NCBI GenBank assembly: GCA_003584705.1
Contig: AP018536.1
Span: 372,001-436,000, forward strand
Length of the DNA: 64,000 nucleotides
From: Lachnospiraceae bacterium GAM79
GTDB taxonomy: Bacteria; Bacillota; Clostridia; Lachnospirales; Lachnospiraceae
Direction: 5' to 3'
Positions 1 through 64,000 of the stretch are shown here, piece after piece (within the stretch, counting starts at the first letter, position 1; each line of letters starts with the position of its first letter). The notes below the pieces were generated by a model. That model was not told the origin of the DNA, did no database searches, and was given only the letters and a program-made list of their open reading frames with translations. The translations under genes were made by a program, and so were the position numbers.

Positions 1-363
1 CATTATGGAAAGACAAAATATATTTTTGTAAAAAAAGATGATCCATCGAAACCATTTCAGTATAGCATGCTCCAAAATCGAGTCATGCAAATGATTAGGA
101 AAAATGATATTCGGGATGAGAATGGAGAACTGCTGAATTTTGGAACACATACATTCCGACATTGTTATGGGAAAAAGCTGACAGAAATGCATATCGACGA
201 CTGGATGATCGCAAGGCTTTTGGGGCATAAAACATTACAAAGTGTACATCATTATCGAAAGATTGGGAACAAGATAATGGCGGATGAAACGAGGGCAGTC
301 AGAGAGAAAATCGATATGATTTTAATGGATGTGGTAAAGGAGTGGGATGGGTATGAAATATGA
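1..363 (+). CDS. Tyrosine recombinase / TnpB-like transposase, C-terminal part
   Basis: The reading frame is open from base 1, so the gene begins upstream of the window and only about 120 codons are visible. These contain the C-terminal catalytic boxes of phage-integrase-type recombinases: HTFRH (His-x-x-Arg), LLGH, and the tyrosine nucleophile in HHYRKI. Such enzymes cut and join DNA through a 3'-phosphotyrosine link. The stop codon overlaps the next gene, a TnpC-like protein, which points to the TnpB recombinase of a Tn554-like transposon rather than a phage integrase. The N-terminal domain cannot be judged. Confidence 0.85.
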   Translation, partial: HYGKTKYIFVKKDDPSKPFQYSMLQNRVMQMIRKNDIRDENGELLNFGTHTFRHCYGKKLTEMHIDDWMIARLLGHKTLQSVHHYRKIGNKIMADETRAVREKIDMILMDVVKEWDGYEI

Positions 364-775
364 TAAGATGATAGCTGTTAACAAAGCTGAGAGTGAGCAG
401 AAAATAAAAAAGGCGATTCGGGCAATCGATGATATGAGTGCCAGAGGGATGCCGATATCTGTAACAGAATTGGTTCGTTGGACAGGTTTATCAAGAGGAT
501 TTTTTTATAAGAATATGCAAGTCCGTCAGAGACTTGAGGAAGCTGTCAAACTGCCACGGCGGATAGATGTACAGCAGCCATCTGAAGAAACAAATGTTGT
601 GGGTTATAATTTTCAGGAATTGAAGAAGGATTTTAACAGATGTCAGTCAGAGAATCAAAGGTTAAAGGTTGAAAATGAGCAGCTTCTCCAAAAGTGCAGT
701 ATACTTCAAAAAGAGGTGGACACATTGAAGAAACGGTTGGATCGAAAGGAGATTGCGTTGTTGAAAAAACTATAA
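353..775 (+). CDS. TnpC-like transposon protein (DUF6262 type), copy 1
   Basis: A 140-residue basic protein with a helix-turn-helix-like segment near residues 38-65 (ISVTELVRWTGLSRGFFYKN) followed by a C-terminal coiled coil of about 50 residues. This matches the small TnpC/DUF6262 accessory proteins of Tn554-like elements, which influence orientation and frequency of transposition. ATG 353 is preferred over ATG 347 because AAAGGAG lies 10 bases upstream and because copy 3 also begins MKYDK. It overlaps the recombinase stop by 11 bases, so translation is probably coupled. Its precise role here is inferred. Confidence 0.75.
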   Translation: MKYDKMIAVNKAESEQKIKKAIRAIDDMSARGMPISVTELVRWTGLSRGFFYKNMQVRQRLEEAVKLPRRIDVQQPSEETNVVGYNFQELKKDFNRCQSENQRLKVENEQLLQKCSILQKEVDTLKKRLDRKEIALLKKL

Positions 776-790
776 AGGTTGTGATTAAAG

Positions 791-1165
791 ATGAAAGCAA
801 ATAAAATCATCGAAATGAGCCAGGAGAAAAGTAGGCAAAAAGTAAAACTAGCAATGGAAGAAATTCAAAGAATGCGTAATGAGGGTGAAAGGATTACAGT
901 TTCCGGATTATGCAAAAGAACAGGATTATCTAACTCGTTTTTCTACAGAAATGAAAAAATCAAAGAAGAAGTACATAAAGCTGTTGATATTCAAAATCAA
1001 AGCTATAAAATGAACATAGACGAAGCGGAACTCCTTGATGAGTATAAGGAAAAGTTGTTAGCTATGAGAATTGAAATTATAAAATTGAAAGCGGAAAATC
1101 AAAAGCTGGAATCAGAGTTAGATACTTTGCGAAGGCAACAGAAAGGTGTGAGTGATGTTAAATGA
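791..1165 (+). CDS. TnpC-like transposon protein (DUF6262 type), copy 2
   Basis: A 124-residue protein with the same architecture as its neighbours: a charged N-terminal helix, the core ITVSGLCKRTGLSNSFFYRN, and a C-terminal Lys/Glu-rich coiled coil. It begins 15 bases after copy 1 and ends in a 4-base overlap (ATGA) with copy 3, so all three are read as one unit. It is clearly diverged from copies 1 and 3 at most positions outside the core, so the tandem set is not a recent duplication. Function is inferred from the Tn554 TnpC family. Confidence 0.75.
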   Translation: MKANKIIEMSQEKSRQKVKLAMEEIQRMRNEGERITVSGLCKRTGLSNSFFYRNEKIKEEVHKAVDIQNQSYKMNIDEAELLDEYKEKLLAMRIEIIKLKAENQKLESELDTLRRQQKGVSDVK

Positions 1166-1530
1166 AGTATGATAAAATCGTAGGTCTCAAGAAACAACAA
1201 GAAAAAGAGAATTTAGAAATTATTCAGAGAGAGATTGATGCGATGCTCCGAAGAAAGGAGAGGATCTCGATTACTACCTTGGCAAAATATGCAGGAGTTG
1301 ATAGAAGTTATTTTTATAGAAATTTACAGGCCAAACAAATGGTAGAAGATGCACAGTTGAAGCAGGGGGAATGTTATAATCCTAAAAAGGCAATTTTTGA
1401 TAGAGCAACTGAGGAAGTTAATAAACAGCTGAAAAGACAAATGATTTTATACAAGAGACGAATTAAAGAGCTAGAGCTGCAGATAGAATTACTAGAAGAG
1501 GAAAATCAGAGGTTGAAAGAAAATAGATAA
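1162..1530 (+). CDS. TnpC-like transposon protein (DUF6262 type), copy 3
   Basis: A 122-residue protein that starts MKYDKIVGL, carries the core ISITTLAKYAGVDRSYFYRN, and ends in a leucine/glutamate-rich coiled coil. Its ATG overlaps the stop of copy 2. It is the last gene of the mobile element and is followed 18 bases later by a strong intrinsic terminator. The three copies share the F(F/Y)Y(R/K)N signature after the turn. They may form hetero-oligomers through the coiled coils, but that is speculation. Confidence 0.75.
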   Translation: MKYDKIVGLKKQQEKENLEIIQREIDAMLRRKERISITTLAKYAGVDRSYFYRNLQAKQMVEDAQLKQGECYNPKKAIFDRATEEVNKQLKRQMILYKRRIKELELQIELLEEENQRLKENR

Positions 1531-1548
1531 TTTTACATAAAGTAAGAG

Positions 1549-1591
1549 AGCAGACTTTTGGACAAGAGGATATCCAAGAGTCTGCTTTTTT
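1549..1591 (+). terminator. Rho-independent terminator after the transposon genes
   Basis: Inverted arms AGCAGACTTTTGG and CCAAGAGTCTGCT close a stem with one mismatch region and are followed by a run of six T. It ends the recombinase/TnpC transcription unit and shields the pilus genes downstream. Confidence 0.85.
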
Positions 1592-1635
1592 ACTAAATTA
1601 AAAAGAAAAATAATTTACACATCGGAGTGATGTGA

Positions 1636-1785
1636 AAGATAAAACAAGTATTTTCAAGCATTCCGGGGCAGGTACTGGATTTTATCGTGGTACTGGTAGG
1701 GTTGGTCATTATTTTTAAAGAGAAGATCACGGAAGTTGTCAATTCCATTTTCACAAAGATTACAAATCAGACCAAAAAGATATAA
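1636..1785 (+). pseudogene. Flp-type (type IVb) pilin, 3' remnant
   Basis: Between the transposon terminator and the next gene is an open frame without a start codon context. It encodes a hydrophobic stretch (FIVVLVGLVIIFKEKI) and an amphipathic tail (VVNSIFTKIT) and ends at TAA 1783. This is the C-terminal part of the small Flp1 pilins found at this point in Lachnospiraceae tad loci. The usual leader and the Gly-Glu cleavage site are missing. An in-frame TGA at 1633 precedes it. The obvious reading is that the transposon has inserted in the pilin gene. The real junction is probably near 1680-1690, where pilin similarity begins. Confidence 0.6.
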
Positions 1786-1797
1786 GGAAAATACGTT

Positions 1798-3309
1798 ATG
1801 ACATCCGTGAAAAAGGTAACCCCGGGTGGTTATATGACGGTATATCTGGCATTGACGGTGACAGTGATTATGGCCCTGTGTCTTGCTTTGATCGAGGGCT
1901 GTCGGTATCGGGGAATCTCACTGGAAACAGAATGCGTCATGGATATCGGAATGGATAGTATCCTGGCTGAATATCATAGAGAACTGCAGAAACAGTACAA
2001 TCTGTTTGCCATAGACTGCTCTTACGGGACAGAAAGTGCTTCGACAAAGCTGACGGAGAGTCATTTGCTGGAGTATATGAACCGTAATTTTTCTCTGGAG
2101 GATGTGTTTCTCGAAAAACTGTTGTACCGGGATTTTTTTGCTGTTCAGGCAGAAGAAGCACAAGCTGTGAAAGCGGCATTTCTGACGGATGGCGAAGGAG
2201 AAGTCTTTCGGCGGGTTGCTGTCGATGCCATAGAGGATACGGTGGGAATCGGACTCTTACAGCAACTGACGGACTGGCTGCAGGTCATAGAATCCCGTGG
2301 ACTGGAGCAACAGGATATTGCTGGACAAAAACAGCAGATCGATGCACAGATTCAGGAATATGACGGGAAGGAGACCACGGAAGGAAAAACCGTTCATATA
2401 GAGAATCCTACCGCAGCCCTGGAAGAGAAAAGAAATAAAGGTCTGTTAAAGCTGGTAACAGAGGAAGACAATATCTCCTCCCGCAGGATAGAAACAGAGT
2501 CCCTATTGGAGACGCGGATGGAGCGAGGAGAAATAAACTGCGGAAATCTGGTGCCGGGGACCGCAGAAAATTATGAAGAATGGGAAGCGTTAAAACAAAA
2601 AGTTTTTTTCCATGAGTATCTGTTGCGGTATCTTGGGCGGTATGGCCAGGAGAAACAGGACAGCCCCCTATGGTATCAGACAGAATATGTCATTGTAGGC
2701 AAGGATAATGATACTGACAATCTGAAGGGAATAGTGAACCGAATATTCGTTATCAGAGAAGCTGCAAATACCATGTATCTGACCGGTAGTGAGGAAAAAC
2801 GGGCAATAGCGGAGCTATTGGGAGAGGCACTTGCAGCGGCAATGATGGTTCCGGAGATTGGAGAGTTGCTTGCGGCGACACTGATCCTGGGATGGGCTTT
2901 TGCAGAAAGTGTTTATGATGTAAAGGAACTTCTTGCCGGGGAAAAGATTCCCCTGTTAAAAACAGATGCTACCTGGCATTACGGACTTTCTTCCGCATTA
3001 CAGGGAGAATTGCCCGGGACTTCCGAAGAGGATGCCTCCGGTTCCGATTCACCGGGAATGGGATATGAAGATTATCTGAGAATATTTTTGCTGCTCTGTG
3101 AGGAAAAGTCTGTTACCTGCCGGGCTATGGACGTGGTGGAAATGGATATTCGAAATACTCCGGGAAACAGAGCATTCCGACTGGATACCTGCATTGTGGA
3201 AATTGCAATGAATGTGAAAGTAAAAAGCAAATATGGCTATTCTTTTGAGATCGAGAGACAGAAATCTTATATAGGATCTTTAGAGGCAATAGAAAATACT
3301 GGTAATTAG
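1798..3309 (+). CDS. DUF5702 domain protein of the tad pilus locus
   Basis: A 503-residue protein with one N-terminal membrane segment (about residues 11-33, preceded by a Gly-Tyr like a prepilin-type signal) and a large extracytoplasmic region rich in Glu and Gln. The N-terminal layout and position match DUF5702 proteins, which accompany Flp pilin and TadE/TadG genes in Clostridia and are thought to be part of, or to anchor, the pilus machinery. AAGGA lies 8-12 bases before ATG 1798. It sits 12 bases after the broken pilin gene, so its promoter was probably upstream of that gene and may now be lost. Confidence 0.75.
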   Translation: MTSVKKVTPGGYMTVYLALTVTVIMALCLALIEGCRYRGISLETECVMDIGMDSILAEYHRELQKQYNLFAIDCSYGTESASTKLTESHLLEYMNRNFSLEDVFLEKLLYRDFFAVQAEEAQAVKAAFLTDGEGEVFRRVAVDAIEDTVGIGLLQQLTDWLQVIESRGLEQQDIAGQKQQIDAQIQEYDGKETTEGKTVHIENPTAALEEKRNKGLLKLVTEEDNISSRRIETESLLETRMERGEINCGNLVPGTAENYEEWEALKQKVFFHEYLLRYLGRYGQEKQDSPLWYQTEYVIVGKDNDTDNLKGIVNRIFVIREAANTMYLTGSEEKRAIAELLGEALAAAMMVPEIGELLAATLILGWAFAESVYDVKELLAGEKIPLLKTDATWHYGLSSALQGELPGTSEEDASGSDSPGMGYEDYLRIFLLLCEEKSVTCRAMDVVEMDIRNTPGNRAFRLDTCIVEIAMNVKVKSKYGYSFEIERQKSYIGSLEAIENTGN

Positions 3310-3340
3310 GAAGACGAGCCGGGAAGGGAGGTGAGCAGCG

Positions 3341-4291
3341 ATGTCCTCTTTATGCAAGTACAGCTTTATAACTATTAACAAGAATGATTCAAGTCCTACT
3401 CCGACTTTAAGAAAAACTCTTAACCCATGTAACGATTTACTCCCCGTAAAATTCCTACAGACAGCAAACTTCATAAAGAGGATATCACTGCTTATACTCC
3501 CGCGAACGCCGGTGAAGGCAAGTATGACGGTGGAAACAGCACTGGTTTTGCCGTTGTTTTGCTTTTTTATGATCCATATGGGAAGCGCTATAGAAATGAT
3601 GCGTTTGCATGGAAACCTGGAAGTAGCATTGTGGGATGCCGGCAGACAGGTGGGAATCTATGGCGGAATACTGAATGCAGGAGATGCCGGAGAGAAAGAG
3701 GATAACGATGACAGGTTGGGAACAGTGGCTGTTTCCTATACCTATGTTAAAAATCAGATCTGCAATCAGCTGGGAGAAGAATATCTGGAGCAGTCGCCAT
3801 TAGAACAGGGGGCAGACAGCCTGCAATTTCTGGAGAGCAGCACAAAGAATGATATCTGTGAGATTGTAGTCACCTATGGGATCAGTCCGCTCACGGAGGT
3901 TTTGGGATTTCGAAAATTCCGTATGGCGAACCGATACTATGGTCATTTGTGGAACGGCTATGCGATTCCGGGGACTGAGAATGATGAAGAATATGTCTAT
4001 GTAACGGAAGATTCAGAAGTATATCATAGAAGCAGAGAATGTACACATCTGAGATTGTCGGTTCGACGGGTGGAAGCAGCGGAAATTCCTAAGGGTTATC
4101 ATCCCTGTGAGAAGTGTATGGTACAGAAAAAAGATGCCGCTGCCCCGGAAGAGAATGGCTACTATATTTGCTCGGAGGGTGAATGTTATCACAGAAGGCG
4201 GGACTGCCCCGGGCTTAAGAGAACCATATATTGCATTGCCAGGAAAGATGTGGACGGGTACAGAGAATGCAGTAGATGCGGAAGAATATAA
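3341..4291 (+). CDS. TadE-like pseudopilin with duplicated Cys-rich C-terminal module
   Basis: A 316-residue protein. Residues 61-85 (SMTVETALVLPLFCFF) form the TadE hydrophobic segment with its conserved glutamate at 65. The first 60 residues are a long cytoplasmic extension. After residue 225 there are two copies of a module with pattern YH-R-x-x-C ... C-x-x-C (VYHRSRECTHL...CEKC and CYHRRRDCPGL...CSRC), which look like small metal-binding ribbons. GGGAGGTGAG lies before ATG 3341, although translation could also start at the Met just before TVETALV. TadE proteins are minor pilins processed by the TadV-type peptidase encoded next. The zinc modules are unusual for the family. Confidence 0.75.
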   Translation: MSSLCKYSFITINKNDSSPTPTLRKTLNPCNDLLPVKFLQTANFIKRISLLILPRTPVKASMTVETALVLPLFCFFMIHMGSAIEMMRLHGNLEVALWDAGRQVGIYGGILNAGDAGEKEDNDDRLGTVAVSYTYVKNQICNQLGEEYLEQSPLEQGADSLQFLESSTKNDICEIVVTYGISPLTEVLGFRKFRMANRYYGHLWNGYAIPGTENDEEYVYVTEDSEVYHRSRECTHLRLSVRRVEAAEIPKGYHPCEKCMVQKKDAAAPEENGYYICSEGECYHRRRDCPGLKRTIYCIARKDVDGYRECSRCGRI

Positions 4292-4300
4292 AACGGGAGA

Positions 4301-4723
4301 ATGGTGAAGATGGAGTTGTGGGAAAATGTGATACTGACCGGCTATCTGCTATGGGGCAGCTGGTATGATATCCGGAAGAGAGCGGTTCCGGTGGGGGTAT
4401 TGTTCCTGGGCGGAGTACTGGCTGTTATGGTTATTGTCTGGAAAGGCTTTGAATGCAGCAGGCTTGTCGCACTACTTCCCGGAATTCTGCTGTTGCTTTT
4501 GTCAAAGGCAACAAAGGAAATCGGTGAGGCGGATGGTATCGTACTGGCGCTGACCGGTTTTATAAGCAGAGATAAAAATATTCTTCTTATCTTAGGCATA
4601 AGCCTTCTGTATATCTTTCTTTATGCAATGATCCTGTTTTGTAGAAAGCGGAATCGCAGCCTGCAGATCCCATATCTTCCCTTTTTACTGGCAGCATATA
4701 TAACGGCATGGATGACAGGATGA
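4301..4723 (+). CDS. Prepilin peptidase, A24 family (TadV/CpaA type)
   Basis: A 140-residue multi-spanning membrane protein with the two aspartates of type IV prepilin peptidases: Asp23 in YDIRKRAVP and Asp78 in GEADG, the latter equivalent to the GxGD signature. The short length without the N-terminal methylase domain is normal for TadV. It would cleave the leader of the Flp pilin and TadE proteins in the membrane. It starts 9 bases after the previous stop and its end overlaps the upstream region of the next TadE gene. The substrate pilin gene in this locus is truncated. Confidence 0.85.
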   Translation: MVKMELWENVILTGYLLWGSWYDIRKRAVPVGVLFLGGVLAVMVIVWKGFECSRLVALLPGILLLLLSKATKEIGEADGIVLALTGFISRDKNILLILGISLLYIFLYAMILFCRKRNRSLQIPYLPFLLAAYITAWMTG

Positions 4724-4740
4724 TTGGAGGGAGCAATCGT

Positions 4741-5229
4741 ATGCAACGAAAGAATTATAAAGCGTATTTTACCGTGGAGGCGGCAGTTCTGTATCCTATA
4801 GTGTTGGGAGTGATAGTGTTGATGACGTATTTACTGTTTTTTCAATATGATCGCTGCCTTTTGGAACAGGATATGGGAAGGGCGGCAGTGAGAAGCGGCA
4901 GTAGATGGATGCAGAAAAAAGAGGAACTGAATCGACAGCTGCAGGAGAAAGATATGTTTTTTGACACGGAGAAATATATTGCCTGGGAGAGTGAATTGCC
5001 GGTCTGGAAACTGGAAAAGAATCAGGTAACCGTGGAACAGACGGGAAGAATGCCTTATCCGTTTTCCGAAATAGCGGAAGTACCCAGGTATTGGAGCGCA
5101 AAAGCCGCATTTCAGGTGAAGAGGAACAATCCGGTGGAGATTCTGCGAAACAGTCAGAGGTATCGTGGGAAGACGGAAGAAACAACAGAGAGTGATAACA
5201 AGGAAAATACAAGTGGTGCGGTACAGTGA
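4741..5229 (+). CDS. TadE-like pseudopilin
   Basis: A 162-residue protein starting MQRKNYKAYFTVEAAVLYP. The hydrophobic helix at residues 9-32 with the glutamate of FTVEAAVLYP is the TadE signature. The remainder is a polar extracytoplasmic domain. ATG 4741 is preferred over 4708 because GGAGG lies 9-10 bases upstream and the shorter form places the signature close to the start. It lies between the peptidase and the FHA protein and is part of the same transcription unit. Likely a minor pilin. Confidence 0.75.
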   Translation: MQRKNYKAYFTVEAAVLYPIVLGVIVLMTYLLFFQYDRCLLEQDMGRAAVRSGSRWMQKKEELNRQLQEKDMFFDTEKYIAWESELPVWKLEKNQVTVEQTGRMPYPFSEIAEVPRYWSAKAAFQVKRNNPVEILRNSQRYRGKTEETTESDNKENTSGAVQ

Positions 5230-5247
5230 GAAAGGATGGAAGAATAG

Positions 5248-6387
5248 TTGCTAAATACAGAATATATCAGAAGCTTAAATGCGAATTATGAGAGACTATT
5301 ATTAGAACGGAAACCGGAGGAAAAGAAATATCAGTATTGTATGATCAGCCGGGGAGGGATCAAAGGATTGCTGCCCTGCAGTTTGAGATACATAGACGGA
5401 GAGGCCTATCTCTATTATGATATTACTTCCAGACAGAATATTGCACAGCTTTTTGAGAAGAAGCCTATTACAAGACAATGGATCATGGACTTTTTGTGGA
5501 GTATGCGCAGAGTGCGGCAGGAAATGTCCCGTTTCCTTTTGGAAGAGAGTAACATCGTGTGGTTTCCGCAACATGTCTATCAGGATCTGGAGAAGAAAGA
5601 ATTTTATTTTATATATGTCCCGTATTGCACGGAAAATACAGGATTTGATGAGCTGATGGAATACCTGGTGGAACATGTGGATTATCAGGATGAAAGCCTG
5701 GTGGAATATGTCTATAAAGCCTACGAGCAATATGAATCGGCAGGAGAGGTCTATTTGCAGGCCAAAATTTTTGAGGATGCAGAGTGCCTGAGAATCCCTG
5801 AAAAAATGGATGCCGTAGAGGAGGAAACAACTGCTGTCGTGGGACAAGATCAGGAGAAGGATGCGATAAGGGAAGAAGAGAAGGAAATGCCGGTGGGAGA
5901 AGTTACAGTAATAAAGGAAAAGAAAGGCCTGTTTAATCTGTGGGAAAACCGGAAAAAGAAAGAGAAGCAGGAACGGGATAATTATACCCGGAGTCTGCAA
6001 CTGACCATGACGGGATATGCGGTGGCGGAGGAGACCGCTTATGAGGAAGAAGATATGGGAAGGACTGTGTATATGGAGGAAAGACCGGCCCCCAGAGAGA
6101 GTACACACCGCCTGTTGTCGGAAGAAGGGAAGCTGCTTGCAACATTAGAACAACCAATCTACACGATCGGAAAAAAACGGGGAGAAACGGATCTGGTATT
6201 GAATGATCAGTCGATCAGTCGTCTGCATGCAAGGATCATAAAGGAAACAGATGGGTATTATCTTGAAGATATGAATTCCACAAACGGTACATTTAAGAAC
6301 GGATTACAACTGCAGCCTTATGAGAGGCGAAAGTTGGAAGAAGGAGATGAGATTACATTGGGTAAGATCACGGTAATCTACCGGTAG
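5248..6387 (+). CDS. DUF6382 and FHA domain protein of the tad locus
   Basis: A 379-residue soluble protein read from a TTG start at 5248 with AAAGGA 11 bases upstream; the nearby ATG 5237 runs into a stop at once. Residues 1-170 match the N-terminal DUF6382 domain found at the end of clostridial tad loci. A charged linker follows. Residues 300-379 are a forkhead-associated domain with DLVLNDQSISRLHARI and STNGTFKNG, which binds phosphothreonine peptides. This suggests that pilus assembly or secretion responds to Ser/Thr kinase signalling. It is the last gene of the tad unit in the window. Confidence 0.8.
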   Translation: MLNTEYIRSLNANYERLLLERKPEEKKYQYCMISRGGIKGLLPCSLRYIDGEAYLYYDITSRQNIAQLFEKKPITRQWIMDFLWSMRRVRQEMSRFLLEESNIVWFPQHVYQDLEKKEFYFIYVPYCTENTGFDELMEYLVEHVDYQDESLVEYVYKAYEQYESAGEVYLQAKIFEDAECLRIPEKMDAVEEETTAVVGQDQEKDAIREEEKEMPVGEVTVIKEKKGLFNLWENRKKKEKQERDNYTRSLQLTMTGYAVAEETAYEEEDMGRTVYMEERPAPRESTHRLLSEEGKLLATLEQPIYTIGKKRGETDLVLNDQSISRLHARIIKETDGYYLEDMNSTNGTFKNGLQLQPYERRKLEEGDEITLGKITVIYR

Positions 6388-6455
6388 GCAGTGTGCAGCC
6401 CCCTTTTTGTTGACGGAGTGATATAAACAGTGGTACATTTGAAATACAATACCGG

Positions 6456-7094
6456 ATGGAGAGAACATTGAGAGGAGCAATGAAGGTGAAAAGGCTTCGT
6501 AATGTACCCTGGGTAAGCGGAATGCTTGTGGTGATCAATGTAATTGTGTTCCTGATGTGTACTTTTTCGGGAAATGTGTTATATAATAAAGGCGAACTGG
6601 ATGTAGTCAGTGTATTGGCCGGTAAACAGTACGGCAGGCTTTTGTGGGCAATGTTTTTGCACGCTGGCATAGAGCATATTTTTAATAATATGGTCCTCCT
6701 GTTTTTTCTGGGGGCCATGATTGAGAAGGTGACAGGTCATGTCACGTTTCTGGTGCTTTATTTTCTGTCCGGAATCGGAGGGAATTTATGCTCACTGCTG
6801 GTAAAGCTTCTGCAGATGGATTATTCGGCATCTGTAGGTGCCAGCGGAGCCATCTTTGGACTGGACGGAGTACTGCTTGCCTGGATTTTGCTGGATCGGC
6901 AATCTATGCCGGATGTGACACCCAAACGGGTGATTCTGATGATAGCATTATCTCTGTACAGTGGTTTTACTGCACAAAATATTGACAATGCGGCACATGT
7001 GGGCGGACTGGTGACCGGATTCCTGGCGGGACTTTTGTTTTGTGCGCTCAGGAAACACAGAAGACAGAAGAAAACGAAAGAGGTGTGGACTTGA
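6456..7094 (+). CDS. Rhomboid family intramembrane serine protease
   Basis: A 212-residue polytopic membrane protein with the catalytic dyad of rhomboids: Ser130 in GASGAIFG and His181 in NAAHVGG, plus the HxxxN-type motif in FLHAGIEHIFNNM that lines the active site. It cleaves transmembrane substrates within the bilayer; the substrate is unknown. Translation may begin at ATG 6456, TTG 6468 or ATG 6480; GGAGAG and GAGGAG sequences favour the later two. Its stop overlaps the start of the flavodoxin-SCP2 gene by 4 bases, so they are co-translated. Confidence 0.85.
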   Translation: MERTLRGAMKVKRLRNVPWVSGMLVVINVIVFLMCTFSGNVLYNKGELDVVSVLAGKQYGRLLWAMFLHAGIEHIFNNMVLLFFLGAMIEKVTGHVTFLVLYFLSGIGGNLCSLLVKLLQMDYSASVGASGAIFGLDGVLLAWILLDRQSMPDVTPKRVILMIALSLYSGFTAQNIDNAAHVGGLVTGFLAGLLFCALRKHRRQKKTKEVWT

Positions 7095-8098
7095 ATATCA
7101 ACATTTACTATGGCGGACGAGGAATCATTGATGATCCTACGATCTATGTGATCAATAAGATGCAGGAAGTGCTGGAAGAGTTGCGGGTGCATGTGGAGAG
7201 ATACAATCTTTATGATGGAAAGACCAATATTACGACATTGCCACAGACGCTGAAAGAGGCAGACGGAATTATTCTGGCAACGACAGTGGAGTGGTACGGT
7301 ATCGGTGGCTATATGCAGCAGTTTCTGGATGCCTGCTGGCTGTATGGGGATAAAGAGACGATCGCTGGAATTTATATGTGTCCGGTCGTGATGTCTACCA
7401 CCTACGGAGAGAGAGAAGGCAAGCTCAGTCTTGCGGCGGCCTGGGAGATTCTGGGAGGATTGCCCTGCAGCGGCATATGCGGATATATAGAGAATACAGT
7501 AACGTTGGAGATGAACGGACAGTACGGCCAGATCATTGAGAAAAAGGCTGAGAACATGTACCGTACTATCAACCAGAAGATTGCCAGTTTCCCAGCCAGC
7601 AATAAAGTGATGCGTCAGAAAGTAACGATCCCCAAGGCAATCAACCTGACACCGCAGGAGACAGAACAGTTGTCGGAATATGTATCGGATGATACGTTTG
7701 TACAGCGACAGAAGGAAGATATTCAGGAATTGACTTCCATGTTCCGGGATATGTTGGATAACAGCGGAACGGATAATGAACAGGAATATCTGGAAGAGTT
7801 CCGAAAAGTTTTTGTACCGCAGCCTGGTTTTGAAGCAAGATATGTTATTAATATAGAAGAAAAGAAGAATCCTCTGTGGATCGCTATTGGCAGTGGCGCA
7901 CTGGAATGCGGATACGGTGAGACGGAGAAGCCGGATGTGGAGATGCAGATGAATCGTGCTGCCATGGAAGATATTGTGAACGGACGAATGACCTTCCAGA
8001 GGGCGTTTATGTCAGGCATTATGAAGCGAATGAAGGGAGATTTCCGAATTCTCAGAACACTGGATCAGATGTTTCCCTTTGAAGAAAATAATAGATAG
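7091..8098 (+). CDS. Flavodoxin-fold oxidoreductase with C-terminal SCP2-like domain
   Basis: The first 165 residues read as an NADPH-dependent FMN reductase/flavodoxin fold: a strand-loop start MNINIYYGGRG, then ADGIILATTVEWYGIGGYMQQFLD, the usual flavin-loop pattern. The last 110 residues resemble an SCP2 sterol-transfer domain (WIAIGSGALECGYG ... MTFQRAFMSG..MKGDF). Such fusions are common in Clostridia but their substrate is not known. TTG 7091 is chosen as start: GAGGTG is 7 bases upstream and the overlap TTGA with the rhomboid stop is typical of coupled genes. Confidence 0.7.
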   Translation: MNINIYYGGRGIIDDPTIYVINKMQEVLEELRVHVERYNLYDGKTNITTLPQTLKEADGIILATTVEWYGIGGYMQQFLDACWLYGDKETIAGIYMCPVVMSTTYGEREGKLSLAAAWEILGGLPCSGICGYIENTVTLEMNGQYGQIIEKKAENMYRTINQKIASFPASNKVMRQKVTIPKAINLTPQETEQLSEYVSDDTFVQRQKEDIQELTSMFRDMLDNSGTDNEQEYLEEFRKVFVPQPGFEARYVINIEEKKNPLWIAIGSGALECGYGETEKPDVEMQMNRAAMEDIVNGRMTFQRAFMSGIMKRMKGDFRILRTLDQMFPFEENNR

Positions 8099-8108
8099 GA
8101 GCAAAACG

Positions 8109-8519
8109 ATGAAAAAGGAAGATTGTATTTTCTGTAAAATTGCAAACGGAGAGATCCCTTCCAAGACATTATACGAAGACGGGGATTTCAGAGTAATCTT
8201 GGATCTGGGACCGGCTACCAGAGGACATGCGCTGATCCTGCCCAGGGAGCATGCGGATAATCTCTATGAACTGCCGGAGGATACAGCGGCAAAAGTATTT
8301 GTTCTTGCAAAAAAGATGGCAACAAAGATGACAGAGAAATTACATTGCGATGGTCTCAATATCGTACAGAATAATGGAGAGGCTGCCGGACAGACCGTTC
8401 GCCATTTTCATATGCATTTGATTCCCCGTTATGAGAATGATGGACAGCATATTTTATGGAATCCCGGGAAAAGTACACCGGAAGAACTGGAAGAGATTCG
8501 CAAAACCATTACCGAATAA
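8109..8519 (+). CDS. HIT family nucleotide-binding hydrolase
   Basis: A 136-residue protein with the histidine triad His99-x-His101-x-His103 (RHFHMHLIPR) and an N-terminal CIFC zinc pair (Cys6, Cys9). HINT-branch proteins hydrolyse nucleoside phosphoramidates and adenylated intermediates in the cytoplasm. ATG 8109 is chosen because AGGAG lies 8 bases upstream and the family normally starts at this MKKEDCIFC. The gene begins 10 bases after the flavodoxin gene stop and 12 bases before fumarase, suggesting one operon. Confidence 0.9.
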   Translation: MKKEDCIFCKIANGEIPSKTLYEDGDFRVILDLGPATRGHALILPREHADNLYELPEDTAAKVFVLAKKMATKMTEKLHCDGLNIVQNNGEAAGQTVRHFHMHLIPRYENDGQHILWNPGKSTPEELEEIRKTITE

Positions 8520-8531
8520 CAGGGAGAAACC

Positions 8532-9374
8532 ATGAGAACAGTAGATGTAGCTACTTTGACGCAAAATATCAAAGAAATGTGCATAGAGGCCAATCATTTC
8601 TTATCTGAGGACATGAAGACGGCATTTACAAAAGCGGAACAGCAGGAAAAAGCACCTTTGGGGAAGCAGATCCTGCAACAGTTGCAGCAGAATATGGATA
8701 TTGCAGGCAAGGACATGATTCCCATCTGTCAGGATACCGGAATGGCGGTTGTATTTCTGGAAGTGGGTCAGGATGTGCATCTGACAGGGGGCAATGTGGA
8801 AGATGCCGTCAACGAAGGTGTCAGACAGGGATATGTGGACGGTTATCTGCGAAAATCTGTGGTGAAGGATCCCATTTACCGGGAGAATACGAAGGATAAT
8901 ACACCCGCGATCATTCATTATAGTATTGTTCCGGGGGATCGTGTCAGGATAACCGTGGCACCAAAGGGATTTGGCAGTGAGAATATGAGCAGAGTATTTA
9001 TGCTCAAGCCAGCAGACGGAATAGAAGGCGTGAAGAACGCAATCCTGACGGCGGTAAAGGATGCAGGACCGAATGCGTGCCCTCCTATGGTGGTCGGAGT
9101 GGGCATTGGCGGTACTTTTGAAAAATGTGCATTGATGGCGAAGAAAGCATTGACACGTCCGGTGGATGAACATTCGGAGATACCCTATGTGAGGGAACTG
9201 GAAGAAGAGCTGCTGGAGAAGATTAATAAAACAGGCATCGGACCGGGAGGACTGGGCGGATCAACCACAGCACTGGCGGTCAATATTAATACATATCCCA
9301 CACATATAGCGGGATTGCCGGTAGCTGTAAACATCTGTTGCCATGTCAATAGGCATGCAGTTAGAGAGATCTGA
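8532..9374 (+). CDS. Class I fumarate hydratase, alpha subunit
   Basis: A 280-residue protein of the iron-sulfur hydro-lyase family. It shows MIPICQDTGMAV (Cys66), ACPPMVVGVGIGG (Cys183) and a C-terminal cysteine pair (269/270) that can supply the three ligands of an oxygen-sensitive 4Fe-4S cluster, and GPGGLGGSTTAL, a substrate-loop signature. With the beta subunit it interconverts fumarate and malate; L-tartrate dehydratase is a close alternative that cannot be excluded. The 3' end approaches the beta gene with only 7 bases between them. Confidence 0.9.
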   Translation: MRTVDVATLTQNIKEMCIEANHFLSEDMKTAFTKAEQQEKAPLGKQILQQLQQNMDIAGKDMIPICQDTGMAVVFLEVGQDVHLTGGNVEDAVNEGVRQGYVDGYLRKSVVKDPIYRENTKDNTPAIIHYSIVPGDRVRITVAPKGFGSENMSRVFMLKPADGIEGVKNAILTAVKDAGPNACPPMVVGVGIGGTFEKCALMAKKALTRPVDEHSEIPYVRELEEELLEKINKTGIGPGGLGGSTTALAVNINTYPTHIAGLPVAVNICCHVNRHAVREI

Positions 9375-9381
9375 AGTAAAG

Positions 9382-9969
9382 ATGTCCGGATATTATAATA
9401 ATTGGAGTGTAAGCGACATGGATAAATATGTAAAAGTACCTCTCAGCGATGAAGATGCCCGCTCTCTGAAATCAGGAGATTATGTATATCTGACAGGGAC
9501 CATCTATACAGCCCGGGATGCGGCGCACAAGAGAATGCAGGAAGTTCTGGACAGGGGAGAAACACTTCCTATAGGAATGAAAAATAACGTAATCTACTAT
9601 ATGGGACCGTCTCCGGCGAGAGAAGGCCGTCCTATAGGGTCTGCAGGCCCGACAACAGCCAGCAGAATGGATAAATATGCACCGGGATTATTGGATCTGG
9701 GACTGAAGGGGATGATCGGAAAAGGAAAAAGGTCACAGGCAGTCCGGGATGCCATTGTAAGAAACGGAGCGGTATACTTTGCAGCCGTAGGTGGTGCAGG
9801 AGCACTTTTGTCCCGCACAATTACCTCTTCTGAGGTCATTGCATATGATGATCTTGGAACAGAAGCTATCCGTAAACTGACCGTAAAGGACTTTCCTGCG
9901 ATTGTAGTAATTGATGCAGAAGGTAATAACCTGTATGAAACGGCGGTAAAAGAATACAACGAAGAGTAG
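9382..9969 (+). CDS. Class I fumarate hydratase, beta subunit
   Basis: A 195-residue protein matching the C-terminal domain of single-chain class I fumarases: DYVYLTGTIYTARDAAHKRM near the start, then YMGPSPAREGRPIGSAGPTTASRMD, the conserved swivelling-domain motif that contacts substrate. A start at 9382 (MSGYYNNW) gives the normal length; an in-frame ATG at 9343 lies inside the alpha gene. The two subunit genes are adjacent and surely translated together. The enzyme would work in the incomplete citrate cycle of an anaerobe. Confidence 0.9.
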   Translation: MSGYYNNWSVSDMDKYVKVPLSDEDARSLKSGDYVYLTGTIYTARDAAHKRMQEVLDRGETLPIGMKNNVIYYMGPSPAREGRPIGSAGPTTASRMDKYAPGLLDLGLKGMIGKGKRSQAVRDAIVRNGAVYFAAVGGAGALLSRTITSSEVIAYDDLGTEAIRKLTVKDFPAIVVIDAEGNNLYETAVKEYNEE

Positions 9970-9982
9970 ACTGGGGCGGACT

Positions 9983-10690
9983 ATGTATAGAATCATACTG
10001 ATGGTGGTAAGACTGTTCTATAAGGTGCCGTATTATCTGATTCGGATATGGTGGCTGGGAACCAGAAAGAATTTTGACCTGGAAAAGAACTATGCATTTA
10101 TCAAAAAGGTAACAAAAGCGGCAAACCGTGCCGGAAGAGTAACCATAGAGAGCTATGGTGTGGAAAATATTCCGAAAGAAAACGGGTTTATCTTTTTCCC
10201 AAATCATCAGGGAATGTTTGATGCACTTGTGTTTCTGGAGTCCTGCCCGGTTCCTTTCTCTGTAGTCTATAAGAAAGAAGTAAGCAATGTAATCCTGTTA
10301 AAACAAGTATTTCGGGCATTGCACGCGATTGCCATAGACAGAGAAGACATTAAGCAATCGCTTCAGGTGATCAATCAGATGACAGAAGAAGTAAAGCAGG
10401 GCAGAAACTTTCTGATCTTCCCGGAAGGAACCAGAAGCCGTATGGGAAATCAACTGCTTCCATTTAAGGGAGGAACATTCAAAAGCGCAGTCAGAGCAAA
10501 GTGCCCCATTGTACCATGTGCTCTGATTGATTCTTACAAACCGTTTGATGAGAAGTCCATAGCTCCGGTTACGGTAAAGCTGATCTATTTACCGCCAATC
10601 TGTTATGAAGAGTATAAACAGTTGAAAACACCGGAGATTGCGGACATTGTAAAAACGAAGATTGAAGAAGCTATTCGGCAATATTCATAA
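9983..10690 (+). CDS. plsC: 1-acyl-sn-glycerol-3-phosphate acyltransferase
   Basis: A 235-residue protein with acyltransferase motif I NHQGMFD (residues 74-80; the catalytic His75 and Asp80) and motif III FPEGTRSR (147-153). The hydrophobic N-terminus (residues 1-27) anchors it at the inner membrane face. It adds the second acyl chain to lysophosphatidic acid during phospholipid synthesis. It follows fumarase by 13 bases and is the last gene before the stable-RNA island. No terminator is visible after it; the tRNA-Ser promoter follows within 40 bases. Confidence 0.88.
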   Translation: MYRIILMVVRLFYKVPYYLIRIWWLGTRKNFDLEKNYAFIKKVTKAANRAGRVTIESYGVENIPKENGFIFFPNHQGMFDALVFLESCPVPFSVVYKKEVSNVILLKQVFRALHAIAIDREDIKQSLQVINQMTEEVKQGRNFLIFPEGTRSRMGNQLLPFKGGTFKSAVRAKCPIVPCALIDSYKPFDEKSIAPVTVKLIYLPPICYEEYKQLKTPEIADIVKTKIEEAIRQYS

Positions 10691-10727
10691 ACAATATCTA
10701 CAATTAGGAAAATAATAAAAAAAGCAA

Positions 10728-10756
10728 TTGACAAAAGCATAGAGCTTATGTATAAT
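10728..10756 (+). promoter_or_regulatory. Sigma-A promoter of tRNA-Ser
   Basis: Perfect -35 TTGACA (10728-10733) and perfect -10 TATAAT (10751-10756) with a 17-base spacer. The leader contains a small perfect hairpin (GCGTCA-loop-TGACGC, 10764-10780), then CCAATA/TATTGG (10780-10794), before the tRNA. Confidence 0.92.
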
Positions 10757-10815
10757 AACTTTTGCGTCACGAAATGACGCCAATAACATATTGGTAGAGA
10801 CGATGTTCGGTTCAT

Positions 10816-10903
10816 GGAGAAATACTCAAGAGGCTGAAGAGGCGCCCCTGCTAAGGGTGTAGGTCGGGCAACCGGCGCGAGGGTTCAAATCCCTCTTTCT
10901 CCG
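10816..10903 (+). tRNA. tRNA-Ser (GCT)
   Basis: Class II tRNA of 88 bases with acceptor arms GGAGAAA / TTTCTCC, discriminator G, a long variable arm (GTAGGTCGGGCAACCGGCGC), TTCAAAT T-loop, and anticodon GCT in the loop CTGCTAA. The CCA end is not encoded. It has its own consensus promoter and terminator and is not part of the rRNA transcript. Confidence 0.95.
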
Positions 10904-10925
10904 TTTACTACCAATAGGAAGTAAA

Positions 10926-10959
10926 AGAAGAATCTTAAGAGATTGAGATTTCTTTTTTT
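10926..10959 (+). terminator. Terminator after tRNA-Ser
   Basis: AAGAATCT and AGATTTCTT form a stem with one bulge, followed by seven T. It separates the tRNA-Ser unit from the rRNA promoters. Confidence 0.75.
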
Positions 10960-11011
10960 ACGCCATTTCCACCATTATGTAAATGCTTTGAAAAATAAAT
11001 GTAAAAAGTTG

Positions 11012-11041
11012 TTGACAAAGCACGGAGCAATGTGGTAGTAT
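11012..11041 (+). promoter_or_regulatory. rRNA promoter P1
   Basis: TTGACA (11012-11017), an 18-base spacer, and TAGTAT (11036-11041), about 310 bases before the 16S gene. Confidence 0.75.
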
Positions 11042-11108
11042 GAAACTCCACCGCGAAAATGAAAGTTTTCCGGTTGAGAAAAAGATTTGAAAAAATCGAA
11101 AAAAGTTG

Positions 11109-11137
11109 TTGACAAACAAAAGCGGTTATGATAAGAT
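11109..11137 (+). promoter_or_regulatory. rRNA promoter P2
   Basis: TTGACA (11109-11114), a 17-base spacer and TAAGAT (11132-11137). Both promoters share the upstream context AAAAGTTGTTGACAAA, suggesting a duplicated tandem promoter as is usual for rrn operons. The 215 bases between P2 and the mature 16S end hold the leader; no gene is seen in it. Confidence 0.8.
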
Positions 11138-11352
11138 ATCAGAGTTGCCGCTGAGAACAACAGCAACGAATGAACGAGCTCTTGCGAAGCAAGAGGTTAT
11201 GATCTTTGACAAATAAACAGTAATGCAACCCTGAAAATTCCAAGATTTTCAGAGAAATTCAAGAACAAGCAAGTTGATCGAAAGATTGACAAGCTACCCG
11301 AATTAACAGTAAACAATGCCAGATAAAACTGGCAGGACACAAACACCATTTT

Positions 11353-13000
<1,648 letters not shown>

Positions 13001-13119
13001 TTCTGGTGGCGATGCGCTTAGGGGACACACCCGTTCTCATCCCGAACACGATGGTTAAGACCTAAGCGGCCGATGGTACTATACTGGAGACGGTATGGGA
13101 GAGCAGGTGGCTGCCAGAT
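13001..13119 (+). rRNA. 5S ribosomal RNA, placed between 16S and 23S
   Basis: About 119 bases with terminal pairing TCTGG/CCAGA, the conserved CCCGTTCTCATCCCGAACACG region and the AAGACCTAAGCGGCCGATGGTA segment. Its position before tRNA-Ala and 23S is unusual: the common bacterial order is 16S-23S-5S. No second 5S is found after the 23S gene in this window. Confidence 0.95.
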
Positions 13120-13125
13120 TCCCAT

Positions 13126-13198
13126 GGGGGTATAGCTCAGTTGGGAGAGCACCTGCCTTGCAAGCAGGGGGTCAAGGGTTCGAATCCCTTTATCTCCA
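13126..13198 (+). tRNA. tRNA-Ala (TGC)
   Basis: 73 bases, acceptor GGGGGTA / TATCTCC with discriminator A, D-arm TAGCTCAGTTGGGAGAGC, anticodon TGC in CTTGCAA, TTCGAAT T-loop. It sits in the rRNA transcript, 6 bases after 5S. Confidence 0.97.
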
Positions 13199-13521
13199 CT
13201 CAACAAGTAAAACTTGTTGAAATTTGTTCCTTGAAAACCGAATATTGAAATATTAAATCTATTATATCAAGTTTGCAAAACGATATAACAAGACATCCGA
13301 GGGATCTTGCAGAGATGTAAGATCAAACAAGCAAAACGAAACAAAACCTAAAGTAACATCACGCTAGATGTGAAGAACGGACGCAAACGCTTCATTCGCA
13401 GATCTTCGATCTGCTTCATGAGATTTGCTTCGCAAATGTTTAAAACGTTTTTCCAAGCCCTTTGTGTGCGCAAGCGCCCACCGGGTCATGAAAAAAGTTT
13501 TAATCGCTTGCTGAGTTATTA
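13199..13521 (+). other. tRNA-Ala to 23S internal transcribed spacer
   Basis: 323 bases without a gene. Short inverted repeats are visible, including CGCAGATCTTCGATCTG and GATTTGCTTCGCAAAT, typical of precursor-processing stems. The segment GTTCCTTGAAAACCGAATATTG resembles the conserved spacer element of Firmicute rrn operons and recurs in modified form after 23S (GTGTTCGGTTTTGAAGG). Confidence 0.6.
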
Positions 13522-16406
<2,885 letters not shown>

Positions 16407-16498
16407 AGGTTTTGGATAGGAAAAAGGATGTAAGTTAGGGTATAAAGATTAGATTTCAGTGTTCGGTTTTGAAGGTACAAATTGTTGTCTTCAGGAAT

Positions 16499-16572
16499 GG
16501 CCCAGTGGCTCAGTTGGTTAGAGCGTCGCCCTGTCACGGCGAAGGTCGTCGGTTCGAGTCCGATCTGGGTCG
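16499..16572 (+). tRNA. tRNA-Asp (GTC)
   Basis: 74 bases, acceptor GGCCCAG / CTGGGTC, discriminator G, anticodon GTC in CTGTCAC. First of seven tRNAs that follow the 23S gene on the same strand. Confidence 0.97.
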
Positions 16573-16594
16573 TTAAAGGATTTTTAATCCTTGT

Positions 16595-16667
16595 GGGGTC
16601 TTAGCTCAGCTGGGAGAGCATCTGCCTTACAAGCAGAGGGTCATAGGTTCGAGCCCTATAGGCCCCA
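16595..16667 (+). tRNA. tRNA-Val (TAC)
   Basis: 73 bases, acceptor GGGGTCT / AGGCCCC with A73, anticodon TAC in CTTACAA. Confidence 0.97.
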
Positions 16668-16696
16668 TTTCTATTGAAAACGGTTTAAAGTATTAT

Positions 16697-16769
16697 GCCG
16701 ATGTGGCTCAATTGGCAGAGCAGCTGATTTGTAATCAGCAGGTTATCGGTTCGAGTCCGATCATCGGCT
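16697..16769 (+). tRNA. tRNA-Thr (TGT)
   Basis: 73 bases, acceptor GCCGATG / CATCGGC with T73, anticodon TGT in TTTGTAA. Confidence 0.97.
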
Positions 16770-16790
16770 TTATGGAATACAATTCCATAT

Positions 16791-16872
16791 GGATGGATTC
16801 CCGAGTGGCCAAAGGGGACAGACTGTAAATCTGCTGCAATTTGCTTCGGTGGTTCGAATCCACCTCCATCCA
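16791..16872 (+). tRNA. tRNA-Tyr (GTA)
   Basis: Class II tRNA of 82 bases, acceptor GGATGGA / TCCATCC with A73, long variable arm (CTGCAATTTGCTTCGGT region), anticodon GTA in CTGTAAA. Confidence 0.96.
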
Positions 16873-16928
16873 TTTTCTTTTTCAGGAATATTTTTGAAAA
16901 GGAAAACATATCATATACAACATAATAT

Positions 16929-17002
16929 CGCGGGGTGGAGCAGTCTGGAAGCTCGTCGGGCTCATAACCCGAAGGTCATAGGTTCAAATCCTGTCCCCGC
17001 TA
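16929..17002 (+). tRNA. Initiator tRNA-fMet (CAT)
   Basis: 74 bases starting CGCGGGG. The unpaired first base (C1 against T72) and the three G-C pairs flanking the anticodon loop (GGGCTCATAACCC) mark it as the initiator rather than an elongator Met tRNA. Confidence 0.95.
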
Positions 17003-17034
17003 CTAAGATCTGAGTGAAAATTCAGATCTAAAAT

Positions 17035-17107
<73 letters not shown>

Positions 17108-17135
17108 TTTGTAATATGCAAAAATAAATATTTAT

Positions 17136-17208
17136 GGGATACTAGCTCAGTCGGTAGAGCACTTGACTTTTAATCAAGTTGTCGGGGGTTCGAATCCCCC
17201 GTGTCTCA
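17136..17208 (+). tRNA. tRNA-Lys (TTT)
   Basis: 73 bases, acceptor GGGATAC / GTGTCTC with A73, anticodon TTT in CTTTTAA. Last tRNA of the cluster. Confidence 0.97.
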
Positions 17209-17214
17209 TTGCAG

Positions 17215-17250
17215 AGAGATTAATATACGGTTTGTATATTGATCTCTTTT
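17215..17250 (+). terminator. Terminator of the rRNA-tRNA operon
   Basis: AGAGATTAATATAC and GTATATTGATCTCT form a long stem with one mismatch around GGTTT, followed by TTTT. Confidence 0.9.
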
Positions 17251-17257
17251 AATTTAC

Positions 17258-17347
17258 GCGAGCAACGAGCCAAAGTCCGTGCTTGCACGAGACCTTGGCG
17301 ACTGCCGCGATAACTTGAGAAACTCGCGAAGCGTGTTTCTCATAGTT
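17258..17347. repeat. Double hairpin downstream of the rrn operon
   Basis: Two successive imperfect inverted repeats: CCAAAGTCCGTGC/GCACGAGACCTTGG (about 17270-17299) and GAGAAAC/GTGTTTCTC (about 17319-17341). They contain no reading frame worth calling. They may be a small dispersed palindromic element; no second copy was recognised in the window. Confidence 0.4.
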
Positions 17348-17454
17348 TTTCCAGGCACAAGAGAACCTATATCAGACCATTGCCTGCACAAGAATGATAT
17401 GCTAAAATAATTCGTCGGAAACAAAGAAATCAACGAAAGAGATTTAAAATCGAA

Positions 17455-18153
17455 ATGGAAAGTAAAGTAAAAGAACTGCGTTACGCAATCGTACAGTCCA
17501 TACCAGTCATGCTGGGATATCTTTTCCTGGGATTTGCCTTTGGACTGATGCTGAATGATGCAGGATACGGCTTCTGGTGGGCCTTTTTTATCAGCTTGTT
17601 TGTGTATGCGGGAAGCATGCAGTTTGTGTTGGTCACCTTGCTGACGGCGGGAGCAAGTCTGTGGTATACACTGATCATGACGTTGTTTGTCAATGGCAGA
17701 CACATATTTTACGGACTTTCTTTTGTAGAAAATTTCAAAAAAATGGGTATAACATATCCTTATATGATCTTTTCCCTTACGGATGAGACGTTTTCTCTGT
17801 TATGTGATCTGAAAGTTCCTGAGGGAATGCGTGAGGAACGGGTCAGCTTCTACATTTCTCTGTTGGATCATTGCTATTGGATTCTGGGAAGCTGTGTAGG
17901 TGCACTGGCCGGAAGGGTCCTGCCAATCGACACTACGGGAATTGACTTTTCCATGACGGCATTATTCACAGTTATAGTAGTCAACCAGTGGATGGATACG
18001 AAAGAACATAAACCGGCAGTCATCGGAGGCGTTGTCGGAGCTCTGTGTTTACTGGTACTGGGCGCAGACACCTTTTTATTACCTGCATTGACCATTGCCG
18101 CAATCATATTATTAGGAGTTAAGAAAAAATGTTACATTCCGTCGCAATCATAG
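17455..18153 (+). CDS. azlC: AzlC family branched-chain amino acid exporter subunit
   Basis: A 232-residue polytopic membrane protein with the AzlC pattern: IPVMLGYLFLGFAFGLML at the start, AGSMQFVLVTLL, NGRHIFYGLSF and FSLTDETFSLL. AzlC and AzlD together form an exporter for branched-chain or related amino acids and analogues. The gene overlaps azlD by 25 bases, so both subunits are made together. No regulator of the Lrp type is adjacent. No clear promoter was found in the 200 bases upstream. Confidence 0.9.
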   Translation: MESKVKELRYAIVQSIPVMLGYLFLGFAFGLMLNDAGYGFWWAFFISLFVYAGSMQFVLVTLLTAGASLWYTLIMTLFVNGRHIFYGLSFVENFKKMGITYPYMIFSLTDETFSLLCDLKVPEGMREERVSFYISLLDHCYWILGSCVGALAGRVLPIDTTGIDFSMTALFTVIVVNQWMDTKEHKPAVIGGVVGALCLLVLGADTFLLPALTIAAIILLGVKKKCYIPSQS

Positions 18154-18449
18154 CAGTTGCAGCGATTGTTACTTTGATCATACGGGCAGTTCCTTTCGTG
18201 GCATTTGGTGGAAAGAGAGAGGTTCCGGAAACAGTCACATATCTGGGAAAAGTACTCCCGCCGGCCATTATGGTGATTCTTGTTATTTACTGTGTAAAAG
18301 GAATTAATCTGTTTACCGGCAGTCAAGGAATTCCGGAATTGTTGTCTATTGCCGTGGTGGCATTGCTTCATATCTGGAAGAAAAATACGTTGCTGAGTAT
18401 AGCTGTAGGGACCATACTTTATATGATATTAGTGCAAGTAGTATTCTAA
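18129..18449 (+). CDS. azlD: AzlD family small membrane subunit
   Basis: A 106-residue protein with four hydrophobic segments and the N-terminal TLIIRAVPFVAFGGKREVP pattern of AzlD proteins. It overlaps azlC in another frame and is followed by a strong terminator, so azlCD is a two-gene unit. Confidence 0.9.
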   Translation: MLHSVAIIAVAAIVTLIIRAVPFVAFGGKREVPETVTYLGKVLPPAIMVILVIYCVKGINLFTGSQGIPELLSIAVVALLHIWKKNTLLSIAVGTILYMILVQVVF

Positions 18450-18496
18450 AACAGTGTGAAAAGGCTTTTTTTCAGCCTTTTCACACTGTTTTTTTA
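18450..18496 (+). terminator. Terminator after azlCD
   Basis: Perfect arms ACAGTGTGAAAAGGCT... / AGCCTTTTCACACTGT with a T-rich loop, followed by seven T. Confidence 0.95.
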
Positions 18497-18556
18497 CGAA
18501 ATTAAATGCTATAATGAGCGCAACAGAAATAAGATGAGGGAGAAACAGAAGATAAA

Positions 18557-20074
18557 ATGGAAACCGATAACAAAGAATTAAAAGAAGAAACAACAAAGAA
18601 AGAGGCTGATAAGAAAGAAACGGAGAGCAAAGAGGAAACAAAACAGCCTGTGGAAGAGACAGCGGTACAGAAGAAAAAGAGCAAAAAATGGATTGGTATT
18701 GTAGCAGCTGTAGTTGCAGTAATTCTATTGGCATATGGTGGTGTGGCAATTTACTACCAGTCTCATTTCCTGAATCATACTTATATCAATAACAGTGATT
18801 GCAGTAATATGACGGCGACAGAGGTAGCGGCGATCATGGATCAGCAGTCACAGCAGTATAGTTTACAGATTCTGGGCAGAGATGAGAACGGTGTGCAGGA
18901 AGAGATCGGTACGATCACAGCATCTGAGATCGGAATGTACTGGGTGGATACTTTGAATGCGGCACAGGAGCTTTTGGACAGACAGAATGAATTCCTGTGG
19001 ATTGAGATGCTGTGGAGTACGCAGAATCATGATGTAGTTCAGGGTGTGTCCTATGATGCAGACAAATTGCAGGAACAACTGGCACAGATGCCTGCACTGC
19101 AGAACAAAAATATGATTGCACCGGAAGATGCTTATATCAGTGAATATTCCGAGAAGAACAAGAATTATGAAATCATTCCGGAGACCATGGGAATAGAGTT
19201 GAACAACAACCTGGTAGAAGAAGTAGTATCCACAGCAATCATGCAGGGAGATACCACGGTAGATCTGGAGGAGCAGGGCTGTTATGAAACTGCCAAAATA
19301 ACGGCAGAGGATGCAGCGCTGGTAAAAGCCTGTGATACCATGAATAAATGGGTCAGCGCACAGATCACCTATGACTGGAACGGCAATAAGGTTGTCGTAG
19401 ACGAAGATACGATCCATGAGTGGATCCAGACGGATAACAAGGATCCCCAACTGGACGAGGAAGCAATCGAGGAATTCGTAGCAGAGCAGGCCAAAGAATA
19501 CGATACCTATGGCAAAAAGAGAAAGTTTACCACAGTTCAGGGAATTGAGCTTACCTTGCCCAGCGGAGCTTACGGCTGGAAGACCGACCGCGAGGAAGAG
19601 GTCAAAGAACTGACAGCTTCTATTGAAAAGGGAGAAAACATCGACAAGGAACCGGTATACAGCAGCAAGGGAGCACAAAAGGGAAGTGACGATATCGGTA
19701 ATTCCTACGTGGAAATTGATCTGACGAATCAGCATCTTTATCTGTTCCAGAATGGAAGCATTGTATTGGAGACAGATTTTGTATCCGGTAATATGAGCAA
19801 AGCGGGCTGCATGACCCCTCCCGGAGTGTTCGGACTGACCTATAAGACAAAAAATGCCGTATTACGCGGTGCGGATTATGAGACGCCGGTAAACTACTGG
19901 ATGCCTTTTAACGGAAATGTCGGAATGCATGATGCTACCTGGAGAGGAAGTTTCGGTGGAACCATCTATCTGACATCAGGCTCTCACGGTTGTGTCAATC
20001 TGCCACTGAATATGGCGGCAGCTATTTATGAATATGTATCTACCGGTTTCCCGGTAGTATGCTATTACTATTAA
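18557..20074 (+). CDS. L,D-transpeptidase with peptidoglycan-binding region
   Basis: A 505-residue membrane-anchored protein. Residues 1-44 are a Lys/Glu-rich cytoplasmic tail, 45-67 a transmembrane helix, and the middle 300 residues resemble the PG-binding-4 domains that precede clostridial transpeptidases. The last 130 residues are a YkuD domain with SHGCVNLP (His477, Cys479 as nucleophile) and an upstream HDATWRGSFGG. It would make 3-3 crosslinks between meso-diaminopimelate residues in the wall, which resist common beta-lactams. A TATAAT at 18510-18515 is a likely -10 box. Confidence 0.9.
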   Translation: METDNKELKEETTKKEADKKETESKEETKQPVEETAVQKKKSKKWIGIVAAVVAVILLAYGGVAIYYQSHFLNHTYINNSDCSNMTATEVAAIMDQQSQQYSLQILGRDENGVQEEIGTITASEIGMYWVDTLNAAQELLDRQNEFLWIEMLWSTQNHDVVQGVSYDADKLQEQLAQMPALQNKNMIAPEDAYISEYSEKNKNYEIIPETMGIELNNNLVEEVVSTAIMQGDTTVDLEEQGCYETAKITAEDAALVKACDTMNKWVSAQITYDWNGNKVVVDEDTIHEWIQTDNKDPQLDEEAIEEFVAEQAKEYDTYGKKRKFTTVQGIELTLPSGAYGWKTDREEEVKELTASIEKGENIDKEPVYSSKGAQKGSDDIGNSYVEIDLTNQHLYLFQNGSIVLETDFVSGNMSKAGCMTPPGVFGLTYKTKNAVLRGADYETPVNYWMPFNGNVGMHDATWRGSFGGTIYLTSGSHGCVNLPLNMAAAIYEYVSTGFPVVCYYY

Positions 20075-20126
20075 TGCGAATCAGTGTGACTATAGATGAT
20101 GGGATATTGAGAAGGAAGGCAGTTCT

Positions 20127-20693
20127 ATGAAACAGCGTTCAGCAAAAAAAGTGCAGAAGTGGAAAGAGAGATTTGAAAGAGAACGACAATTAAGGCAGGA
20201 GATCCGGGCGGTAGCACCGGATATTCTGCGTTCTAAGAACTTTCGCTCCACACGTTCACATGTACAGCACGGTAACATGACAGTCAATGATCACAGTATG
20301 AATGTGGCAAAATATAGTCTTGCCATCAGCGAGAAGCTGCATATTCCCTGTGAAAAAAAGGATTTGATCCGTGGGGCATTATTGCATGATTACTTTCTGT
20401 ACGACTGGCACACGCCGGATCATATCAGCCCCCATAAGCTTCATGGCTTTTATCATCCGGGAAGAGCGCTTCACAATGCACAGAAGGAATACCATCTCAC
20501 TCCCAGAGAAAAAGATATTATAAAAAAACATATGTGGCCGTTAACAATTTCCGCGGTTCCCATGTGTCGTGAAGCATGGATCGTTACCATGGCAGACAAA
20601 TGGTGTTCGCTTATGGAGACATTTCATGTACATAAGGGACATGGAGCCCTGATCGAGAAGCTTCGGAAGATTGAAGAGGAGCAGGGAAAATAA
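20127..20693 (+). CDS. HD domain phosphohydrolase
   Basis: A 188-residue soluble protein with the metal-binding pattern of HD phosphohydrolases: an early His (NDHSMNVAKYS), the HD doublet in GALLHDYFLYDW, a later His in KKHMWPLT and an Asp in VTMADKWCS. The first 25 residues are highly basic. The substrate is unknown; nucleotides are typical for the family. AAGGAAGG is 8-15 bases upstream of ATG 20127. It directly precedes the decarboxylase gene, with which it is probably co-transcribed. Confidence 0.8.
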   Translation: MKQRSAKKVQKWKERFERERQLRQEIRAVAPDILRSKNFRSTRSHVQHGNMTVNDHSMNVAKYSLAISEKLHIPCEKKDLIRGALLHDYFLYDWHTPDHISPHKLHGFYHPGRALHNAQKEYHLTPREKDIIKKHMWPLTISAVPMCREAWIVTMADKWCSLMETFHVHKGHGALIEKLRKIEEEQGK

Positions 20694-20697
20694 AAGG

Positions 20698-22167
20698 GTG
20701 GAAACCCAAAACAGGAGAATGACGGAATTGGGTGAATTATACCGGAGATTAAAAGACTACAGTAAGACAGATTATTATCCTTATCATATGCCGGGACATA
20801 AGAGACTGCTTTGTGGAGAATTCCCCCGGGAGATCATGGATATCGACATCACGGAGATTGATGGATTTGATAATCTACATGCTCCAGAGGAAATCCTAAG
20901 ACGATTACAGGACGAGGCAGCCGGACTGTACGGCGCAGACGAGAGCTTTTACCTTATCAACGGAAGTACCTGCGGGGTTCTGGCGGCAATCAGTGCGGCG
21001 GTTCCGAGGGGCGGGCGGATCCTTATGACCAGAGGAGCCCATAAATCTGCGTATCATGCGGTATATCTGAGAAATTTAACAGTTTCTTATCTGTATCCGG
21101 AAATGATGGAGGAGTATGATATTTATGATGCGGTAACTCTGGAACAGATCGCAGAGGCATTCAGCCGGGAGCCTGTTCCGGATGCGGTATTTCTGGTGTC
21201 ACCCACTTATGAAGGCAGGATCGCAGATATAGAGACGATCGCAAAGCTGGTACATAGTAAAGGAATTCCTCTGATCGTGGATGAAGCCCATGGTGCTCAT
21301 CTGGGACTGGCGGAAGGATTTGCGAAGAACAGCTGCCAGTGTGGCGCGGATCTGGTGATCCACAGTGTTCATAAGACTTTGCCGGCACTGACACAGAGCG
21401 CGTTGCTTCATGTCAACGGAAGACTGGTCGACAGAGAGCGTTTGCGCAGGTTTTTGCATATTTATCAGTCCAGTAGTCCATCCTATGTACTAATGGCAGG
21501 AATTGACAATGCACTACAGCTGGTAAAGGAGCAGGGAGATTATCTGTTTGCCCGGTTGCAGGTGAATTATCTGAGAATGCTGACAGAACTGTCAGAATGC
21601 AGGAACCTTCATTTCCTGCCGCTGGATGCCAGACAGGATATCGGAAAACTGGTGATATTATCTCCAAAGGCAGGTTTGTCAGGACAGCAGATTTATGATA
21701 TTCTATTAGAGGAGTACCACTTGCAGTTGGAAATGGCAGCTGCAGATCATAGTCTTGCGATGTTCACCATAGGAGACAGTGACGAGGCATACACAAGAAT
21801 GACGGATGCATTGCTTGCCATCGATCGTGACATATCTGCGGGAAAGTGGCAGACGCAGCCACAGACGGAAGGCGGAGATTCCAGAGAGACATCTCTCTAT
21901 CACATGCAGCCGGAAGTCATTCTGTCTCTTGCGGATGCATGGGATGCCGAAAAAGAGGAGATTCCTCTGGCACAGGCTGCAGGCAGGATTGCAGGAGATT
22001 TTGTGAATCTGTATCCTCCCGGAATTCCGGTGCTGGTACCGGGAGAACAGATCGAAGAGATCCATTGCCGAAAGCTTGCGGAGTATTTCAGAAAGGGTCT
22101 GAAGGTACAGGGAGTCACCGAAAAAGACGAATATTGCATTACCGTAGTCAAAAATCAAAAAAAATAG
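20698..22167 (+). CDS. Orn/Lys/Arg decarboxylase-like PLP enzyme (YaaO type)
   Basis: About 489 residues of fold-type I PLP enzyme. YYPYHMPGHKR at the start, NGSTCGVLAAISAA, the Asp-Glu-Ala-His motif in IVDEAHGAHLG, and the PLP-binding Lys in IHSVHKTLPALTQSA mark the short Orn/Lys/Arg decarboxylase family. It should release CO2 from a basic amino acid to make a polyamine precursor; which amino acid cannot be told. GTG 20698 has CAGGGA about 10 bases upstream; ATG 20719 is the alternative and is preceded too closely by AGGAG. The gene equals yaaO in the Bacillus cluster order. Confidence 0.82.
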   Translation: METQNRRMTELGELYRRLKDYSKTDYYPYHMPGHKRLLCGEFPREIMDIDITEIDGFDNLHAPEEILRRLQDEAAGLYGADESFYLINGSTCGVLAAISAAVPRGGRILMTRGAHKSAYHAVYLRNLTVSYLYPEMMEEYDIYDAVTLEQIAEAFSREPVPDAVFLVSPTYEGRIADIETIAKLVHSKGIPLIVDEAHGAHLGLAEGFAKNSCQCGADLVIHSVHKTLPALTQSALLHVNGRLVDRERLRRFLHIYQSSSPSYVLMAGIDNALQLVKEQGDYLFARLQVNYLRMLTELSECRNLHFLPLDARQDIGKLVILSPKAGLSGQQIYDILLEEYHLQLEMAAADHSLAMFTIGDSDEAYTRMTDALLAIDRDISAGKWQTQPQTEGGDSRETSLYHMQPEVILSLADAWDAEKEEIPLAQAAGRIAGDFVNLYPPGIPVLVPGEQIEEIHCRKLAEYFRKGLKVQGVTEKDEYCITVVKNQKK

Positions 22168-22189
22168 CAGCAGAAAGGATTTAGCCTGT

Positions 22190-23611
22190 ATGAGAAAAAC
22201 CAAAATTATTTGCACCATCGGTCCGGCCAGTGAGAGTGAGGAGAAATTAAGAGAATTGATGCTTGCAGGCATGAACGTGGCACGTTTTAACTTTTCCCAT
22301 GGAAGCCATAAGGAACAGCTGGTTAAATACAACAGAGTACTGAAAGTACGAAAAGAACTGGGATTGCCGGTAGCAACTTTGTTGGATACCAAAGGACCGG
22401 AGATTCGTCTGCGTGATTTTGAGGGCGGTAAGGTAGAGCTGGTATCCGGTCAGCAGTTTGTCCTGACAACGGAAGAAATCATGGGAACAGCGGAAAGAGC
22501 CACTATTTCCTACAAAAATCTGAAAAATGACATCAATGTCGGAACAACGATCCTGATCGATGACGGTCTGATCGAGATGACGGTAGAAGAGATCAAAGGA
22601 GAAGACATTGTATGTAAGGTCATAAACGGCGGTTTTGTATCGAATCATAAGGGTGTCAATGTGCCGGGAGCGATTCTGTCCATGCCTTATATCAGTGAGG
22701 TGGATCTGGCAGATATTGTGTTTGGTGTAGAGCACGGATTTGACTTTATCGCAGCTTCCTTTGTCAGAACCAGGGAAGATATTCAGGAAGTGCGCAAGAT
22801 CGTAGAGGACAGAGGCAGCAAGATCAAGATCATCGCCAAGATCGAGAACATGCAAGGAATCCAGAATCTGGAAGAGATCATTAACGTGGCAGACGGTATC
22901 ATGGTAGCACGTGGTGACATGGGTGTCGAAATTCCTCTGGAAGAAGTACCTATTCTGCAGAAGAAGATGATCAAGATGGCAGTGGCACAGGGCAAGCATG
23001 TAATCACTGCGACCCAGATGCTGGAGTCCATGATCAAGAATCCACGTCCGACCAGAGCGGAGGCAACAGATATTGCCAATGCGATCTATGACGGAACCAC
23101 AGCCATCATGCTTTCCGGCGAGAGCGCAGCCGGTCTGTATCCGGTAGAGGCTGTTAAGACCATGTCCCGCATTGCGGAGAGAGCAGAGCAGGATATCGAC
23201 TACCGCGGAAGAATGCAGAGAGTCAAGGAAGACAGACAGGAGACTCCGGATATTACCACGGCAATCTCTTATGCAACCTGTAGCGTGGCATCTGACCTGA
23301 AGGCAGCAGCCATCATCACTGTTACCATGTCCGGATTTACCGCGAATATGATCGCACGTTATAAGCCCGGATGCCAGATCATCGGCTGTACATTGGATGA
23401 GAAGGTATACCGCCAGTTAAATCTGCTGTGGGGTGTAAAACCTGTCATGATCCAGAAGGAGCGGACCACGGATGCTCTGTTCGAGGAAGCGGTATTCAAG
23501 GCAAAGCAGGCCGGTCTGGTGAAAACCGGGGATACGGTTGTCATCACCGCAGGCGTACCTCTGGGCGTGGTAGGTAAGACCGATATGATCCACGTGGTGG
23601 AAGTAGAATAA
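22190..23611 (+). CDS. pyk: Pyruvate kinase
   Basis: A 473-residue enzyme that transfers phosphate from phosphoenolpyruvate to ADP in the last step of glycolysis. MRKTKIICTIGPAS, the substrate loop MNVARFNFSHG, LLDTKGPEIR, the active-site signature IAKIENMQG and MVARGDMGVEIP are all present. Length equals the short form; the extra PEP-utiliser C-terminal domain found in Bacillus is absent. AGAAAGGA precedes the start. It lies between the decarboxylase and the guanylate-kinase-like gene, a place not occupied by pyk in Bacillus. Confidence 0.96.
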   Translation: MRKTKIICTIGPASESEEKLRELMLAGMNVARFNFSHGSHKEQLVKYNRVLKVRKELGLPVATLLDTKGPEIRLRDFEGGKVELVSGQQFVLTTEEIMGTAERATISYKNLKNDINVGTTILIDDGLIEMTVEEIKGEDIVCKVINGGFVSNHKGVNVPGAILSMPYISEVDLADIVFGVEHGFDFIAASFVRTREDIQEVRKIVEDRGSKIKIIAKIENMQGIQNLEEIINVADGIMVARGDMGVEIPLEEVPILQKKMIKMAVAQGKHVITATQMLESMIKNPRPTRAEATDIANAIYDGTTAIMLSGESAAGLYPVEAVKTMSRIAERAEQDIDYRGRMQRVKEDRQETPDITTAISYATCSVASDLKAAAIITVTMSGFTANMIARYKPGCQIIGCTLDEKVYRQLNLLWGVKPVMIQKERTTDALFEEAVFKAKQAGLVKTGDTVVITAGVPLGVVGKTDMIHVVEVE

Positions 23612-23670
23612 AAACGTACTGTACGGCGGTCAAACAGCCGAAACAGGAGCGGGAAAACGAGAACGCAGAT

Positions 23671-24261
23671 ATGGGAAAAATTGTATATCTCATGGGGAAA
23701 AGTTCCTCGGGGAAAGATACTGTTTTTAAAGAACTGATGAAAGAGGGCACGATGGATCTGAGGACCATCGTGCCTTATACGACAAGACCGATCCGTGCAG
23801 GAGAAGAGAATGGTGTGGAATATTTTTTCACAGATGAGACCGGTTTTCAGACCCTGAGGGAACAGGGGAGGGTCATAGAGGACAGAGCTTATAATACGGT
23901 CTATGGCATCTGGCGGTATTTTACAGTGGATGACGGACAGATAGATTTGACCACGAAGAATTATCTCATGATCGGAACACTGGAAGCCTATGAGAAAATG
24001 ATTGCTTATTTCGGAACAGAAGCTATTTTGCCGGTCTATATTGAGCTGGATGACGGTGTACGCCTGCAGCGGGCACTGGACAGGGAACTGCGACAGGAGA
24101 AGCCGAAGTACGAAGAGATGTGTCGCAGATTTCTGGCGGACAGCGCAGATTTCTCCGAAGAAAAGCTGGCGGCAGCAGGGATCCGGGACAGATTCGAGAA
24201 TACAGATCTGACAAAATGTCTGAAAGATATTACAAAGTACTTAAAAGAAGCCGGAATATAG
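23671..24261 (+). CDS. Guanylate kinase-like nucleotide kinase
   Basis: A 196-residue protein with a P-loop (GKSSSGKD, residues 9-16) and the guanylate-kinase pattern [19 protein letters not shown] in which the TTR and ENGVEY residues bind GMP. The P-loop deviates from the classic GPSGAGK and the lid region is shorter and more acidic. It could be a second guanylate kinase with another role. It occupies the place of thymidylate kinase in the Bacillus yaaO-tmk-yaaR-holB order, so a change of partner enzyme is possible. Confidence 0.78.
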
Positions 24262-24331
24262 CCGAAATACTGATAACAGAGAAGAAAAATGCCGGAATAA
24301 AGCCGGTAAACAGAGGAAAAGAGGTGGGCGT

Positions 24332-24772
24332 ATGGAAATGAGAGTAAATCAGATACAGCAGCCGGCTCCCGTGGAGCAGGTACAGAACACAGCGCCCACG
24401 GACGGCAGCTTCAAATTCATGCTGGCGAGCCATGTGGAGGAAGCAGAACTTCAGGAGCGACTGACGAACCTGATGGCGGAGATCACCACAGAGGGCGAAA
24501 AGCTGGCTAAGAAACGGGATGTGAAGGATATGCGACATTACCGTGGGCTGGTCAAGGAATTTCTCAATGAAGTGGTGACCAGATCCCATTCTTTTTCCAG
24601 AGAGAACTTCCTGGATCGGAGAGGCCGGCACCGTGTGTATGGCATTATCCGGCTGGTGGATGAGAATCTGGATCAGCTGGCACAGGAACTGATGAAGGAT
24701 GAAAAAGACAATCTGGCGATCCTGAACAAGATCGGGGAGATCCGGGGACTGTTATTGGATATTTTTACTTGA
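24332..24772 (+). CDS. yaaR: YaaR family protein (DUF327)
   Basis: A 146-residue predicted helical soluble protein. The run [25 protein letters not shown] followed by [18 protein letters not shown] is the family hallmark. The biochemical role is unknown, but the gene is conserved immediately before holB in many Firmicutes, as it is here (110 bases). AGAGGTG precedes ATG 24332. No cysteines or motif of catalysis are visible. Confidence 0.85.
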
Positions 24773-24882
24773 TCCTGCAAAATTTTATTTGCGCTAAAGG
24801 CCAGAAGGAAGTACGATAGAAGCAGAGCAGATGATTAACGGTGTACAGACATAGCATAAGATAACAGACAGGGGGAATACCA

Positions 24883-25875
24883 ATGGCAACATTTCATGAC
24901 ATCATAGGTCAGGAACAGATTAAAGAGCATTTACAGAACGCCATTTCGGCGAAGAAGATTTCCCATGCTTATATCATCAACGGTGAAAAATCCTCCGGCA
25001 AAGAATTTATTGCCAGAGTATTTGCCATGACCCTGCAGTGTGAAAAGGGCGGAACCGAGCCTTGTCAGGAATGCCATTCCTGTAAGCAGGCGCTGTCGGA
25101 CAACCAGCCGGATATTATCTATGTCAGCCATGAGAAGCCGAATACCATCAGCGTAGATGATATTCGTGCGCAGATCAACAACGATATTGCCATCAAGCCT
25201 TACAGCAGCCCGTATAAGATCTATATTATGAATGAGGCGGAGAAGATGACTCCCCAGGCGCAGAATGCAATCCTGAAAACGCTGGAGGAGCCGCCTGAGT
25301 ATGCAGTGATCATGCTGTTGACTTCTAACGTGAATTCTCTGCTGCCGACGATCCTCAGCCGTTGCGTGGTACTGAACATGAAGCCGGTAGCCGATGAACT
25401 GGTGCGTAATTATCTCATGCATCAGCTGCAGGTGCCGGATTATAAGGCAGAGGTCTGTGTGGCATTTGCCAGAGGTAATATCGGCAAGGCGAAATCTCTG
25501 GCATCCAGTGAGGACTTCGATAATATTAAGAATGAAGCGTTGTCGCTATTGAAATATATTCAGGATATGGATCTGAGTGAGATCACCGCAGCGATCAAAA
25601 AGATCACGGAATATAAGCTGCAGATCAATGATTATCTGGATCTCATCGCAATCTGGTACCGGGATGTGCTCCTGTTCAAGGCAACCAGTGATGTGAACCA
25701 TCTCGTTTTTCGTGAAGAGATCAGTGCCATCCGCCGCGTGGCCCAGCGCAGCAGCTATGAGGGAATCGAGGAAGTCATCGAAGCCCTGGATAAGGCCAAG
25801 AGACGTCTGGATGCTAATGTAAACTTTGATCTGACGATGGAACTTTTGATGCTGGAGATCAAAGAGAACGGATAA
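24883..25875 (+). CDS. holB: DNA polymerase III, delta-prime subunit
   Basis: A 330-residue AAA+ clamp-loader subunit. It has IIGQEQIKEHLQNA, a P-loop GEKSSGKE (34-41), a zinc-binding set Cys53, Cys61, Cys64, Cys67, and the SRC motif in LPTILSRCVVL that acts as arginine finger. Together with tau/gamma and delta it loads the beta clamp on primed DNA. GGGGGAATACC precedes ATG 24883. The gene keeps its neighbour yaaR, but pheST has taken the place between it and the YaaT gene. Confidence 0.93.
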   Translation: MATFHDIIGQEQIKEHLQNAISAKKISHAYIINGEKSSGKEFIARVFAMTLQCEKGGTEPCQECHSCKQALSDNQPDIIYVSHEKPNTISVDDIRAQINNDIAIKPYSSPYKIYIMNEAEKMTPQAQNAILKTLEEPPEYAVIMLLTSNVNSLLPTILSRCVVLNMKPVADELVRNYLMHQLQVPDYKAEVCVAFARGNIGKAKSLASSEDFDNIKNEALSLLKYIQDMDLSEITAAIKKITEYKLQINDYLDLIAIWYRDVLLFKATSDVNHLVFREEISAIRRVAQRSSYEGIEEVIEALDKAKRRLDANVNFDLTMELLMLEIKENG

Positions 25876-25921
25876 GACAGAGGCAGCCAAGGCAGTAGAG
25901 AGACTTCTGTGAATTAAGACC

Positions 25922-25951
25922 TTGACATTTCCGCTATTCCGGTATTATCAT
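25922..25951 (+). promoter_or_regulatory. Promoter of the pheST operon
   Basis: TTGACA (25922-25927) with either TATTAT (25943-25948, 15-base spacer) or TATCAT (25946-25951, 18-base spacer). The T-box leader starts a few bases downstream. Confidence 0.75.
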
Positions 25952-25957
25952 ATCAAA

Positions 25958-26251
25958 GTAAAGGCAATGAACGTGCACAGTAAGATTCTTTTTTCCTGAC
26001 AGAGAGGGAAGTTCACCGGCTGAAAAGCTTCCTGAGGTTCAAGCAGAATCGAAATTCCCACGCGAGCCGCATACCGGAAGAATGGAAGATTTGGTAGGGT
26101 ATGACGTTTCCTCACTCGTTACGTGAGTTAAGAGTCTTATCGTGAATGTAAAGATAGCTTCAAGAAGTTTTCATTTTTCACATAAGGAATTTGGGTGGTA
26201 CCGCGGATATAAAATTCGTCCCAATGGGGTGAATTTGTATGCGCGGTTTTT
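25958..26251 (+). promoter_or_regulatory. T-box riboswitch leader (Phe) of pheST
   Basis: The T-box proper, AATTTGGGTGGTACCGCG, is at 26187-26204, and the UGGN bulge that pairs with the uncharged tRNA end lies in it. Upstream are the stem I elements: AGTAAG (loop-E side), AGAGAGGGAAG, and CGAAATTCCC, where TTC at 26055-26057 is the probable Phe specifier. Downstream the strand CCGCGGATATAAAATTC pairs with GAATTTGTATGCGCGG and runs into six T, giving the terminator that competes with the antiterminator. Starvation for charged tRNA-Phe would turn on pheST. Confidence 0.93.
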
Positions 26252-26366
26252 TGTAACTATTCAGAGCCAATGGCGAAGCAGCCTCAATGAGCAGAGAACA
26301 GGTAAGCCTGTTCTCCAAGTAAGCATCGCAGATGCGATTTTGCGAATGAGGCTCTGAATAGTTACA
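26252..26366. repeat. 115-bp inverted-repeat element (TGTAACTATTCAG family, copy 1)
   Basis: Directly after the T-box terminator, the arms TGTAACTATTCAGAGCC (26252-26268) and GGCTCTGAATAGTTACA (26350-26366) are perfect inverted repeats of 17 bases around an 81-base middle that itself holds smaller hairpins (GAGAACAG/CTGTTCTC, GCATCGCAGATGC). This is a MITE-like insertion in the pheS leader. Related ends occur at 30117-30137 and 32305-32413. Confidence 0.75.
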
Positions 26367-26458
26367 ATATGAAAATGCAATACACACCCAGGCACAAGTA
26401 AAAACACGTGTGCAACAAGGCACAGTGTGCAGAATAGCACACAGAAATGAGGAGTAAG

Positions 26459-27502
26459 ATGGCAGATTTAAACGAATTGAATGAAAAAGTCGAACAGATC
26501 AAAGCCGACATCCGGGAACAACTGGAAAAGATTGAGAATACCAAGGGTGTCTACGAGTACAAGAAGACCATTCTGGACAAGAACGGTATTATCGGCGGTC
26601 TGATGAAGCAGATGGGTTCCGTACCCAAGGAAGAGAAAGCTGACTTCGGTAAGAAAGTCAATGAACTGAAGAACTGGGCCAGCGAGCATTTTGACGAGCT
26701 GAATACGAAGTTAAAAGAAAAAGAGATGGAGCTGCGCTACGAGAGTGAGAAGATCGATATCTCCATGCCGGCAAAGAGCCGTAAGACCGGTAATCTGCAT
26801 CCTGTAACTCAGGTGCGTAACCAGTTAATCGACATTTTCGCATCCATGGGCTTCAGCGTATATGAAGGTACTGAGATCGAGACCGATTATTACAACTTCA
26901 CCGCACTGAATACCCCGCAGGATCACCCCGCAAGAGACATGCAGGATACCTTCTACCTGTCTCCGGAATTTCTGCTTAGAACCCAGACCTCTGCAGGTCA
27001 GGTACACGTTATGGAGAGCCAGAAGCCTCCCATCAAGATCCTGAGCCCCGGTAAAGTATTCCGATCCGATGATGATGCGACCCATTCTCCCATGTTTACC
27101 CAGATGGAAGGTCTCGTAGTAGACAAGACCATCACTCTGTGCGACCTGAAGGGTATGCTGGAAGTACTGGTACAGAAAATCTTCGGTGAAGGTACCACCA
27201 CAAGACTGCGTCCTTCTTACTTCCCGTTCACCGAGCCTTCCGTAGAGGTGGATGTCAGCTGCTTCGCCTGCGGAGGCTGTGGCTGTCGTCTGTGCAAGGG
27301 TACCGGCTGGATCGAAGTACTGGGTGCAGGTATCGTGAATAAGAAGGTACTGGAGAACTGTGGCATTGATTCCGAGGAGTACAGTGGACTGGCATTCGGT
27401 ATCGGTATTGAGCGTCTGGCAATGTTAAAGTACGGTATTAACAATATCAAACTGTTATATCAATCTGATATGAGAGTACTGGATCAGATCAATGATGACT
27501 AA
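26459..27502 (+). CDS. pheS: Phenylalanine-tRNA ligase, alpha subunit
   Basis: A 347-residue class II synthetase subunit. Residues 1-90 form the coiled-coil arm that holds tRNA-Phe; the catalytic part follows with [19 protein letters not shown], motif 2 ([21 protein letters not shown]) and motif 3 ([15 protein letters not shown]). The zinc-like [17 protein letters not shown] segment is typical of clostridial PheS. ATG 26459 follows GAGGAG; an earlier in-frame ATG at 26447 has no such site. The T-box upstream controls it. It works as an alpha2-beta2 enzyme with PheT. Confidence 0.96.
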
Positions 27503-27592
27503 GATCACGGAAATATGATTTTAGAACAGTAGCAATGCAAGGAATAGTACGAGAGGACGTCGTAAAAGACGACGCCGAAGGAGGTAAAAGAT

Positions 27593-30013
27593 ATGTTAGT
27601 ACCACTTAGTTGGTTAAAAGAATATGTAGATATTGATGTAGAAGCCAAGGAACTGGAGGAAAAGTTATTTTCCTGCGGATTTGAGGTAGAGGAATCCTAT
27701 GAAGCAGGCAAGGATATCAGTGGTGTGGTCGTAGGTCTGGTAGAAGAGTGTGAGCCGATCCCTGAGACCCACTTACATGTATGTAAGGTAAACGTAGGAG
27801 GCGCAGAGCCCCTGCAGATCTGCTGTGGTGCAGATAACGTACACGCAGGCGGCAAATACCCCGTAGCACTGGAAGGTGCGCAGGTATATGCTACCGCAAA
27901 AGATCATGTGACCATCGAAGGTACCATGAAGATCAAAAAAGGCAAGCTTCGTGGCTATGAGTCCTGCGGTATGCTGTGTTCCGGTACTGAGCTGGGACTG
28001 AACGAGGATCTGTATCCCGGCGCTGGCTACAACGGATTGCTGGTACTGCCGGAGGATGCTGAGGTCGGTGCGGACGTAAAGCCCCTGTTACAGTTGGATG
28101 ACTGGATCTTCGACATTGCCATTACCGCCAACAGACCGGACTGCGAGAGCATCTTCGGTATTGCCAGAGAAGTAGCGGCTATCCTGAATAAGCCTGTGAA
28201 GACTCCGGCACTGGATTATACTGAGAGCGGCATTACCAAGGACGGATTTACCGTAACCGTGGATGCTCCGGATCTGTGCCCCAGATATATCGCACACTAT
28301 GTAACTGATGTGAAAATCGGCGAATCCCCCGCATGGATGAAGAGACGTCTGGCACTGGTGGGCATCGGTTCTATCTCCAATGTTGTAGATATCACGAACT
28401 ACATCTTAAAAGAGCTGGGGCAGCCTATGCACGCATTTGATTCTTCTTACATTGAAGGCAATGCCATTCATGTAAGACGTGCCCATGACAAGGAAAAGAT
28501 CATGACCCTGGATGAAAAAGAGTTTGAATTAAACGAAAATAACCTCGTTATCTGCGATGGCGTAAAGCCCGTAGCTTTAGCCGGTATCATGGGTGGTTTG
28601 AACTCCGAGATCCGCGACACCACAGAGGCTGTCATCTTCGAGTCCGCAAAATTTGCAAGAGACAATATCCGCAAGAGCTCCAGAGCACTGGGACAGTCTT
28701 CCGATTCCTCCCAGAGATATGCCAAGGGTGTGGATGAGTATGCTACCGTTATGGCCAGCAAGAGAGCACTGCATCTGATCGAGGAGCTGGGCTGCGGTAA
28801 AGTATCCTCTACTCACGTAGAAGTCAGCACCGGCAACTCCATCGAGCCTGCCGAGATGAAGGCAAGCATCAAGAAAGTAAATGGTGTACTGGGTATTGAA
28901 GTACCTACCGCTGATATTGAGAGAATCTTAAAATCCCTGAACTTCCAGCCCGTAATTAACGGTGACGAACTGACCATTCAGGTACCCGCATATCGTGAAG
29001 ATATGGAATCCTATCCCGATATTGCAGAGGAAGTGATCCGTATGTACGGTTACGACCACGTAACACCGACCTTTCTCGCGGCAGCAGCTGTAACCAGCGG
29101 CGGCATGAATACCAAACAGAAGACCGAGCTTAAGATCAAGAGAGCATTATGTGCACAGGGCGCATTTGAGGGTGTACATTATTCCTTCTTCTCTCCTTCC
29201 GATCTGAATCTGTTAGGCCTGCCTGAGGATGCACCGGAGAGAAAGGCAATCCGCCTGATCAACCCGATCAACGAGGATCTGTCCCTGATGCGTACCACTT
29301 TGGCACCTCAGATGATTCATGCCATCGCCCGTAATCAGAAGAACGGCTGTCTGGAAGGCAGAGTATACGAGATCGGCAATAAATTCATCCCTAAGGATCT
29401 GCCTTTGACCGAGTATCCCGATGAGAGAGAGACCATCTGCATCGGTATCTGGGGTAAGGAAGAGAATTTCTTCACCCTGAAAGGTCTGGTAGACATCGTA
29501 GCAGAGACACTGTTCATTGATTTCGAATATGTAGAGGACAAGAAGACCTTCTTGCATCCTTACCGTACCGCAAAGATCCTGTACAACGGCGAAGAGATCG
29601 GCTACTTAGGTCAGCTGACCTACGAGATCCAGAAGGAAGAAGATATGCGTGAGTCCGCATACATCGCAGAGATCGACCTGAAAGCCCTGCGTCCCGTATA
29701 CGGCAAGGTTCCTACTTTCACACCGATCTCCAAGTTCGCCAAGGAGACCAGAGACCTGGCACTGGTAATGAACAAGTCCGTTACCTGCGGCGAGGTAGAG
29801 AAGGCCATCGCAGAAGCCAGCAGCTTCGTAGAGTCCGTGGAACTCTTCGATGTCTATGAGGGATTACAGGTGGGACCCGAGAAGAAGTCCATGGCCTTCA
29901 CCGTAACCTTTGCCCCGAAGGAGGAAGAATTCACCACAGAGGCAGTGGACGGCTACGTGAAGAAGATCTTGAAGAATCTGAACAACAAGCTGGGCGTGGA
30001 ACTCAGATCCTAA
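27593..30013 (+). CDS. pheT: Phenylalanine-tRNA ligase, beta subunit
   Basis: An 806-residue protein of the normal length. In order it shows the N-terminal and tRNA-binding EMAP-like domain (GVVVGLVEECEPIPET..HVCKVNVG), the B3/B4 editing domain (ITANRPDCESIFGIAREVA, residues about 180-400), the B5 domain, the catalytic-like core and the C-terminal ferredoxin-fold anticodon-binding domain (ISKFAKETRDLALVM...ELFDVYEG). It removes Tyr mis-attached to tRNA-Phe. GAAGGAGG lies before ATG 27593. Codon use in pheST is markedly biased to a restricted set, as in highly expressed genes. Confidence 0.96.
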   Translation: MLVPLSWLKEYVDIDVEAKELEEKLFSCGFEVEESYEAGKDISGVVVGLVEECEPIPETHLHVCKVNVGGAEPLQICCGADNVHAGGKYPVALEGAQVYATAKDHVTIEGTMKIKKGKLRGYESCGMLCSGTELGLNEDLYPGAGYNGLLVLPEDAEVGADVKPLLQLDDWIFDIAITANRPDCESIFGIAREVAAILNKPVKTPALDYTESGITKDGFTVTVDAPDLCPRYIAHYVTDVKIGESPAWMKRRLALVGIGSISNVVDITNYILKELGQPMHAFDSSYIEGNAIHVRRAHDKEKIMTLDEKEFELNENNLVICDGVKPVALAGIMGGLNSEIRDTTEAVIFESAKFARDNIRKSSRALGQSSDSSQRYAKGVDEYATVMASKRALHLIEELGCGKVSSTHVEVSTGNSIEPAEMKASIKKVNGVLGIEVPTADIERILKSLNFQPVINGDELTIQVPAYREDMESYPDIAEEVIRMYGYDHVTPTFLAAAAVTSGGMNTKQKTELKIKRALCAQGAFEGVHYSFFSPSDLNLLGLPEDAPERKAIRLINPINEDLSLMRTTLAPQMIHAIARNQKNGCLEGRVYEIGNKFIPKDLPLTEYPDERETICIGIWGKEENFFTLKGLVDIVAETLFIDFEYVEDKKTFLHPYRTAKILYNGEEIGYLGQLTYEIQKEEDMRESAYIAEIDLKALRPVYGKVPTFTPISKFAKETRDLALVMNKSVTCGEVEKAIAEASSFVESVELFDVYEGLQVGPEKKSMAFTVTFAPKEEEFTTEAVDGYVKKILKNLNNKLGVELRS

Positions 30014-30063
30014 AGCGGTAAGCGATAGAAGAAATAGAGTAGTCATTTTCGAAAAGATATGAT

Positions 30064-30108
30064 AAAATAGCAGTTGCAGGCGCATTTCGCGCAGGCAGCT
30101 GCTATTTT
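30064..30108 (+). terminator. Terminator after pheST
   Basis: AAAATAGCAGTTGC and GCAGCTGCTATTTT form a strong stem with a GC-rich loop that has its own short pairing (GCGCATTTCGCGC). The trailing T-run is short but the arm itself ends in TTTT. Confidence 0.8.
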
Positions 30109-30116
30109 GCGATGGG

Positions 30117-30137
30117 GTGCTGAATAGCTACGTTATT
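30117..30137. repeat. Partial end of the TGTAACTATTCAG repeat family
   Basis: GTGCTGAATAGCTACGTTAT resembles one arm of the inverted-repeat elements at 26252-26366 and 32305-32413 (read in reverse as GTAGCTATTCAGCAC). No matching second arm is close, so it is either a solo end or a degenerate copy. Confidence 0.45.
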
Positions 30138-30182
30138 TTAATTTATTAGAAGATGCCAACGGCATCAGTGAGGTAGATAGAT

Positions 30183-31565
30183 ATGACAAAAGTAATCGGT
30201 GTAAGATTTCGTACGGCGGGCAAGGTATATTTCTTCGATCCGCTGCAGTTTGAGATAAAGAGAGGCGACCACGTGATCGTGGAGACCGCCAGAGGAATTG
30301 AGTTCGGTACTGTTGTAGCGGGTGTGCATGAGGTAGAGGATGACAAGGTGATCCAGCCTCTGAAACCCGTGATGCGACTCGCCGGAGAGAGAGATATCGA
30401 GCAGGAGGCTGCCAACAAGGAGAAGGAAAAGGAAGCCTTCAAGATCTGCAAGGAGAAGATTTTAAAGCACGGTCTGGAGATGAAGCTGATCGATGCGGAG
30501 TATACCTTTGATAACAATAAGGTGTTGTTCTATTTTACAGCAGACGGACGTATCGACTTCCGTGAACTGGTAAAGGATCTGGCAAGTGTGTTCAAGACCC
30601 GTATCGAGCTGCGTCAGATTGGTGTCCGTGATGAGACAAAGATCCGCGGTGGTATCGGCATCTGTGGAAGGCCTCTGTGTTGCCACAGCTATCTGTCGGA
30701 TTTCGTACCGGTATCCATCAAGATGGCGAAGGAGCAGAATCTGTCCCTGAATCCGACGAAGATCTCCGGAGTCTGCGGCAGACTGATGTGCTGTCTGAAA
30801 AATGAGGAAGACACTTACGAGGAACTGAACCGCAAGCTTCCCAGTGTGGGTGACTATGTCCAGACGGCAGACGGACTGCACGGCGAGGTACAGAGCGTCA
30901 ACGTACTGCGCCAGCTGGTCAAGGTGCTGGTAGAAGTCGGCGACGAGAAGGAACTGAAGGAGTACGCGGCAGACACGTTACAATTCAAGAGACGCCGCGG
31001 CAAAAAGGGCGGTCAGGAACTGTCTAAGGAAGAACAGAAGGAACTCGAGAAGTTAGAGGAGATCGAGGAGAAGGAAGAAGCGGAAGAACGCGCAGAAAAA
31101 CGTGCGGAGCAGCGTCAGGACCGCAGAGAGCAGAGAACTGACGGAGAGAATCGTGGTGACAACCGTGGAGAAAACCGCAGACGCGACGGACGCAGGGACG
31201 ACAACCGCAGAAATAATAACCGCGGGGAAAATAACCGTAACGGCGAGAATCAGAACCGCAATGACAACCGTGGTGGTGACAATGGCAACAAAAGTGAGAA
31301 CCGCAGGGATAATAATCGAGGTGACAGACGCCGCGAGAACCGTCCCCAGAACCGTCCGGACCAGGTAAGGGACAATGCACAGAGAGCAGATCAGTTCCGT
31401 CCCGCCAGCCAGACACAACAGGAAGGTGGTAACGGTCAGGAAGGCGAGCGCAGAACTCAGAGGGACAATTCCTTCCGCAGACGACCGAGACACGGCGGCA
31501 GAAGAGACGGCAACAACGGTAATAACGGTAACGGAAGAAAACCGGAGAACACGAATGAAGGTTGA
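30183..31565 (+). CDS. ricT: YaaT/RicT family (PSP1 C-terminal domain) protein with long charged tail
   Basis: Residues 1-275 form the PSP1/YaaT domain: KVIGVRFRTAGKVYFFDP at the start and the iron-sulfur-type cysteines GICGRPLCCHSYL and GVCGRLMCCLKNE. In Bacillus, RicT with RicA and RicF forms a complex needed for RNase Y-dependent mRNA maturation, sporulation and competence. Residues 285-460 are a low-complexity extension, first Glu/Lys-rich coiled coil, then Arg/Asn/Asp/Gly repeats such as NRGENRR, a composition seen in RNA-binding tails. This tail is much longer than in Bacillus. It overlaps the next gene by 11 bases. Confidence 0.88.
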   Translation: MTKVIGVRFRTAGKVYFFDPLQFEIKRGDHVIVETARGIEFGTVVAGVHEVEDDKVIQPLKPVMRLAGERDIEQEAANKEKEKEAFKICKEKILKHGLEMKLIDAEYTFDNNKVLFYFTADGRIDFRELVKDLASVFKTRIELRQIGVRDETKIRGGIGICGRPLCCHSYLSDFVPVSIKMAKEQNLSLNPTKISGVCGRLMCCLKNEEDTYEELNRKLPSVGDYVQTADGLHGEVQSVNVLRQLVKVLVEVGDEKELKEYAADTLQFKRRRGKKGGQELSKEEQKELEKLEEIEEKEEAEERAEKRAEQRQDRREQRTDGENRGDNRGENRRRDGRRDDNRRNNNRGENNRNGENQNRNDNRGGDNGNKSENRRDNNRGDRRRENRPQNRPDQVRDNAQRADQFRPASQTQQEGGNGQEGERRTQRDNSFRRRPRHGGRRDGNNGNNGNGRKPENTNEG

Positions 31566-32292
31566 ACTGAGGGATAAAGAACGAATTGATGACCTTCAGC
31601 GGAACGGTTATCAGATCATACAGAATCGGGAGAAATTTTGTTTCGGTATGGATGCGGTGCTTCTGACAGGATTTGCCCATGCCAGAGAAAGGGATACGAT
31701 GCTTGACCTTGGCACAGGCACCGGGATCATCCCGCTTCTGATGGAGGCAAAATACCACTGTTCTCATCTCACCGGACTGGAAATCCAGGAGGAGAGCGCA
31801 GATATGGCGAGACGCAGCGTGGCACTGAATGACCTGCAGAATCGCATTGACATCGTGACAGGAGACATCAAGGAAGCAGACCAGATTTTCCCGGCTGCTT
31901 CCTTTGACTGTATTACCTGCAATCCTCCGTATATGATCGGACAGCATGGATTGACGAACCCGGAGGAACCAAAAGCAATCGCCAGACACGAAGTGCTCTG
32001 CACGCTGGAGGATGTGGTCAGCAGGACAGCAAAACTGTTAAAGCCCGGCGGACATTTTTACATGGTACATCGCCCTTTTCGGCTGGCGGAGATCATGACC
32101 ATGCTGGTAAAATACAAGCTGGAGCCGAAACGGATGCAGCTGGTATATCCCTATATCGACAAGGAGCCCAATATGGTGCTCATCGAGGCGGTGCGAGGCG
32201 GCAGATCACGCATGACCGTGGAAAAGCCACTGATCGTGTACCAGGCGCCGGGAGTATATATGCCGGAAATATATGATATATATGGATATTAG
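31555..32292 (+). CDS. tRNA1(Val) adenine-N6-methyltransferase-like protein (YabB/TrmN6)
   Basis: A 245-residue SAM-dependent methyltransferase with motif I DLGTGTGIIP (51-60) and the adenine-N6 signature NPPY (123-126). KFCFGMDAVLLTGF before motif I is typical of the YfiC/TrmN6 group, which modifies A37 of tRNA-Val. ATG 31555 lies inside the end of ricT, with GGAGAA 7 bases upstream; a longer frame runs back to 31375 through the repetitive ricT tail but has no proper start site. Gene order ricT-yabB-rsmI follows Bacillus yaaT-yabB-yabC (yabA is missing). Confidence 0.87.
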   Translation: MKVELRDKERIDDLQRNGYQIIQNREKFCFGMDAVLLTGFAHARERDTMLDLGTGTGIIPLLMEAKYHCSHLTGLEIQEESADMARRSVALNDLQNRIDIVTGDIKEADQIFPAASFDCITCNPPYMIGQHGLTNPEEPKAIARHEVLCTLEDVVSRTAKLLKPGGHFYMVHRPFRLAEIMTMLVKYKLEPKRMQLVYPYIDKEPNMVLIEAVRGGRSRMTVEKPLIVYQAPGVYMPEIYDIYGY

Positions 32293-32304
32293 ATAGTTAA
32301 GATA

Positions 32305-32413
32305 TTGTAACTATTCAGCACACCACCCACCGTATAATTATGTCAAATGTTCTTACGAATGCGAGCATTCGCCATACATAGTGACATGATATCATGGCTT
32401 TGAATAGTTGTAG
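32305..32413. repeat. Inverted-repeat element (TGTAACTATTCAG family, copy 2)
   Basis: The element begins TTGTAACTATTCAGCA (32305-32320) and ends GCTTTGAATAGTTGTA (near 32397-32412), with arms of about 13 bases that are imperfectly complementary and an inner CGAATGCGAGCATTCG hairpin. It lies in the gap between the methyltransferase genes. The left end is identical for 13 bases to copy 1. A TATAAT at 32333-32338 lies inside it, without a well-placed -35 box. Confidence 0.65.
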
Positions 32414-32445
32414 ACTACTATGATTTGGAGAGGAGGCAGGAGCTC

Positions 32446-33291
32446 ATGCCCGGAACTTTATATTTGTGTGCAACGCCCATTGGCAATCTGGGGGATATGA
32501 CACCGCGGGTGGTGGAGACCCTGCAGACGGTGGATGTGATCGCGGCGGAGGATACCCGTAACAGTATCAAGCTGCTGAATCATTTCGACATCCACACACC
32601 TATGACCAGTTACCACGAGTACAATAAAGTAGAAAAAGCGCACCAGCTGGTAGGACAGCTGTTAAACGGACAGAACATTGCGTTGATCACTGATGCCGGT
32701 ACCCCGGCGATCTCCGATCCCGGTGAAGTACTGGTGCGGATGTGCCAGGAGCAGAGCGTTCCCGTCACTTCTCTGCCGGGTCCGGCAGCATGCATTACGG
32801 CGCTGACTTTGTCGGGACTCAGTACGAGAAGGTTTTGCTTTGAAGGATTTCTGCCTGCAGATAAAAAGGAAAAGAAAATGATCCTGGAGGAACTGAAGAC
32901 CGAGAGCCGTACCATGATCCTCTATGAAGCTCCCCATCATCTGATCCGGACACTGGAGGAACTGTATGCGGCACTGGGGGAGCGGCGGATCACGTTGTGC
33001 CGTGAACTGACCAAGAAGTTCGAGACCGTATTCCCCACCACTTTGGAAAAGGCGTTGGATTACTACAAGACAGAGGAGCCCCGCGGGGAATATGTCCTGG
33101 TAGTGGAAGGGAAAAGTCCGGAAGAGAAACGACAGGAAGAGATCGCATGCTGGGAATCCATGAGCATTGAAGAACATATGGCTTATTACGAAGAGCAGGG
33201 CATGGATAATAAATCCGCCATGAAGCAGGTGGCAAAAGACAGGGGTGTCGGAAAACGGGAAATCTATCAGTACTTGCATGGCAATTCATGA
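32446..33291 (+). CDS. rsmI: 16S rRNA (cytidine-1402-2'-O)-methyltransferase
   Basis: A 281-residue tetrapyrrole-methylase-fold enzyme. It begins MPGTLYLCATPIGNLGDMTPR and continues with IAAEDTRNSIKLLNHF, ALITDAGTPAISDPGEVLVR and SLPGPAACITALTLSGL, the RsmI signatures. It methylates the ribose of C1402 in the decoding centre of 16S rRNA. ATG 32446 is chosen because AGGAGG lies 9 bases upstream; the frame also opens at TTG 32425 without support. It is the yabC position of the Bacillus cluster. Confidence 0.95.
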   Translation: MPGTLYLCATPIGNLGDMTPRVVETLQTVDVIAAEDTRNSIKLLNHFDIHTPMTSYHEYNKVEKAHQLVGQLLNGQNIALITDAGTPAISDPGEVLVRMCQEQSVPVTSLPGPAACITALTLSGLSTRRFCFEGFLPADKKEKKMILEELKTESRTMILYEAPHHLIRTLEELYAALGERRITLCRELTKKFETVFPTTLEKALDYYKTEEPRGEYVLVVEGKSPEEKRQEEIACWESMSIEEHMAYYEEQGMDNKSAMKQVAKDRGVGKREIYQYLHGNS

Positions 33292-33391
33292 AACAGTGAA
33301 AATACCATAATGAAACCGAAGCAAAACAGACAAAAGCATATGAGGATAATGTAGGATACATCCATGAAAGGCATATGCGGAGAGAGGGAAA

Positions 33392-33565
33392 ATGACTAAT
33401 TGTGACGCTTGTGTCAATTATGAATATGACGAAGACTATGAATGCTATTGCTGCATGGTGAATCTGGATGAAGATGAAATGTACCGCTTTTTATCCGGAA
33501 CCCAGCAGGAATGTCCCTACTTTCGACTGGATGACGAATATGCGGTGGTAAGACACCAGATGTAA
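33392..33565 (+). CDS. Small Cys- and acid-rich protein (DUF6472 type)
   Basis: A 57-residue protein of sequence pattern NCDACVNYEYDEDYECYCC ... LDEDEMYRFL ... CPYFRLDDEYAVVRHQM. Six cysteines in CxxC, CYCC and CPYF settings and many acidic residues suggest a metal-binding mini-protein. It matches the small DUF6472 proteins I know from Lachnospiraceae, whose role is unknown. AGAGGG precedes ATG 33392 by about 6 bases. It follows rsmI by 100 bases. Confidence 0.75.
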   Translation: MTNCDACVNYEYDEDYECYCCMVNLDEDEMYRFLSGTQQECPYFRLDDEYAVVRHQM

Positions 33566-33622
33566 GGTAAAAATTCACGAAAGCAAGGTCAAAAAGTCTA
33601 CTTAAATGGTAGAGAATGCTGA

Positions 33623-33651
33623 TTGTGAAAGTAAAAACCGAGTAGTATAAT
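33623..33651 (+). promoter_or_regulatory. Possible promoter just before a terminator hairpin
   Basis: TTGTGA (33623-33628), a 17-base spacer and a perfect TATAAT (33646-33651). The start would fall at about 33658, inside the hairpin 33654-33690. It may be a chance match in the 3' region of the DUF6472 gene, or drive a very short RNA. Confidence 0.4.
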
Positions 33652-33653
33652 AC

Positions 33654-33690
33654 GAAGTTGCGTACTGAAAAATAGTACGCAGCTTCTTTT
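33654..33690 (+). terminator. Terminator after rsmI-DUF6472
   Basis: GAAGTTGCGTACT and AGTACGCAGCTTC, nearly perfect arms of 13 bases with a 7-base loop, followed by TTTT. Confidence 0.85.
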
Positions 33691-33710
33691 GTTTGTGTGC
33701 AACATAATGA

Positions 33711-33811
33711 TGATGCCAGGGTGCTATGTGCCAGTGGCACATGTCTAGCACGGACCGAAGCGGAGCGGAGACGTGGGAGTGCGTAGCACGGAGCAATCCG
33801 TAGGCATCAAA
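33711..33811. repeat. Dispersed repeat (TGATGCC...GGCATCA), copy 1
   Basis: Ends TGATGCCAGGGT and GTAGGCATCA are inverted at their outer 7 bases. The right half, GAGTGCGTAGCACGGAGCAATCCG, is shared with copies at 34986-35158 and 37148-37227. The middle is GC-rich with small palindromes (GTGCCAGTGGCAC). It lies between the terminator 33654-33690 and cidA; a further hairpin GTCGGGG/CCCCGAC follows at 33812-33833, flanked by an 8-base direct repeat CATCAAAG. Confidence 0.65.
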
Positions 33812-33879
33812 GTCGGGGGCTTTTGACCCCGACATCAAAGAAATGAAATACTAAAGTTAACAGGTAGGGTGACAATATC

Positions 33880-34293
33880 ATGAAATATGTGAAACAATTT
33901 TCGATTATCCTGGGAATCTCCTTTTTGGCAGAGCTTCTGGAGATCCTGATCCCGTTTCCCATCGCAGCCAGCGTTTATGGTTTGGTGATCATGCTGGTGG
34001 GGCTGATCACGAAGCTGATCCCACTGGAAAAGGTGGAGACCGCAGCGGATTTCCTCGTGGATGCCATGTCCATTATGTTTGTACCCGCAACGGTAGGTAT
34101 TATGGCAAGTGTAGATGCACTGAAAGAGATGTTGCTTCCTATTTGTGTGATCACACTGGTATCCACGATACTGATCATGATCGTGACAGGCCGGGTGTCC
34201 CAGCACATTATCCGGGGACAGAAAAACCGTGATGTGGCAGCTGTTGCGATGGCAGGAATCAAAGTGACCGATGATGGCAAGGAGGGAAAATAA
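33880..34293 (+). CDS. CidA/LrgA family membrane protein
   Basis: A 137-residue protein with four hydrophobic segments and the holin-like CidA/LrgA pattern (IPFPIAASVYGLVIMLVGLITKLI...FVPATVGIM). CidA/LrgA proteins work with CidB/LrgB partners in the membrane and influence murein hydrolase activity, lysis and export of small organic acids such as pyruvate. The partner starts at the very next base after the stop, so the two are translated together. No LytTR or LysR regulator is adjacent. Confidence 0.88.
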   Translation: MKYVKQFSIILGISFLAELLEILIPFPIAASVYGLVIMLVGLITKLIPLEKVETAADFLVDAMSIMFVPATVGIMASVDALKEMLLPICVITLVSTILIMIVTGRVSQHIIRGQKNRDVAAVAMAGIKVTDDGKEGK

Positions 34294-34986
34294 ATGAATG
34301 AAATATTGAGTCAGTCTATCTTTTTCGGTATTGCCATTACACTGGTCACATACGAGATCGGTCTGTGGATCAAACAGAAGACTGGAAAAGCCATTGCCAA
34401 TCCCTTACTGATCTCCGTAATCCTGATCGTGGCAGTATTGTTATTGTTCCATATAGATTATGAGACCTATGCAAACGGCGCACAGTATATCAGCATTTTC
34501 CTGACTCCGGCAACGGTCAGCCTGGCAGTGCCTCTGTATCGTCAGCTGGAGCTGTTAAAGACTTATCCCAAGGCCATTTTCGGCGGAATCATCGCCGGCG
34601 TGCTGACTGCCATGGTGAGCGTTTTTGCTTTAAGCCTGATGTTCGGTCTGAATCATGAGCAGTATGTAACGCTTCTGCCGAAGTCCATTACCACGGCTAT
34701 CGGTATGGGGATTTCTGAAAAAATGGGTGGGATCGTGACCATTACCGTAGTTGTCATCATTGTCACCGGAATCTTAGGTAATATTCTGGCAGATACGATC
34801 TGCCGCCTGTGCAAGATCGAGGATCCTATTGCCAAAGGTCTTGCCATCGGTACCAGTGCTCATGCGCTGGGAACCGCTAAAGCCATGGAACTGGGTGAGA
34901 TCGAAGGCGCCATGAGCAGTCTGTCCATCGTGGTCTGCGGTATTTTGACCGTGATTTCGGTATCTATATTTGCCAATTTTATTTAA
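34294..34986 (+). CDS. CidB/LrgB family membrane protein
   Basis: A 230-residue polytopic protein with the LrgB signatures TPATVSLAVPLYRQ, LPKSITTAIGMGIS and IGTSAHALGTAKA. It forms a unit with the CidA/LrgA protein encoded immediately upstream; GGAGGG precedes its ATG inside the end of that gene. Plastid homologues of the fused pair export glycolate, so a metabolite-transport role is as likely as control of lysis. A dispersed repeat starts at its stop codon. Confidence 0.88.
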   Translation: MNEILSQSIFFGIAITLVTYEIGLWIKQKTGKAIANPLLISVILIVAVLLLFHIDYETYANGAQYISIFLTPATVSLAVPLYRQLELLKTYPKAIFGGIIAGVLTAMVSVFALSLMFGLNHEQYVTLLPKSITTAIGMGISEKMGGIVTITVVVIIVTGILGNILADTICRLCKIEDPIAKGLAIGTSAHALGTAKAMELGEIEGAMSSLSIVVCGILTVISVSIFANFI

Positions 34987-35158
34987 TGATACCAGGGTAA
35001 AAGGTCTAAAGCCGCATGAGCTTGCTCAAGGCTGGGTGAAAGACCTTGGGACCCGTCCCCAATATGAGCATAAAAGAGGGATGATAATCCCACGATATGC
35101 GAATAGTGGGGAGAATTGTGGAAGTGCATAGCACGGAACAATTCGTAGGTATCATATT
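34986..35158. repeat. Dispersed repeat (TGATACC...GGTATCA), copy 2
   Basis: Outer ends TGATACCAGGG and GTAGGTATCA form a terminal inverted repeat. The right 78 bases (35080-35157) are about 85 percent identical to copy 3 at 37148-37227, and the segment around AGTGCATAGCACGGAACAATTCG is also shared with copy 1. The left half has its own imperfect hairpin (AAGGTCT...AGACCTT). No reading frame of note; the element fills the gap between lrgB and the coat-like gene. Confidence 0.7.
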
Positions 35159-35223
35159 TATTGAATATAAAAAAATATCCTGCGCATACTAACCTCGCAA
35201 ATAAGAAAAAGGAGGTTAACAGC

Positions 35224-35409
35224 ATGAGTGATATTTCAGAATTAGATCTGCAGAATCTGCGCCATCTGATCGGCGGTTTTGACACGACCCACTGCAAAAT
35301 GCAGGAGTACGCCAAGGAAGCGGAGGACCCGAAGGTAAAACAGTTTTTTGAAAAGGGTGCCCGCAGCGCTATGGAGAACAAACAGCAGCTTATGAAGTTT
35401 TTGCAGTAA
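35224..35409 (+). CDS. Small acidic/helical protein next to spore-coat-like gene
   Basis: A 61-residue protein, MSDISELDLQNLRHLIGG..., with two predicted helices and a CotF-like pattern (DTTHCKMQEYAKEAEDPKVKQFFEKGARSAMEN). AAGGAGG lies 8 bases before ATG 35224, so this start is firm although the frame is open further upstream. It and the next gene resemble the two helical halves of CotF/ferritin-like spore coat proteins and are separated by only 12 bases. A role in the spore coat is inferred from this likeness. Confidence 0.65.
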   Translation: MSDISELDLQNLRHLIGGFDTTHCKMQEYAKEAEDPKVKQFFEKGARSAMENKQQLMKFLQ

Positions 35410-35421
35410 GGAGGCAGCAGA

Positions 35422-35676
35422 ATGCAGGAAAAGACAATGGTAGCAGATACTCTGGCCGGAATCAACGGCGAGCTGACCCGTTATGCGGGAATGATCGCCC
35501 AGTCGGAGAATAAGGAGTTAAAACAGACACTGAAGCAGTTCCGTACGGCCTGTGAGCAGTCTCAGGAGGAACTGTATCAGATCGCCAGAGAGAAATCCTA
35601 TTATGTGCCGGCGGAGAAAGCCACCGCAGAAGAAGTGGCACATGTGAGAAGCCTGTTCACACAGGGAACTCTGTAG
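35422..35676 (+). CDS. CotF-like spore coat protein
   Basis: An 84-residue helical protein, MQEKTMVADTLAGINGELTRYAGMIAQSENKELKQTLKQFR..., that matches the C-terminal helical unit of CotF family spore coat proteins (SYYVPAEKATAEEV). AAGGAGG precedes its ATG. It is followed by a terminator at 35720-35756 and then by spmAB, which supports a sporulation neighbourhood. No sigma-E or sigma-K promoter was identified with confidence. Confidence 0.7.
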   Translation: MQEKTMVADTLAGINGELTRYAGMIAQSENKELKQTLKQFRTACEQSQEELYQIAREKSYYVPAEKATAEEVAHVRSLFTQGTL

Positions 35677-35719
35677 ATCCGAAGGTAATAAATATAACTT
35701 ATAAATGTAGTTTAGAGTA

Positions 35720-35756
35720 AACCTCCCGGAGAATTTATTCCCGGGAGGTTTATTTT
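35720..35756 (+). terminator. Terminator after the coat-like genes
   Basis: AAACCTCCCGG and CCGGGAGGTTT flank an A/T-rich loop; the 3' arm runs into TATTTT. Confidence 0.85.
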
Positions 35757-35921
35757 AGTGCACCTGATAAGAAGCGTTGAATCTGGCAGGGAGCACTGCC
35801 CGCAAGGCTCATTTTGCATGTGACATCCCGTCGGGAGCAACGTGCAAAGGTGACCTGTGCCGCATAGGACATACCGCTGCCCGCATATAGTGAAACGAAG
35901 GAATAGCAGGCGGTTTATGAG
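35757..35921. other. Spacer before spmA, no gene seen
   Basis: 165 bases with several imperfect hairpins (GGGAGCACTGCCC; TTTGCATG...CGTGCAAA around CATCCCGTCGGGAG). No reading frame with a start site. A promoter for spmAB should lie here but none stands out. Confidence 0.4.
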
Positions 35922-36617
35922 ATGCTTAACTATATCTGGGCAGGAATGATCCTGTTAGGCGTGATCTATGGTGTCTGTACCGGGCAGATGAGCGCACTGA
36001 CGGGAGGCGCGTTAGACAGTGCCAGAGAGGCCGTGAGCCTCTGCATCACCATGGCGGGGGTCATGGCATTGTGGATGGGACTGATGGAGATCGCGCAGGA
36101 GTCTGGAATGATCGCGAAAATGACAAAAGGGATTCGCCCCTTTCTGAAATTCATGTTCCCCAGGCTCCCGGAGGATCACCCGGCAGGGGAATACATAACC
36201 ACGAATCTCATTGCCAATGTCCTGGGGCTTGGCTGGGCCTGCACGCCGGCTGGATTAAAGGCCATGGAGCAGCTGGCGGAGCTGGAGAAACAGAGGGCAG
36301 AACAGCGACGGATAGAGCAGCAGAGGATGCAGCCTGTGAACAGGCAGTTACGACCAGTGGCAGGGCAGGGGACGGAGAAGGGACGACAGGGATCGGAGGA
36401 TCGGCGGTATGGAGCAGAGGCCACGGCAGCCAGCAACGAAATGTGCACCTTCCTGATTCTGAATATTTCATCCTTACAGCTGATCCCGGTCAATATGATC
36501 GCCTATCGTAGCCAGTACGGCATCGCCAATCCGGCGGTGATCATTGCTCCGGCGCTGGTGGCCACACTGTTCAGTACGATCATTGCCATCATTTACTGTA
36601 AATGGAAGGACAGGTGA
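35922..36617 (+). CDS. spmA: Spore maturation protein A
   Basis: A 231-residue membrane protein with a Gate/nucleoside-recognition domain (SAREAVSLCITMAGVMALWMGLMEIAQESGM; NLIANVLGLGWACTPAGLKAME). SpmA and SpmB are needed for full dehydration of the spore core and heat resistance in Bacillus and Clostridium. An insertion of about 50 Arg/Gln-rich residues (116-168) between membrane segments is longer than usual. The end lies 5 bases from spmB. Confidence 0.92.
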   Translation: MLNYIWAGMILLGVIYGVCTGQMSALTGGALDSAREAVSLCITMAGVMALWMGLMEIAQESGMIAKMTKGIRPFLKFMFPRLPEDHPAGEYITTNLIANVLGLGWACTPAGLKAMEQLAELEKQRAEQRRIEQQRMQPVNRQLRPVAGQGTEKGRQGSEDRRYGAEATAASNEMCTFLILNISSLQLIPVNMIAYRSQYGIANPAVIIAPALVATLFSTIIAIIYCKWKDR

Positions 36618-36622
36618 GGATC

Positions 36623-37150
36623 ATGATGAACACATTGACACACATGTCAGATATTATGATTCCCATGGTGATTTTCTGGATCGTGGGTTATGGGATGGTC
36701 TCGGGGGTGAAGGTCTATGAGACTTTTTTGAAAGGGGCCAAAGAGGGCCTGCGCATCGTTGTGGAGATCCTTCCGACACTGGTAGGATTGATGATGGCAG
36801 TGGGGATTCTCAGGACCTCCGGCTTTTTTGACCTGTTGGGGCATCTGATCGGACCTGCCACACAGGCGGTGGGACTTCCGGCACAGCTGATACCGCTCCT
36901 TATTGTGAAAATGTTCTCTTCCTCTGCGGCAACCGGGCTGGTACTGGATATTTTTAAGACCTGTGGGCCGGATTCTTATGCCGGGATGCTGACTTCGATC
37001 CTCATGAGCTGTACCGAGACTATTTTTTACACCATGAGCGTGTATTTTCTGGCAGCAAAAGTAACAAAAACCCGCTACACGCTGCCGGGGGCATTGCTGG
37101 CAACGTTAGCGGGAACAGTGGCAAGTATTTTCCTTGCGGGAAAAATGTGA
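36623..37150 (+). CDS. spmB: Spore maturation protein B
   Basis: A 175-residue membrane protein of the same Gate domain family as SpmA, with VKVYETFLKGAKEGLRIVVEILPTLVGLMMAVGILR and the strongly conserved SSSAATGLVLDIFKTCGPDS. ATG 36623 is preceded by AGGTGAGG, which overlaps the spmA stop; an upstream frame start at 36602 has no support. It is convergent with the AEC gene and a repeat fills the space between them. Confidence 0.92.
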   Translation: MMNTLTHMSDIMIPMVIFWIVGYGMVSGVKVYETFLKGAKEGLRIVVEILPTLVGLMMAVGILRTSGFFDLLGHLIGPATQAVGLPAQLIPLLIVKMFSSSAATGLVLDIFKTCGPDSYAGMLTSILMSCTETIFYTMSVYFLAAKVTKTRYTLPGALLATLAGTVASIFLAGKM

Positions 37151-37227
37151 TGATAATTCCACGATATGCGAATATTGGGTAGAATTGTGAGAGTGCGCAG
37201 CACGGAACAATTCGTGGGCATCATATA
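37148..37227. repeat. Dispersed repeat, copy 3
   Basis: About 78 bases closely matching the right half of copy 2: TGATGATAAT(T/C)CCACGATATG at the left and AGCACGGAACAATTCGTGGGCATCA at the right. TGATGATAATTCC and the end GGCATCA repeat the theme of copy 1 and 2. It sits between the convergent spmB and AEC genes and includes or touches both stop codons. Confidence 0.7.
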
Positions 37228-37228
37228 A

Positions 37229-38176
37229 CTAAATCAACTGCAAGCTTCGCAAAATGAACAAGAATACCGTCAGGGTAACGGAACTTAAAAAAGTGGTGGC
37301 TACGACCACACTGGAAGTCAAAGTTCCTTCGTGGTTCATGTTTTTCGCCATAATATAACAGCTTACGGTGGTGGGAGAGCCCAGCATAATGAGGATCGCT
37401 ACCAGTTTTTCTCCGGTGAAACCGAGATGCACGGCCAATGGCAGGAATAGAGCAGGCCATACCACCAGCTTTAACACGGTGGCTACTCCGGTGGGAGCCA
37501 GCAGCTTCAGAGCTTTCCGGCCTTCAAACCCGGCACCGAGGCCGATCAGGGCCAATGGGGTTGCCAACACGGCGATATTGCTGATGGTCTTCGAGATGAT
37601 CACGGGATAACTGATCCGGCAGGCGCTGGACAACATACCCAGGGCGATACTGATAATGATGGGGTTCGTGATAATGCCTTTTAAGGATTTCATCAGAGAT
37701 TTCTTGTCAAAGCCCTTCGCATCCGGTCCGGTGAAGGACAGGATCAGCACGGCAGCGATATTGTACAGGGGAACCGTACCCACGATCATCAAAGGAGCCA
37801 TGCCGGAGTTCCCGTAGATGTTCTGTATAAAGGCGATACCCAGGACAGCGGCACTGCTTCGATAGCTTGCCTGGACAAGCTCTCCCAGGCGGGATTTGTT
37901 CTTATAAAAAATGCCTGCCACGACCCAGGTGATGACGATGCAGAACAGGGTCACGAAGAAGCAGAACAGCACGTAACCGGTATCCCATACACTGTAAAAA
38001 TCTGCAGTGGACATGTCCTTGAACAAAAGTACGGGCAGGGTGATTTTATAATTGAATGAATTCAGGGTTTTGACAAAAGAGTCGTTGGTAACATGCAGCT
38101 GCTGTAAAACATAACCGATCACCATGACCAGGAATACGGGGATCGTTGCATTGAGACTGAATAATAGTTGTTCCAT
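37229..38176 (-). CDS. AEC family transporter (auxin efflux carrier type)
   Basis: A 315-residue membrane protein with ten hydrophobic segments in two halves joined by a loop (TGPDAKGFDKKSLMKSLKGIITNP), the fold of AEC/MleP carriers. It begins MEQLLFSLNATIPVFLVMVIGYVLQQ. Bacterial members move malate, malonate or other organic acids. It reads leftward, after the terminator of the heptad/MMPL unit, so it is its own transcription unit. The conserved helix breaks are present (YRSSAAVLGIAFIQNIYG; LGSPTTVSCYIMAKNM). Confidence 0.85.
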   Translation of the reverse strand: MEQLLFSLNATIPVFLVMVIGYVLQQLHVTNDSFVKTLNSFNYKITLPVLLFKDMSTADFYSVWDTGYVLFCFFVTLFCIVITWVVAGIFYKNKSRLGELVQASYRSSAAVLGIAFIQNIYGNSGMAPLMIVGTVPLYNIAAVLILSFTGPDAKGFDKKSLMKSLKGIITNPIIISIALGMLSSACRISYPVIISKTISNIAVLATPLALIGLGAGFEGRKALKLLAPTGVATVLKLVVWPALFLPLAVHLGFTGEKLVAILIMLGSPTTVSCYIMAKNMNHEGTLTSSVVVATTFLSSVTLTVFLFILRSLQLI

Positions 38177-38223
38177 GGGAATTTGTATGCCTTTCTGCTA
38201 TCGGAAGCGGAATATAGGAAGCG

Positions 38224-38268
38224 AAAAGCCCCTCTCCTTTTGCAAGTATAGAAAAGGAGAGGGGCTTT
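38224..38268 (-). terminator. Terminator after the MMPL-heptad unit
   Basis: AAGCCCCTCTCCTTTT and AAAAGGAGAGGGGCTTT pair perfectly around a 9-10-base loop; read leftward the stem runs into TTTTCG. It separates the heptad protein gene from the AEC gene. Confidence 0.9.
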
Positions 38269-38292
38269 GTCAAGTTACGGGCTTGTGATGTT

Positions 38293-40227
38293 TTATTTTA
38301 CAGCGTTGATCTTGTAGATAAATTTCACACTGCTGTCCATACCGTTATTGTCTCCGGTGAAGGAGTTGTAATTTTCGGATACGGAAGAGGTAGCTTTCAT
38401 ACGATCGATCACTTCCTGAAGTTCATCGGTATCCATATCAGTCAGTTTGCTGATGGCTTCGTCATTGTATTCGATCATGCCGTCCTTTAATTCCTTGGAA
38501 CCATCCTTCAGCTGACTGATACCATCGATCAGCTTATCGCTTCCATCGGAAAGCTCGTTTACGCCGTTAGCCAGTTTGCCGCTGCCGGAGGCCAGATCTC
38601 TGGCACCTTCTACTAAAGTATCAGCACCATCATACAGCTCTTTACTTCCGTCTGCCAGTTTGTCAGCGCCATCCTTTAACTGGGAAGCACCGGCAACGAC
38701 CTGGGCGGAACCGTCAGCCAGTTTGGAAGCACCGGCACTTGCGGATGCTACACCGGCGGTGTAAGTCTGGAGACCGGTGTAGAACTGATTATAGCCATCC
38801 AGAGAAGCTTTCAAGGCAGCAATGCTGCCGGCAGCTTGTGAAAGACTTGTGGCTTTATCCTGAATGGTTTTCAAATTTGCCTGAAATGCGGCATCACCTG
38901 AGGATACGCTCTGGGATGCCTGAATCATACCCTGATATTTTTCAACCGTCAGTCCGGCCTGCTGGAGGACATATCCCAGAGCAACGTCAGCATCCGAGAG
39001 AGGCTCCATTTGCTGATACAGAGCATTTAATATGGTCGCATAATTAGATATTGTCAATTCTTCCGGAAGCGTGAGACCGGCAGCCGTTAACTGGGAAGCT
39101 GCAGTTTTCAACAAAGTATCGAATACCTGGCCGGCAGCGCCGTTCAAAGTATCATTCTGTGCAGTCAGCTGACCGAGACCATTCTTCAGATCATTAGTAC
39201 CGGACTGCAGGCTCTGTGTACCTGCTAACAGGGTCTTGGTGCCCTCCTGCAGTGTACCGATGCCGCTCCGCAGAGAACCGACACCGCCTCTTAAAGTGAC
39301 AGTACCGTCAGCTACTTTGTAAGCGCCATCCCGGAGGTCATTGGAACCATCGGACAGTTCTTTTACACCATCCTGCAAGTCGCCGGATTTGTCATAAAGC
39401 TCTGTGACACCATCATAAAGATCGGAAGTCCCGTCCAACAGTTTGTTGGTAGCATCCTCCAGATCATCCATTGCCTCTGTCAGGTCATCGAGATCATCCA
39501 CATTACTGAAATCCAGACGGGAGAAGACGGAATTGGTGGCGATGCAGTAGGATTCATTCATGGTGAAATCCGTTGCATCGGCCTCAATCTCCAGATAATC
39601 GTCGAAATCCTCTTCCATATCCAGGTTCGTACCCAGTCCGGGGAAGACGATACCGGTGACAACGCTGTGGCTGCCATCGTTGATGACCTTACCTGAGGAC
39701 ACCTTAATATTGCTGAAATTGTCATTATCCAGGATCATACCGGTCATTACCGCAAAAGGAACATAAATCTTTTCCTCTTTTCCGGCAATCTCACGGGTCT
39801 CATATAATTCGTTCGTGTAATCATAGCGGATCACTACATGACCGCTCTGGCCGTTCAGATCTGATGGGGAGATCTCCTTGCCGTCCAACGTATAAGTAAC
39901 TTTCAGGGAAATGGGAGCATCCTTATCGGGATTGCTCTGGGTGTAGGAATCTTTTTCTCCCTGATTCTTCAGCCAGTCGCTGACGTAGATCTTCTGCTGG
40001 GTTCCGTCTGCATTCAGGATCACATAGACGGTCTCATCAATGGAGGCTGCGGAGGTATCTTCGGATTTCCAGATGTCATCTACGGCATCCCGGATCTGCT
40101 CCTTGACCTCGGTCTCTTTCTTTTCGGAAGTTTTTGCATATACGGAGACACCGGTAACACTTAAGGCTACCACACCGGCGAGGCACAGAGCCCCGGTTCT
40201 CCAGGCTTGTTTTTTCAAATTGATCAT
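38293..40227 (-). CDS. Secreted heptad-repeat protein (X-X-X-Leu-X-X-Gly repeats)
   Basis: A 644-residue protein with an N-terminal signal/anchor (TGALCLAGVVALSVTGVSVYA). The middle and C-terminal parts consist of heptads such as ELSDGSN, LADGSAQ and LQSGTND, in two blocks around residues 250-345 and 490-610. Such repeats form long periplasmic or cell-surface coiled rods. The family is usually encoded next to MMPL/RND-type exporters or YhgE/Pip proteins, and here it starts only 4 bases after the MMPL stop, so the two very likely work as one complex. Its function is unproven. Confidence 0.8.
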   Translation of the reverse strand: MINLKKQAWRTGALCLAGVVALSVTGVSVYAKTSEKKETEVKEQIRDAVDDIWKSEDTSAASIDETVYVILNADGTQQKIYVSDWLKNQGEKDSYTQSNPDKDAPISLKVTYTLDGKEISPSDLNGQSGHVVIRYDYTNELYETREIAGKEEKIYVPFAVMTGMILDNDNFSNIKVSSGKVINDGSHSVVTGIVFPGLGTNLDMEEDFDDYLEIEADATDFTMNESYCIATNSVFSRLDFSNVDDLDDLTEAMDDLEDATNKLLDGTSDLYDGVTELYDKSGDLQDGVKELSDGSNDLRDGAYKVADGTVTLRGGVGSLRSGIGTLQEGTKTLLAGTQSLQSGTNDLKNGLGQLTAQNDTLNGAAGQVFDTLLKTAASQLTAAGLTLPEELTISNYATILNALYQQMEPLSDADVALGYVLQQAGLTVEKYQGMIQASQSVSSGDAAFQANLKTIQDKATSLSQAAGSIAALKASLDGYNQFYTGLQTYTAGVASASAGASKLADGSAQVVAGASQLKDGADKLADGSKELYDGADTLVEGARDLASGSGKLANGVNELSDGSDKLIDGISQLKDGSKELKDGMIEYNDEAISKLTDMDTDELQEVIDRMKATSSVSENYNSFTGDNNGMDSSVKFIYKINAVK

Positions 40228-40231
40228 AATC

Positions 40232-42337
40232 TTATGCCGTCCTTTCTTTCAATGTATTGGAGGGTTCTGCATTCTTGTTCCGGAAGCCGATGCTGGTGAC
40301 ACAGATCATCTTGTCGAACAGCATGAACATGGCCGGCAGGAACAGGATAACAGCAAACATACTTACAATAGCGCCTCTTGCCATCAGATCACAGAGGGAA
40401 CTGATAATGTCCACGTCGGAATACAGGGCAACACCGAAGGTGGCGGAGAACAGTCCCATGGCGCTGACGATAATGGAAGGAATGGATACCTTCAGGGCGT
40501 TGGTGACAGCTTCACGTTTGTCCCTGCCTTCGTAGCGTTCCTGCTTGTATCTTGTGGTCATCAGAATAGCGTAGTCCACAGTAGCACCCAGCTGAATCGT
40601 ACTGATACAGATCGGGGCAATGAAAGGAAGTGACGTTCCTGTCAGGTGAGCAAGGCCCAGATTGATGAAGATGGACAACTCGATAACAGCTACCAGGATC
40701 AGCGGCAGGGTAATACTTTTTTCTACCAGAGCAATGATCACGAAGATCGCTACGATAGAGACGGTATTTACAACTTTGAAGTCCTCGTCGGTGGTCTCGA
40801 TCAGATCCTTGGTACAGGGAGCTTCACCGATCAGCATGCCCTTGGAATCGTATTTTTTCAAAATAGTATTCAGCTCATTGATCTGGGCATTTACCTCATC
40901 GGTAGCGGTCTTATATTCGGAGTTCACCAGAAGGAGTTCCCAGTCATCACTCTTTAATACTTCTTTTACGGATTCCGGAAGCATTTCCTCTGGTACCAGA
41001 GGGCCGACTACGGATTCCAGACCCAGAGCATATTTGATACCCTCGACGTTTTCCATCTCGTGGATCATGGCACGTACGTCAGTGTCAGATACATCGGTGC
41101 TTACCAGTACCATATGGGTGGCACCTACACCGAAGTCTTCCTGCAATTTGCTGTTGGCTACCACGTAGGCCATATCTTCGGGAAGGGTTTCACCGAGATC
41201 GTAATACACTTCATTGTTGGTTGCCTTATAAGACAGATAAGAAGGAAGTACCAGCCCCAGGAACAGGATCAGGAATACCGGGAATACTTTGGTGATACCT
41301 GAAGCAACTTTTCCCATATCCGGCAGCAGGGATTTGTGACTGGTCTTCTGTAATAACTTATCCAGTACCAGGATCATGGAAGGAAGCGTTGTGACACAAC
41401 CGATGACACCCAGGATGACACCCTTGGCCATGACAATACCAAGATCCAGACCTAAGGTATAGCTCATAAAGCACAGAGCGATAAATCCGGCTACCGTGGT
41501 GATGGAACTTCCGACCACGGAGGTCAGAGTGTTGTTGATGGCTACAGCCATGGCTTCCTTGTTATCCTCATACATACTCTTCTGTTCTTCGTAGCTGTGC
41601 CAGAGGAAAATAGAGTAGTCCATGGTTACAGCCAGCTGCAGGACAGCGGACAGTGCTTTGGTCAGGTAAGAGATCTCTCCGAGGAAATAGTTGGTACCCA
41701 TATTTAAGAGGATTGCCATACCGATACTCATTAGGAAAACAAACGGTGTGATCCAGTTGTCCATGAAGATCATCATGGCTACGCAGGCCAGTGCAACGGC
41801 AATACCTACATAGATCGGTTCCTCTTTTTCGCACAGATCCTTCAGGTCGGTGACCATGGCGGACATACCGGAGACAAAACACTGCTTGCCGGCAATGCTG
41901 CGGATCGCTGTGATCGCCTCCATAGTATCGTCGGAGGAGGTGGAGGTATCGAAGAAGATCGCTAGCATGGTGCTGTCACCGGAATTGAAAGCGTCATATA
42001 GTTTGGAAGGAAGTATTTCCATGGGAACGGAAACATCTGCGAAATCGTCATACCAAAGAACGGTGTCCACATGATCTACATGGGAAATATCTTCCCGGAG
42101 AGAGGAGACATCCTCGGGATCCATTCCCTCGATAATAACGAAGGAAAAGGCTCCTTTTCCAAATTCATCCATCAGAATATCCTGACCCACTACCGTGTCA
42201 ATATCACCGGGCAGGTAAGTCAGCATATCGTAATTGATCCGCGTCATGATCATACCGATCAGGGAAGGGACCAGTAGTGCAACTGCCAGTACCAGAATAG
42301 GAATACGGCATTTTACGACCCATTTACCAAATTTCAT
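40232..42337 (-). CDS. MMPL family RND-type transporter
   Basis: A 701-residue protein with about twelve transmembrane segments in two similar halves, each with a large outer loop after the first helix. Each half carries an MMPL-type motif (QLAVTMDYSIFLWHSYEEQ and QLGATVDYAILMTTRYKQER), where the Asp-Tyr pair relays protons. ATG 42337 (MKFGKWVVKCRIP) is preceded by GGAG; the open frame runs further upstream without start support. Substrates may be lipids or hydrophobic drugs. The TetR gene upstream and the heptad protein downstream complete the unit. Confidence 0.9.
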   Translation of the reverse strand: MKFGKWVVKCRIPILVLAVALLVPSLIGMIMTRINYDMLTYLPGDIDTVVGQDILMDEFGKGAFSFVIIEGMDPEDVSSLREDISHVDHVDTVLWYDDFADVSVPMEILPSKLYDAFNSGDSTMLAIFFDTSTSSDDTMEAITAIRSIAGKQCFVSGMSAMVTDLKDLCEKEEPIYVGIAVALACVAMMIFMDNWITPFVFLMSIGMAILLNMGTNYFLGEISYLTKALSAVLQLAVTMDYSIFLWHSYEEQKSMYEDNKEAMAVAINNTLTSVVGSSITTVAGFIALCFMSYTLGLDLGIVMAKGVILGVIGCVTTLPSMILVLDKLLQKTSHKSLLPDMGKVASGITKVFPVFLILFLGLVLPSYLSYKATNNEVYYDLGETLPEDMAYVVANSKLQEDFGVGATHMVLVSTDVSDTDVRAMIHEMENVEGIKYALGLESVVGPLVPEEMLPESVKEVLKSDDWELLLVNSEYKTATDEVNAQINELNTILKKYDSKGMLIGEAPCTKDLIETTDEDFKVVNTVSIVAIFVIIALVEKSITLPLILVAVIELSIFINLGLAHLTGTSLPFIAPICISTIQLGATVDYAILMTTRYKQERYEGRDKREAVTNALKVSIPSIIVSAMGLFSATFGVALYSDVDIISSLCDLMARGAIVSMFAVILFLPAMFMLFDKMICVTSIGFRNKNAEPSNTLKERTA

Positions 42338-42412
42338 AAAACAGGGCTCCTTTCGTTGTCGATTCTTTCTCAATTGGTATTGTATGCAAGGAATCCAGTC
42401 TTGAAAACGGAC

Positions 42413-42446
42413 AAAAAAAGGCAATGCACAAAAATTGCGCATTGCT
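42413..42446 (-). terminator. Terminator after the TetR gene
   Basis: Read leftward, GCAATGCGCAA and TTGTGCATTGC form a stem followed by seven T. The MMPL promoter should lie between here and 42338; TTTTCA-17-TACAAT is a candidate there. Confidence 0.85.
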
Positions 42447-42474
42447 CTTAAATAATCCAAAATATGTGCAAACA

Positions 42475-42488
42475 TGGACAAATGTCCA
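42475..42488. promoter_or_regulatory. Palindrome TGGACA-AA-TGTCCA, possible TetR-family operator
   Basis: A perfect 6+6 palindrome with a 2-base centre, 2 bases downstream of the regulator stop codon and 29 bases from the terminator. TetR proteins bind such sites, but the position before the terminator is not ideal for control of the MMPL promoter. Confidence 0.35.
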
Positions 42489-42490
42489 AA

Positions 42491-43063
42491 TTAACGGGCC
42501 ACACGGGTCAGGGCTGCTTCGATATTTCCGTGAAAAATCTCGCCGACACGCCGGATCAGTCCCTCCGGATCTTTCTTCATTCCGGTGTTCAGCCAGTCTA
42601 AAATCATGCCAACCAGGGCAAATTTGTAAAAATCTACCACCATTTTCTGATCTTCGGGAAGTACTTTTTTATGAGCCGCATGTTCCACCTGTTCCGTGAT
42701 CCTGGATACATACAGCCGCATGACCTCTCCGGCGATACTGTAAAGGTAGCGCTCCACCCGTTCTCTGCTGACGGAATTGTAAATATGGTAGACCAGACGC
42801 TTATTCTCCAGAGCGAACCGGGCAGCGGAGATAAAGCCGTCCTCCCAGGAGTCCATATCCAGATGCTGTGACAGTACCCGCTCCACATCTGCATTCAGAA
42901 TGTGTTCCAACAGAGCGGTGATATCCTGAAAATGATAGTAAAAAGTGTTACGGCTGATACCGCAGTCATCCACGATGTCTTTTATAGTGATCTTATCCAG
43001 CGGCCGTTCATTCAGCAGCCGGATAAAGGATTCTTCGATAGCCTTGCTTGTAAACTGTGTCAT
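42491..43063 (-). CDS. TetR family transcriptional regulator
   Basis: A 190-residue protein. Residues 10-55 are the TetR HTH (AIEESFIRLLNERPLDKITIKDIVDDCGISRNTFYYHFQ). The rest is helical ligand-binding domain similar to the DhaS-like C-terminal group. ATG 43063 is chosen because GGAGG is 8 bases upstream; the frame reaches TTG 43075. It lies just before the MMPL/heptad unit on the same strand, separated by a terminator, and probably controls it in response to a hydrophobic compound. Confidence 0.88.
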   Translation of the reverse strand: MTQFTSKAIEESFIRLLNERPLDKITIKDIVDDCGISRNTFYYHFQDITALLEHILNADVERVLSQHLDMDSWEDGFISAARFALENKRLVYHIYNSVSRERVERYLYSIAGEVMRLYVSRITEQVEHAAHKKVLPEDQKMVVDFYKFALVGMILDWLNTGMKKDPEGLIRRVGEIFHGNIEAALTRVAR

Positions 43064-43112
43064 GGGTTCCTCCAACCTGATGATCCGTACACTTTATCCT
43101 ATCACAAAAACG

Positions 43113-44999
43113 TTAATTTGTCATTAAAAGCAGGTCTTCCAGTGAGGAAAAATCAGAAGTTCCCTGTTCCAGATAAAAGGTGTGGAATCTAAGGTCGGAG
43201 TAAGCATCTTTCCAGTGACTTCTGGCGGTGTCCTGCAGCTGCAGAATTTCCAGATAACCGATGTAATATTTCGGATAATTACAGGGCTCTTCTGCGATAT
43301 AGGTGTAGATTGCTTCGCAGGTTCCGGGAGAATCAATACCGAATTTCCCAAGAACCTCTGCCACCTGATCGTATCCGGCGCCCTCTCCGTGGATCAGGAG
43401 ATCCAACAGAGTGTACATGCACAACTGCAAGCTGCGGGTATGCTTCTCCAGCCGGGCCGACTGTGCGGCATCCGACTGTCCGGCCTGTTCCAACAGAGTG
43501 GCCGCATAATCATAGGAAAGAAATTCCACATACAACGCCCAGCCTTCGAGATAACCGCCGTACCAGATGAGTTTTCTGGCAGGATCCGTGTGCATGTCGG
43601 AAAAGATGCGGTTGCTGTACACGGTCTGGTAGAGATGACCCGGGAACCCTTCATGAGCCAGTGTGGTGTAGAGCTCCAGTCCCTGAGGGGAGTTCCGGTG
43701 GTTTATATATATGACATTATTGTCGGAATTTCCCAGAGGCGTGGTTAGGTAAAAGGCCGGTGCACTATAGGGTTCCAGACTGGGGACCACATCTTTGACA
43801 GTGACGGTGGGAACGGGACTGCTGACAGGAAAGTCATTTTTCATACGAGCCTGTAGATCCGAGAGCATTTCTTCCGGTTCTGCCAGAGGGAAAACTGCCG
43901 TATTTTCTTCAGAAAGCAGTGTAATCAGGGAAGGGGACTGGGAAGCCAGATTGCGGATTGCGGATTGCTCTTTCTGAAATTGCACAAGCAGCATCTGCAC
44001 CAGTTCTTTTTCGGAACGGGAGGAACCGGTCTCGGAAAACAGCAGATGGAGATAGTAGGTCTTTCCGTCCGGCAGCAGGGCGAGCCCTTTCGGGAGCCCA
44101 TTGTGGGCACTGTTGTTTTCGCCCGAAGCAGCATTGGCAGTTGTTTCGGATGCAGTGGAATCGGCATTGGTGGAAGTTTCCAGAGAAAGAAGCCCTTCGG
44201 ACAGGGCGTCATAGGCGGGCTGCACCACCGTGGCAAGCAGGCGGTCGTTGGTCTCAATCAGAGAAGCAGTCTCCTCCGGTGTAAAAAGTCCCTGCTTCTG
44301 TAGCTCTGACAGGCGGTCTTCAAAAGTAGTCTGTAAAAAATGGGTTCCCTGTGCCAGTTCTTCGGTTGTGACAATAGTGTCACATTGCTTCCGGACTTTT
44401 TCTGAGGAGCAGGCAGGCATAAAGAAGCCTGCGGCAGCTTTTTCCTGCTCGTAGAGAAGCAGGGAGGCAAAATAGTCATCTATCTGATCCAGGAGAGCCA
44501 GGTAATCCGTGACATCCCGTTTTGTGCGGAAGGTGTATTCCGCCAGCAGAACGGGAAGCTGGGACTGCATTCCGGAGGAAGGTGACAGAGGCTCATTGTA
44601 ATAAGGAAAATCTGCCAGAGCCAGATCATTTTCCAGAGAGCGATGCAATAACCGGTAAGTATAGGCATTTTCCGGGGAAAGTCTGTCAGGGTCTATACGG
44701 TCAAGCCGGTGCAATAAGTCGGAACAGTGTTCTTTGCTGTCTTCCGGCTGGCCGGAGTGGTAGATCGGAAGCACAGGTTCATATTCGGAGATGCCAAAGG
44801 TCTTTGGATCGGCAATAGTGTAGTGCATATTCAGGGTACTGCCAGTCATTTCCTCCTGAAAAAGTTGAGAGGTGAATTGCTCAAAACGTCTATCCGGGGA
44901 GGTATGGGAAGCTACAAGGGTCAGAGCACCGGTGAGGGCGCAGAGAAGACTAATACATATGAGTAGTTGAGGGAAGGAGAGAGGGGGACGTTTACGCAC
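43113..44999 (-). CDS. DUF885 family lipoprotein-like peptidase
   Basis: About 628 residues. After a membrane-anchor segment (LLICISLLCALTGALTLVAS) comes a DUF885 domain with the zinc-peptidase-like HEGFPGH motif, followed by WALYVEFLSYDY, and YIAEEPCNYPKYYIGYLEILQL near the end. DUF885 proteins are presumed membrane-bound metallopeptidases of the M32-like fold. GTG 44999 is a likely start. The frame extends to ATG 45083, but those residues are odd and overlap the operator of the divergent gene. It is divergent from the arabinose regulator gene and convergent with nothing; the TetR gene follows it by 49 bases. Confidence 0.82.
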   Translation of the reverse strand: MRKRPPLSFPQLLICISLLCALTGALTLVASHTSPDRRFEQFTSQLFQEEMTGSTLNMHYTIADPKTFGISEYEPVLPIYHSGQPEDSKEHCSDLLHRLDRIDPDRLSPENAYTYRLLHRSLENDLALADFPYYNEPLSPSSGMQSQLPVLLAEYTFRTKRDVTDYLALLDQIDDYFASLLLYEQEKAAAGFFMPACSSEKVRKQCDTIVTTEELAQGTHFLQTTFEDRLSELQKQGLFTPEETASLIETNDRLLATVVQPAYDALSEGLLSLETSTNADSTASETTANAASGENNSAHNGLPKGLALLPDGKTYYLHLLFSETGSSRSEKELVQMLLVQFQKEQSAIRNLASQSPSLITLLSEENTAVFPLAEPEEMLSDLQARMKNDFPVSSPVPTVTVKDVVPSLEPYSAPAFYLTTPLGNSDNNVIYINHRNSPQGLELYTTLAHEGFPGHLYQTVYSNRIFSDMHTDPARKLIWYGGYLEGWALYVEFLSYDYAATLLEQAGQSDAAQSARLEKHTRSLQLCMYTLLDLLIHGEGAGYDQVAEVLGKFGIDSPGTCEAIYTYIAEEPCNYPKYYIGYLEILQLQDTARSHWKDAYSDLRFHTFYLEQGTSDFSSLEDLLLMTN

Positions 45000-45071
45000 G
45001 ATGATTACCTGATGAAAAAGAGTGTTGGTAAGAGTATATGTGAATACTCCACGGGATAGACTTACTGCAAG

Positions 45072-45153
45072 GTTGTACACCATACAACTATATACAAATG
45101 TACATAAAACAGGTAAAAGATGTATTGACTTTGTACGGTGGTCTGATTATACT
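45072..45153 (+). promoter_or_regulatory. Promoter and AraR-like operators before the pentose regulator
   Basis: TTGACT (45125-45130), a 17-base spacer and TATACT (45148-45153). The palindrome GTTGTA-N5-TACAAC lies at 45072-45088, and TACAAATGTACA (45093-45104) and TTTGTAC (45130-45136) repeat the TTGTAC theme of AraR operators known from Bacillus and Clostridium. One of these overlaps the promoter spacer, which fits autorepression. The predicted start point is only a few bases before ATG 45164. Confidence 0.6.
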
Positions 45154-45163
45154 GAAAGTGATT

Positions 45164-46255
45164 ATGGAGACAAAATATCAAAACCTCATTAATTACATAC
45201 AGGAACAGATCTCAGACGGACAACTAGGTCCGGGAGAGAAAGTTCCCTCGGAGAATCAGCTGTCGGAACAGTTCCATATCAGCAGGCAGACGGTGCGGAA
45301 AGCTATCGGCACGCTGGAGGAGGACGGGCTGGTGCAGAGGATCCGTGGCAGTGGCACTTATGTGAGCTTTGACCGCCGGAAGAATCTGGAACAGCGCAAC
45401 AGCATCGCCGTGGTGACTACCTACGTGGACAGCTACATTTTCCCCAGAATTTTACAGGGAATGCAGAATACTTTATTTGAAAGCGGGTTTTCTGTCCAGA
45501 TCTATTTCACAAACAACACGCTGGACCGGGAGAAAAGTATTCTGAAGGATCTGTTGAAACGGGACGATGTGGCCGGAGTGATCATGGAGGGGACAAAGAG
45601 CGGATTGCCGAATCCGAACCTGGATCTGTACCGGCACCTGATGGCCAGAAAGATACCGCTTCTGTTTTTCAATACCTATTATCCCGAACTGGAGGCACCG
45701 CATGTATCGTTAAATGATGCGGAGGCGGCCTACAAGGCCGTAAGATATCTGATTGACAAGGGGCATCAGAAGATCGGGGCAATCCTGAAGCTGGATGACG
45801 GTCAGGGCAGACAGCGTTATCTGGGATATCTGAAGGCCATGGAAGAGGCTGGGCTCACTGTGACGGATTCCCGGATGGTGTGGATCGACACGGACGAATC
45901 GAAGCAACTTGGTTACTGCCGGGACAGAATCCTGAATCGGGTGGAGGAGTGCACCGCCCTTCTGGCATACAATGATCAGATTGCTTTTCAGTTGATTCGG
46001 ATGTTGACAGAACGCAATATCCGGGTACCGGAAGATGTGTCAGTCATCAGCATCGACGATTCGGATCTGGCGAGACACAGCGAGGTGCCCATCACTTCCC
46101 TGCCGCACCCCAAGGAGAATCTGGGGAAAAAAGCAGCGGAGACATTATTACAGATGATCGCGGGCAGGAAAAAGAACCTGACTTACGAATTTGACACCCG
46201 TGTCGTAGAGCGGGAATCTGTTGCGGAATGCACTGAAAACGGGAATAAAAAATGA
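45164..46255 (+). CDS. araR: AraR-type transcriptional regulator (GntR HTH, LacI-like sensor)
   Basis: A 363-residue protein. Residues 1-70 are a GntR winged helix (YIQEQISDGQLGPGEKVPSE, NQLSEQFHISRQTVRKAIG, RIRGSGTYVS); residues 78-355 are a LacI/periplasmic-binding-type sensor domain. This combination is the AraR arrangement, which represses arabinose genes and is released by L-arabinose. ATG 45164 matches the family start; the frame opens at 45098 but the extra residues have no similarity. The genes downstream (kinase, AraD, transketolase) support the name. It has a 32-base gap to the kinase gene and probably shares its transcript. Confidence 0.82.
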   Translation: METKYQNLINYIQEQISDGQLGPGEKVPSENQLSEQFHISRQTVRKAIGTLEEDGLVQRIRGSGTYVSFDRRKNLEQRNSIAVVTTYVDSYIFPRILQGMQNTLFESGFSVQIYFTNNTLDREKSILKDLLKRDDVAGVIMEGTKSGLPNPNLDLYRHLMARKIPLLFFNTYYPELEAPHVSLNDAEAAYKAVRYLIDKGHQKIGAILKLDDGQGRQRYLGYLKAMEEAGLTVTDSRMVWIDTDESKQLGYCRDRILNRVEECTALLAYNDQIAFQLIRMLTERNIRVPEDVSVISIDDSDLARHSEVPITSLPHPKENLGKKAAETLLQMIAGRKKNLTYEFDTRVVERESVAECTENGNKK

Positions 46256-46287
46256 GATAAATAAAGAAGTGAAAAGGAGAGAACACA

Positions 46288-47874
46288 ATGAGCGAAGCAG
46301 TAAAAGAAGCGATCAGAACAGGAAAAACAGCCCTCGGTATTGAGTTTGGTTCCACCAGAATCAAAGCGGTACTGGTAGATGAGAGCCACGCACCCATCGC
46401 CATGGGAACCTACGACTGGGAGAACCGTCTGGAGAACAACATCTGGACCTACAGCCTGGAAGATATCTGGAAAGGCCTGCAGGGATGCTACAAGAGCCTG
46501 ACAGACGATGTAGAGGCAAAATACGGTGAGAAGCTGACCACCCTGGGCTCTCTGGGATTCAGCGGAATGATGCACGGCTATATGCCGTTCAATGCAGCCG
46601 GAGAACTTCTGGTGCCTTTCCGTACCTGGAGAAATACACAGACATCCGAAGCCTGCAAGAAGCTGATCCCGGTATTTAATTTCAACATTCCCCAGAGATG
46701 GAGCATTGCACATCTGTATCAGGCTATTTTGAGCGGAGAAGATCATGTGAAGGATATCGCATTCTTCACCACCCTGGCAGGATACATTCACTGGAAGCTG
46801 TCCGGAGAAAAGGTGCTGGGCATCGGTGAGGCAGCAGGTATGTTCCCCATTGATTCCACCATTATGGATTTTGATCAGAAGATGCTGGATCAGTTCGATG
46901 GCTTACACAATTTTGACTGGAAGATCCGTGACATTCTGCCGAAGGTACTGGTAGCCGGAGAGCCTGCCGGTGTTCTGACCGCGGAAGGTGTAAAATTACT
47001 GGATCCCACCGGAACCTTACAGCCCGGCGCACCCATGTGCCCTCCCGAAGGTGATGCGGGAACCGGCATGGTAGCCACCAACAGTGTGGCAGTCCGCACC
47101 GGTAATGTCTCTGCCGGAACCTCCATTTTCGCTATGGTGGTACTGGAGAAGGCTATGGAAAAAGTACACGAAGAGATCGATATGGTCACCACTCCCGACG
47201 GTATGCCGGTAGCTATGGTACACTGCAACAACTGTACCTCCGATCTGAATGCCTGGGTAAATCTTCTGGGCGAATGTGCAGAGAGCTTTGGCGTAAAAGT
47301 AGATAAGAATGAACTGTACGGCGTGCTGTACCGCAAGGCACTGGAAGGTGCTGCGGACTGCGGCGGCGTGACAGCATACAATTATTTCTCAGGAGAGCCC
47401 ATCACCGGACTGGATGCAGGGCGTCCCATGGTGGTAAGAACTCCCGATGCGGATTTCTCACTGGCAAACTTCATGCGTTCCCATCTGTACAGCGCAGTTG
47501 CTACCCTGAAGATTGGCATGGACATTCTGTTAAAAGAAGAGCATGTGGCCGTGGATTCCCTGATGGGCCATGGCGGCTTCTTCAAGACTCCCGTGGTGGG
47601 ACAGCGTGTCATGGCAGCAGGCATGAACGCACCGATCACCGTTATGGATACAGCCAGTGAAGGCGGTGCCTGGGGTATTGCTATTCTGGCAGCTTTCATG
47701 AAGGAGAAAAAAGACGGCGAGACTCTTTCTTCCTATCTGAATGACAAGATCTTCGCAGGACAGACTGGAACCACACTGAACCCGGATCCTGAGGATGTGA
47801 AGGGATTTGATGCTTTCCTGGAAGAGTACAAGAAACTGCTTCCCGCAGAAAAGGCAGCCGTTGCGGCAAAATAA
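46288..47874 (+). CDS. FGGY family carbohydrate kinase, probable L-ribulokinase (AraK type)
   Basis: A 528-residue kinase with the FGGY-type phosphate motif [65 protein letters not shown] and a late [19 protein letters not shown] adenosine loop. It is unlike classic AraB and resembles the xylulokinase-like kinases of Clostridia, one of which (AraK) has been shown to be the arabinose-pathway ribulokinase. AAAAGGAGAG precedes ATG 46288. Between araR and araD the assignment as L-ribulokinase is likely; xylulose kinase activity is the alternative. Confidence 0.85.
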
Positions 47875-47892
47875 TTTTTCAGATGCAATTTG

Positions 47893-47948
47893 AGCCTGCA
47901 TAGTGTACGGAAGTACACGATACCTATGTGTCGGAAAGTTGGCAGGCT
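47893..47948. repeat. Nested hairpin between kinase and araD
   Basis: Outer arms AGCCTGC (47893-47899) and GCAGGCT (47942-47948) enclose GTGTAC-GGAA-GTACAC. No T-run follows, so it is a processing or stability element rather than a terminator. Confidence 0.5.
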
Positions 47949-47972
47949 GTGGAAAGGAATGAGATTTAGTAT

Positions 47973-48677
47973 ATGTTAGAGGAATTAAAACAGAAAGTAT
48001 ATGAAGCAAATATGGATCTGCCCCGGTATGGTCTGGTGACTTTCACCTGGGGAAATGTCAGCGCCATTGACAGAGAGAGTGGACTGTTCGTGATCAAACC
48101 AAGTGGTGTGGATTATGACAAGCTGACACCGGAGATGATGGTAGTCATGGATCTGAACGGCAATAAGGTGGAAGGGGATCTGAATCCCTCTTCCGACACT
48201 GCAACTCATCTGGAGTTGTACAAGGCGTTCCCGGAGATCGGCGGTATCGTGCATACCCATTCTTCCTATGCTACCAGTTGGGCACAAGCGGGAAGAGACA
48301 TTCCCTGCTACGGAACCACCCATGCAGATTATATCTACGGTCCGGTTCCCTGCGTGCGCTGCCTGACAAAGGAAGAAATCGAGGACGCTTACGAGGAAAA
48401 TACCGGACACTTGATTGTCAACGAGTTCAAACGTCTGGGCAAGGACCCGAAAGCAGTGCCTGCCGTTCTGTGCAAGAACCATGGGCCTTTTGCCTGGGGC
48501 AAGGATGCCAGAGAGGCTGTCCACAATGCCGTAGTATTGGAAGAAGTGGCCAAAATGGCATACCGTGCCGAGACCATCAACCCCAGAATTCAGCCGGCAC
48601 CGCAGGAGCTGCAGGATAAGCACTATAATCGCAAGCATGGAAAGAATGCATACTATGGCCAAACAGTTCAGAAATAG
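47973..48677 (+). CDS. araD: L-ribulose-5-phosphate 4-epimerase
   Basis: A 234-residue class II aldolase/epimerase. The zinc ligands are in [16 protein letters not shown] and [13 protein letters not shown], with a late His in [37 protein letters not shown] is the phosphate-binding start. It turns L-ribulose 5-phosphate into D-xylulose 5-phosphate, which transketolase, encoded next, uses. AAAGGAATGAG precedes the start. The stop codon lies inside the first of three hairpins in the following spacer. Confidence 0.94.
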
Positions 48678-48885
48678 AATTTGGCTTATAGTGCGAGGGT
48701 GCTTGCACACAGAGCACTATATGACAAATTCTATTAGCGGAGCGCACCTCCATGAAATGAATTTGTGAGTGGAACGAACAAATTTATGAATGGAGGTCTG
48801 AACTGTATGCTGGAATTTGCCACCGCAATATTTTACGGTAGAAGAGCAATTCTTTTACTAGACTAGCATTCGGAAGTATGCTAGT
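48675..48885. repeat. Three consecutive hairpins between araD and transketolase genes
   Basis: Hairpin 1 (48675-48733): TAGAATTTG / CAAATTCTA with inner TATAGTGC / GCACTATA. Hairpin 2 (about 48746-48800): ACCTCCAT / ATGGAGGT with inner AATTTGT / ACAAATT. Hairpin 3 (48862-48885): ACTAGCAT / ATGCTAGT. None has a terminator T-run. The 260-base gap contains no gene. Confidence 0.6.
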
Positions 48886-48937
48886 ATAACAACGTAAATC
48901 GCAACAGACAAGCCAATATGGCGGAATGGAGGAGACA

Positions 48938-49780
48938 ATGAAGAATTTAGAACTGCAAAAGCGTGCCAATGATGTCCGCAAGGGCATTGTGACCGCAGTT
49001 CATGGTGCGAAAGCGGGACATCCCGGTGGATCCCTGTCAGCCGCAGATATTTTTACATTTTTATATTTTGAGGAGATGAACATTGACCCGAAGAATCCCG
49101 ATATGGAGGAGCGTGACAGATTCGTACTGTCCAAGGGTCATACAGCTCCCGGACTCTATTCCGCACTGGCTTACAGAGGATATTTCCCGGTAGAGGATCT
49201 GCCTACCCTGCGTCACCTGGGCTCCTATCTGCAGGGTCATCCCTGCATCCATATCCCCGGCGTGGATATGTCTTCCGGATCCCTGGGACAGGGCATTTCC
49301 GCAGCAGTAGGTATGGCACTGGGTGCAAAGATGGAGAATCGTGATTTCCGTGTATACACACTGCTGGGTGACGGTGAGATCGAGGAAGGCCAGGTATGGG
49401 AGGCAGCCATGTTCGCAGGCTTCCGTAAGCTGGACAACCTCTGTGTTATGGTAGATAACAATAATCTGCAGATCGATGGACCTATCGACCAGGTATGCTC
49501 TCCTTATCCTATCGATAAGAAGTTCGAGGCATTCAATTTCCATGTGATCAATGCAGATGCTCATGATTTTGATGCGATCCGTGCAGCATTCAAGGAAGCA
49601 AGAGAGACCAAGGGCATGCCCACCTGTATCGTATTCCATAGCCTGAAGGGTAAGGGCGTTTCCTTCATGGAGAACAGTGTGGACTGGCACGGCAAGGCTC
49701 CCAACGATGAGGAGTATGCAGTGGCAATGGCAGACCTTGATAAGATCGAAAAAGAATTAGAGAAAGCAGGTGAGCAGTAA
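48938..49780 (+). CDS. Transketolase, N-terminal (TPP-binding) subunit
   Basis: A 280-residue protein equal to the first half of transketolase: GHPGGSLSAADI at the start, KGHTAPGLYSAL, and the thiamine-diphosphate motif GDGEIEEGQVWEA ending in VDNNNLQIDG. It needs the C-terminal subunit for activity. GGAGGAGAC lies before ATG 48938. The final TAATG makes a 1-base overlap with the next gene. Together they link pentose 5-phosphates to glycolysis. Confidence 0.94.
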   Translation: MKNLELQKRANDVRKGIVTAVHGAKAGHPGGSLSAADIFTFLYFEEMNIDPKNPDMEERDRFVLSKGHTAPGLYSALAYRGYFPVEDLPTLRHLGSYLQGHPCIHIPGVDMSSGSLGQGISAAVGMALGAKMENRDFRVYTLLGDGEIEEGQVWEAAMFAGFRKLDNLCVMVDNNNLQIDGPIDQVCSPYPIDKKFEAFNFHVINADAHDFDAIRAAFKEARETKGMPTCIVFHSLKGKGVSFMENSVDWHGKAPNDEEYAVAMADLDKIEKELEKAGEQ

Positions 49781-50724
49781 TGGCAGAGAATACCGTGAAA
49801 AAAATCGCAACCAGAGAAAGCTATGGTAACTCCCTGAAGGAGCTGGCAGAAGAATTCCCCAATCTGGTCGTATTGGATGCCGACCTGGCAGCAGCTACCA
49901 AGACCGGAATCTTCCGTAAGGCATATCCCGACCGCCACATCGACTGCGGTATCGCAGAGTCCAACATGATGGGTGTGGCTGCAGGACTGTCACTGGTAGG
50001 TAAGATTCCCTTCGTAAGCTCTTTTGCAATGTTCGCAGCAGGACGTGCTTTTGAACAGGTACGTAACTCTATCGGTTACCCTCATCTGAATGTCAAGATC
50101 GGTGCGACCCATGCAGGTATCACCGTAGGTGAGGACGGCGCTACCCACCAGTGTAACGAGGATATTGCTCTGATGCGTACCATTCCCGGCATGGTAGTAA
50201 TGTGCCCTTCCGATGATGTGGAAGCAAGAGCCGCTGTTCGTGCCGCTCTGGAATATGAAGGACCTGTATATATTCGTTTCGGACGTGCTGCAGTACCCGT
50301 GATCAATGATCATCCTGGTTATCATTTCGAGATCGGTAAGGGAACCGTAGTCCGTGAAGGTAAGGATGTCACCATCGTAGCCACTGGTATCTGCGTAGAT
50401 TCCGCTCTGGGTGCAGCAAAGATGCTGGAAGAGGAAGGCATCAGTGCAGAGGTTGTAAATATCTGTACCATCAAGCCTCTGGACGAGGAGATCATCATTA
50501 ACAGCGCCAAGAAGACCGGCAAGGTAGTGACCGTGGAAGAGCATTCCGTGATTGGTGGACTGGGAAGCGCTGTCTGCGACTGTCTGTGTGCAAATCATCC
50601 CGTGCCTGTGAAGAAGGTCGGCATGCAGGATGTCTTCGGTGAGTCCGGTTCCGCTGCTGCTCTGGTAGAGAAGTACGGTCTGGATGCCAAGGGCGTTTAC
50701 AAGTCTGTCAAAGAATTTCTGTAA
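49780..50724 (+). CDS. Transketolase, C-terminal subunit
   Basis: A 314-residue protein with the pyrimidine-binding domain (ATRESYGNSLKELAEEFPNLVVLDADL, AESNMMGVAAGLSLVGKIPFVSSFAMF) and the C-terminal transketolase domain (VTVEEHSVIGGLGSAV). Split transketolases of this kind are common in Firmicutes and archaea. Codon usage in the kinase, araD and both tkt genes resembles that of pheST, so high expression is likely under pentose growth. A terminator follows 22 bases after the stop. Confidence 0.94.
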   Translation: MAENTVKKIATRESYGNSLKELAEEFPNLVVLDADLAAATKTGIFRKAYPDRHIDCGIAESNMMGVAAGLSLVGKIPFVSSFAMFAAGRAFEQVRNSIGYPHLNVKIGATHAGITVGEDGATHQCNEDIALMRTIPGMVVMCPSDDVEARAAVRAALEYEGPVYIRFGRAAVPVINDHPGYHFEIGKGTVVREGKDVTIVATGICVDSALGAAKMLEEEGISAEVVNICTIKPLDEEIIINSAKKTGKVVTVEEHSVIGGLGSAVCDCLCANHPVPVKKVGMQDVFGESGSAAALVEKYGLDAKGVYKSVKEFL

Positions 50725-50745
50725 GAGAATATAAGATATCAAGAG

Positions 50746-50788
50746 GAAGCCGCCAGTTATGTGAAAACAGAGACTGGCGGCTTCTTTT
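50746..50788 (+). terminator. Terminator of the arabinose operon
   Basis: GAAGCCGCCAGT and ACTGGCGGCTTC, perfect 12-base arms with a 15-base loop, followed by TTTT. Confidence 0.93.
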
Positions 50789-50845
50789 AGGTCATGGTAT
50801 CATGAACTCGAAATAATAAATGAAAAAGAAGACAATATTGTAAAG

Positions 50846-50933
50846 AAGTCGATAATCAGGTAAAAGAAGTCGAAAATTAGGTATCAAAAGTCGATATTCA
50901 AGCGGAAGTTACACAAGAATATGATACTATATT
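50846..50933 (+). promoter_or_regulatory. Three phased direct repeats and promoter region of the kinase/regulator unit
   Basis: Three copies of a 15-base motif begin at 50846, 50867 and 50888, exactly 21 bases apart: AAGTCGATAATCAGG, AAGTCGAAAATTAGG, AAGTCGATATTCAAG. The phase equals two helical turns, so all copies face the same side. A -10-like sequence (TACTAT at 50925-50930 or TATATT at 50928-50933) follows 22-25 bases after the last repeat, without a good -35 box. The same motif stands before two other transcription units of the locus. Confidence 0.75.
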
Positions 50934-50996
50934 AGATAGAAATATATATACGGTGCTGGTGTCACAACGGTTGGTGCTCTTAAGAAAGGCGAAATC

Positions 50997-52622
50997 ATGT
51001 TAAGCAAAATGAAAAAATCTGTTGTAATTTGCATGAATAGTCTTATATCTGTAATTATTTTTTGCATGATAATAATGCTTTTATGTAGTTGCGTCAGTGC
51101 AGCTCGCACGACTTGGAAACAGGCAAAAAAGACTTATCATTCTATGGTGGAGTACTATACGCGCGATGTAGAAAATAATTTGAGCAATATTTCGAACTAT
51201 CTTCTTCGAATAAGCGAAACAGCGGATTATTATGGTATGACTAATTGCGAAGAGGATAAAGAATCTATGAACAATTTGTCAAGACAGCGGCTGTATAATC
51301 AATTGAATGAGGATATTCTTGTTTATAGTTCTGCGGATTACTTTTTTATATTTCAAGACAAATATGCAGATATCATGATGGTGGAATCTGCAAAAAAGAA
51401 AGCAAAAATACAAAGTCAGAATATCAGAGAACAGTTGAAAAGGTTATTGGAGAGTAGAGAACCTACAGAAAAATGGGAGCTGTTTGATGCAGAAGGTTAT
51501 CAATATTTAATCAGAGTTGTATCAAAGGATGGTGTGGGGATTGGCTGTGCAGTGAGCCTTAATCGACTGATTGAAACAATGCAAGCTGTACAACTAAGTG
51601 ATTATTATGTTTCTTACTATAAAATAGGCACAATGATTTTAGACAACGAGTCAGGGAAAGATCTAAAAATAGAACTGCCAATTCAAGAAACAGATGTGGG
51701 TGTAAGAATTGTAATTCCTTCAGAAAAGCTATTTGAAGAAATCAGAACGTTATTAAACTTCAGTATGGTTTTTGCTGTGATTTTGATCATACTGCTTTTT
51801 GCTCTTTATATTTCCATGTATCACTGGTTTACAAATCCGGTAAAAAGGATTGTATCAGTAATGCAAAAGGTGGATGAAGAAGGAATAGATCTTAAAATGC
51901 CGGAGTTTGACAACTGGGAAGAGTATCATATTGTCAGTAAAAACTTTAACAATATGATGGAAAAAATTAAAATTCTGAAAATTGATGTTTATGAGAAAGA
52001 AAAAAAGCAGTCTGAGCTGTATAAACAATATTTAATGCTTCAGATTAACCCTCATTTCTTTTTAAATGCTTTAAATACTATTTATATGTTGAATAAAAGA
52101 AAAGATAACAATCAGGTAAATATTCTTCTAACATATCTGATAAATTATTTTAAAAGTGTGTTTGCTCGTCAAGGAGAAATGGTTCCTCTGAAGGAGGAAA
52201 TCAATTTTATGTTAAACTATATGGCGATTCAAAAGTTTCGTTTTGCGGGTGCTATGCATCTTCAGTGTGAAATAGAGCCGGAAGCAGAAATCAGCATGGT
52301 GCCGGCTATGTGTGTATTAACTTTTGTGGAAAATGCAATCAAATATTCCACGGATTTCTCGAATGATTTGATGATTGTCGTTTCAGCCAAAGTAGAGGGA
52401 GACAATATAAAAATTGAAATTCAGGATAATGGAGAAGGAATTGAGGAGAACATTCTTAAAAAAATAAACCAAAATGAGAAAATTGTGAAAAACGATAGGG
52501 AGCATATTGGAATAAAAAATATAGTAGATAGAATGCACATGCATTATGGAGAGGCTGCCAGTGTCAAGGTTACAAATCGGGACAGTGGAGGAGTTAGCGT
52601 TGTCATAAATGTACCAAAATGA
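50997..52622 (+). CDS. YesM-type sensor histidine kinase
   Basis: A 541-residue membrane kinase: helix at residues 8-32, an outer sensor region of about 220 residues, a second helix at 255-277, HAMP linker, then the His_kinase domain with the phospho-acceptor His353 in LQINPHFFLNALNTI and an HATPase domain with N-box FVENAIKYS and G-box DNGEGIEEN. This LytS/YesM group pairs with AraC-type response regulators and usually controls neighbouring sugar uptake genes. AAAGG lies before ATG 50997; ATG 51009 is a possible alternative. The gene opens the AT-richer catabolic locus. Confidence 0.93.
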   Translation: MLSKMKKSVVICMNSLISVIIFCMIIMLLCSCVSAARTTWKQAKKTYHSMVEYYTRDVENNLSNISNYLLRISETADYYGMTNCEEDKESMNNLSRQRLYNQLNEDILVYSSADYFFIFQDKYADIMMVESAKKKAKIQSQNIREQLKRLLESREPTEKWELFDAEGYQYLIRVVSKDGVGIGCAVSLNRLIETMQAVQLSDYYVSYYKIGTMILDNESGKDLKIELPIQETDVGVRIVIPSEKLFEEIRTLLNFSMVFAVILIILLFALYISMYHWFTNPVKRIVSVMQKVDEEGIDLKMPEFDNWEEYHIVSKNFNNMMEKIKILKIDVYEKEKKQSELYKQYLMLQINPHFFLNALNTIYMLNKRKDNNQVNILLTYLINYFKSVFARQGEMVPLKEEINFMLNYMAIQKFRFAGAMHLQCEIEPEAEISMVPAMCVLTFVENAIKYSTDFSNDLMIVVSAKVEGDNIKIEIQDNGEGIEENILKKINQNEKIVKNDREHIGIKNIVDRMHMHYGEAASVKVTNRDSGGVSVVINVPK

Positions 52623-52676
52623 ACAAAAGGGAAACTATAAGATAACTAGAAAAAGATGTTGGAATGGAGATCAGCT

Positions 52677-54272
52677 ATGAACTTACTTATTGTAGATGAT
52701 GAATATCTGGTGGTAGAAGAAGTAGTTACAGTAACGGACTGGGGGATGCTGGGTATTACGGAGATTTATTCTGCTACAAATGCAGTTAGCGCTGTTCGAA
52801 TTTTAAATGAGAAAAAAATTGATATTATGATCTGCGATATTGAAATGCCTCAGACAGATGGATTGGAATTATCAAAAAAGGCAAAGGAAAATTTTCCGGA
52901 TTTAGAAATCGTCATGTTGACAAGCCATGCGGAGTTTATTTATGTCAGAACTGCCTTGCGATACGGATGTTATGATTATCTGCTTAAACCGGTCATGGAA
53001 GATGATATTATTAAGGTGATGAAAAATCTTGTCACTAAGATTGAAAGAGAGCGTCATCAGGCGCAGTTACAGGAAGAAGGAATTGTATGGAACCAGTTAA
53101 AACCAGTATGGAAAGAAAAATATTGGGAGGAAATGCTCAGAGGACTACGTGATGATCCGAACAGGGAGTGTGAAGAATATGAGGAGAAGCAATGGAAAGA
53201 GGAGCAAGATAGAAGGCTGATCCCAATTTTATTTTATCAATATGCAAATGACAAAGCAGAAGAAGACATAAAGCAGACCAGGAAGAAGGTAAAAGAGGAC
53301 TTGGGAACAGTGGCTGGTGACTTTCTGCTTCCGGTATTGTCTCAAAAAGAATTTGCAGGCCTGGTTTTTATTTCAGACGAGTGGCTGAGTTCTGGCACTG
53401 AAAGAAATGGCATAATATTAAAAGATGCGATATTACAGCAATTTAAGACAGAAAGATTATACGAAAAAATTGGAATATGCATAGGAGAAGTGTGTACAGG
53501 GAGAGAAGTACAGTCCATGGTAGATAAGCTTCGACAGTTTGCATGGAATAATGTTTGCAGTAGAAGACAGATTTTGGATATTATAAATATGCCTAAAAAC
53601 AGTGAAGCAATTGGTATGCCTGATATGACGCTATGGAAAGCATATATTGATAATGGCAAGACTGTGGAACTTCAAGATATAATCCGAAAATGGCTTTGGG
53701 GAAAAGACAATGAGGCAAAGTTAAATAGGAGAGCACTTCAAATGCTTCAGTATGATTTGGAACAGTTGTTCTATTCGACACTTCAGGAAAATGGAATTCA
53801 GGCACATCAATTTTTATATGATAGAGAAAATGGATGTAACAGAGTAACAGCAATTGGTTCACTGGAGGAAATGGATGCATGGATTGAGGAAACTATGGGA
53901 GCTGTTTCCAGGATCATGCAGGATGTATCGAACTTAAGTGGGATCAGGGAACAAACGATTTATTATATACAGACCCATCTCGATGAGGAACTGAATAGGA
54001 TAAAAGTTGCTTCAGCACTGTATTTAAATCCGGATTACCTGGATAGACGATTTAAAAAGGAAATGGGATGTTCGGTAAATCGCTATATTTTAAGGGAACA
54101 GGTAAATATGGCAAAAGGATTGCTGTTAAACCCAAAGATTTCCGTATGTGAGATTGCATCCCGGTGCGGCTATGAAAATATGTCTAATTTTTCTGCAATG
54201 TTTAAAAGAGAAGTAGGAATTTCACCAAATGAATATCGAAAAAACGGTGGGATGGAAAGACCTGATCTTTGA
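52677..54272 (+). CDS. YesN-type AraC family response regulator
   Basis: A 531-residue protein. Residues 1-120 are a receiver with VDDE, phospho-acceptor Asp54 in ICDIEMPQTDG and Lys104 in YLLKPV. A middle region of about 300 residues has no clear motif. The last 95 residues are two AraC helix-turn-helices (VASALYLNPDYLDRRFKKEMG; IASRCGYENMSNFSAMFKREVG). ATG 52677 follows GGAGATC. It surely is the partner of the kinase and the best candidate to bind the 15-base motif. The gene end overlaps its terminator. Confidence 0.93.
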   Translation: MNLLIVDDEYLVVEEVVTVTDWGMLGITEIYSATNAVSAVRILNEKKIDIMICDIEMPQTDGLELSKKAKENFPDLEIVMLTSHAEFIYVRTALRYGCYDYLLKPVMEDDIIKVMKNLVTKIERERHQAQLQEEGIVWNQLKPVWKEKYWEEMLRGLRDDPNRECEEYEEKQWKEEQDRRLIPILFYQYANDKAEEDIKQTRKKVKEDLGTVAGDFLLPVLSQKEFAGLVFISDEWLSSGTERNGIILKDAILQQFKTERLYEKIGICIGEVCTGREVQSMVDKLRQFAWNNVCSRRQILDIINMPKNSEAIGMPDMTLWKAYIDNGKTVELQDIIRKWLWGKDNEAKLNRRALQMLQYDLEQLFYSTLQENGIQAHQFLYDRENGCNRVTAIGSLEEMDAWIEETMGAVSRIMQDVSNLSGIREQTIYYIQTHLDEELNRIKVASALYLNPDYLDRRFKKEMGCSVNRYILREQVNMAKGLLLNPKISVCEIASRCGYENMSNFSAMFKREVGISPNEYRKNGGMERPDL

Positions 54273-54287
54273 GGATCAGGTCTTTTT
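54258..54287 (+). terminator. Terminator of the kinase/regulator unit
   Basis: AGACCTGATC and GATCAGGTCT with a 6-base loop, then TTTT. The 5' arm is part of the coding end of the response regulator. Confidence 0.9.
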
Positions 54288-54299
54288 GTATAAAAATCA

Positions 54300-54351
54300 T
54301 AAGTGAAGGTCGAGTTTCAAGTAGAGTCAGAACATAATAGCAGATTATACT
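54300..54351 (+). promoter_or_regulatory. Regulator site and promoter before the Asp-box genes
   Basis: The 15-base motif AGGTCGAGTTTCAAG is at 54307-54321, directly preceded by CATAAGTGA. TATACT (54346-54351) follows 24 bases later and would be the -10 box. There is no -35 box at the right distance, as expected for an activator-dependent promoter. Confidence 0.7.
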
Positions 54352-54398
54352 ATAGTTGATCCTAAATGAAAAGAATGATATGGAAAGGGAGGAACAAA

Positions 54399-55484
54399 AT
54401 GTTTGATTTTTTTTCAAAGGAAGATAAACAACTATATAATATGTTAGGACATCTGAATATGGCTGAAAAAGAAATAAGCTTAAAGGATAACAGTGAAACA
54501 GAGATATATGAAGTCGCCGGCCCGGATGATAAATATGCTTTTTTGCATGAAGCAGCTATTATAGAATATCATGGAACGCTATTTGCTGCCTGGTATAATT
54601 GCGAGGAAAAAGAACTGATCGGACCTACTCCAATCAGACAAAAAAGGTCAAAAGACGGTGGAAAGACATGGAGTGATATTGAAACGATAGCGGAGGATCA
54701 AACCGGCAAAATTTTGTTCTGCCCACCAGTGTACGGTATTTGCGAAGATAAACTATATATGCTTATTAATGAAATGGTATCAGCAGATCATATTCATGCT
54801 CTTGATCTTTATGTATTTCAAGAGGAAAAGGACTGTTTTGAATTTTTATGGTCCAAACCGATTCCTTTTAAGCTAAATACGAATGTGTATAAGATGGCAA
54901 ATGGGAAATTGCTTTTGCCGGGACGTATTGCTGAACTAGATGGCTTCCCGAATACTCCGGCGGTACTTATTTCGGATTCCGGGAAAATAGATGATGATTG
55001 GAGATTAGTATATATTCAGGAAAATGGAGACTTACCTGATGGTTCTAAGCTGGTACATCCGGAAATTACCGCAATCATAGAAGATAATAAAATTGCCATG
55101 TTTTCGAGAGATGACGAGCGAAAAGTTCCGCTTGTATATTTATCACAGGATTATGGCGAGACATGGTCGGATGCCTTTTCCTATGATATTCCTTTTTCAG
55201 ATTCAAAAATATATGCGGGCACGCTTTCTGATGGTAGAAATTATATAATAGGAAATTGGTATCCGGGAAGAGAAAAACTTGTACTCGCATTCTCCAAACC
55301 CAAAGAAAGTACCTTTGAGACAGGCATTATACTACAAAATGGCTTTTCCGACAGATTAGGTTATGGAAAAGCGTGGTGTTACCCATGCGCCTATGAAGCA
55401 GATCATAAATTATATATTATATATACTGTATATTTAGAAAATGAAAAAAGAGGGGCTGCATTGTCCGTTGTTCCGTTGATATAA
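54399..55484 (+). CDS. Cytoplasmic Asp-box beta-propeller protein (sialidase-like), copy A
   Basis: A 361-residue protein without signal peptide. It has Asp boxes SKDGGKTWSD and SQDYGETWSD and the overall strand pattern of the BNR/sialidase-like six-bladed propeller. The FRIP arginine motif of true sialidases is replaced by HEAAIIEYHGTLFAAW, so the substrate is unlikely to be sialic acid in the usual way. GGGAGG lies before ATG 54399. It stands after a site of the local regulator and is followed by a second, different propeller gene. A role in intracellular glycan cleavage is inferred only from context. Confidence 0.75.
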   Translation: MFDFFSKEDKQLYNMLGHLNMAEKEISLKDNSETEIYEVAGPDDKYAFLHEAAIIEYHGTLFAAWYNCEEKELIGPTPIRQKRSKDGGKTWSDIETIAEDQTGKILFCPPVYGICEDKLYMLINEMVSADHIHALDLYVFQEEKDCFEFLWSKPIPFKLNTNVYKMANGKLLLPGRIAELDGFPNTPAVLISDSGKIDDDWRLVYIQENGDLPDGSKLVHPEITAIIEDNKIAMFSRDDERKVPLVYLSQDYGETWSDAFSYDIPFSDSKIYAGTLSDGRNYIIGNWYPGREKLVLAFSKPKESTFETGIILQNGFSDRLGYGKAWCYPCAYEADHKLYIIYTVYLENEKRGAALSVVPLI

Positions 55485-55548
55485 CAGCTCCTGTATTTTT
55501 AAAGAAGATGCAGAAAACATGGATATAAGTCTGTTGGAGGAAACGATT

Positions 55549-56682
55549 ATGTTGTATACGGAAACAAAGGAATTACAAAAATACAGGGCTTCAAAACGCC
55601 TATGGCAAGGAATCCCAAGCATTGAGGTGACAAAACGAGGAAGGATTTTCCTTACTTTCTATTCAGGTGGAGTCAAGGAAGAAATAGGAAATTATGTGAT
55701 CGTAATTAAGTCGGATGACGGAGGGAATCATTTCTCGGAACCGATTGTTATTGTAAAAGAAGATAATGGAAGATGCTATGACCCATGCCTTTGGATAGAT
55801 TCATTGGGAGAACTTTGGCTGACATGGGCAAAGTGTCCGGACGATGGTTTATATGCATCTGTTTGCCGAGATCCTGATGCAGAGGAGCTGGTTTGGGGAG
55901 AAGAATTTCTGGTAGGCCATAATGTAATGATGAATAAACCTATAGTGGTGAAATCTGGTGAATGGTTGTTCCCGATTGCTGTATGGAATGATGGTATAAG
56001 AGTATTATCAGAAGAATATGATACTAAAATTACGGAAAAAGGCTCCTTTGTTTATGCTACCAATGATTGCGGGAAAACCTTTCAGAAGCTTGGCTTTGCA
56101 GACGTGAAAGACCGGCATTATGATGAACATATGATCTTGGAGATGAAGGATGGAAGCCTAAGAATGTTTGTTAGGACAAAGTATGGGATTGGCGCATCGA
56201 ATTCTTATGATGGAGGAAGAAGCTGGAGTAAAGATTTTGACACTGGCTATGGTGGTCCCTGTTCGAGATTCCATATTACAAGATTGCGTTCAGGTAGAAT
56301 CCTGCTGATCAATCATTTTAAGTTTAGTGGAAGAAATAATCTTACGGCAATGCTGTCAGAGGATGAAGGAAAAACGTTCCCTTATAAATTACTATTAGAC
56401 GAGAGAGAAGTTTCTTATCCGGATGCAAAGGAAGCAGATGATGGATTTATCTATGTAACATATGATCGGGAACGTGGAAGTTATCTATCCAATATGAAAG
56501 AGGTGATGGCTTCCGCCAGAGAAATTTTAATTGCCAAAATAACAGAAGAGGATATTATTAGCGGATCTCTTGCAAACACAAATAGTTATCTGAAAAGGAT
56601 CGCGAGTAAGCTGACGGATTATGATGGAGAGGACAAAGATCCATTTCATGAGCTGGATTTCGATAAAACAAAAAGCGTATAA
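55549..56682 (+). CDS. Cytoplasmic Asp-box beta-propeller protein (sialidase-like), copy B
   Basis: A 377-residue protein without signal peptide. Four Asp boxes are visible: SDDGGNHF, TNDCGKTF, SYDGGRSW and SEDEGKTF. Near the N-terminus GIPSIEVTKRGRIFLTFYSGG takes the place of the RIP motif of sialidases, but the first Arg is missing. GGAGG precedes ATG 55549. It is clearly diverged from copy A in sequence and in number of boxes, so the two probably do different steps. Other propeller hydrolases and lyases with Asp boxes are known; the substrate here is unknown. Confidence 0.75.
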   Translation: MLYTETKELQKYRASKRLWQGIPSIEVTKRGRIFLTFYSGGVKEEIGNYVIVIKSDDGGNHFSEPIVIVKEDNGRCYDPCLWIDSLGELWLTWAKCPDDGLYASVCRDPDAEELVWGEEFLVGHNVMMNKPIVVKSGEWLFPIAVWNDGIRVLSEEYDTKITEKGSFVYATNDCGKTFQKLGFADVKDRHYDEHMILEMKDGSLRMFVRTKYGIGASNSYDGGRSWSKDFDTGYGGPCSRFHITRLRSGRILLINHFKFSGRNNLTAMLSEDEGKTFPYKLLLDEREVSYPDAKEADDGFIYVTYDRERGSYLSNMKEVMASAREILIAKITEEDIISGSLANTNSYLKRIASKLTDYDGEDKDPFHELDFDKTKSV

Positions 56683-56688
56683 AATTCA

Positions 56689-56739
56689 TAAGTGAAGGTC
56701 GAAATTCAGGGAGAAAGAAATAATTATAAGAGATATAGT
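56689..56739 (+). promoter_or_regulatory. Regulator site and promoter before the ABC importer genes
   Basis: The 15-base motif AGGTCGAAATTCAGG is at 56696-56710, preceded by CATAAGTGA as at 54300. TATAGT (56734-56739) lies 23 bases after it; a good -35 box is lacking. The spacing agrees to within one base with the site before the Asp-box genes. Confidence 0.7.
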
Positions 56740-56787
56740 TTAATTACAAAAGATACAAAACATACATAAAAGGAAGGAGAAAATGAT

Positions 56788-58323
56788 ATGAAAAAGAAAA
56801 TTGTAAGTAAAGTATTTGCCTTATTGTTGGCAGCATGTACAGTGCTTTCCGCATGTGGAAATGAAAGCGGTAATCAGAGCGTAGGTCAGACAGACAAAAG
56901 TGAAACGAATGACACTGTGCAGGAAGGAGAGGAACCATATACCATTGTTTATGCATTTGATGTATGGGTACAGCAGGCAGATTGGGATTTGGTAGAGGAG
57001 AATCTAAGCAACATTGTTTATGACAAGATTGGTGCCAAGGTTAAGCTTTTGCCTATGACAGGAGCAAACTATCAGCAGGAGGTTAATCTGATGATTACCA
57101 GTGGCGAAAAGCTGGATCTGGTAAATGCATCAGCCAGAACTACATTCAGTAGTGATGTCACTTCCAATAAACTGCTTGGGCTGGATGAAGAAACGGTTCG
57201 TAAATATGCACCGGATGCAATGGAAGTAATCGGCGACTATATGGAAGCTACCACAGTTGACGGAAAAATATATGGATTTCCGACCATACGTGATATGGCA
57301 AGTGCATACGGACTGATTCTTCGCAATGATATTATCGAGAAATATGGAATTGATGCTGATGCAGGATTAACAGTAGAACAATTAGATGACCTTTTTGCCA
57401 GAATTAAAGAGGGAGAACCGGACAAGTATGTAACGCAGCCGCAAAGCCAGGGAACCAGCATTCTGGAAAGCCTTTTTAAAACATATGATGGGCTGGGTGA
57501 TACCATGGGAGTCCTGATGGATTGGGGACAGGGCGATCTGACCGTGCAAAATCTCTTTGATACAGAATATTACGAGGAGTGTGTGAGGAAAGCCAGAGAG
57601 TGGAATGAGAAGGGCTATATTCTTCCAGATGCTTCAACGAATCCTGATACAGGAGTAGCTTATTTCAAAACAGGAAAAGTGGCATCCACAATGTCCCTGA
57701 TTCATCCGGGTGTGCCTACAGACAGCACCAATATGACAGGTATTCCATGCAGTACAGCAATTGTAAATCCGGCTTTTGGAAATACACAAACGGTTGGAGC
57801 TGTTATTCAGTCGATCCCTGTCAGCTGTAAGAATCCTGAAAAAGTGTTGGAGTTTGTCAATCTGCTTTATAGTGATGCAGAAGTATATAATGCGTTGGTA
57901 TGGGGTATTGAAGGTACACACTATCAGCATGTAAAAGGAAGCGAAAAGTGGATTACTTATCCGGACGGTGTAACTGGAGAAACATCCGGCTATACTCTGA
58001 GTGCAACTTACGCTTTTGGAAATCGTTATCTGAGTTATATTTGGAATACGGATCCCGAAGATTTAAATGAAAAATATGAGGAATTTAATGATAATGCAAT
58101 CAAATCTAAAGCGCTGGGATTTGTGTTTGACACCACTCCTGTGAAGGCAGAAGCGGCGGCTGTACAGGCAGTAATGGATGAGTATCGTCTGCCTCTGGAG
58201 AATGGAGTAATCGATCCTGATGAAAATTTACCGAAATTCCGACAGGCACTGAAGGATGCAGGGATTGATACTGTTATTGCAGAAAAGCAGCGGCAGTTAG
58301 ACGAGTGGGCGGCAACAAAATAA
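56788..58323 (+). CDS. Sugar ABC transporter substrate-binding lipoprotein (LplA type)
   Basis: A 511-residue lipoprotein with signal MKKKIVSKVFALLLAACTVLSAC and lipobox cysteine 23, followed by a Ser/Asn/Gln-rich linker and a two-lobed family 1-type binding domain (VIGDYMEATTVDGKIYGFPTIRDMASAYGL is the usual hinge pattern). The long type fits LplA/YtcQ-like binders of di- or oligosaccharides. AGGAAGGAGA precedes ATG 56788. No ATPase gene is in the window, so the importer must borrow a shared MsmK-like ATPase. Confidence 0.92.
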   Translation: MKKKIVSKVFALLLAACTVLSACGNESGNQSVGQTDKSETNDTVQEGEEPYTIVYAFDVWVQQADWDLVEENLSNIVYDKIGAKVKLLPMTGANYQQEVNLMITSGEKLDLVNASARTTFSSDVTSNKLLGLDEETVRKYAPDAMEVIGDYMEATTVDGKIYGFPTIRDMASAYGLILRNDIIEKYGIDADAGLTVEQLDDLFARIKEGEPDKYVTQPQSQGTSILESLFKTYDGLGDTMGVLMDWGQGDLTVQNLFDTEYYEECVRKAREWNEKGYILPDASTNPDTGVAYFKTGKVASTMSLIHPGVPTDSTNMTGIPCSTAIVNPAFGNTQTVGAVIQSIPVSCKNPEKVLEFVNLLYSDAEVYNALVWGIEGTHYQHVKGSEKWITYPDGVTGETSGYTLSATYAFGNRYLSYIWNTDPEDLNEKYEEFNDNAIKSKALGFVFDTTPVKAEAAAVQAVMDEYRLPLENGVIDPDENLPKFRQALKDAGIDTVIAEKQRQLDEWAATK

Positions 58324-58337
58324 GTAAAGTTTCTCGG

Positions 58338-58370
58338 AAAGGTCAGAGGTATAACACAACTGACCTTTCT
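58338..58370 (+). other. Stem-loop between binding protein and permease genes
   Basis: AAAGGTCAG and CTGACCTTT with a 13-base loop, followed by CTATT only. Such stems protect the binding-protein message and reduce read-through, so that the lipoprotein is made in excess over the permeases. Confidence 0.7.
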
Positions 58371-58387
58371 ATTCAAAGGAGCCTGGT

Positions 58388-59305
58388 ATGTATAAAAGAT
58401 TAAAAAAAATAAAAAAGCTTTTGCCACTATACATTATGGCTTTGCCGGCATTGGTTTATTTGTTTATTAACAATTATTTACCACTAACGGGTATGGTGGT
58501 AGCTTTTAAAGATTTCGACTACAGCAAAGGAATTTATGGAAGTGATTGGGCAGGCTTTAGAAATTTTTTGTTTTTATTTAAAAACTCAGTTGCTTTTATT
58601 ATTACCAGAAACACAATATTGTACAATGTGGCATTTATTATAATTAATACATTTTTAGGTATTTTAGTAGCAATTCTTTTGAGCGAAGTGACAAGCAAAA
58701 AGGCTTTAAAAGTATATCAGACAGTGATTCTTTTGCCATATTTGTTTTCTATCGTCATTATCAGTTATCTGGTATTTGCTTTCTTAAGTACGGATGTAGG
58801 CTTTATTAATAAAGGGATCCTGGAGCCCTTGGGAAAAAGCACGATATCCTGGTACAATGAGTCAAAGTACTGGCCTATAATATTACCGATCGTAAATACA
58901 TGGAAGTCATTTGGATTTCAGGCAACTATTTATTATGCCAATGTTATTTCTATTGATAAGTCTTACTATGAAGCGGCTCAACTGGATGGGGCATCAAAGC
59001 TTCAACAGGTACGGTATATCACACTGGTATTGTTGAAACCGGTTATTATAATGATGATATTATTGGCGGTAGGAAAGATTTTTTATTCTGATTTTGGTTT
59101 ATTTTATCAGGTTACGCAGAACTCAGGAGCAATATACAGTACTACAAATACAATAGATACCTATGTGTACCGCACATTGATACAGACAGGAGACGTGGGT
59201 ATGTCTGCAGCAGCAGGAGTATATCAGTCAGTAGTCGGCTTTTTAATTGTTTTAATTACAAATTTGTTACTTCGGAAGATCAGCCCGGAAGATTCTCTGT
59301 TTTAG
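58388..59305 (+). CDS. Sugar ABC transporter permease (LplB type)
   Basis: A 305-residue membrane protein with six transmembrane segments and the EAA loop YYEAAQLDGASKLQQVRYITL that contacts the ATPase. The start MYKRLKKIKKLLPLYIMALPALVYLFINNYLPLTGMVVAFKDF is typical of LplB-type permeases. AAAGGAG precedes ATG 58388. It forms the channel with the next gene product, which begins 10 bases after its stop. Confidence 0.93.
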   Translation: MYKRLKKIKKLLPLYIMALPALVYLFINNYLPLTGMVVAFKDFDYSKGIYGSDWAGFRNFLFLFKNSVAFIITRNTILYNVAFIIINTFLGILVAILLSEVTSKKALKVYQTVILLPYLFSIVIISYLVFAFLSTDVGFINKGILEPLGKSTISWYNESKYWPIILPIVNTWKSFGFQATIYYANVISIDKSYYEAAQLDGASKLQQVRYITLVLLKPVIIMMILLAVGKIFYSDFGLFYQVTQNSGAIYSTTNTIDTYVYRTLIQTGDVGMSAAAGVYQSVVGFLIVLITNLLLRKISPEDSLF

Positions 59306-59315
59306 GAGGTGTGAG

Positions 59316-60212
59316 ATGAAACGAATGAAAGTAAACAAATCAGCATTAGTAGCACATATAGTTTTAATTTGTTTCGTGCTTTTCTGTACTCTTCCTACGT
59401 TGTTGCTGGTAACGTCTTCTCTGTCGGATAATGATAGTGTGTTCCGAAATGGTTATTCCTTTTGGCCCAAAGAGTGGAGTCTGGGAGCATATCGCTATAT
59501 GGCAACGCAGGGGCAGACAATATTCCGTGCATACGGGATTTCAATACTAACTACATTTATAGGTACGATTTCCGGATTGATGCTTACAGCCATGCTGGGA
59601 TATACACTTTCGCGTAATGAATTACCCGGAAGAAAGATAATCAATTTTCTCGTGTTTTTTACATTGCTTTTTAACGGAGGTATGGTTCCCACCTATTTAT
59701 TATATGTAAATACGTTACATGTCAAAAATACTATATTTGCATTACTTTTGCCAAATAATATTTTGGTAAATGGTTTCAATGTTCTGCTGGTGAGAACATA
59801 CTTTAATAACAATACGCCTAAGGAATTGATCGAATCAGCTATGGTAGATGGCGCTAAGGAGTTCCGAATTTTCTTTAGTATTATTATGCCGATTTCGAAA
59901 CCCATCCTGGCTACGGTAGGATTGTTGATTGGTATTGGTTATTGGAATGACTGGTATAATGGTCTCCTTTATCTTACGAATACAAAATTATTCAGTCTGC
60001 AAAATTATTTGAATAGAATTTTGCTGGATATTCAGTTTATGACACAAAGTATGGCAGGAAGCGCAGAGGCTGCCAATGCCTTGGGTAAAATGCCTACCAT
60101 CACGGTTCGTATGGCAATTGCAGTAATCGGTATTTTACCTCTTATGATGATATTTCCGTTTTTCCAGTCCTATTTTGCAAGAGGTATGACAGTTGGAGCA
60201 GTGAAAGGCTGA
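59316..60212 (+). CDS. Sugar ABC transporter permease (LplC type)
   Basis: A 298-residue membrane protein with six transmembrane segments, the EAA motif ELIESAMVDGAKEFRIFFSIIMPISKP, and the C-terminal QSYFARGMTVGAVKG tail of carbohydrate permeases. TAGGAGGTG precedes ATG 59316. Together with the LplB-type subunit and the lipoprotein it makes up the importer of the locus. Confidence 0.93.
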   Translation: MKRMKVNKSALVAHIVLICFVLFCTLPTLLLVTSSLSDNDSVFRNGYSFWPKEWSLGAYRYMATQGQTIFRAYGISILTTFIGTISGLMLTAMLGYTLSRNELPGRKIINFLVFFTLLFNGGMVPTYLLYVNTLHVKNTIFALLLPNNILVNGFNVLLVRTYFNNNTPKELIESAMVDGAKEFRIFFSIIMPISKPILATVGLLIGIGYWNDWYNGLLYLTNTKLFSLQNYLNRILLDIQFMTQSMAGSAEAANALGKMPTITVRMAIAVIGILPLMMIFPFFQSYFARGMTVGAVKG

Positions 60213-60238
60213 GAAGTGTTTTAAAAGGAGAGCGAAGG

Positions 60239-61207
60239 ATGAATATTGTAAATTATAAAGGAACAAATTTGCGAGTGTCAGATATAGCGTTGGGAGGTGG
60301 AGTGCTCGGGAGCCGTATTTCCGACCAGGCATCATTCGATATCCTCGATTGTTTTGTAGGAAATGGGGGTACATTTATTGATACAGCGAATGTGTATGGA
60401 AGGTGGAATCCAGGAAATCTTCCACTATCTGAATTATTGATTGGAAGATGGATGAAACAGCATAGATTGAGAAGCAAGCTGGTAGTTGCGACCAAAGGAG
60501 CCTGCCATGCACTTGAAACACCGAGCATAAAAAGGCTGGCGCCGGAAGAGATACGAGAGGATCTGGAGAGCAGTTTGAAAAGCTTACAGACTGATTATAT
60601 AGATTTATACTATTTACATGCAGATGATCCGAAGCGTGAGGTTGGTGAAATTATTGAAACTTTGAACAGCTTTGTCAGAGAAGGAAAGGTGAGATATTTT
60701 GCTTGTTCGAACTGGTCGGCAGAAAGAATGTGGGCTGCAGATGCTTACGCGAAAGAGCATAATTTGAAATCCTTTGTTGGGCATGAAATTATGTTTAATT
60801 TGGCAAAACCGAATGACGAGGCAGTGGAGGCAGCTGTACAGACCCATATGACAGAGAACATATATGAATATCACCAAAAAACCGGTAAACCGGTAACTGC
60901 ATATACTTCTCAGGCAGCAGGATTTTTTGTATTACATAAGGAAGAGGGATTTCTCAAGGACGATAAATTTGCTTTCCCCAGAGATATGTTTTATAATGCG
61001 GAATCCTTAAAAAGAGCGGAGAGAGTAGACGAACTATGCAAGCTCACGAATGCCACTCCATTGGAAATAACATTAGCATATCTTTATGCGCAGCCTTTTC
61101 AGGTTATTCCGATCGTAGGACCTTGCAGGGTTAAGGAACTGGAAGAGAGCCTTCGTGCATCAGAAAAGAGATTAACGCAAGAGGAAGTAGAGTTTTTGTT
61201 TTCATAA
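60239..61207 (+). CDS. Aldo/keto reductase
   Basis: A 322-residue TIM-barrel oxidoreductase with the full catalytic tetrad: Asp48 and Tyr53 (FIDTANVYG), Lys86 (VVATKGAC) and His127 (DLYYLHADDP). The C-terminal VIPIVGPCRVKELEESLRASE holds the NADP-binding residues. It starts 26 bases after the permease gene with AAAGGAGAG upstream. In this setting it could oxidise or reduce the imported sugar; the neighbours favour oxidation to a lactone that the two propeller lactonases open. Confidence 0.9.
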   Translation: MNIVNYKGTNLRVSDIALGGGVLGSRISDQASFDILDCFVGNGGTFIDTANVYGRWNPGNLPLSELLIGRWMKQHRLRSKLVVATKGACHALETPSIKRLAPEEIREDLESSLKSLQTDYIDLYYLHADDPKREVGEIIETLNSFVREGKVRYFACSNWSAERMWAADAYAKEHNLKSFVGHEIMFNLAKPNDEAVEAAVQTHMTENIYEYHQKTGKPVTAYTSQAAGFFVLHKEEGFLKDDKFAFPRDMFYNAESLKRAERVDELCKLTNATPLEITLAYLYAQPFQVIPIVGPCRVKELEESLRASEKRLTQEEVEFLFS

Positions 61208-61225
61208 TGGAGAGAGCTGACTTAA

Positions 61226-62260
61226 ATGACATTCTATTTTTGCAATACATTTGGAAACACATCGACAGATGGGATATATCGTATTGACCTGGGGAGAAAT
61301 GACAGCAGGGAAACTTTGGCTGCACCACTGAAAAATCTGGAATGGGCGTGTATTGCGCCCAACGGAATACTGTATGCGGTAGGACAGGAAGAATCAGGGG
61401 GAAGTTATATTCAGTCGTTTTATTTGAAGCAACTTACAGGAGAACTGTTTTTTTTGGAGAAAAGCTGTTTCCCTTGGAGAGGGATCAGCCATATGAGCTT
61501 TTGGGAGCAGGGAAAGGCTCTTTTGATTGCTGTGTATGGAGAACAAATGGTTGTATCAGTGGACGTAGCGGAGGGGCGCATCGGCAAAGAATCTGGAAGG
61601 GTGATTTTCAAAGGAAATGGTCCGGTAGTTAGCAGGCAGGAAGCGTCTCATCCGCATTTTGTAAAGTGGATGCAGGAGGAGTGCTGGATTGCCGATCTGG
61701 GCGCGGATGCAGTATATCATAGTAGTGAGAGCCAACTTTGGGGAAACCGGGACAACTGGAGAATAGAGCAACAGCCCCGGGGATCAGGTCCAAGATTTCT
61801 GGAGATACATCCATTAGGAAAAATCGTATACCTCGTTACAGAATTATCGAATGAATTGATCGTGTTGGAGAAAAATTCAGACGGAGGTTTGAAAGAAAAG
61901 CAGCGTGTCAGTTTGCTCCCTGCCGGAGCACGAAAAAGTCTTTCTTCAATTTTGTGTCCAGATTGGACAAAAGGAAGATTGTTCGTAGGAGTACGGGGAG
62001 CTAATCTGATCCGGGAATTGGTCGTTGAGCAAAACGGAATGATCCGGGAAGGGAGAATTTTGCAAACACTGGGATGGCCCAGGAGCTTTCTGTATCTGAA
62101 ACAGCTGGATTGTTTGCTGATTGCTGATGAAGAATTTGCGGAATCAACCGGAAGACTGGAGCTTTTTGATCTATGTGAGGGAAAACGTTTATGGGAAAAA
62201 AGAATGCCAAGAGCTTATCAAATTTACAACGGAGAGTACAATGACGAAACTGAAAGGTAA
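61226..62260 (+). CDS. Lactonase-family beta-propeller protein, copy A (diverged)
   Basis: A 344-residue protein with repeated blade strands and the family phrase GSGPRFLEIHPLGKIVYLVTELSNELIVLE, which is equivalent to the GPR-H-x-x-FHPNGKYAYVVNEL segment of YbhE-type 6-phosphogluconolactonases. The N-terminus is FYFCNTFGNTSTDGIYRI in place of the usual YVGTYT..GIY. HPHFVKWMQEECWIADLGADAVY keeps the active-site His/Asp pattern. It is much diverged from its neighbour copy B. It has no signal peptide. Confidence 0.8.
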   Translation: MTFYFCNTFGNTSTDGIYRIDLGRNDSRETLAAPLKNLEWACIAPNGILYAVGQEESGGSYIQSFYLKQLTGELFFLEKSCFPWRGISHMSFWEQGKALLIAVYGEQMVVSVDVAEGRIGKESGRVIFKGNGPVVSRQEASHPHFVKWMQEECWIADLGADAVYHSSESQLWGNRDNWRIEQQPRGSGPRFLEIHPLGKIVYLVTELSNELIVLEKNSDGGLKEKQRVSLLPAGARKSLSSILCPDWTKGRLFVGVRGANLIRELVVEQNGMIREGRILQTLGWPRSFLYLKQLDCLLIADEEFAESTGRLELFDLCEGKRLWEKRMPRAYQIYNGEYNDETER

Positions 62261-63314
62261 AGATATGGAGAAATGGATGAAGTGTTACGTAGGAACGAAC
62301 TCCTTGAGAGGATCGAAAGGTATTTACACATTGGAGATAAATACTCAAAATGGGGAAATGAGGGAAGTTTCAACAGTAGAGGCTGACGATTCTGCATATT
62401 TATATGTTTCGGAAAAGAGAAAATGTCTGTATGCGGTTATGGAATCACTGGAATATAAAGGTGTACCGGGTGGAGGTGTTGCTGCTTATCGCATAGAGGA
62501 TAATAAACTTTCATTTTTAAATAGCAGATATGCTTATGGTGGCTGGCCATGTCATGTTATAGCGGATGAGGAAAAAGATAGTCTTTTAGTATCTGTTTTT
62601 CGTAATGGATTGCTGGTGGTGTACGGCATTAATCAGGATGGAAGCATTGGGGAGGAAAGACGAGTAGAGCATCACCAGGAACCAAATGGAAGGATGTCTC
62701 ATATTCATGCATCCATGCCTACACCGGATGGAAAATATATTGCGGTTGCGGATTGTGGTCTTGATTATATATATCTTTATGATGCAAAAACGTATCAAAA
62801 AGTTTTCGAGTGGAAAGCACCGGAAGACAGTGGACCCAGACAACTCCGTTTCAGTCCGGATGGAAAATATCTATATATGGTATCTGAATTGAGCTGTCAA
62901 ATTTTTGTGTTTGAGTATCAGCCGGATTGCAAAGATATGTTACGGAATGTCCAGGTAATATCGACGAGACGTGAGGATGGTTATGACCGGGAGAACTATA
63001 CTTCGGCACTACAGATGCATCCATCCGGTAGATATCTTTTGGCTGGGAACAGAGGGCACAATTCAATTGTTGTCTATGAGGTAGATAAGGAAACCGGTTT
63101 GTTGATGTTGAAAGGACATACAATGTTGGCAGGTGATTTCTGCCGGGAGTTTTGTTTTGTACCAGATGGCTCTATGCTGATAGTGGGTATTCAGCATACA
63201 GATGTGGTACAGACCTTTTTCTTTGATGAAAATAAAGGGATTTTAAAGTGGAGCGGACAGGAAATTGTAATTCCCTCTCCTTCCTGTGTTATAATGGGCG
63301 ACTCTGCAAAGTAA
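62241..63314 (+). CDS. Lactonase-family beta-propeller protein, copy B
   Basis: A 357-residue protein of the seven-bladed lactonase family: CYVGTNSLRGSKGIYTLEI at the start, HIHASMPTPDGKYIAVADCGLDYIYLY, GPRQLRFSPDGKYLYMVSEL and the late HPSGRYLLAGNRGHNSIVVYEVD are family motifs. ATG 62241 has GGAGAG 4-9 bases upstream and overlaps copy A by 20 bases; ATG 62265, just after the copy A stop, is nearly as good. It would hydrolyse a sugar (phospho)lactone in the cytoplasm. Confidence 0.85.
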   Translation: MTKLKGKDMEKWMKCYVGTNSLRGSKGIYTLEINTQNGEMREVSTVEADDSAYLYVSEKRKCLYAVMESLEYKGVPGGGVAAYRIEDNKLSFLNSRYAYGGWPCHVIADEEKDSLLVSVFRNGLLVVYGINQDGSIGEERRVEHHQEPNGRMSHIHASMPTPDGKYIAVADCGLDYIYLYDAKTYQKVFEWKAPEDSGPRQLRFSPDGKYLYMVSELSCQIFVFEYQPDCKDMLRNVQVISTRREDGYDRENYTSALQMHPSGRYLLAGNRGHNSIVVYEVDKETGLLMLKGHTMLAGDFCREFCFVPDGSMLIVGIQHTDVVQTFFFDENKGILKWSGQEIVIPSPSCVIMGDSAK

Positions 63315-63391
63315 TGTTGGCAGCGGTTAGAGATGCATTTGTAAGAACGTATAATTTGCGAGCTTATATATTTACTATATGAAGGTGTTGT

Positions 63392-64000
63392 ATGCTTTTA
63401 CTCCAAAAAATGATAATGTTTTTCTTGATTATGCTCATCGGATATATCTGTCGGAAAATCGGTGTGTTTAAAGATACTACAGGCAAAACAATTTCAAGTA
63501 TAGTAATCAATATTGGAAATCCTGCGCTGATTATTGCCTCTGGTATGAATCCTGAGAGACTGGAGAATAAAGGAAAATTGTTGTTTACTCTGGGTGTTGC
63601 GCTGATCTATTTTGCAATTATGTTTGCTGTCGCGGAACTATTGCCCAGATTGCTTCATGCAGACAGAGAGGACTACGGCGCTTATCAGGTCATGACGCTT
63701 TTTTCCAATATTGGATTTATGGGTTATCCCTTGCTGGATGTCATGTATGGCAGCAATGCAATAATTCACGCTGTAATCTTCAACTTGTTATATAATGTCT
63801 TGATCTATACTTATGGCATCCACAAAATGCAGATTGGTGGTTGTCAGAAAAATATAAATTGGAAACAACTCGTGAATATAGGCGTAGGCTCTTGCATTAT
63901 TGCGATAGTTCTGTATATCACCAATCTTCCGGTCCCATTGATCCTTGAAGATACAGCAACTTTCACTGGTGCCATCACAGGTCCGTTAAGCATGTTGGTC
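63392..64000 (+). CDS. AEC family transporter, N-terminal part (runs off the window)
   Basis: From ATG 63392, with AAGGTG 5 bases upstream, the frame stays open for 203 codons to the window edge. It reads MLLLQKMIMFFLIMLIGYICRKIGVFKD, then SSIVINIGNPALIIAS, MTLFSNIGFMGYPLLDVMYG and ending GPLSMLV, the first half of an AEC/auxin-efflux-type carrier and related to the one at 37229-38176. It could export an acid product of the lactonase steps, or import substrate. It follows the lactonase gene by 77 bases without a clear terminator. Confidence 0.85.
   Translation, partial: MLLLQKMIMFFLIMLIGYICRKIGVFKDTTGKTISSIVINIGNPALIIASGMNPERLENKGKLLFTLGVALIYFAIMFAVAELLPRLLHADREDYGAYQVMTLFSNIGFMGYPLLDVMYGSNAIIHAVIFNLLYNVLIYTYGIHKMQIGGCQKNINWKQLVNIGVGSCIIAIVLYITNLPVPLILEDTATFTGAITGPLSMLV

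Follow-up and report, generated by a model that had tools for sequence, protein, structure and literature searches.

The locus described here recalls parts of several known systems: the GH33 sialidases, the De Ley-Doudoroff (galactonate) pathway, the PF10282 lactonases and the NgtS-NgtP1-NgtP2 importer. Sialidases carry an arginine at the residue before IP, and loci that combine LplABC with YesMN are common. For the importer, NgtS is reported to bind Man5GlcNAc and to form part of an N-glycan importer (PMC5215778).

The window, that is the whole 64,000-nucleotide stretch analysed here, covers bases 372001-436000 of the 4.08 Mb one-contig genome of a Lachnospiraceae gut bacterium. A first-pass annotation had outlined at its end a catabolic gene set of a two-component system, two propellers, an importer, an aldo/keto reductase (AKR), two lactonases and a carrier; all of these genes were found, on the + strand and in the order proposed, with matching Pfam families. 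We read this island, with a probability of roughly 0.4, as an accessory catabolic regulon in which a sugar is imported, the two propellers act as intracellular sialidase-fold glycosidases and breakdown proceeds via sugar acids. Its features are the following:

50847..50902, +: three operator-like boxes (50847, 50868, 50889), copies of RGTCGANWWTCARG with 0, 1 and 0 mismatches, repeating every 21 bases ahead of the kinase gene
50997..52622, +: YesM-like sensor histidine kinase (PF06580, PF02518)
52656..54272, +: YesN-like response regulator with an AraC-type output domain (PF00072, PF12833)
54252..54289, +: terminator-like hairpin where the regulator gene ends (-22.1 kcal/mol, z -6.2)
54308..54321, +: one operator-like copy of the repeat, ahead of BNR1
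54366..55484, +: BNR1, sialidase-fold propeller (PF13088)
55519..56682, +: BNR2, second propeller and BNR1 relative (PF13088; homology to BNR1; aligned to sialidases)
56697..56710, +: one operator-like copy of the repeat, ahead of the lipoprotein gene
56788..58323, +: solute-binding lipoprotein, NgtS-like (SBP_bac_1, DUF3502)
58388..59305, +: LplB/AlgM1-like permease (family match; relation to AlgM1)
59316..60212, +: LplC-like permease (PF00528)
60239..61207, +: AKR (PF00248; D48, Y53, K86, H127)
61226..62260, +: lactonase 1, divergent seven-bladed propeller (PF10282, 118 bits)
62265..63314 (start approximate), +: lactonase 2, typical seven-bladed propeller (PF10282, 261 bits)
63392..64000, +, running on 306 bases past the window: AEC-type carrier (PF03547)

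The carrier gene ends at genome position 436306. For lactonase 2, the listed TTG start at 62121 overlaps lactonase 1, and the ATG at 62265 agrees with the family alignment. The region singled out earlier begins at 50846, one base ahead of the first operator-like repeat.

The island is AT-rich, as had been remarked before, with 38.6% G+C (50997-63314) versus 47.6% for bases 1-50723; its individual genes range from 33 to 45%, and the four upstream genes measured from 50 to 52%. A strong hairpin (z -8.6) follows the upstream transketolase-like gene. A DNA search of 60 other genus members, a good number with incomplete genomes, recovered the whole locus in none; 11 yielded short matches only, of at most 161 bases among those listed, and a downstream radical SAM gene was found in 32 of 61 genus genomes, host genome counted. 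Within the family, BNR1 was seen in two of 199 other genomes (at 55% and 34% identity), the AKR in 20 of 396 (E 1e-50; best identity 37%), and a lactonase 1 relative in two of 290 other genomes of the class (E 1e-20). The island is accessory and probably horizontally acquired. AT-rich stretches also occur elsewhere: over its first 2 kb, for instance, the window has 36.5% G+C.

The sensor carries His_kinase/HATPase domains and the response regulator an AraC HTH, as in YesMN-type two-component systems. The 14-base repeat occurs in five copies, four of them exact, at three intergenic sites, and no further match with at most one mismatch was seen within 50700-64000; in 56660-56700, which separates BNR2 from the lipoprotein gene, folding predicted no stable hairpin. 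Shuffled sequence gave 1.04 copies on average, and none of 100 shuffles reached the five found, a test with some circularity, since the pattern had been derived from these very sites. When one mismatch is allowed, the whole genome shows no excess of the repeat over its reversed control (52 and 33 versus 79 and 81 matches), and a wider regulon was discarded. Four of the five exact matches in the genome lie in the island and the fifth inside a permease-like open frame, so that no regulon member outside the island was found. The simplest reading is that three promoters answer to one regulator, most likely the island's own response regulator, with the repeats as candidate operators; they probably mark one self-contained regulon. 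The earlier view of a coherent gene set gains support in this form, as an uptake-and-breakdown regulon with repeats common to its three transcription units.

BNR1 has a sialidase propeller fold, as judged from a predicted structure model; the comparison was made with BNR1 alone, against a list filled by sialidases. BNR1 and BNR2 are homologous but distant relatives, and reading of both sequences revealed no signal peptide, in keeping with the earlier suggestion of cytoplasmic propellers. By alignment, the propellers appear to keep a tyrosine, two arginines and a glutamate at sialidase catalytic places. The arginines R219/R248 and R272/R302 align with sialidase arginines. Y300 and E203 of BNR2 align with the sialidase structure 7lbu, and in sialidases this tyrosine is the nucleophile and the glutamate its partner. 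BNR1 Y339 aligns with BNR2 Y300, and BNR1 E233, less firmly placed, stands opposite a gap, one place off, in the hhalign profile alignment. Neither propeller seems to have the first arginine of the sialidase triad. In BNR2 the residue before IP is G31, as in 25 of 27 free relatives (two gaps) and 93 of 93 long ones, a position placed by a 1.4-bit alignment; in BNR1 it is L60, placed by hand and opposite a gap in hhalign. The propeller E54 stands opposite the sialidase Asp in the 1.4-bit alignment only. The apparent absence of the first arginine, the gap opposite E233 and the 1.4-bit match of E54 argue against a glycosidase.

These features bear first on sialic acid catabolism, with the propellers as intracellular sialidases. 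The modelled fold of BNR1 speaks for it, as does a BNR1-like protein, in locus L093, that adjoins a gene of the DHDPS family, which includes NanA. However, the first arginine of the carboxylate-binding triad seems to be missing from both propellers, no sialate gene was recognised in the locus, and the kinase and aldolase found with BNR2 relatives (below) belong to families for six-carbon sugar acids; we regard this explanation as very improbable. The source label 'exo-alpha-sialidase', attached to some members of both propeller families, is probably wrong for them.

Relatives of the propellers number 551 for BNR1 and 2411 for BNR2 at E 0.001, the weakest of which may not belong. Among the best 120 of each, lists that also count the proteins of the window itself and some near-identical variants, 32 BNR1 and 93 BNR2 relatives have at least 500 residues, and 31 and 88 of these, respectively, bear an AraC HTH label. 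The AraC module sits at the N end of BNR1 relatives and at the C end of BNR2 relatives, and the modules of the two families are homologous (E 1.4e-37). One locus (L008) encodes a single 930-residue BNR2-AraC-BNR1 protein and another (L015) a BNR2-AraC gene followed by an AraC-BNR1 gene, which makes the adjacency of BNR1 and BNR2 in the window look like a natural pair. With two neighbours per side considered, housekeeping-like genes adjoin several AraC-BNR1 genes among those listed, an odd setting for a catabolic enzyme.

Because of the AraC fusions, it is a serious proposition that the propellers are ligand sensors and that here, as separate proteins, they bind an intracellular sugar acid and thereby adjust the regulon or the response regulator, while the AKR and lactonases do the chemistry. 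The number of AraC-labelled relatives in both families, the homology of their modules, the 930-residue protein and the housekeeping-like neighbours all agree with this. Yet the alignable catalytic places are as conserved in the long as in the free forms, and a pure sensor leaves unexplained why two proteins (P0132 and P0162) join BNR2 to a PF01081 aldolase. We consider the sensor role possible, if doubtful.

The surroundings of BNR2 relatives bear on breakdown through sugar acids. In one locus (L078) genes for a PF01081 aldolase and for 2-keto-3-deoxygalactonate kinase (DGOK) come after BNR2, and in another (L179) BNR2 adjoins a DGOK-aldolase fusion. In a third (L171), BNR2 occurs with LplBC-type permeases and a KDG-kinase-like PfkB, beyond which lies a PF01081 aldolase, and in a fourth (L084) a galactonate-dehydratase-like gene, below curated cut-offs, lies 1.4 kb from BNR2 with two genes between. 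For L078 and L179, the aldolases match KDPGal- and KDPG-aldolase models at scores short of the curated cut-offs, so that either substrate is tentative. Taken together, BNR2 relatives beside a KDGal kinase and a KDPG-type aldolase, or fused to the aldolase, point to a sugar-acid pathway. Across 83 stretches around propeller matches (1.25 Mb, some overlapping or sharing a genome), a PF01081 aldolase relative was present in five, of which three were counted as linked, and window-type permeases in three. The aldolases of L173 (three genes between) and L181 (an unrelated gene between), both of a longer type above the Eda cut-off, were rejected as BNR2-linked, and P0152 (BNR2-DGOK), P0003 and P0125 were set aside as fusions since they look like deletion chimeras.

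We took 47 BNR1 loci, recovered the BNR1 open frame in 45, and found a herbivore host named in the source-record titles of 27 of the 47. A BNR2-type match (E 1e-40) was present in 29 of 46 BNR1 genomes versus 19 of 341 genomes of the class, with up to 30 versus four candidates scored per genome, wider BNR_2 relatives admitted and habitats that differ; at E 1e-150 the counts were 17 of 46 versus 7 of 341, host genome included, with one genome common to both sets (identical place and score). Searches of open-licence papers for a propeller-AraC or propeller-lactonase combination brought up none that its title marked as relevant.

The four AKR residues, those of the Asp-Tyr-Lys-His catalytic tetrad, are invariant in 19 aligned sequences and accompany a PF00248 domain; relatives at 54-74% identity exist. 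Both lactonases belong to PF10282, but the earlier 'paralogues' is a loose term for them, at 24% identity over 285 columns, as it is for the distantly related propellers. The expectation that propellers travel with AKR and lactonases found little support: of the 83 stretches, none held a lactonase relative and two an AKR relative, one of them weak. This rarity, together with the lack of a recognised kinase, aldolase or dehydratase in the locus, argues against the catabolic reading as a whole. The AKR clade (E 1e-80) occurs in one of 46 BNR1 genomes, three of seven BNR2 genomes and 20 of 391 class genomes, host genome included. Nineteen regions of the wider clade, read by eye, have mostly unrelated neighbours; one AKR adjoins a BNR_2 gene (L255; G211), and two (L251, L261) have permease relatives a few kilobases away. 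A PF01081-like gene lies 8 kb from the AKR of L261.

Among 390 other class genomes, the one close AKR relative (E 5e-133; next 2.3e-93) is that of G241, in a locus (L244) ordered SDR, PF10282 lactonase, lipoprotein, two permeases, AKR, BNR_2 (on the other strand), kinase and regulator. Its BNR_2 protein, recognised at 45.5 bits where the cut-off is 31.4, matches neither BNR1 nor BNR2 at E 1e-5, a point against the reading that we favour. AKR, lactonase, importer and some sialidase-like propeller have thus come together at least twice, with different propellers. G241 has a second lactonase, with a relative in G448, and both have LplBC-type permeases no more than about 4 kb away; the G241 copy adjoins a glycerate kinase as well.

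An ordinary gut glycan-foraging locus (LplABC plus YesMN), its enzymes assembled by chance and its propellers and AKR-lactonase set working on different substrates, would account for the lack of lactonases beside propellers elsewhere, and the host genome holds a second LplABC-YesMN locus at 932-939 kb. We think this unlikely, given the operator-like repeats common to three units and the recurrence of the same family set in another bacterial family (L244).

The lipoprotein and two BPD permeases form an LplABC/CUT1-type importer, for which no ATPase gene was seen in the locus. Relationships of the lipoprotein to NgtS (SP_0092; E 9e-38) and of the first permease to AlgM1 (E 6e-48) favour an oligosaccharide cargo without pointing to a particular one. 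No KDGal kinase, aldolase or dehydratase was recognised in 46288-64000 or downstream, by reading and, for part, with Pfam. Elsewhere in the host genome there is one PF01081 gene, a member, by family match, of a KduI/KduD/KdgA/KdgK-like cluster read from the sequence at 2.69 Mb, which could process 2-keto-3-deoxy acids.

In the catabolic regulon that we favour, the two-component system would sense an external sugar compound and, via the common operator, activate its own genes, those of the two propellers and the importer-enzyme operon. An oligosaccharide or glycoside would enter through the importer, and a carboxylated or otherwise polar sugar would be cleaved in the cytoplasm by BNR1 and BNR2, acting as sialidase-fold glycosidases and not as sialidases. 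The released aldose could be oxidised to an aldonate by the AKR and the two lactonases, the AEC carrier may move the organic acid, and the aldonate or a 2-keto-3-deoxy acid would join the genome's own KdgK/KdgA-like route. Of the lactone-forming oxidative route suggested at first, the link to sugar acids is supported by the neighbours and fusions of BNR2; oxidation of a sugar to a lactone by the AKR is our reading of the gene set, and a route through AKR and lactonases is plausible.

A more specific version, against which we judge the odds to be considerable, would make BNR1 and BNR2 an unrecognised sialidase-fold branch that hydrolyses glycosides of 3-deoxy-hex-2-ulosonic acids (KDG/KDGal) and feeds KDGal kinase and a KDPG-type aldolase. 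It would explain why a sialidase fold is tied to these two enzymes; the chemistry would parallel that of sialidases on a six-carbon substrate, with the AraC-fused forms serving as enzyme-regulators that sense the compound they act on. Work on both soluble propellers could correct their annotation and reveal an overlooked gut glycan or sugar acid.

Compared with the GH33 sialidases (NanA, NanI, NanB), BNR1 and BNR2 share the propeller fold (modelled for BNR1) but apparently lack the first arginine, have a glutamate near the place of the acid/base Asp, carry no signal peptide, and have relatives that are fused to AraC modules and tied to six-carbon sugar-acid genes. With the De Ley-Doudoroff pathway the locus shares a predicted lactonase step (two PF10282 genes), and BNR2 relatives lie near DGOK, a PF01081 aldolase and, in one case 1.4 kb away, a galactonate-dehydratase-like enzyme; the window, however, has an AKR in place of a known galactose dehydrogenase, and its locus has no recognised dehydratase, kinase or aldolase. 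Like NgtS-NgtP1-NgtP2 of Streptococcus pneumoniae (SP_0090-SP_0092), the importer combines one NgtS-related lipoprotein with two permeases, whereas no endoglycosidase or mannosidase gene was recognised in the window locus. Lactonase 2 resembles described PF10282 lactonases of the 6-phosphogluconolactonase-like type (4qrj, E 4e-37; PpgL 6igb, E 3e-28), but the operon here holds two unlike copies, of which lactonase 1 is divergent and rare. The L244 locus of G241, from the same class and another family, differs in its propeller subfamily and strand, its additional SDR dehydrogenase, its single lactonase and the absence of an AEC relative from the stretch, while it shares the AKR, a PF10282 lactonase, an ABC importer, a BNR_2 protein and a two-component system within about 11 kb.

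Immediately upstream of the AT-rich island of the window lies a pentose-like unit with normal G+C, whose gene names were read from sequence:

46288-50724: an FGGY-type kinase, an AraD-like epimerase and a transketolase divided between two genes.

The same genome encodes another LplABC-YesMN locus on its contig (G000:C1:930900-942000), this stretch having a G+C of 40%; this locus is preceded by an IS66 transposase gene (PF03050) and followed by a carboxylesterase gene (PF00135) and a GH3-like gene.

Around propeller matches in other DNA, a BNR1 gene directly follows two α-L-fucosidase genes (PF01120; L007:3437-7361). In L093:1418-3408, a BNR1-like gene overlaps a DHDPS-family gene (PF00701) at the latter's end and precedes a permease relative. 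BNR1 relatives with an N-terminal AraC-type module adjoin housekeeping-like genes, as read, in L011, L017 and L018, with a polA-like gene adjoining in L011 and an argG-like gene in L018; no catabolic neighbour was found among the two genes seen per side in these three stretches. Both propeller types occur in a single 930-residue protein (L008:8291-11083), ordered BNR2 propeller, AraC-type HTH and BNR1 propeller.

In G241, a genome of the same class and another family, a PF10282 lactonase gene, a glycerate kinase gene (PF02595) and genes of the LplABC type stand in a row (L246:11016-17757), with an enolase-superfamily gene (PF13378) approximately 10 kb upstream.
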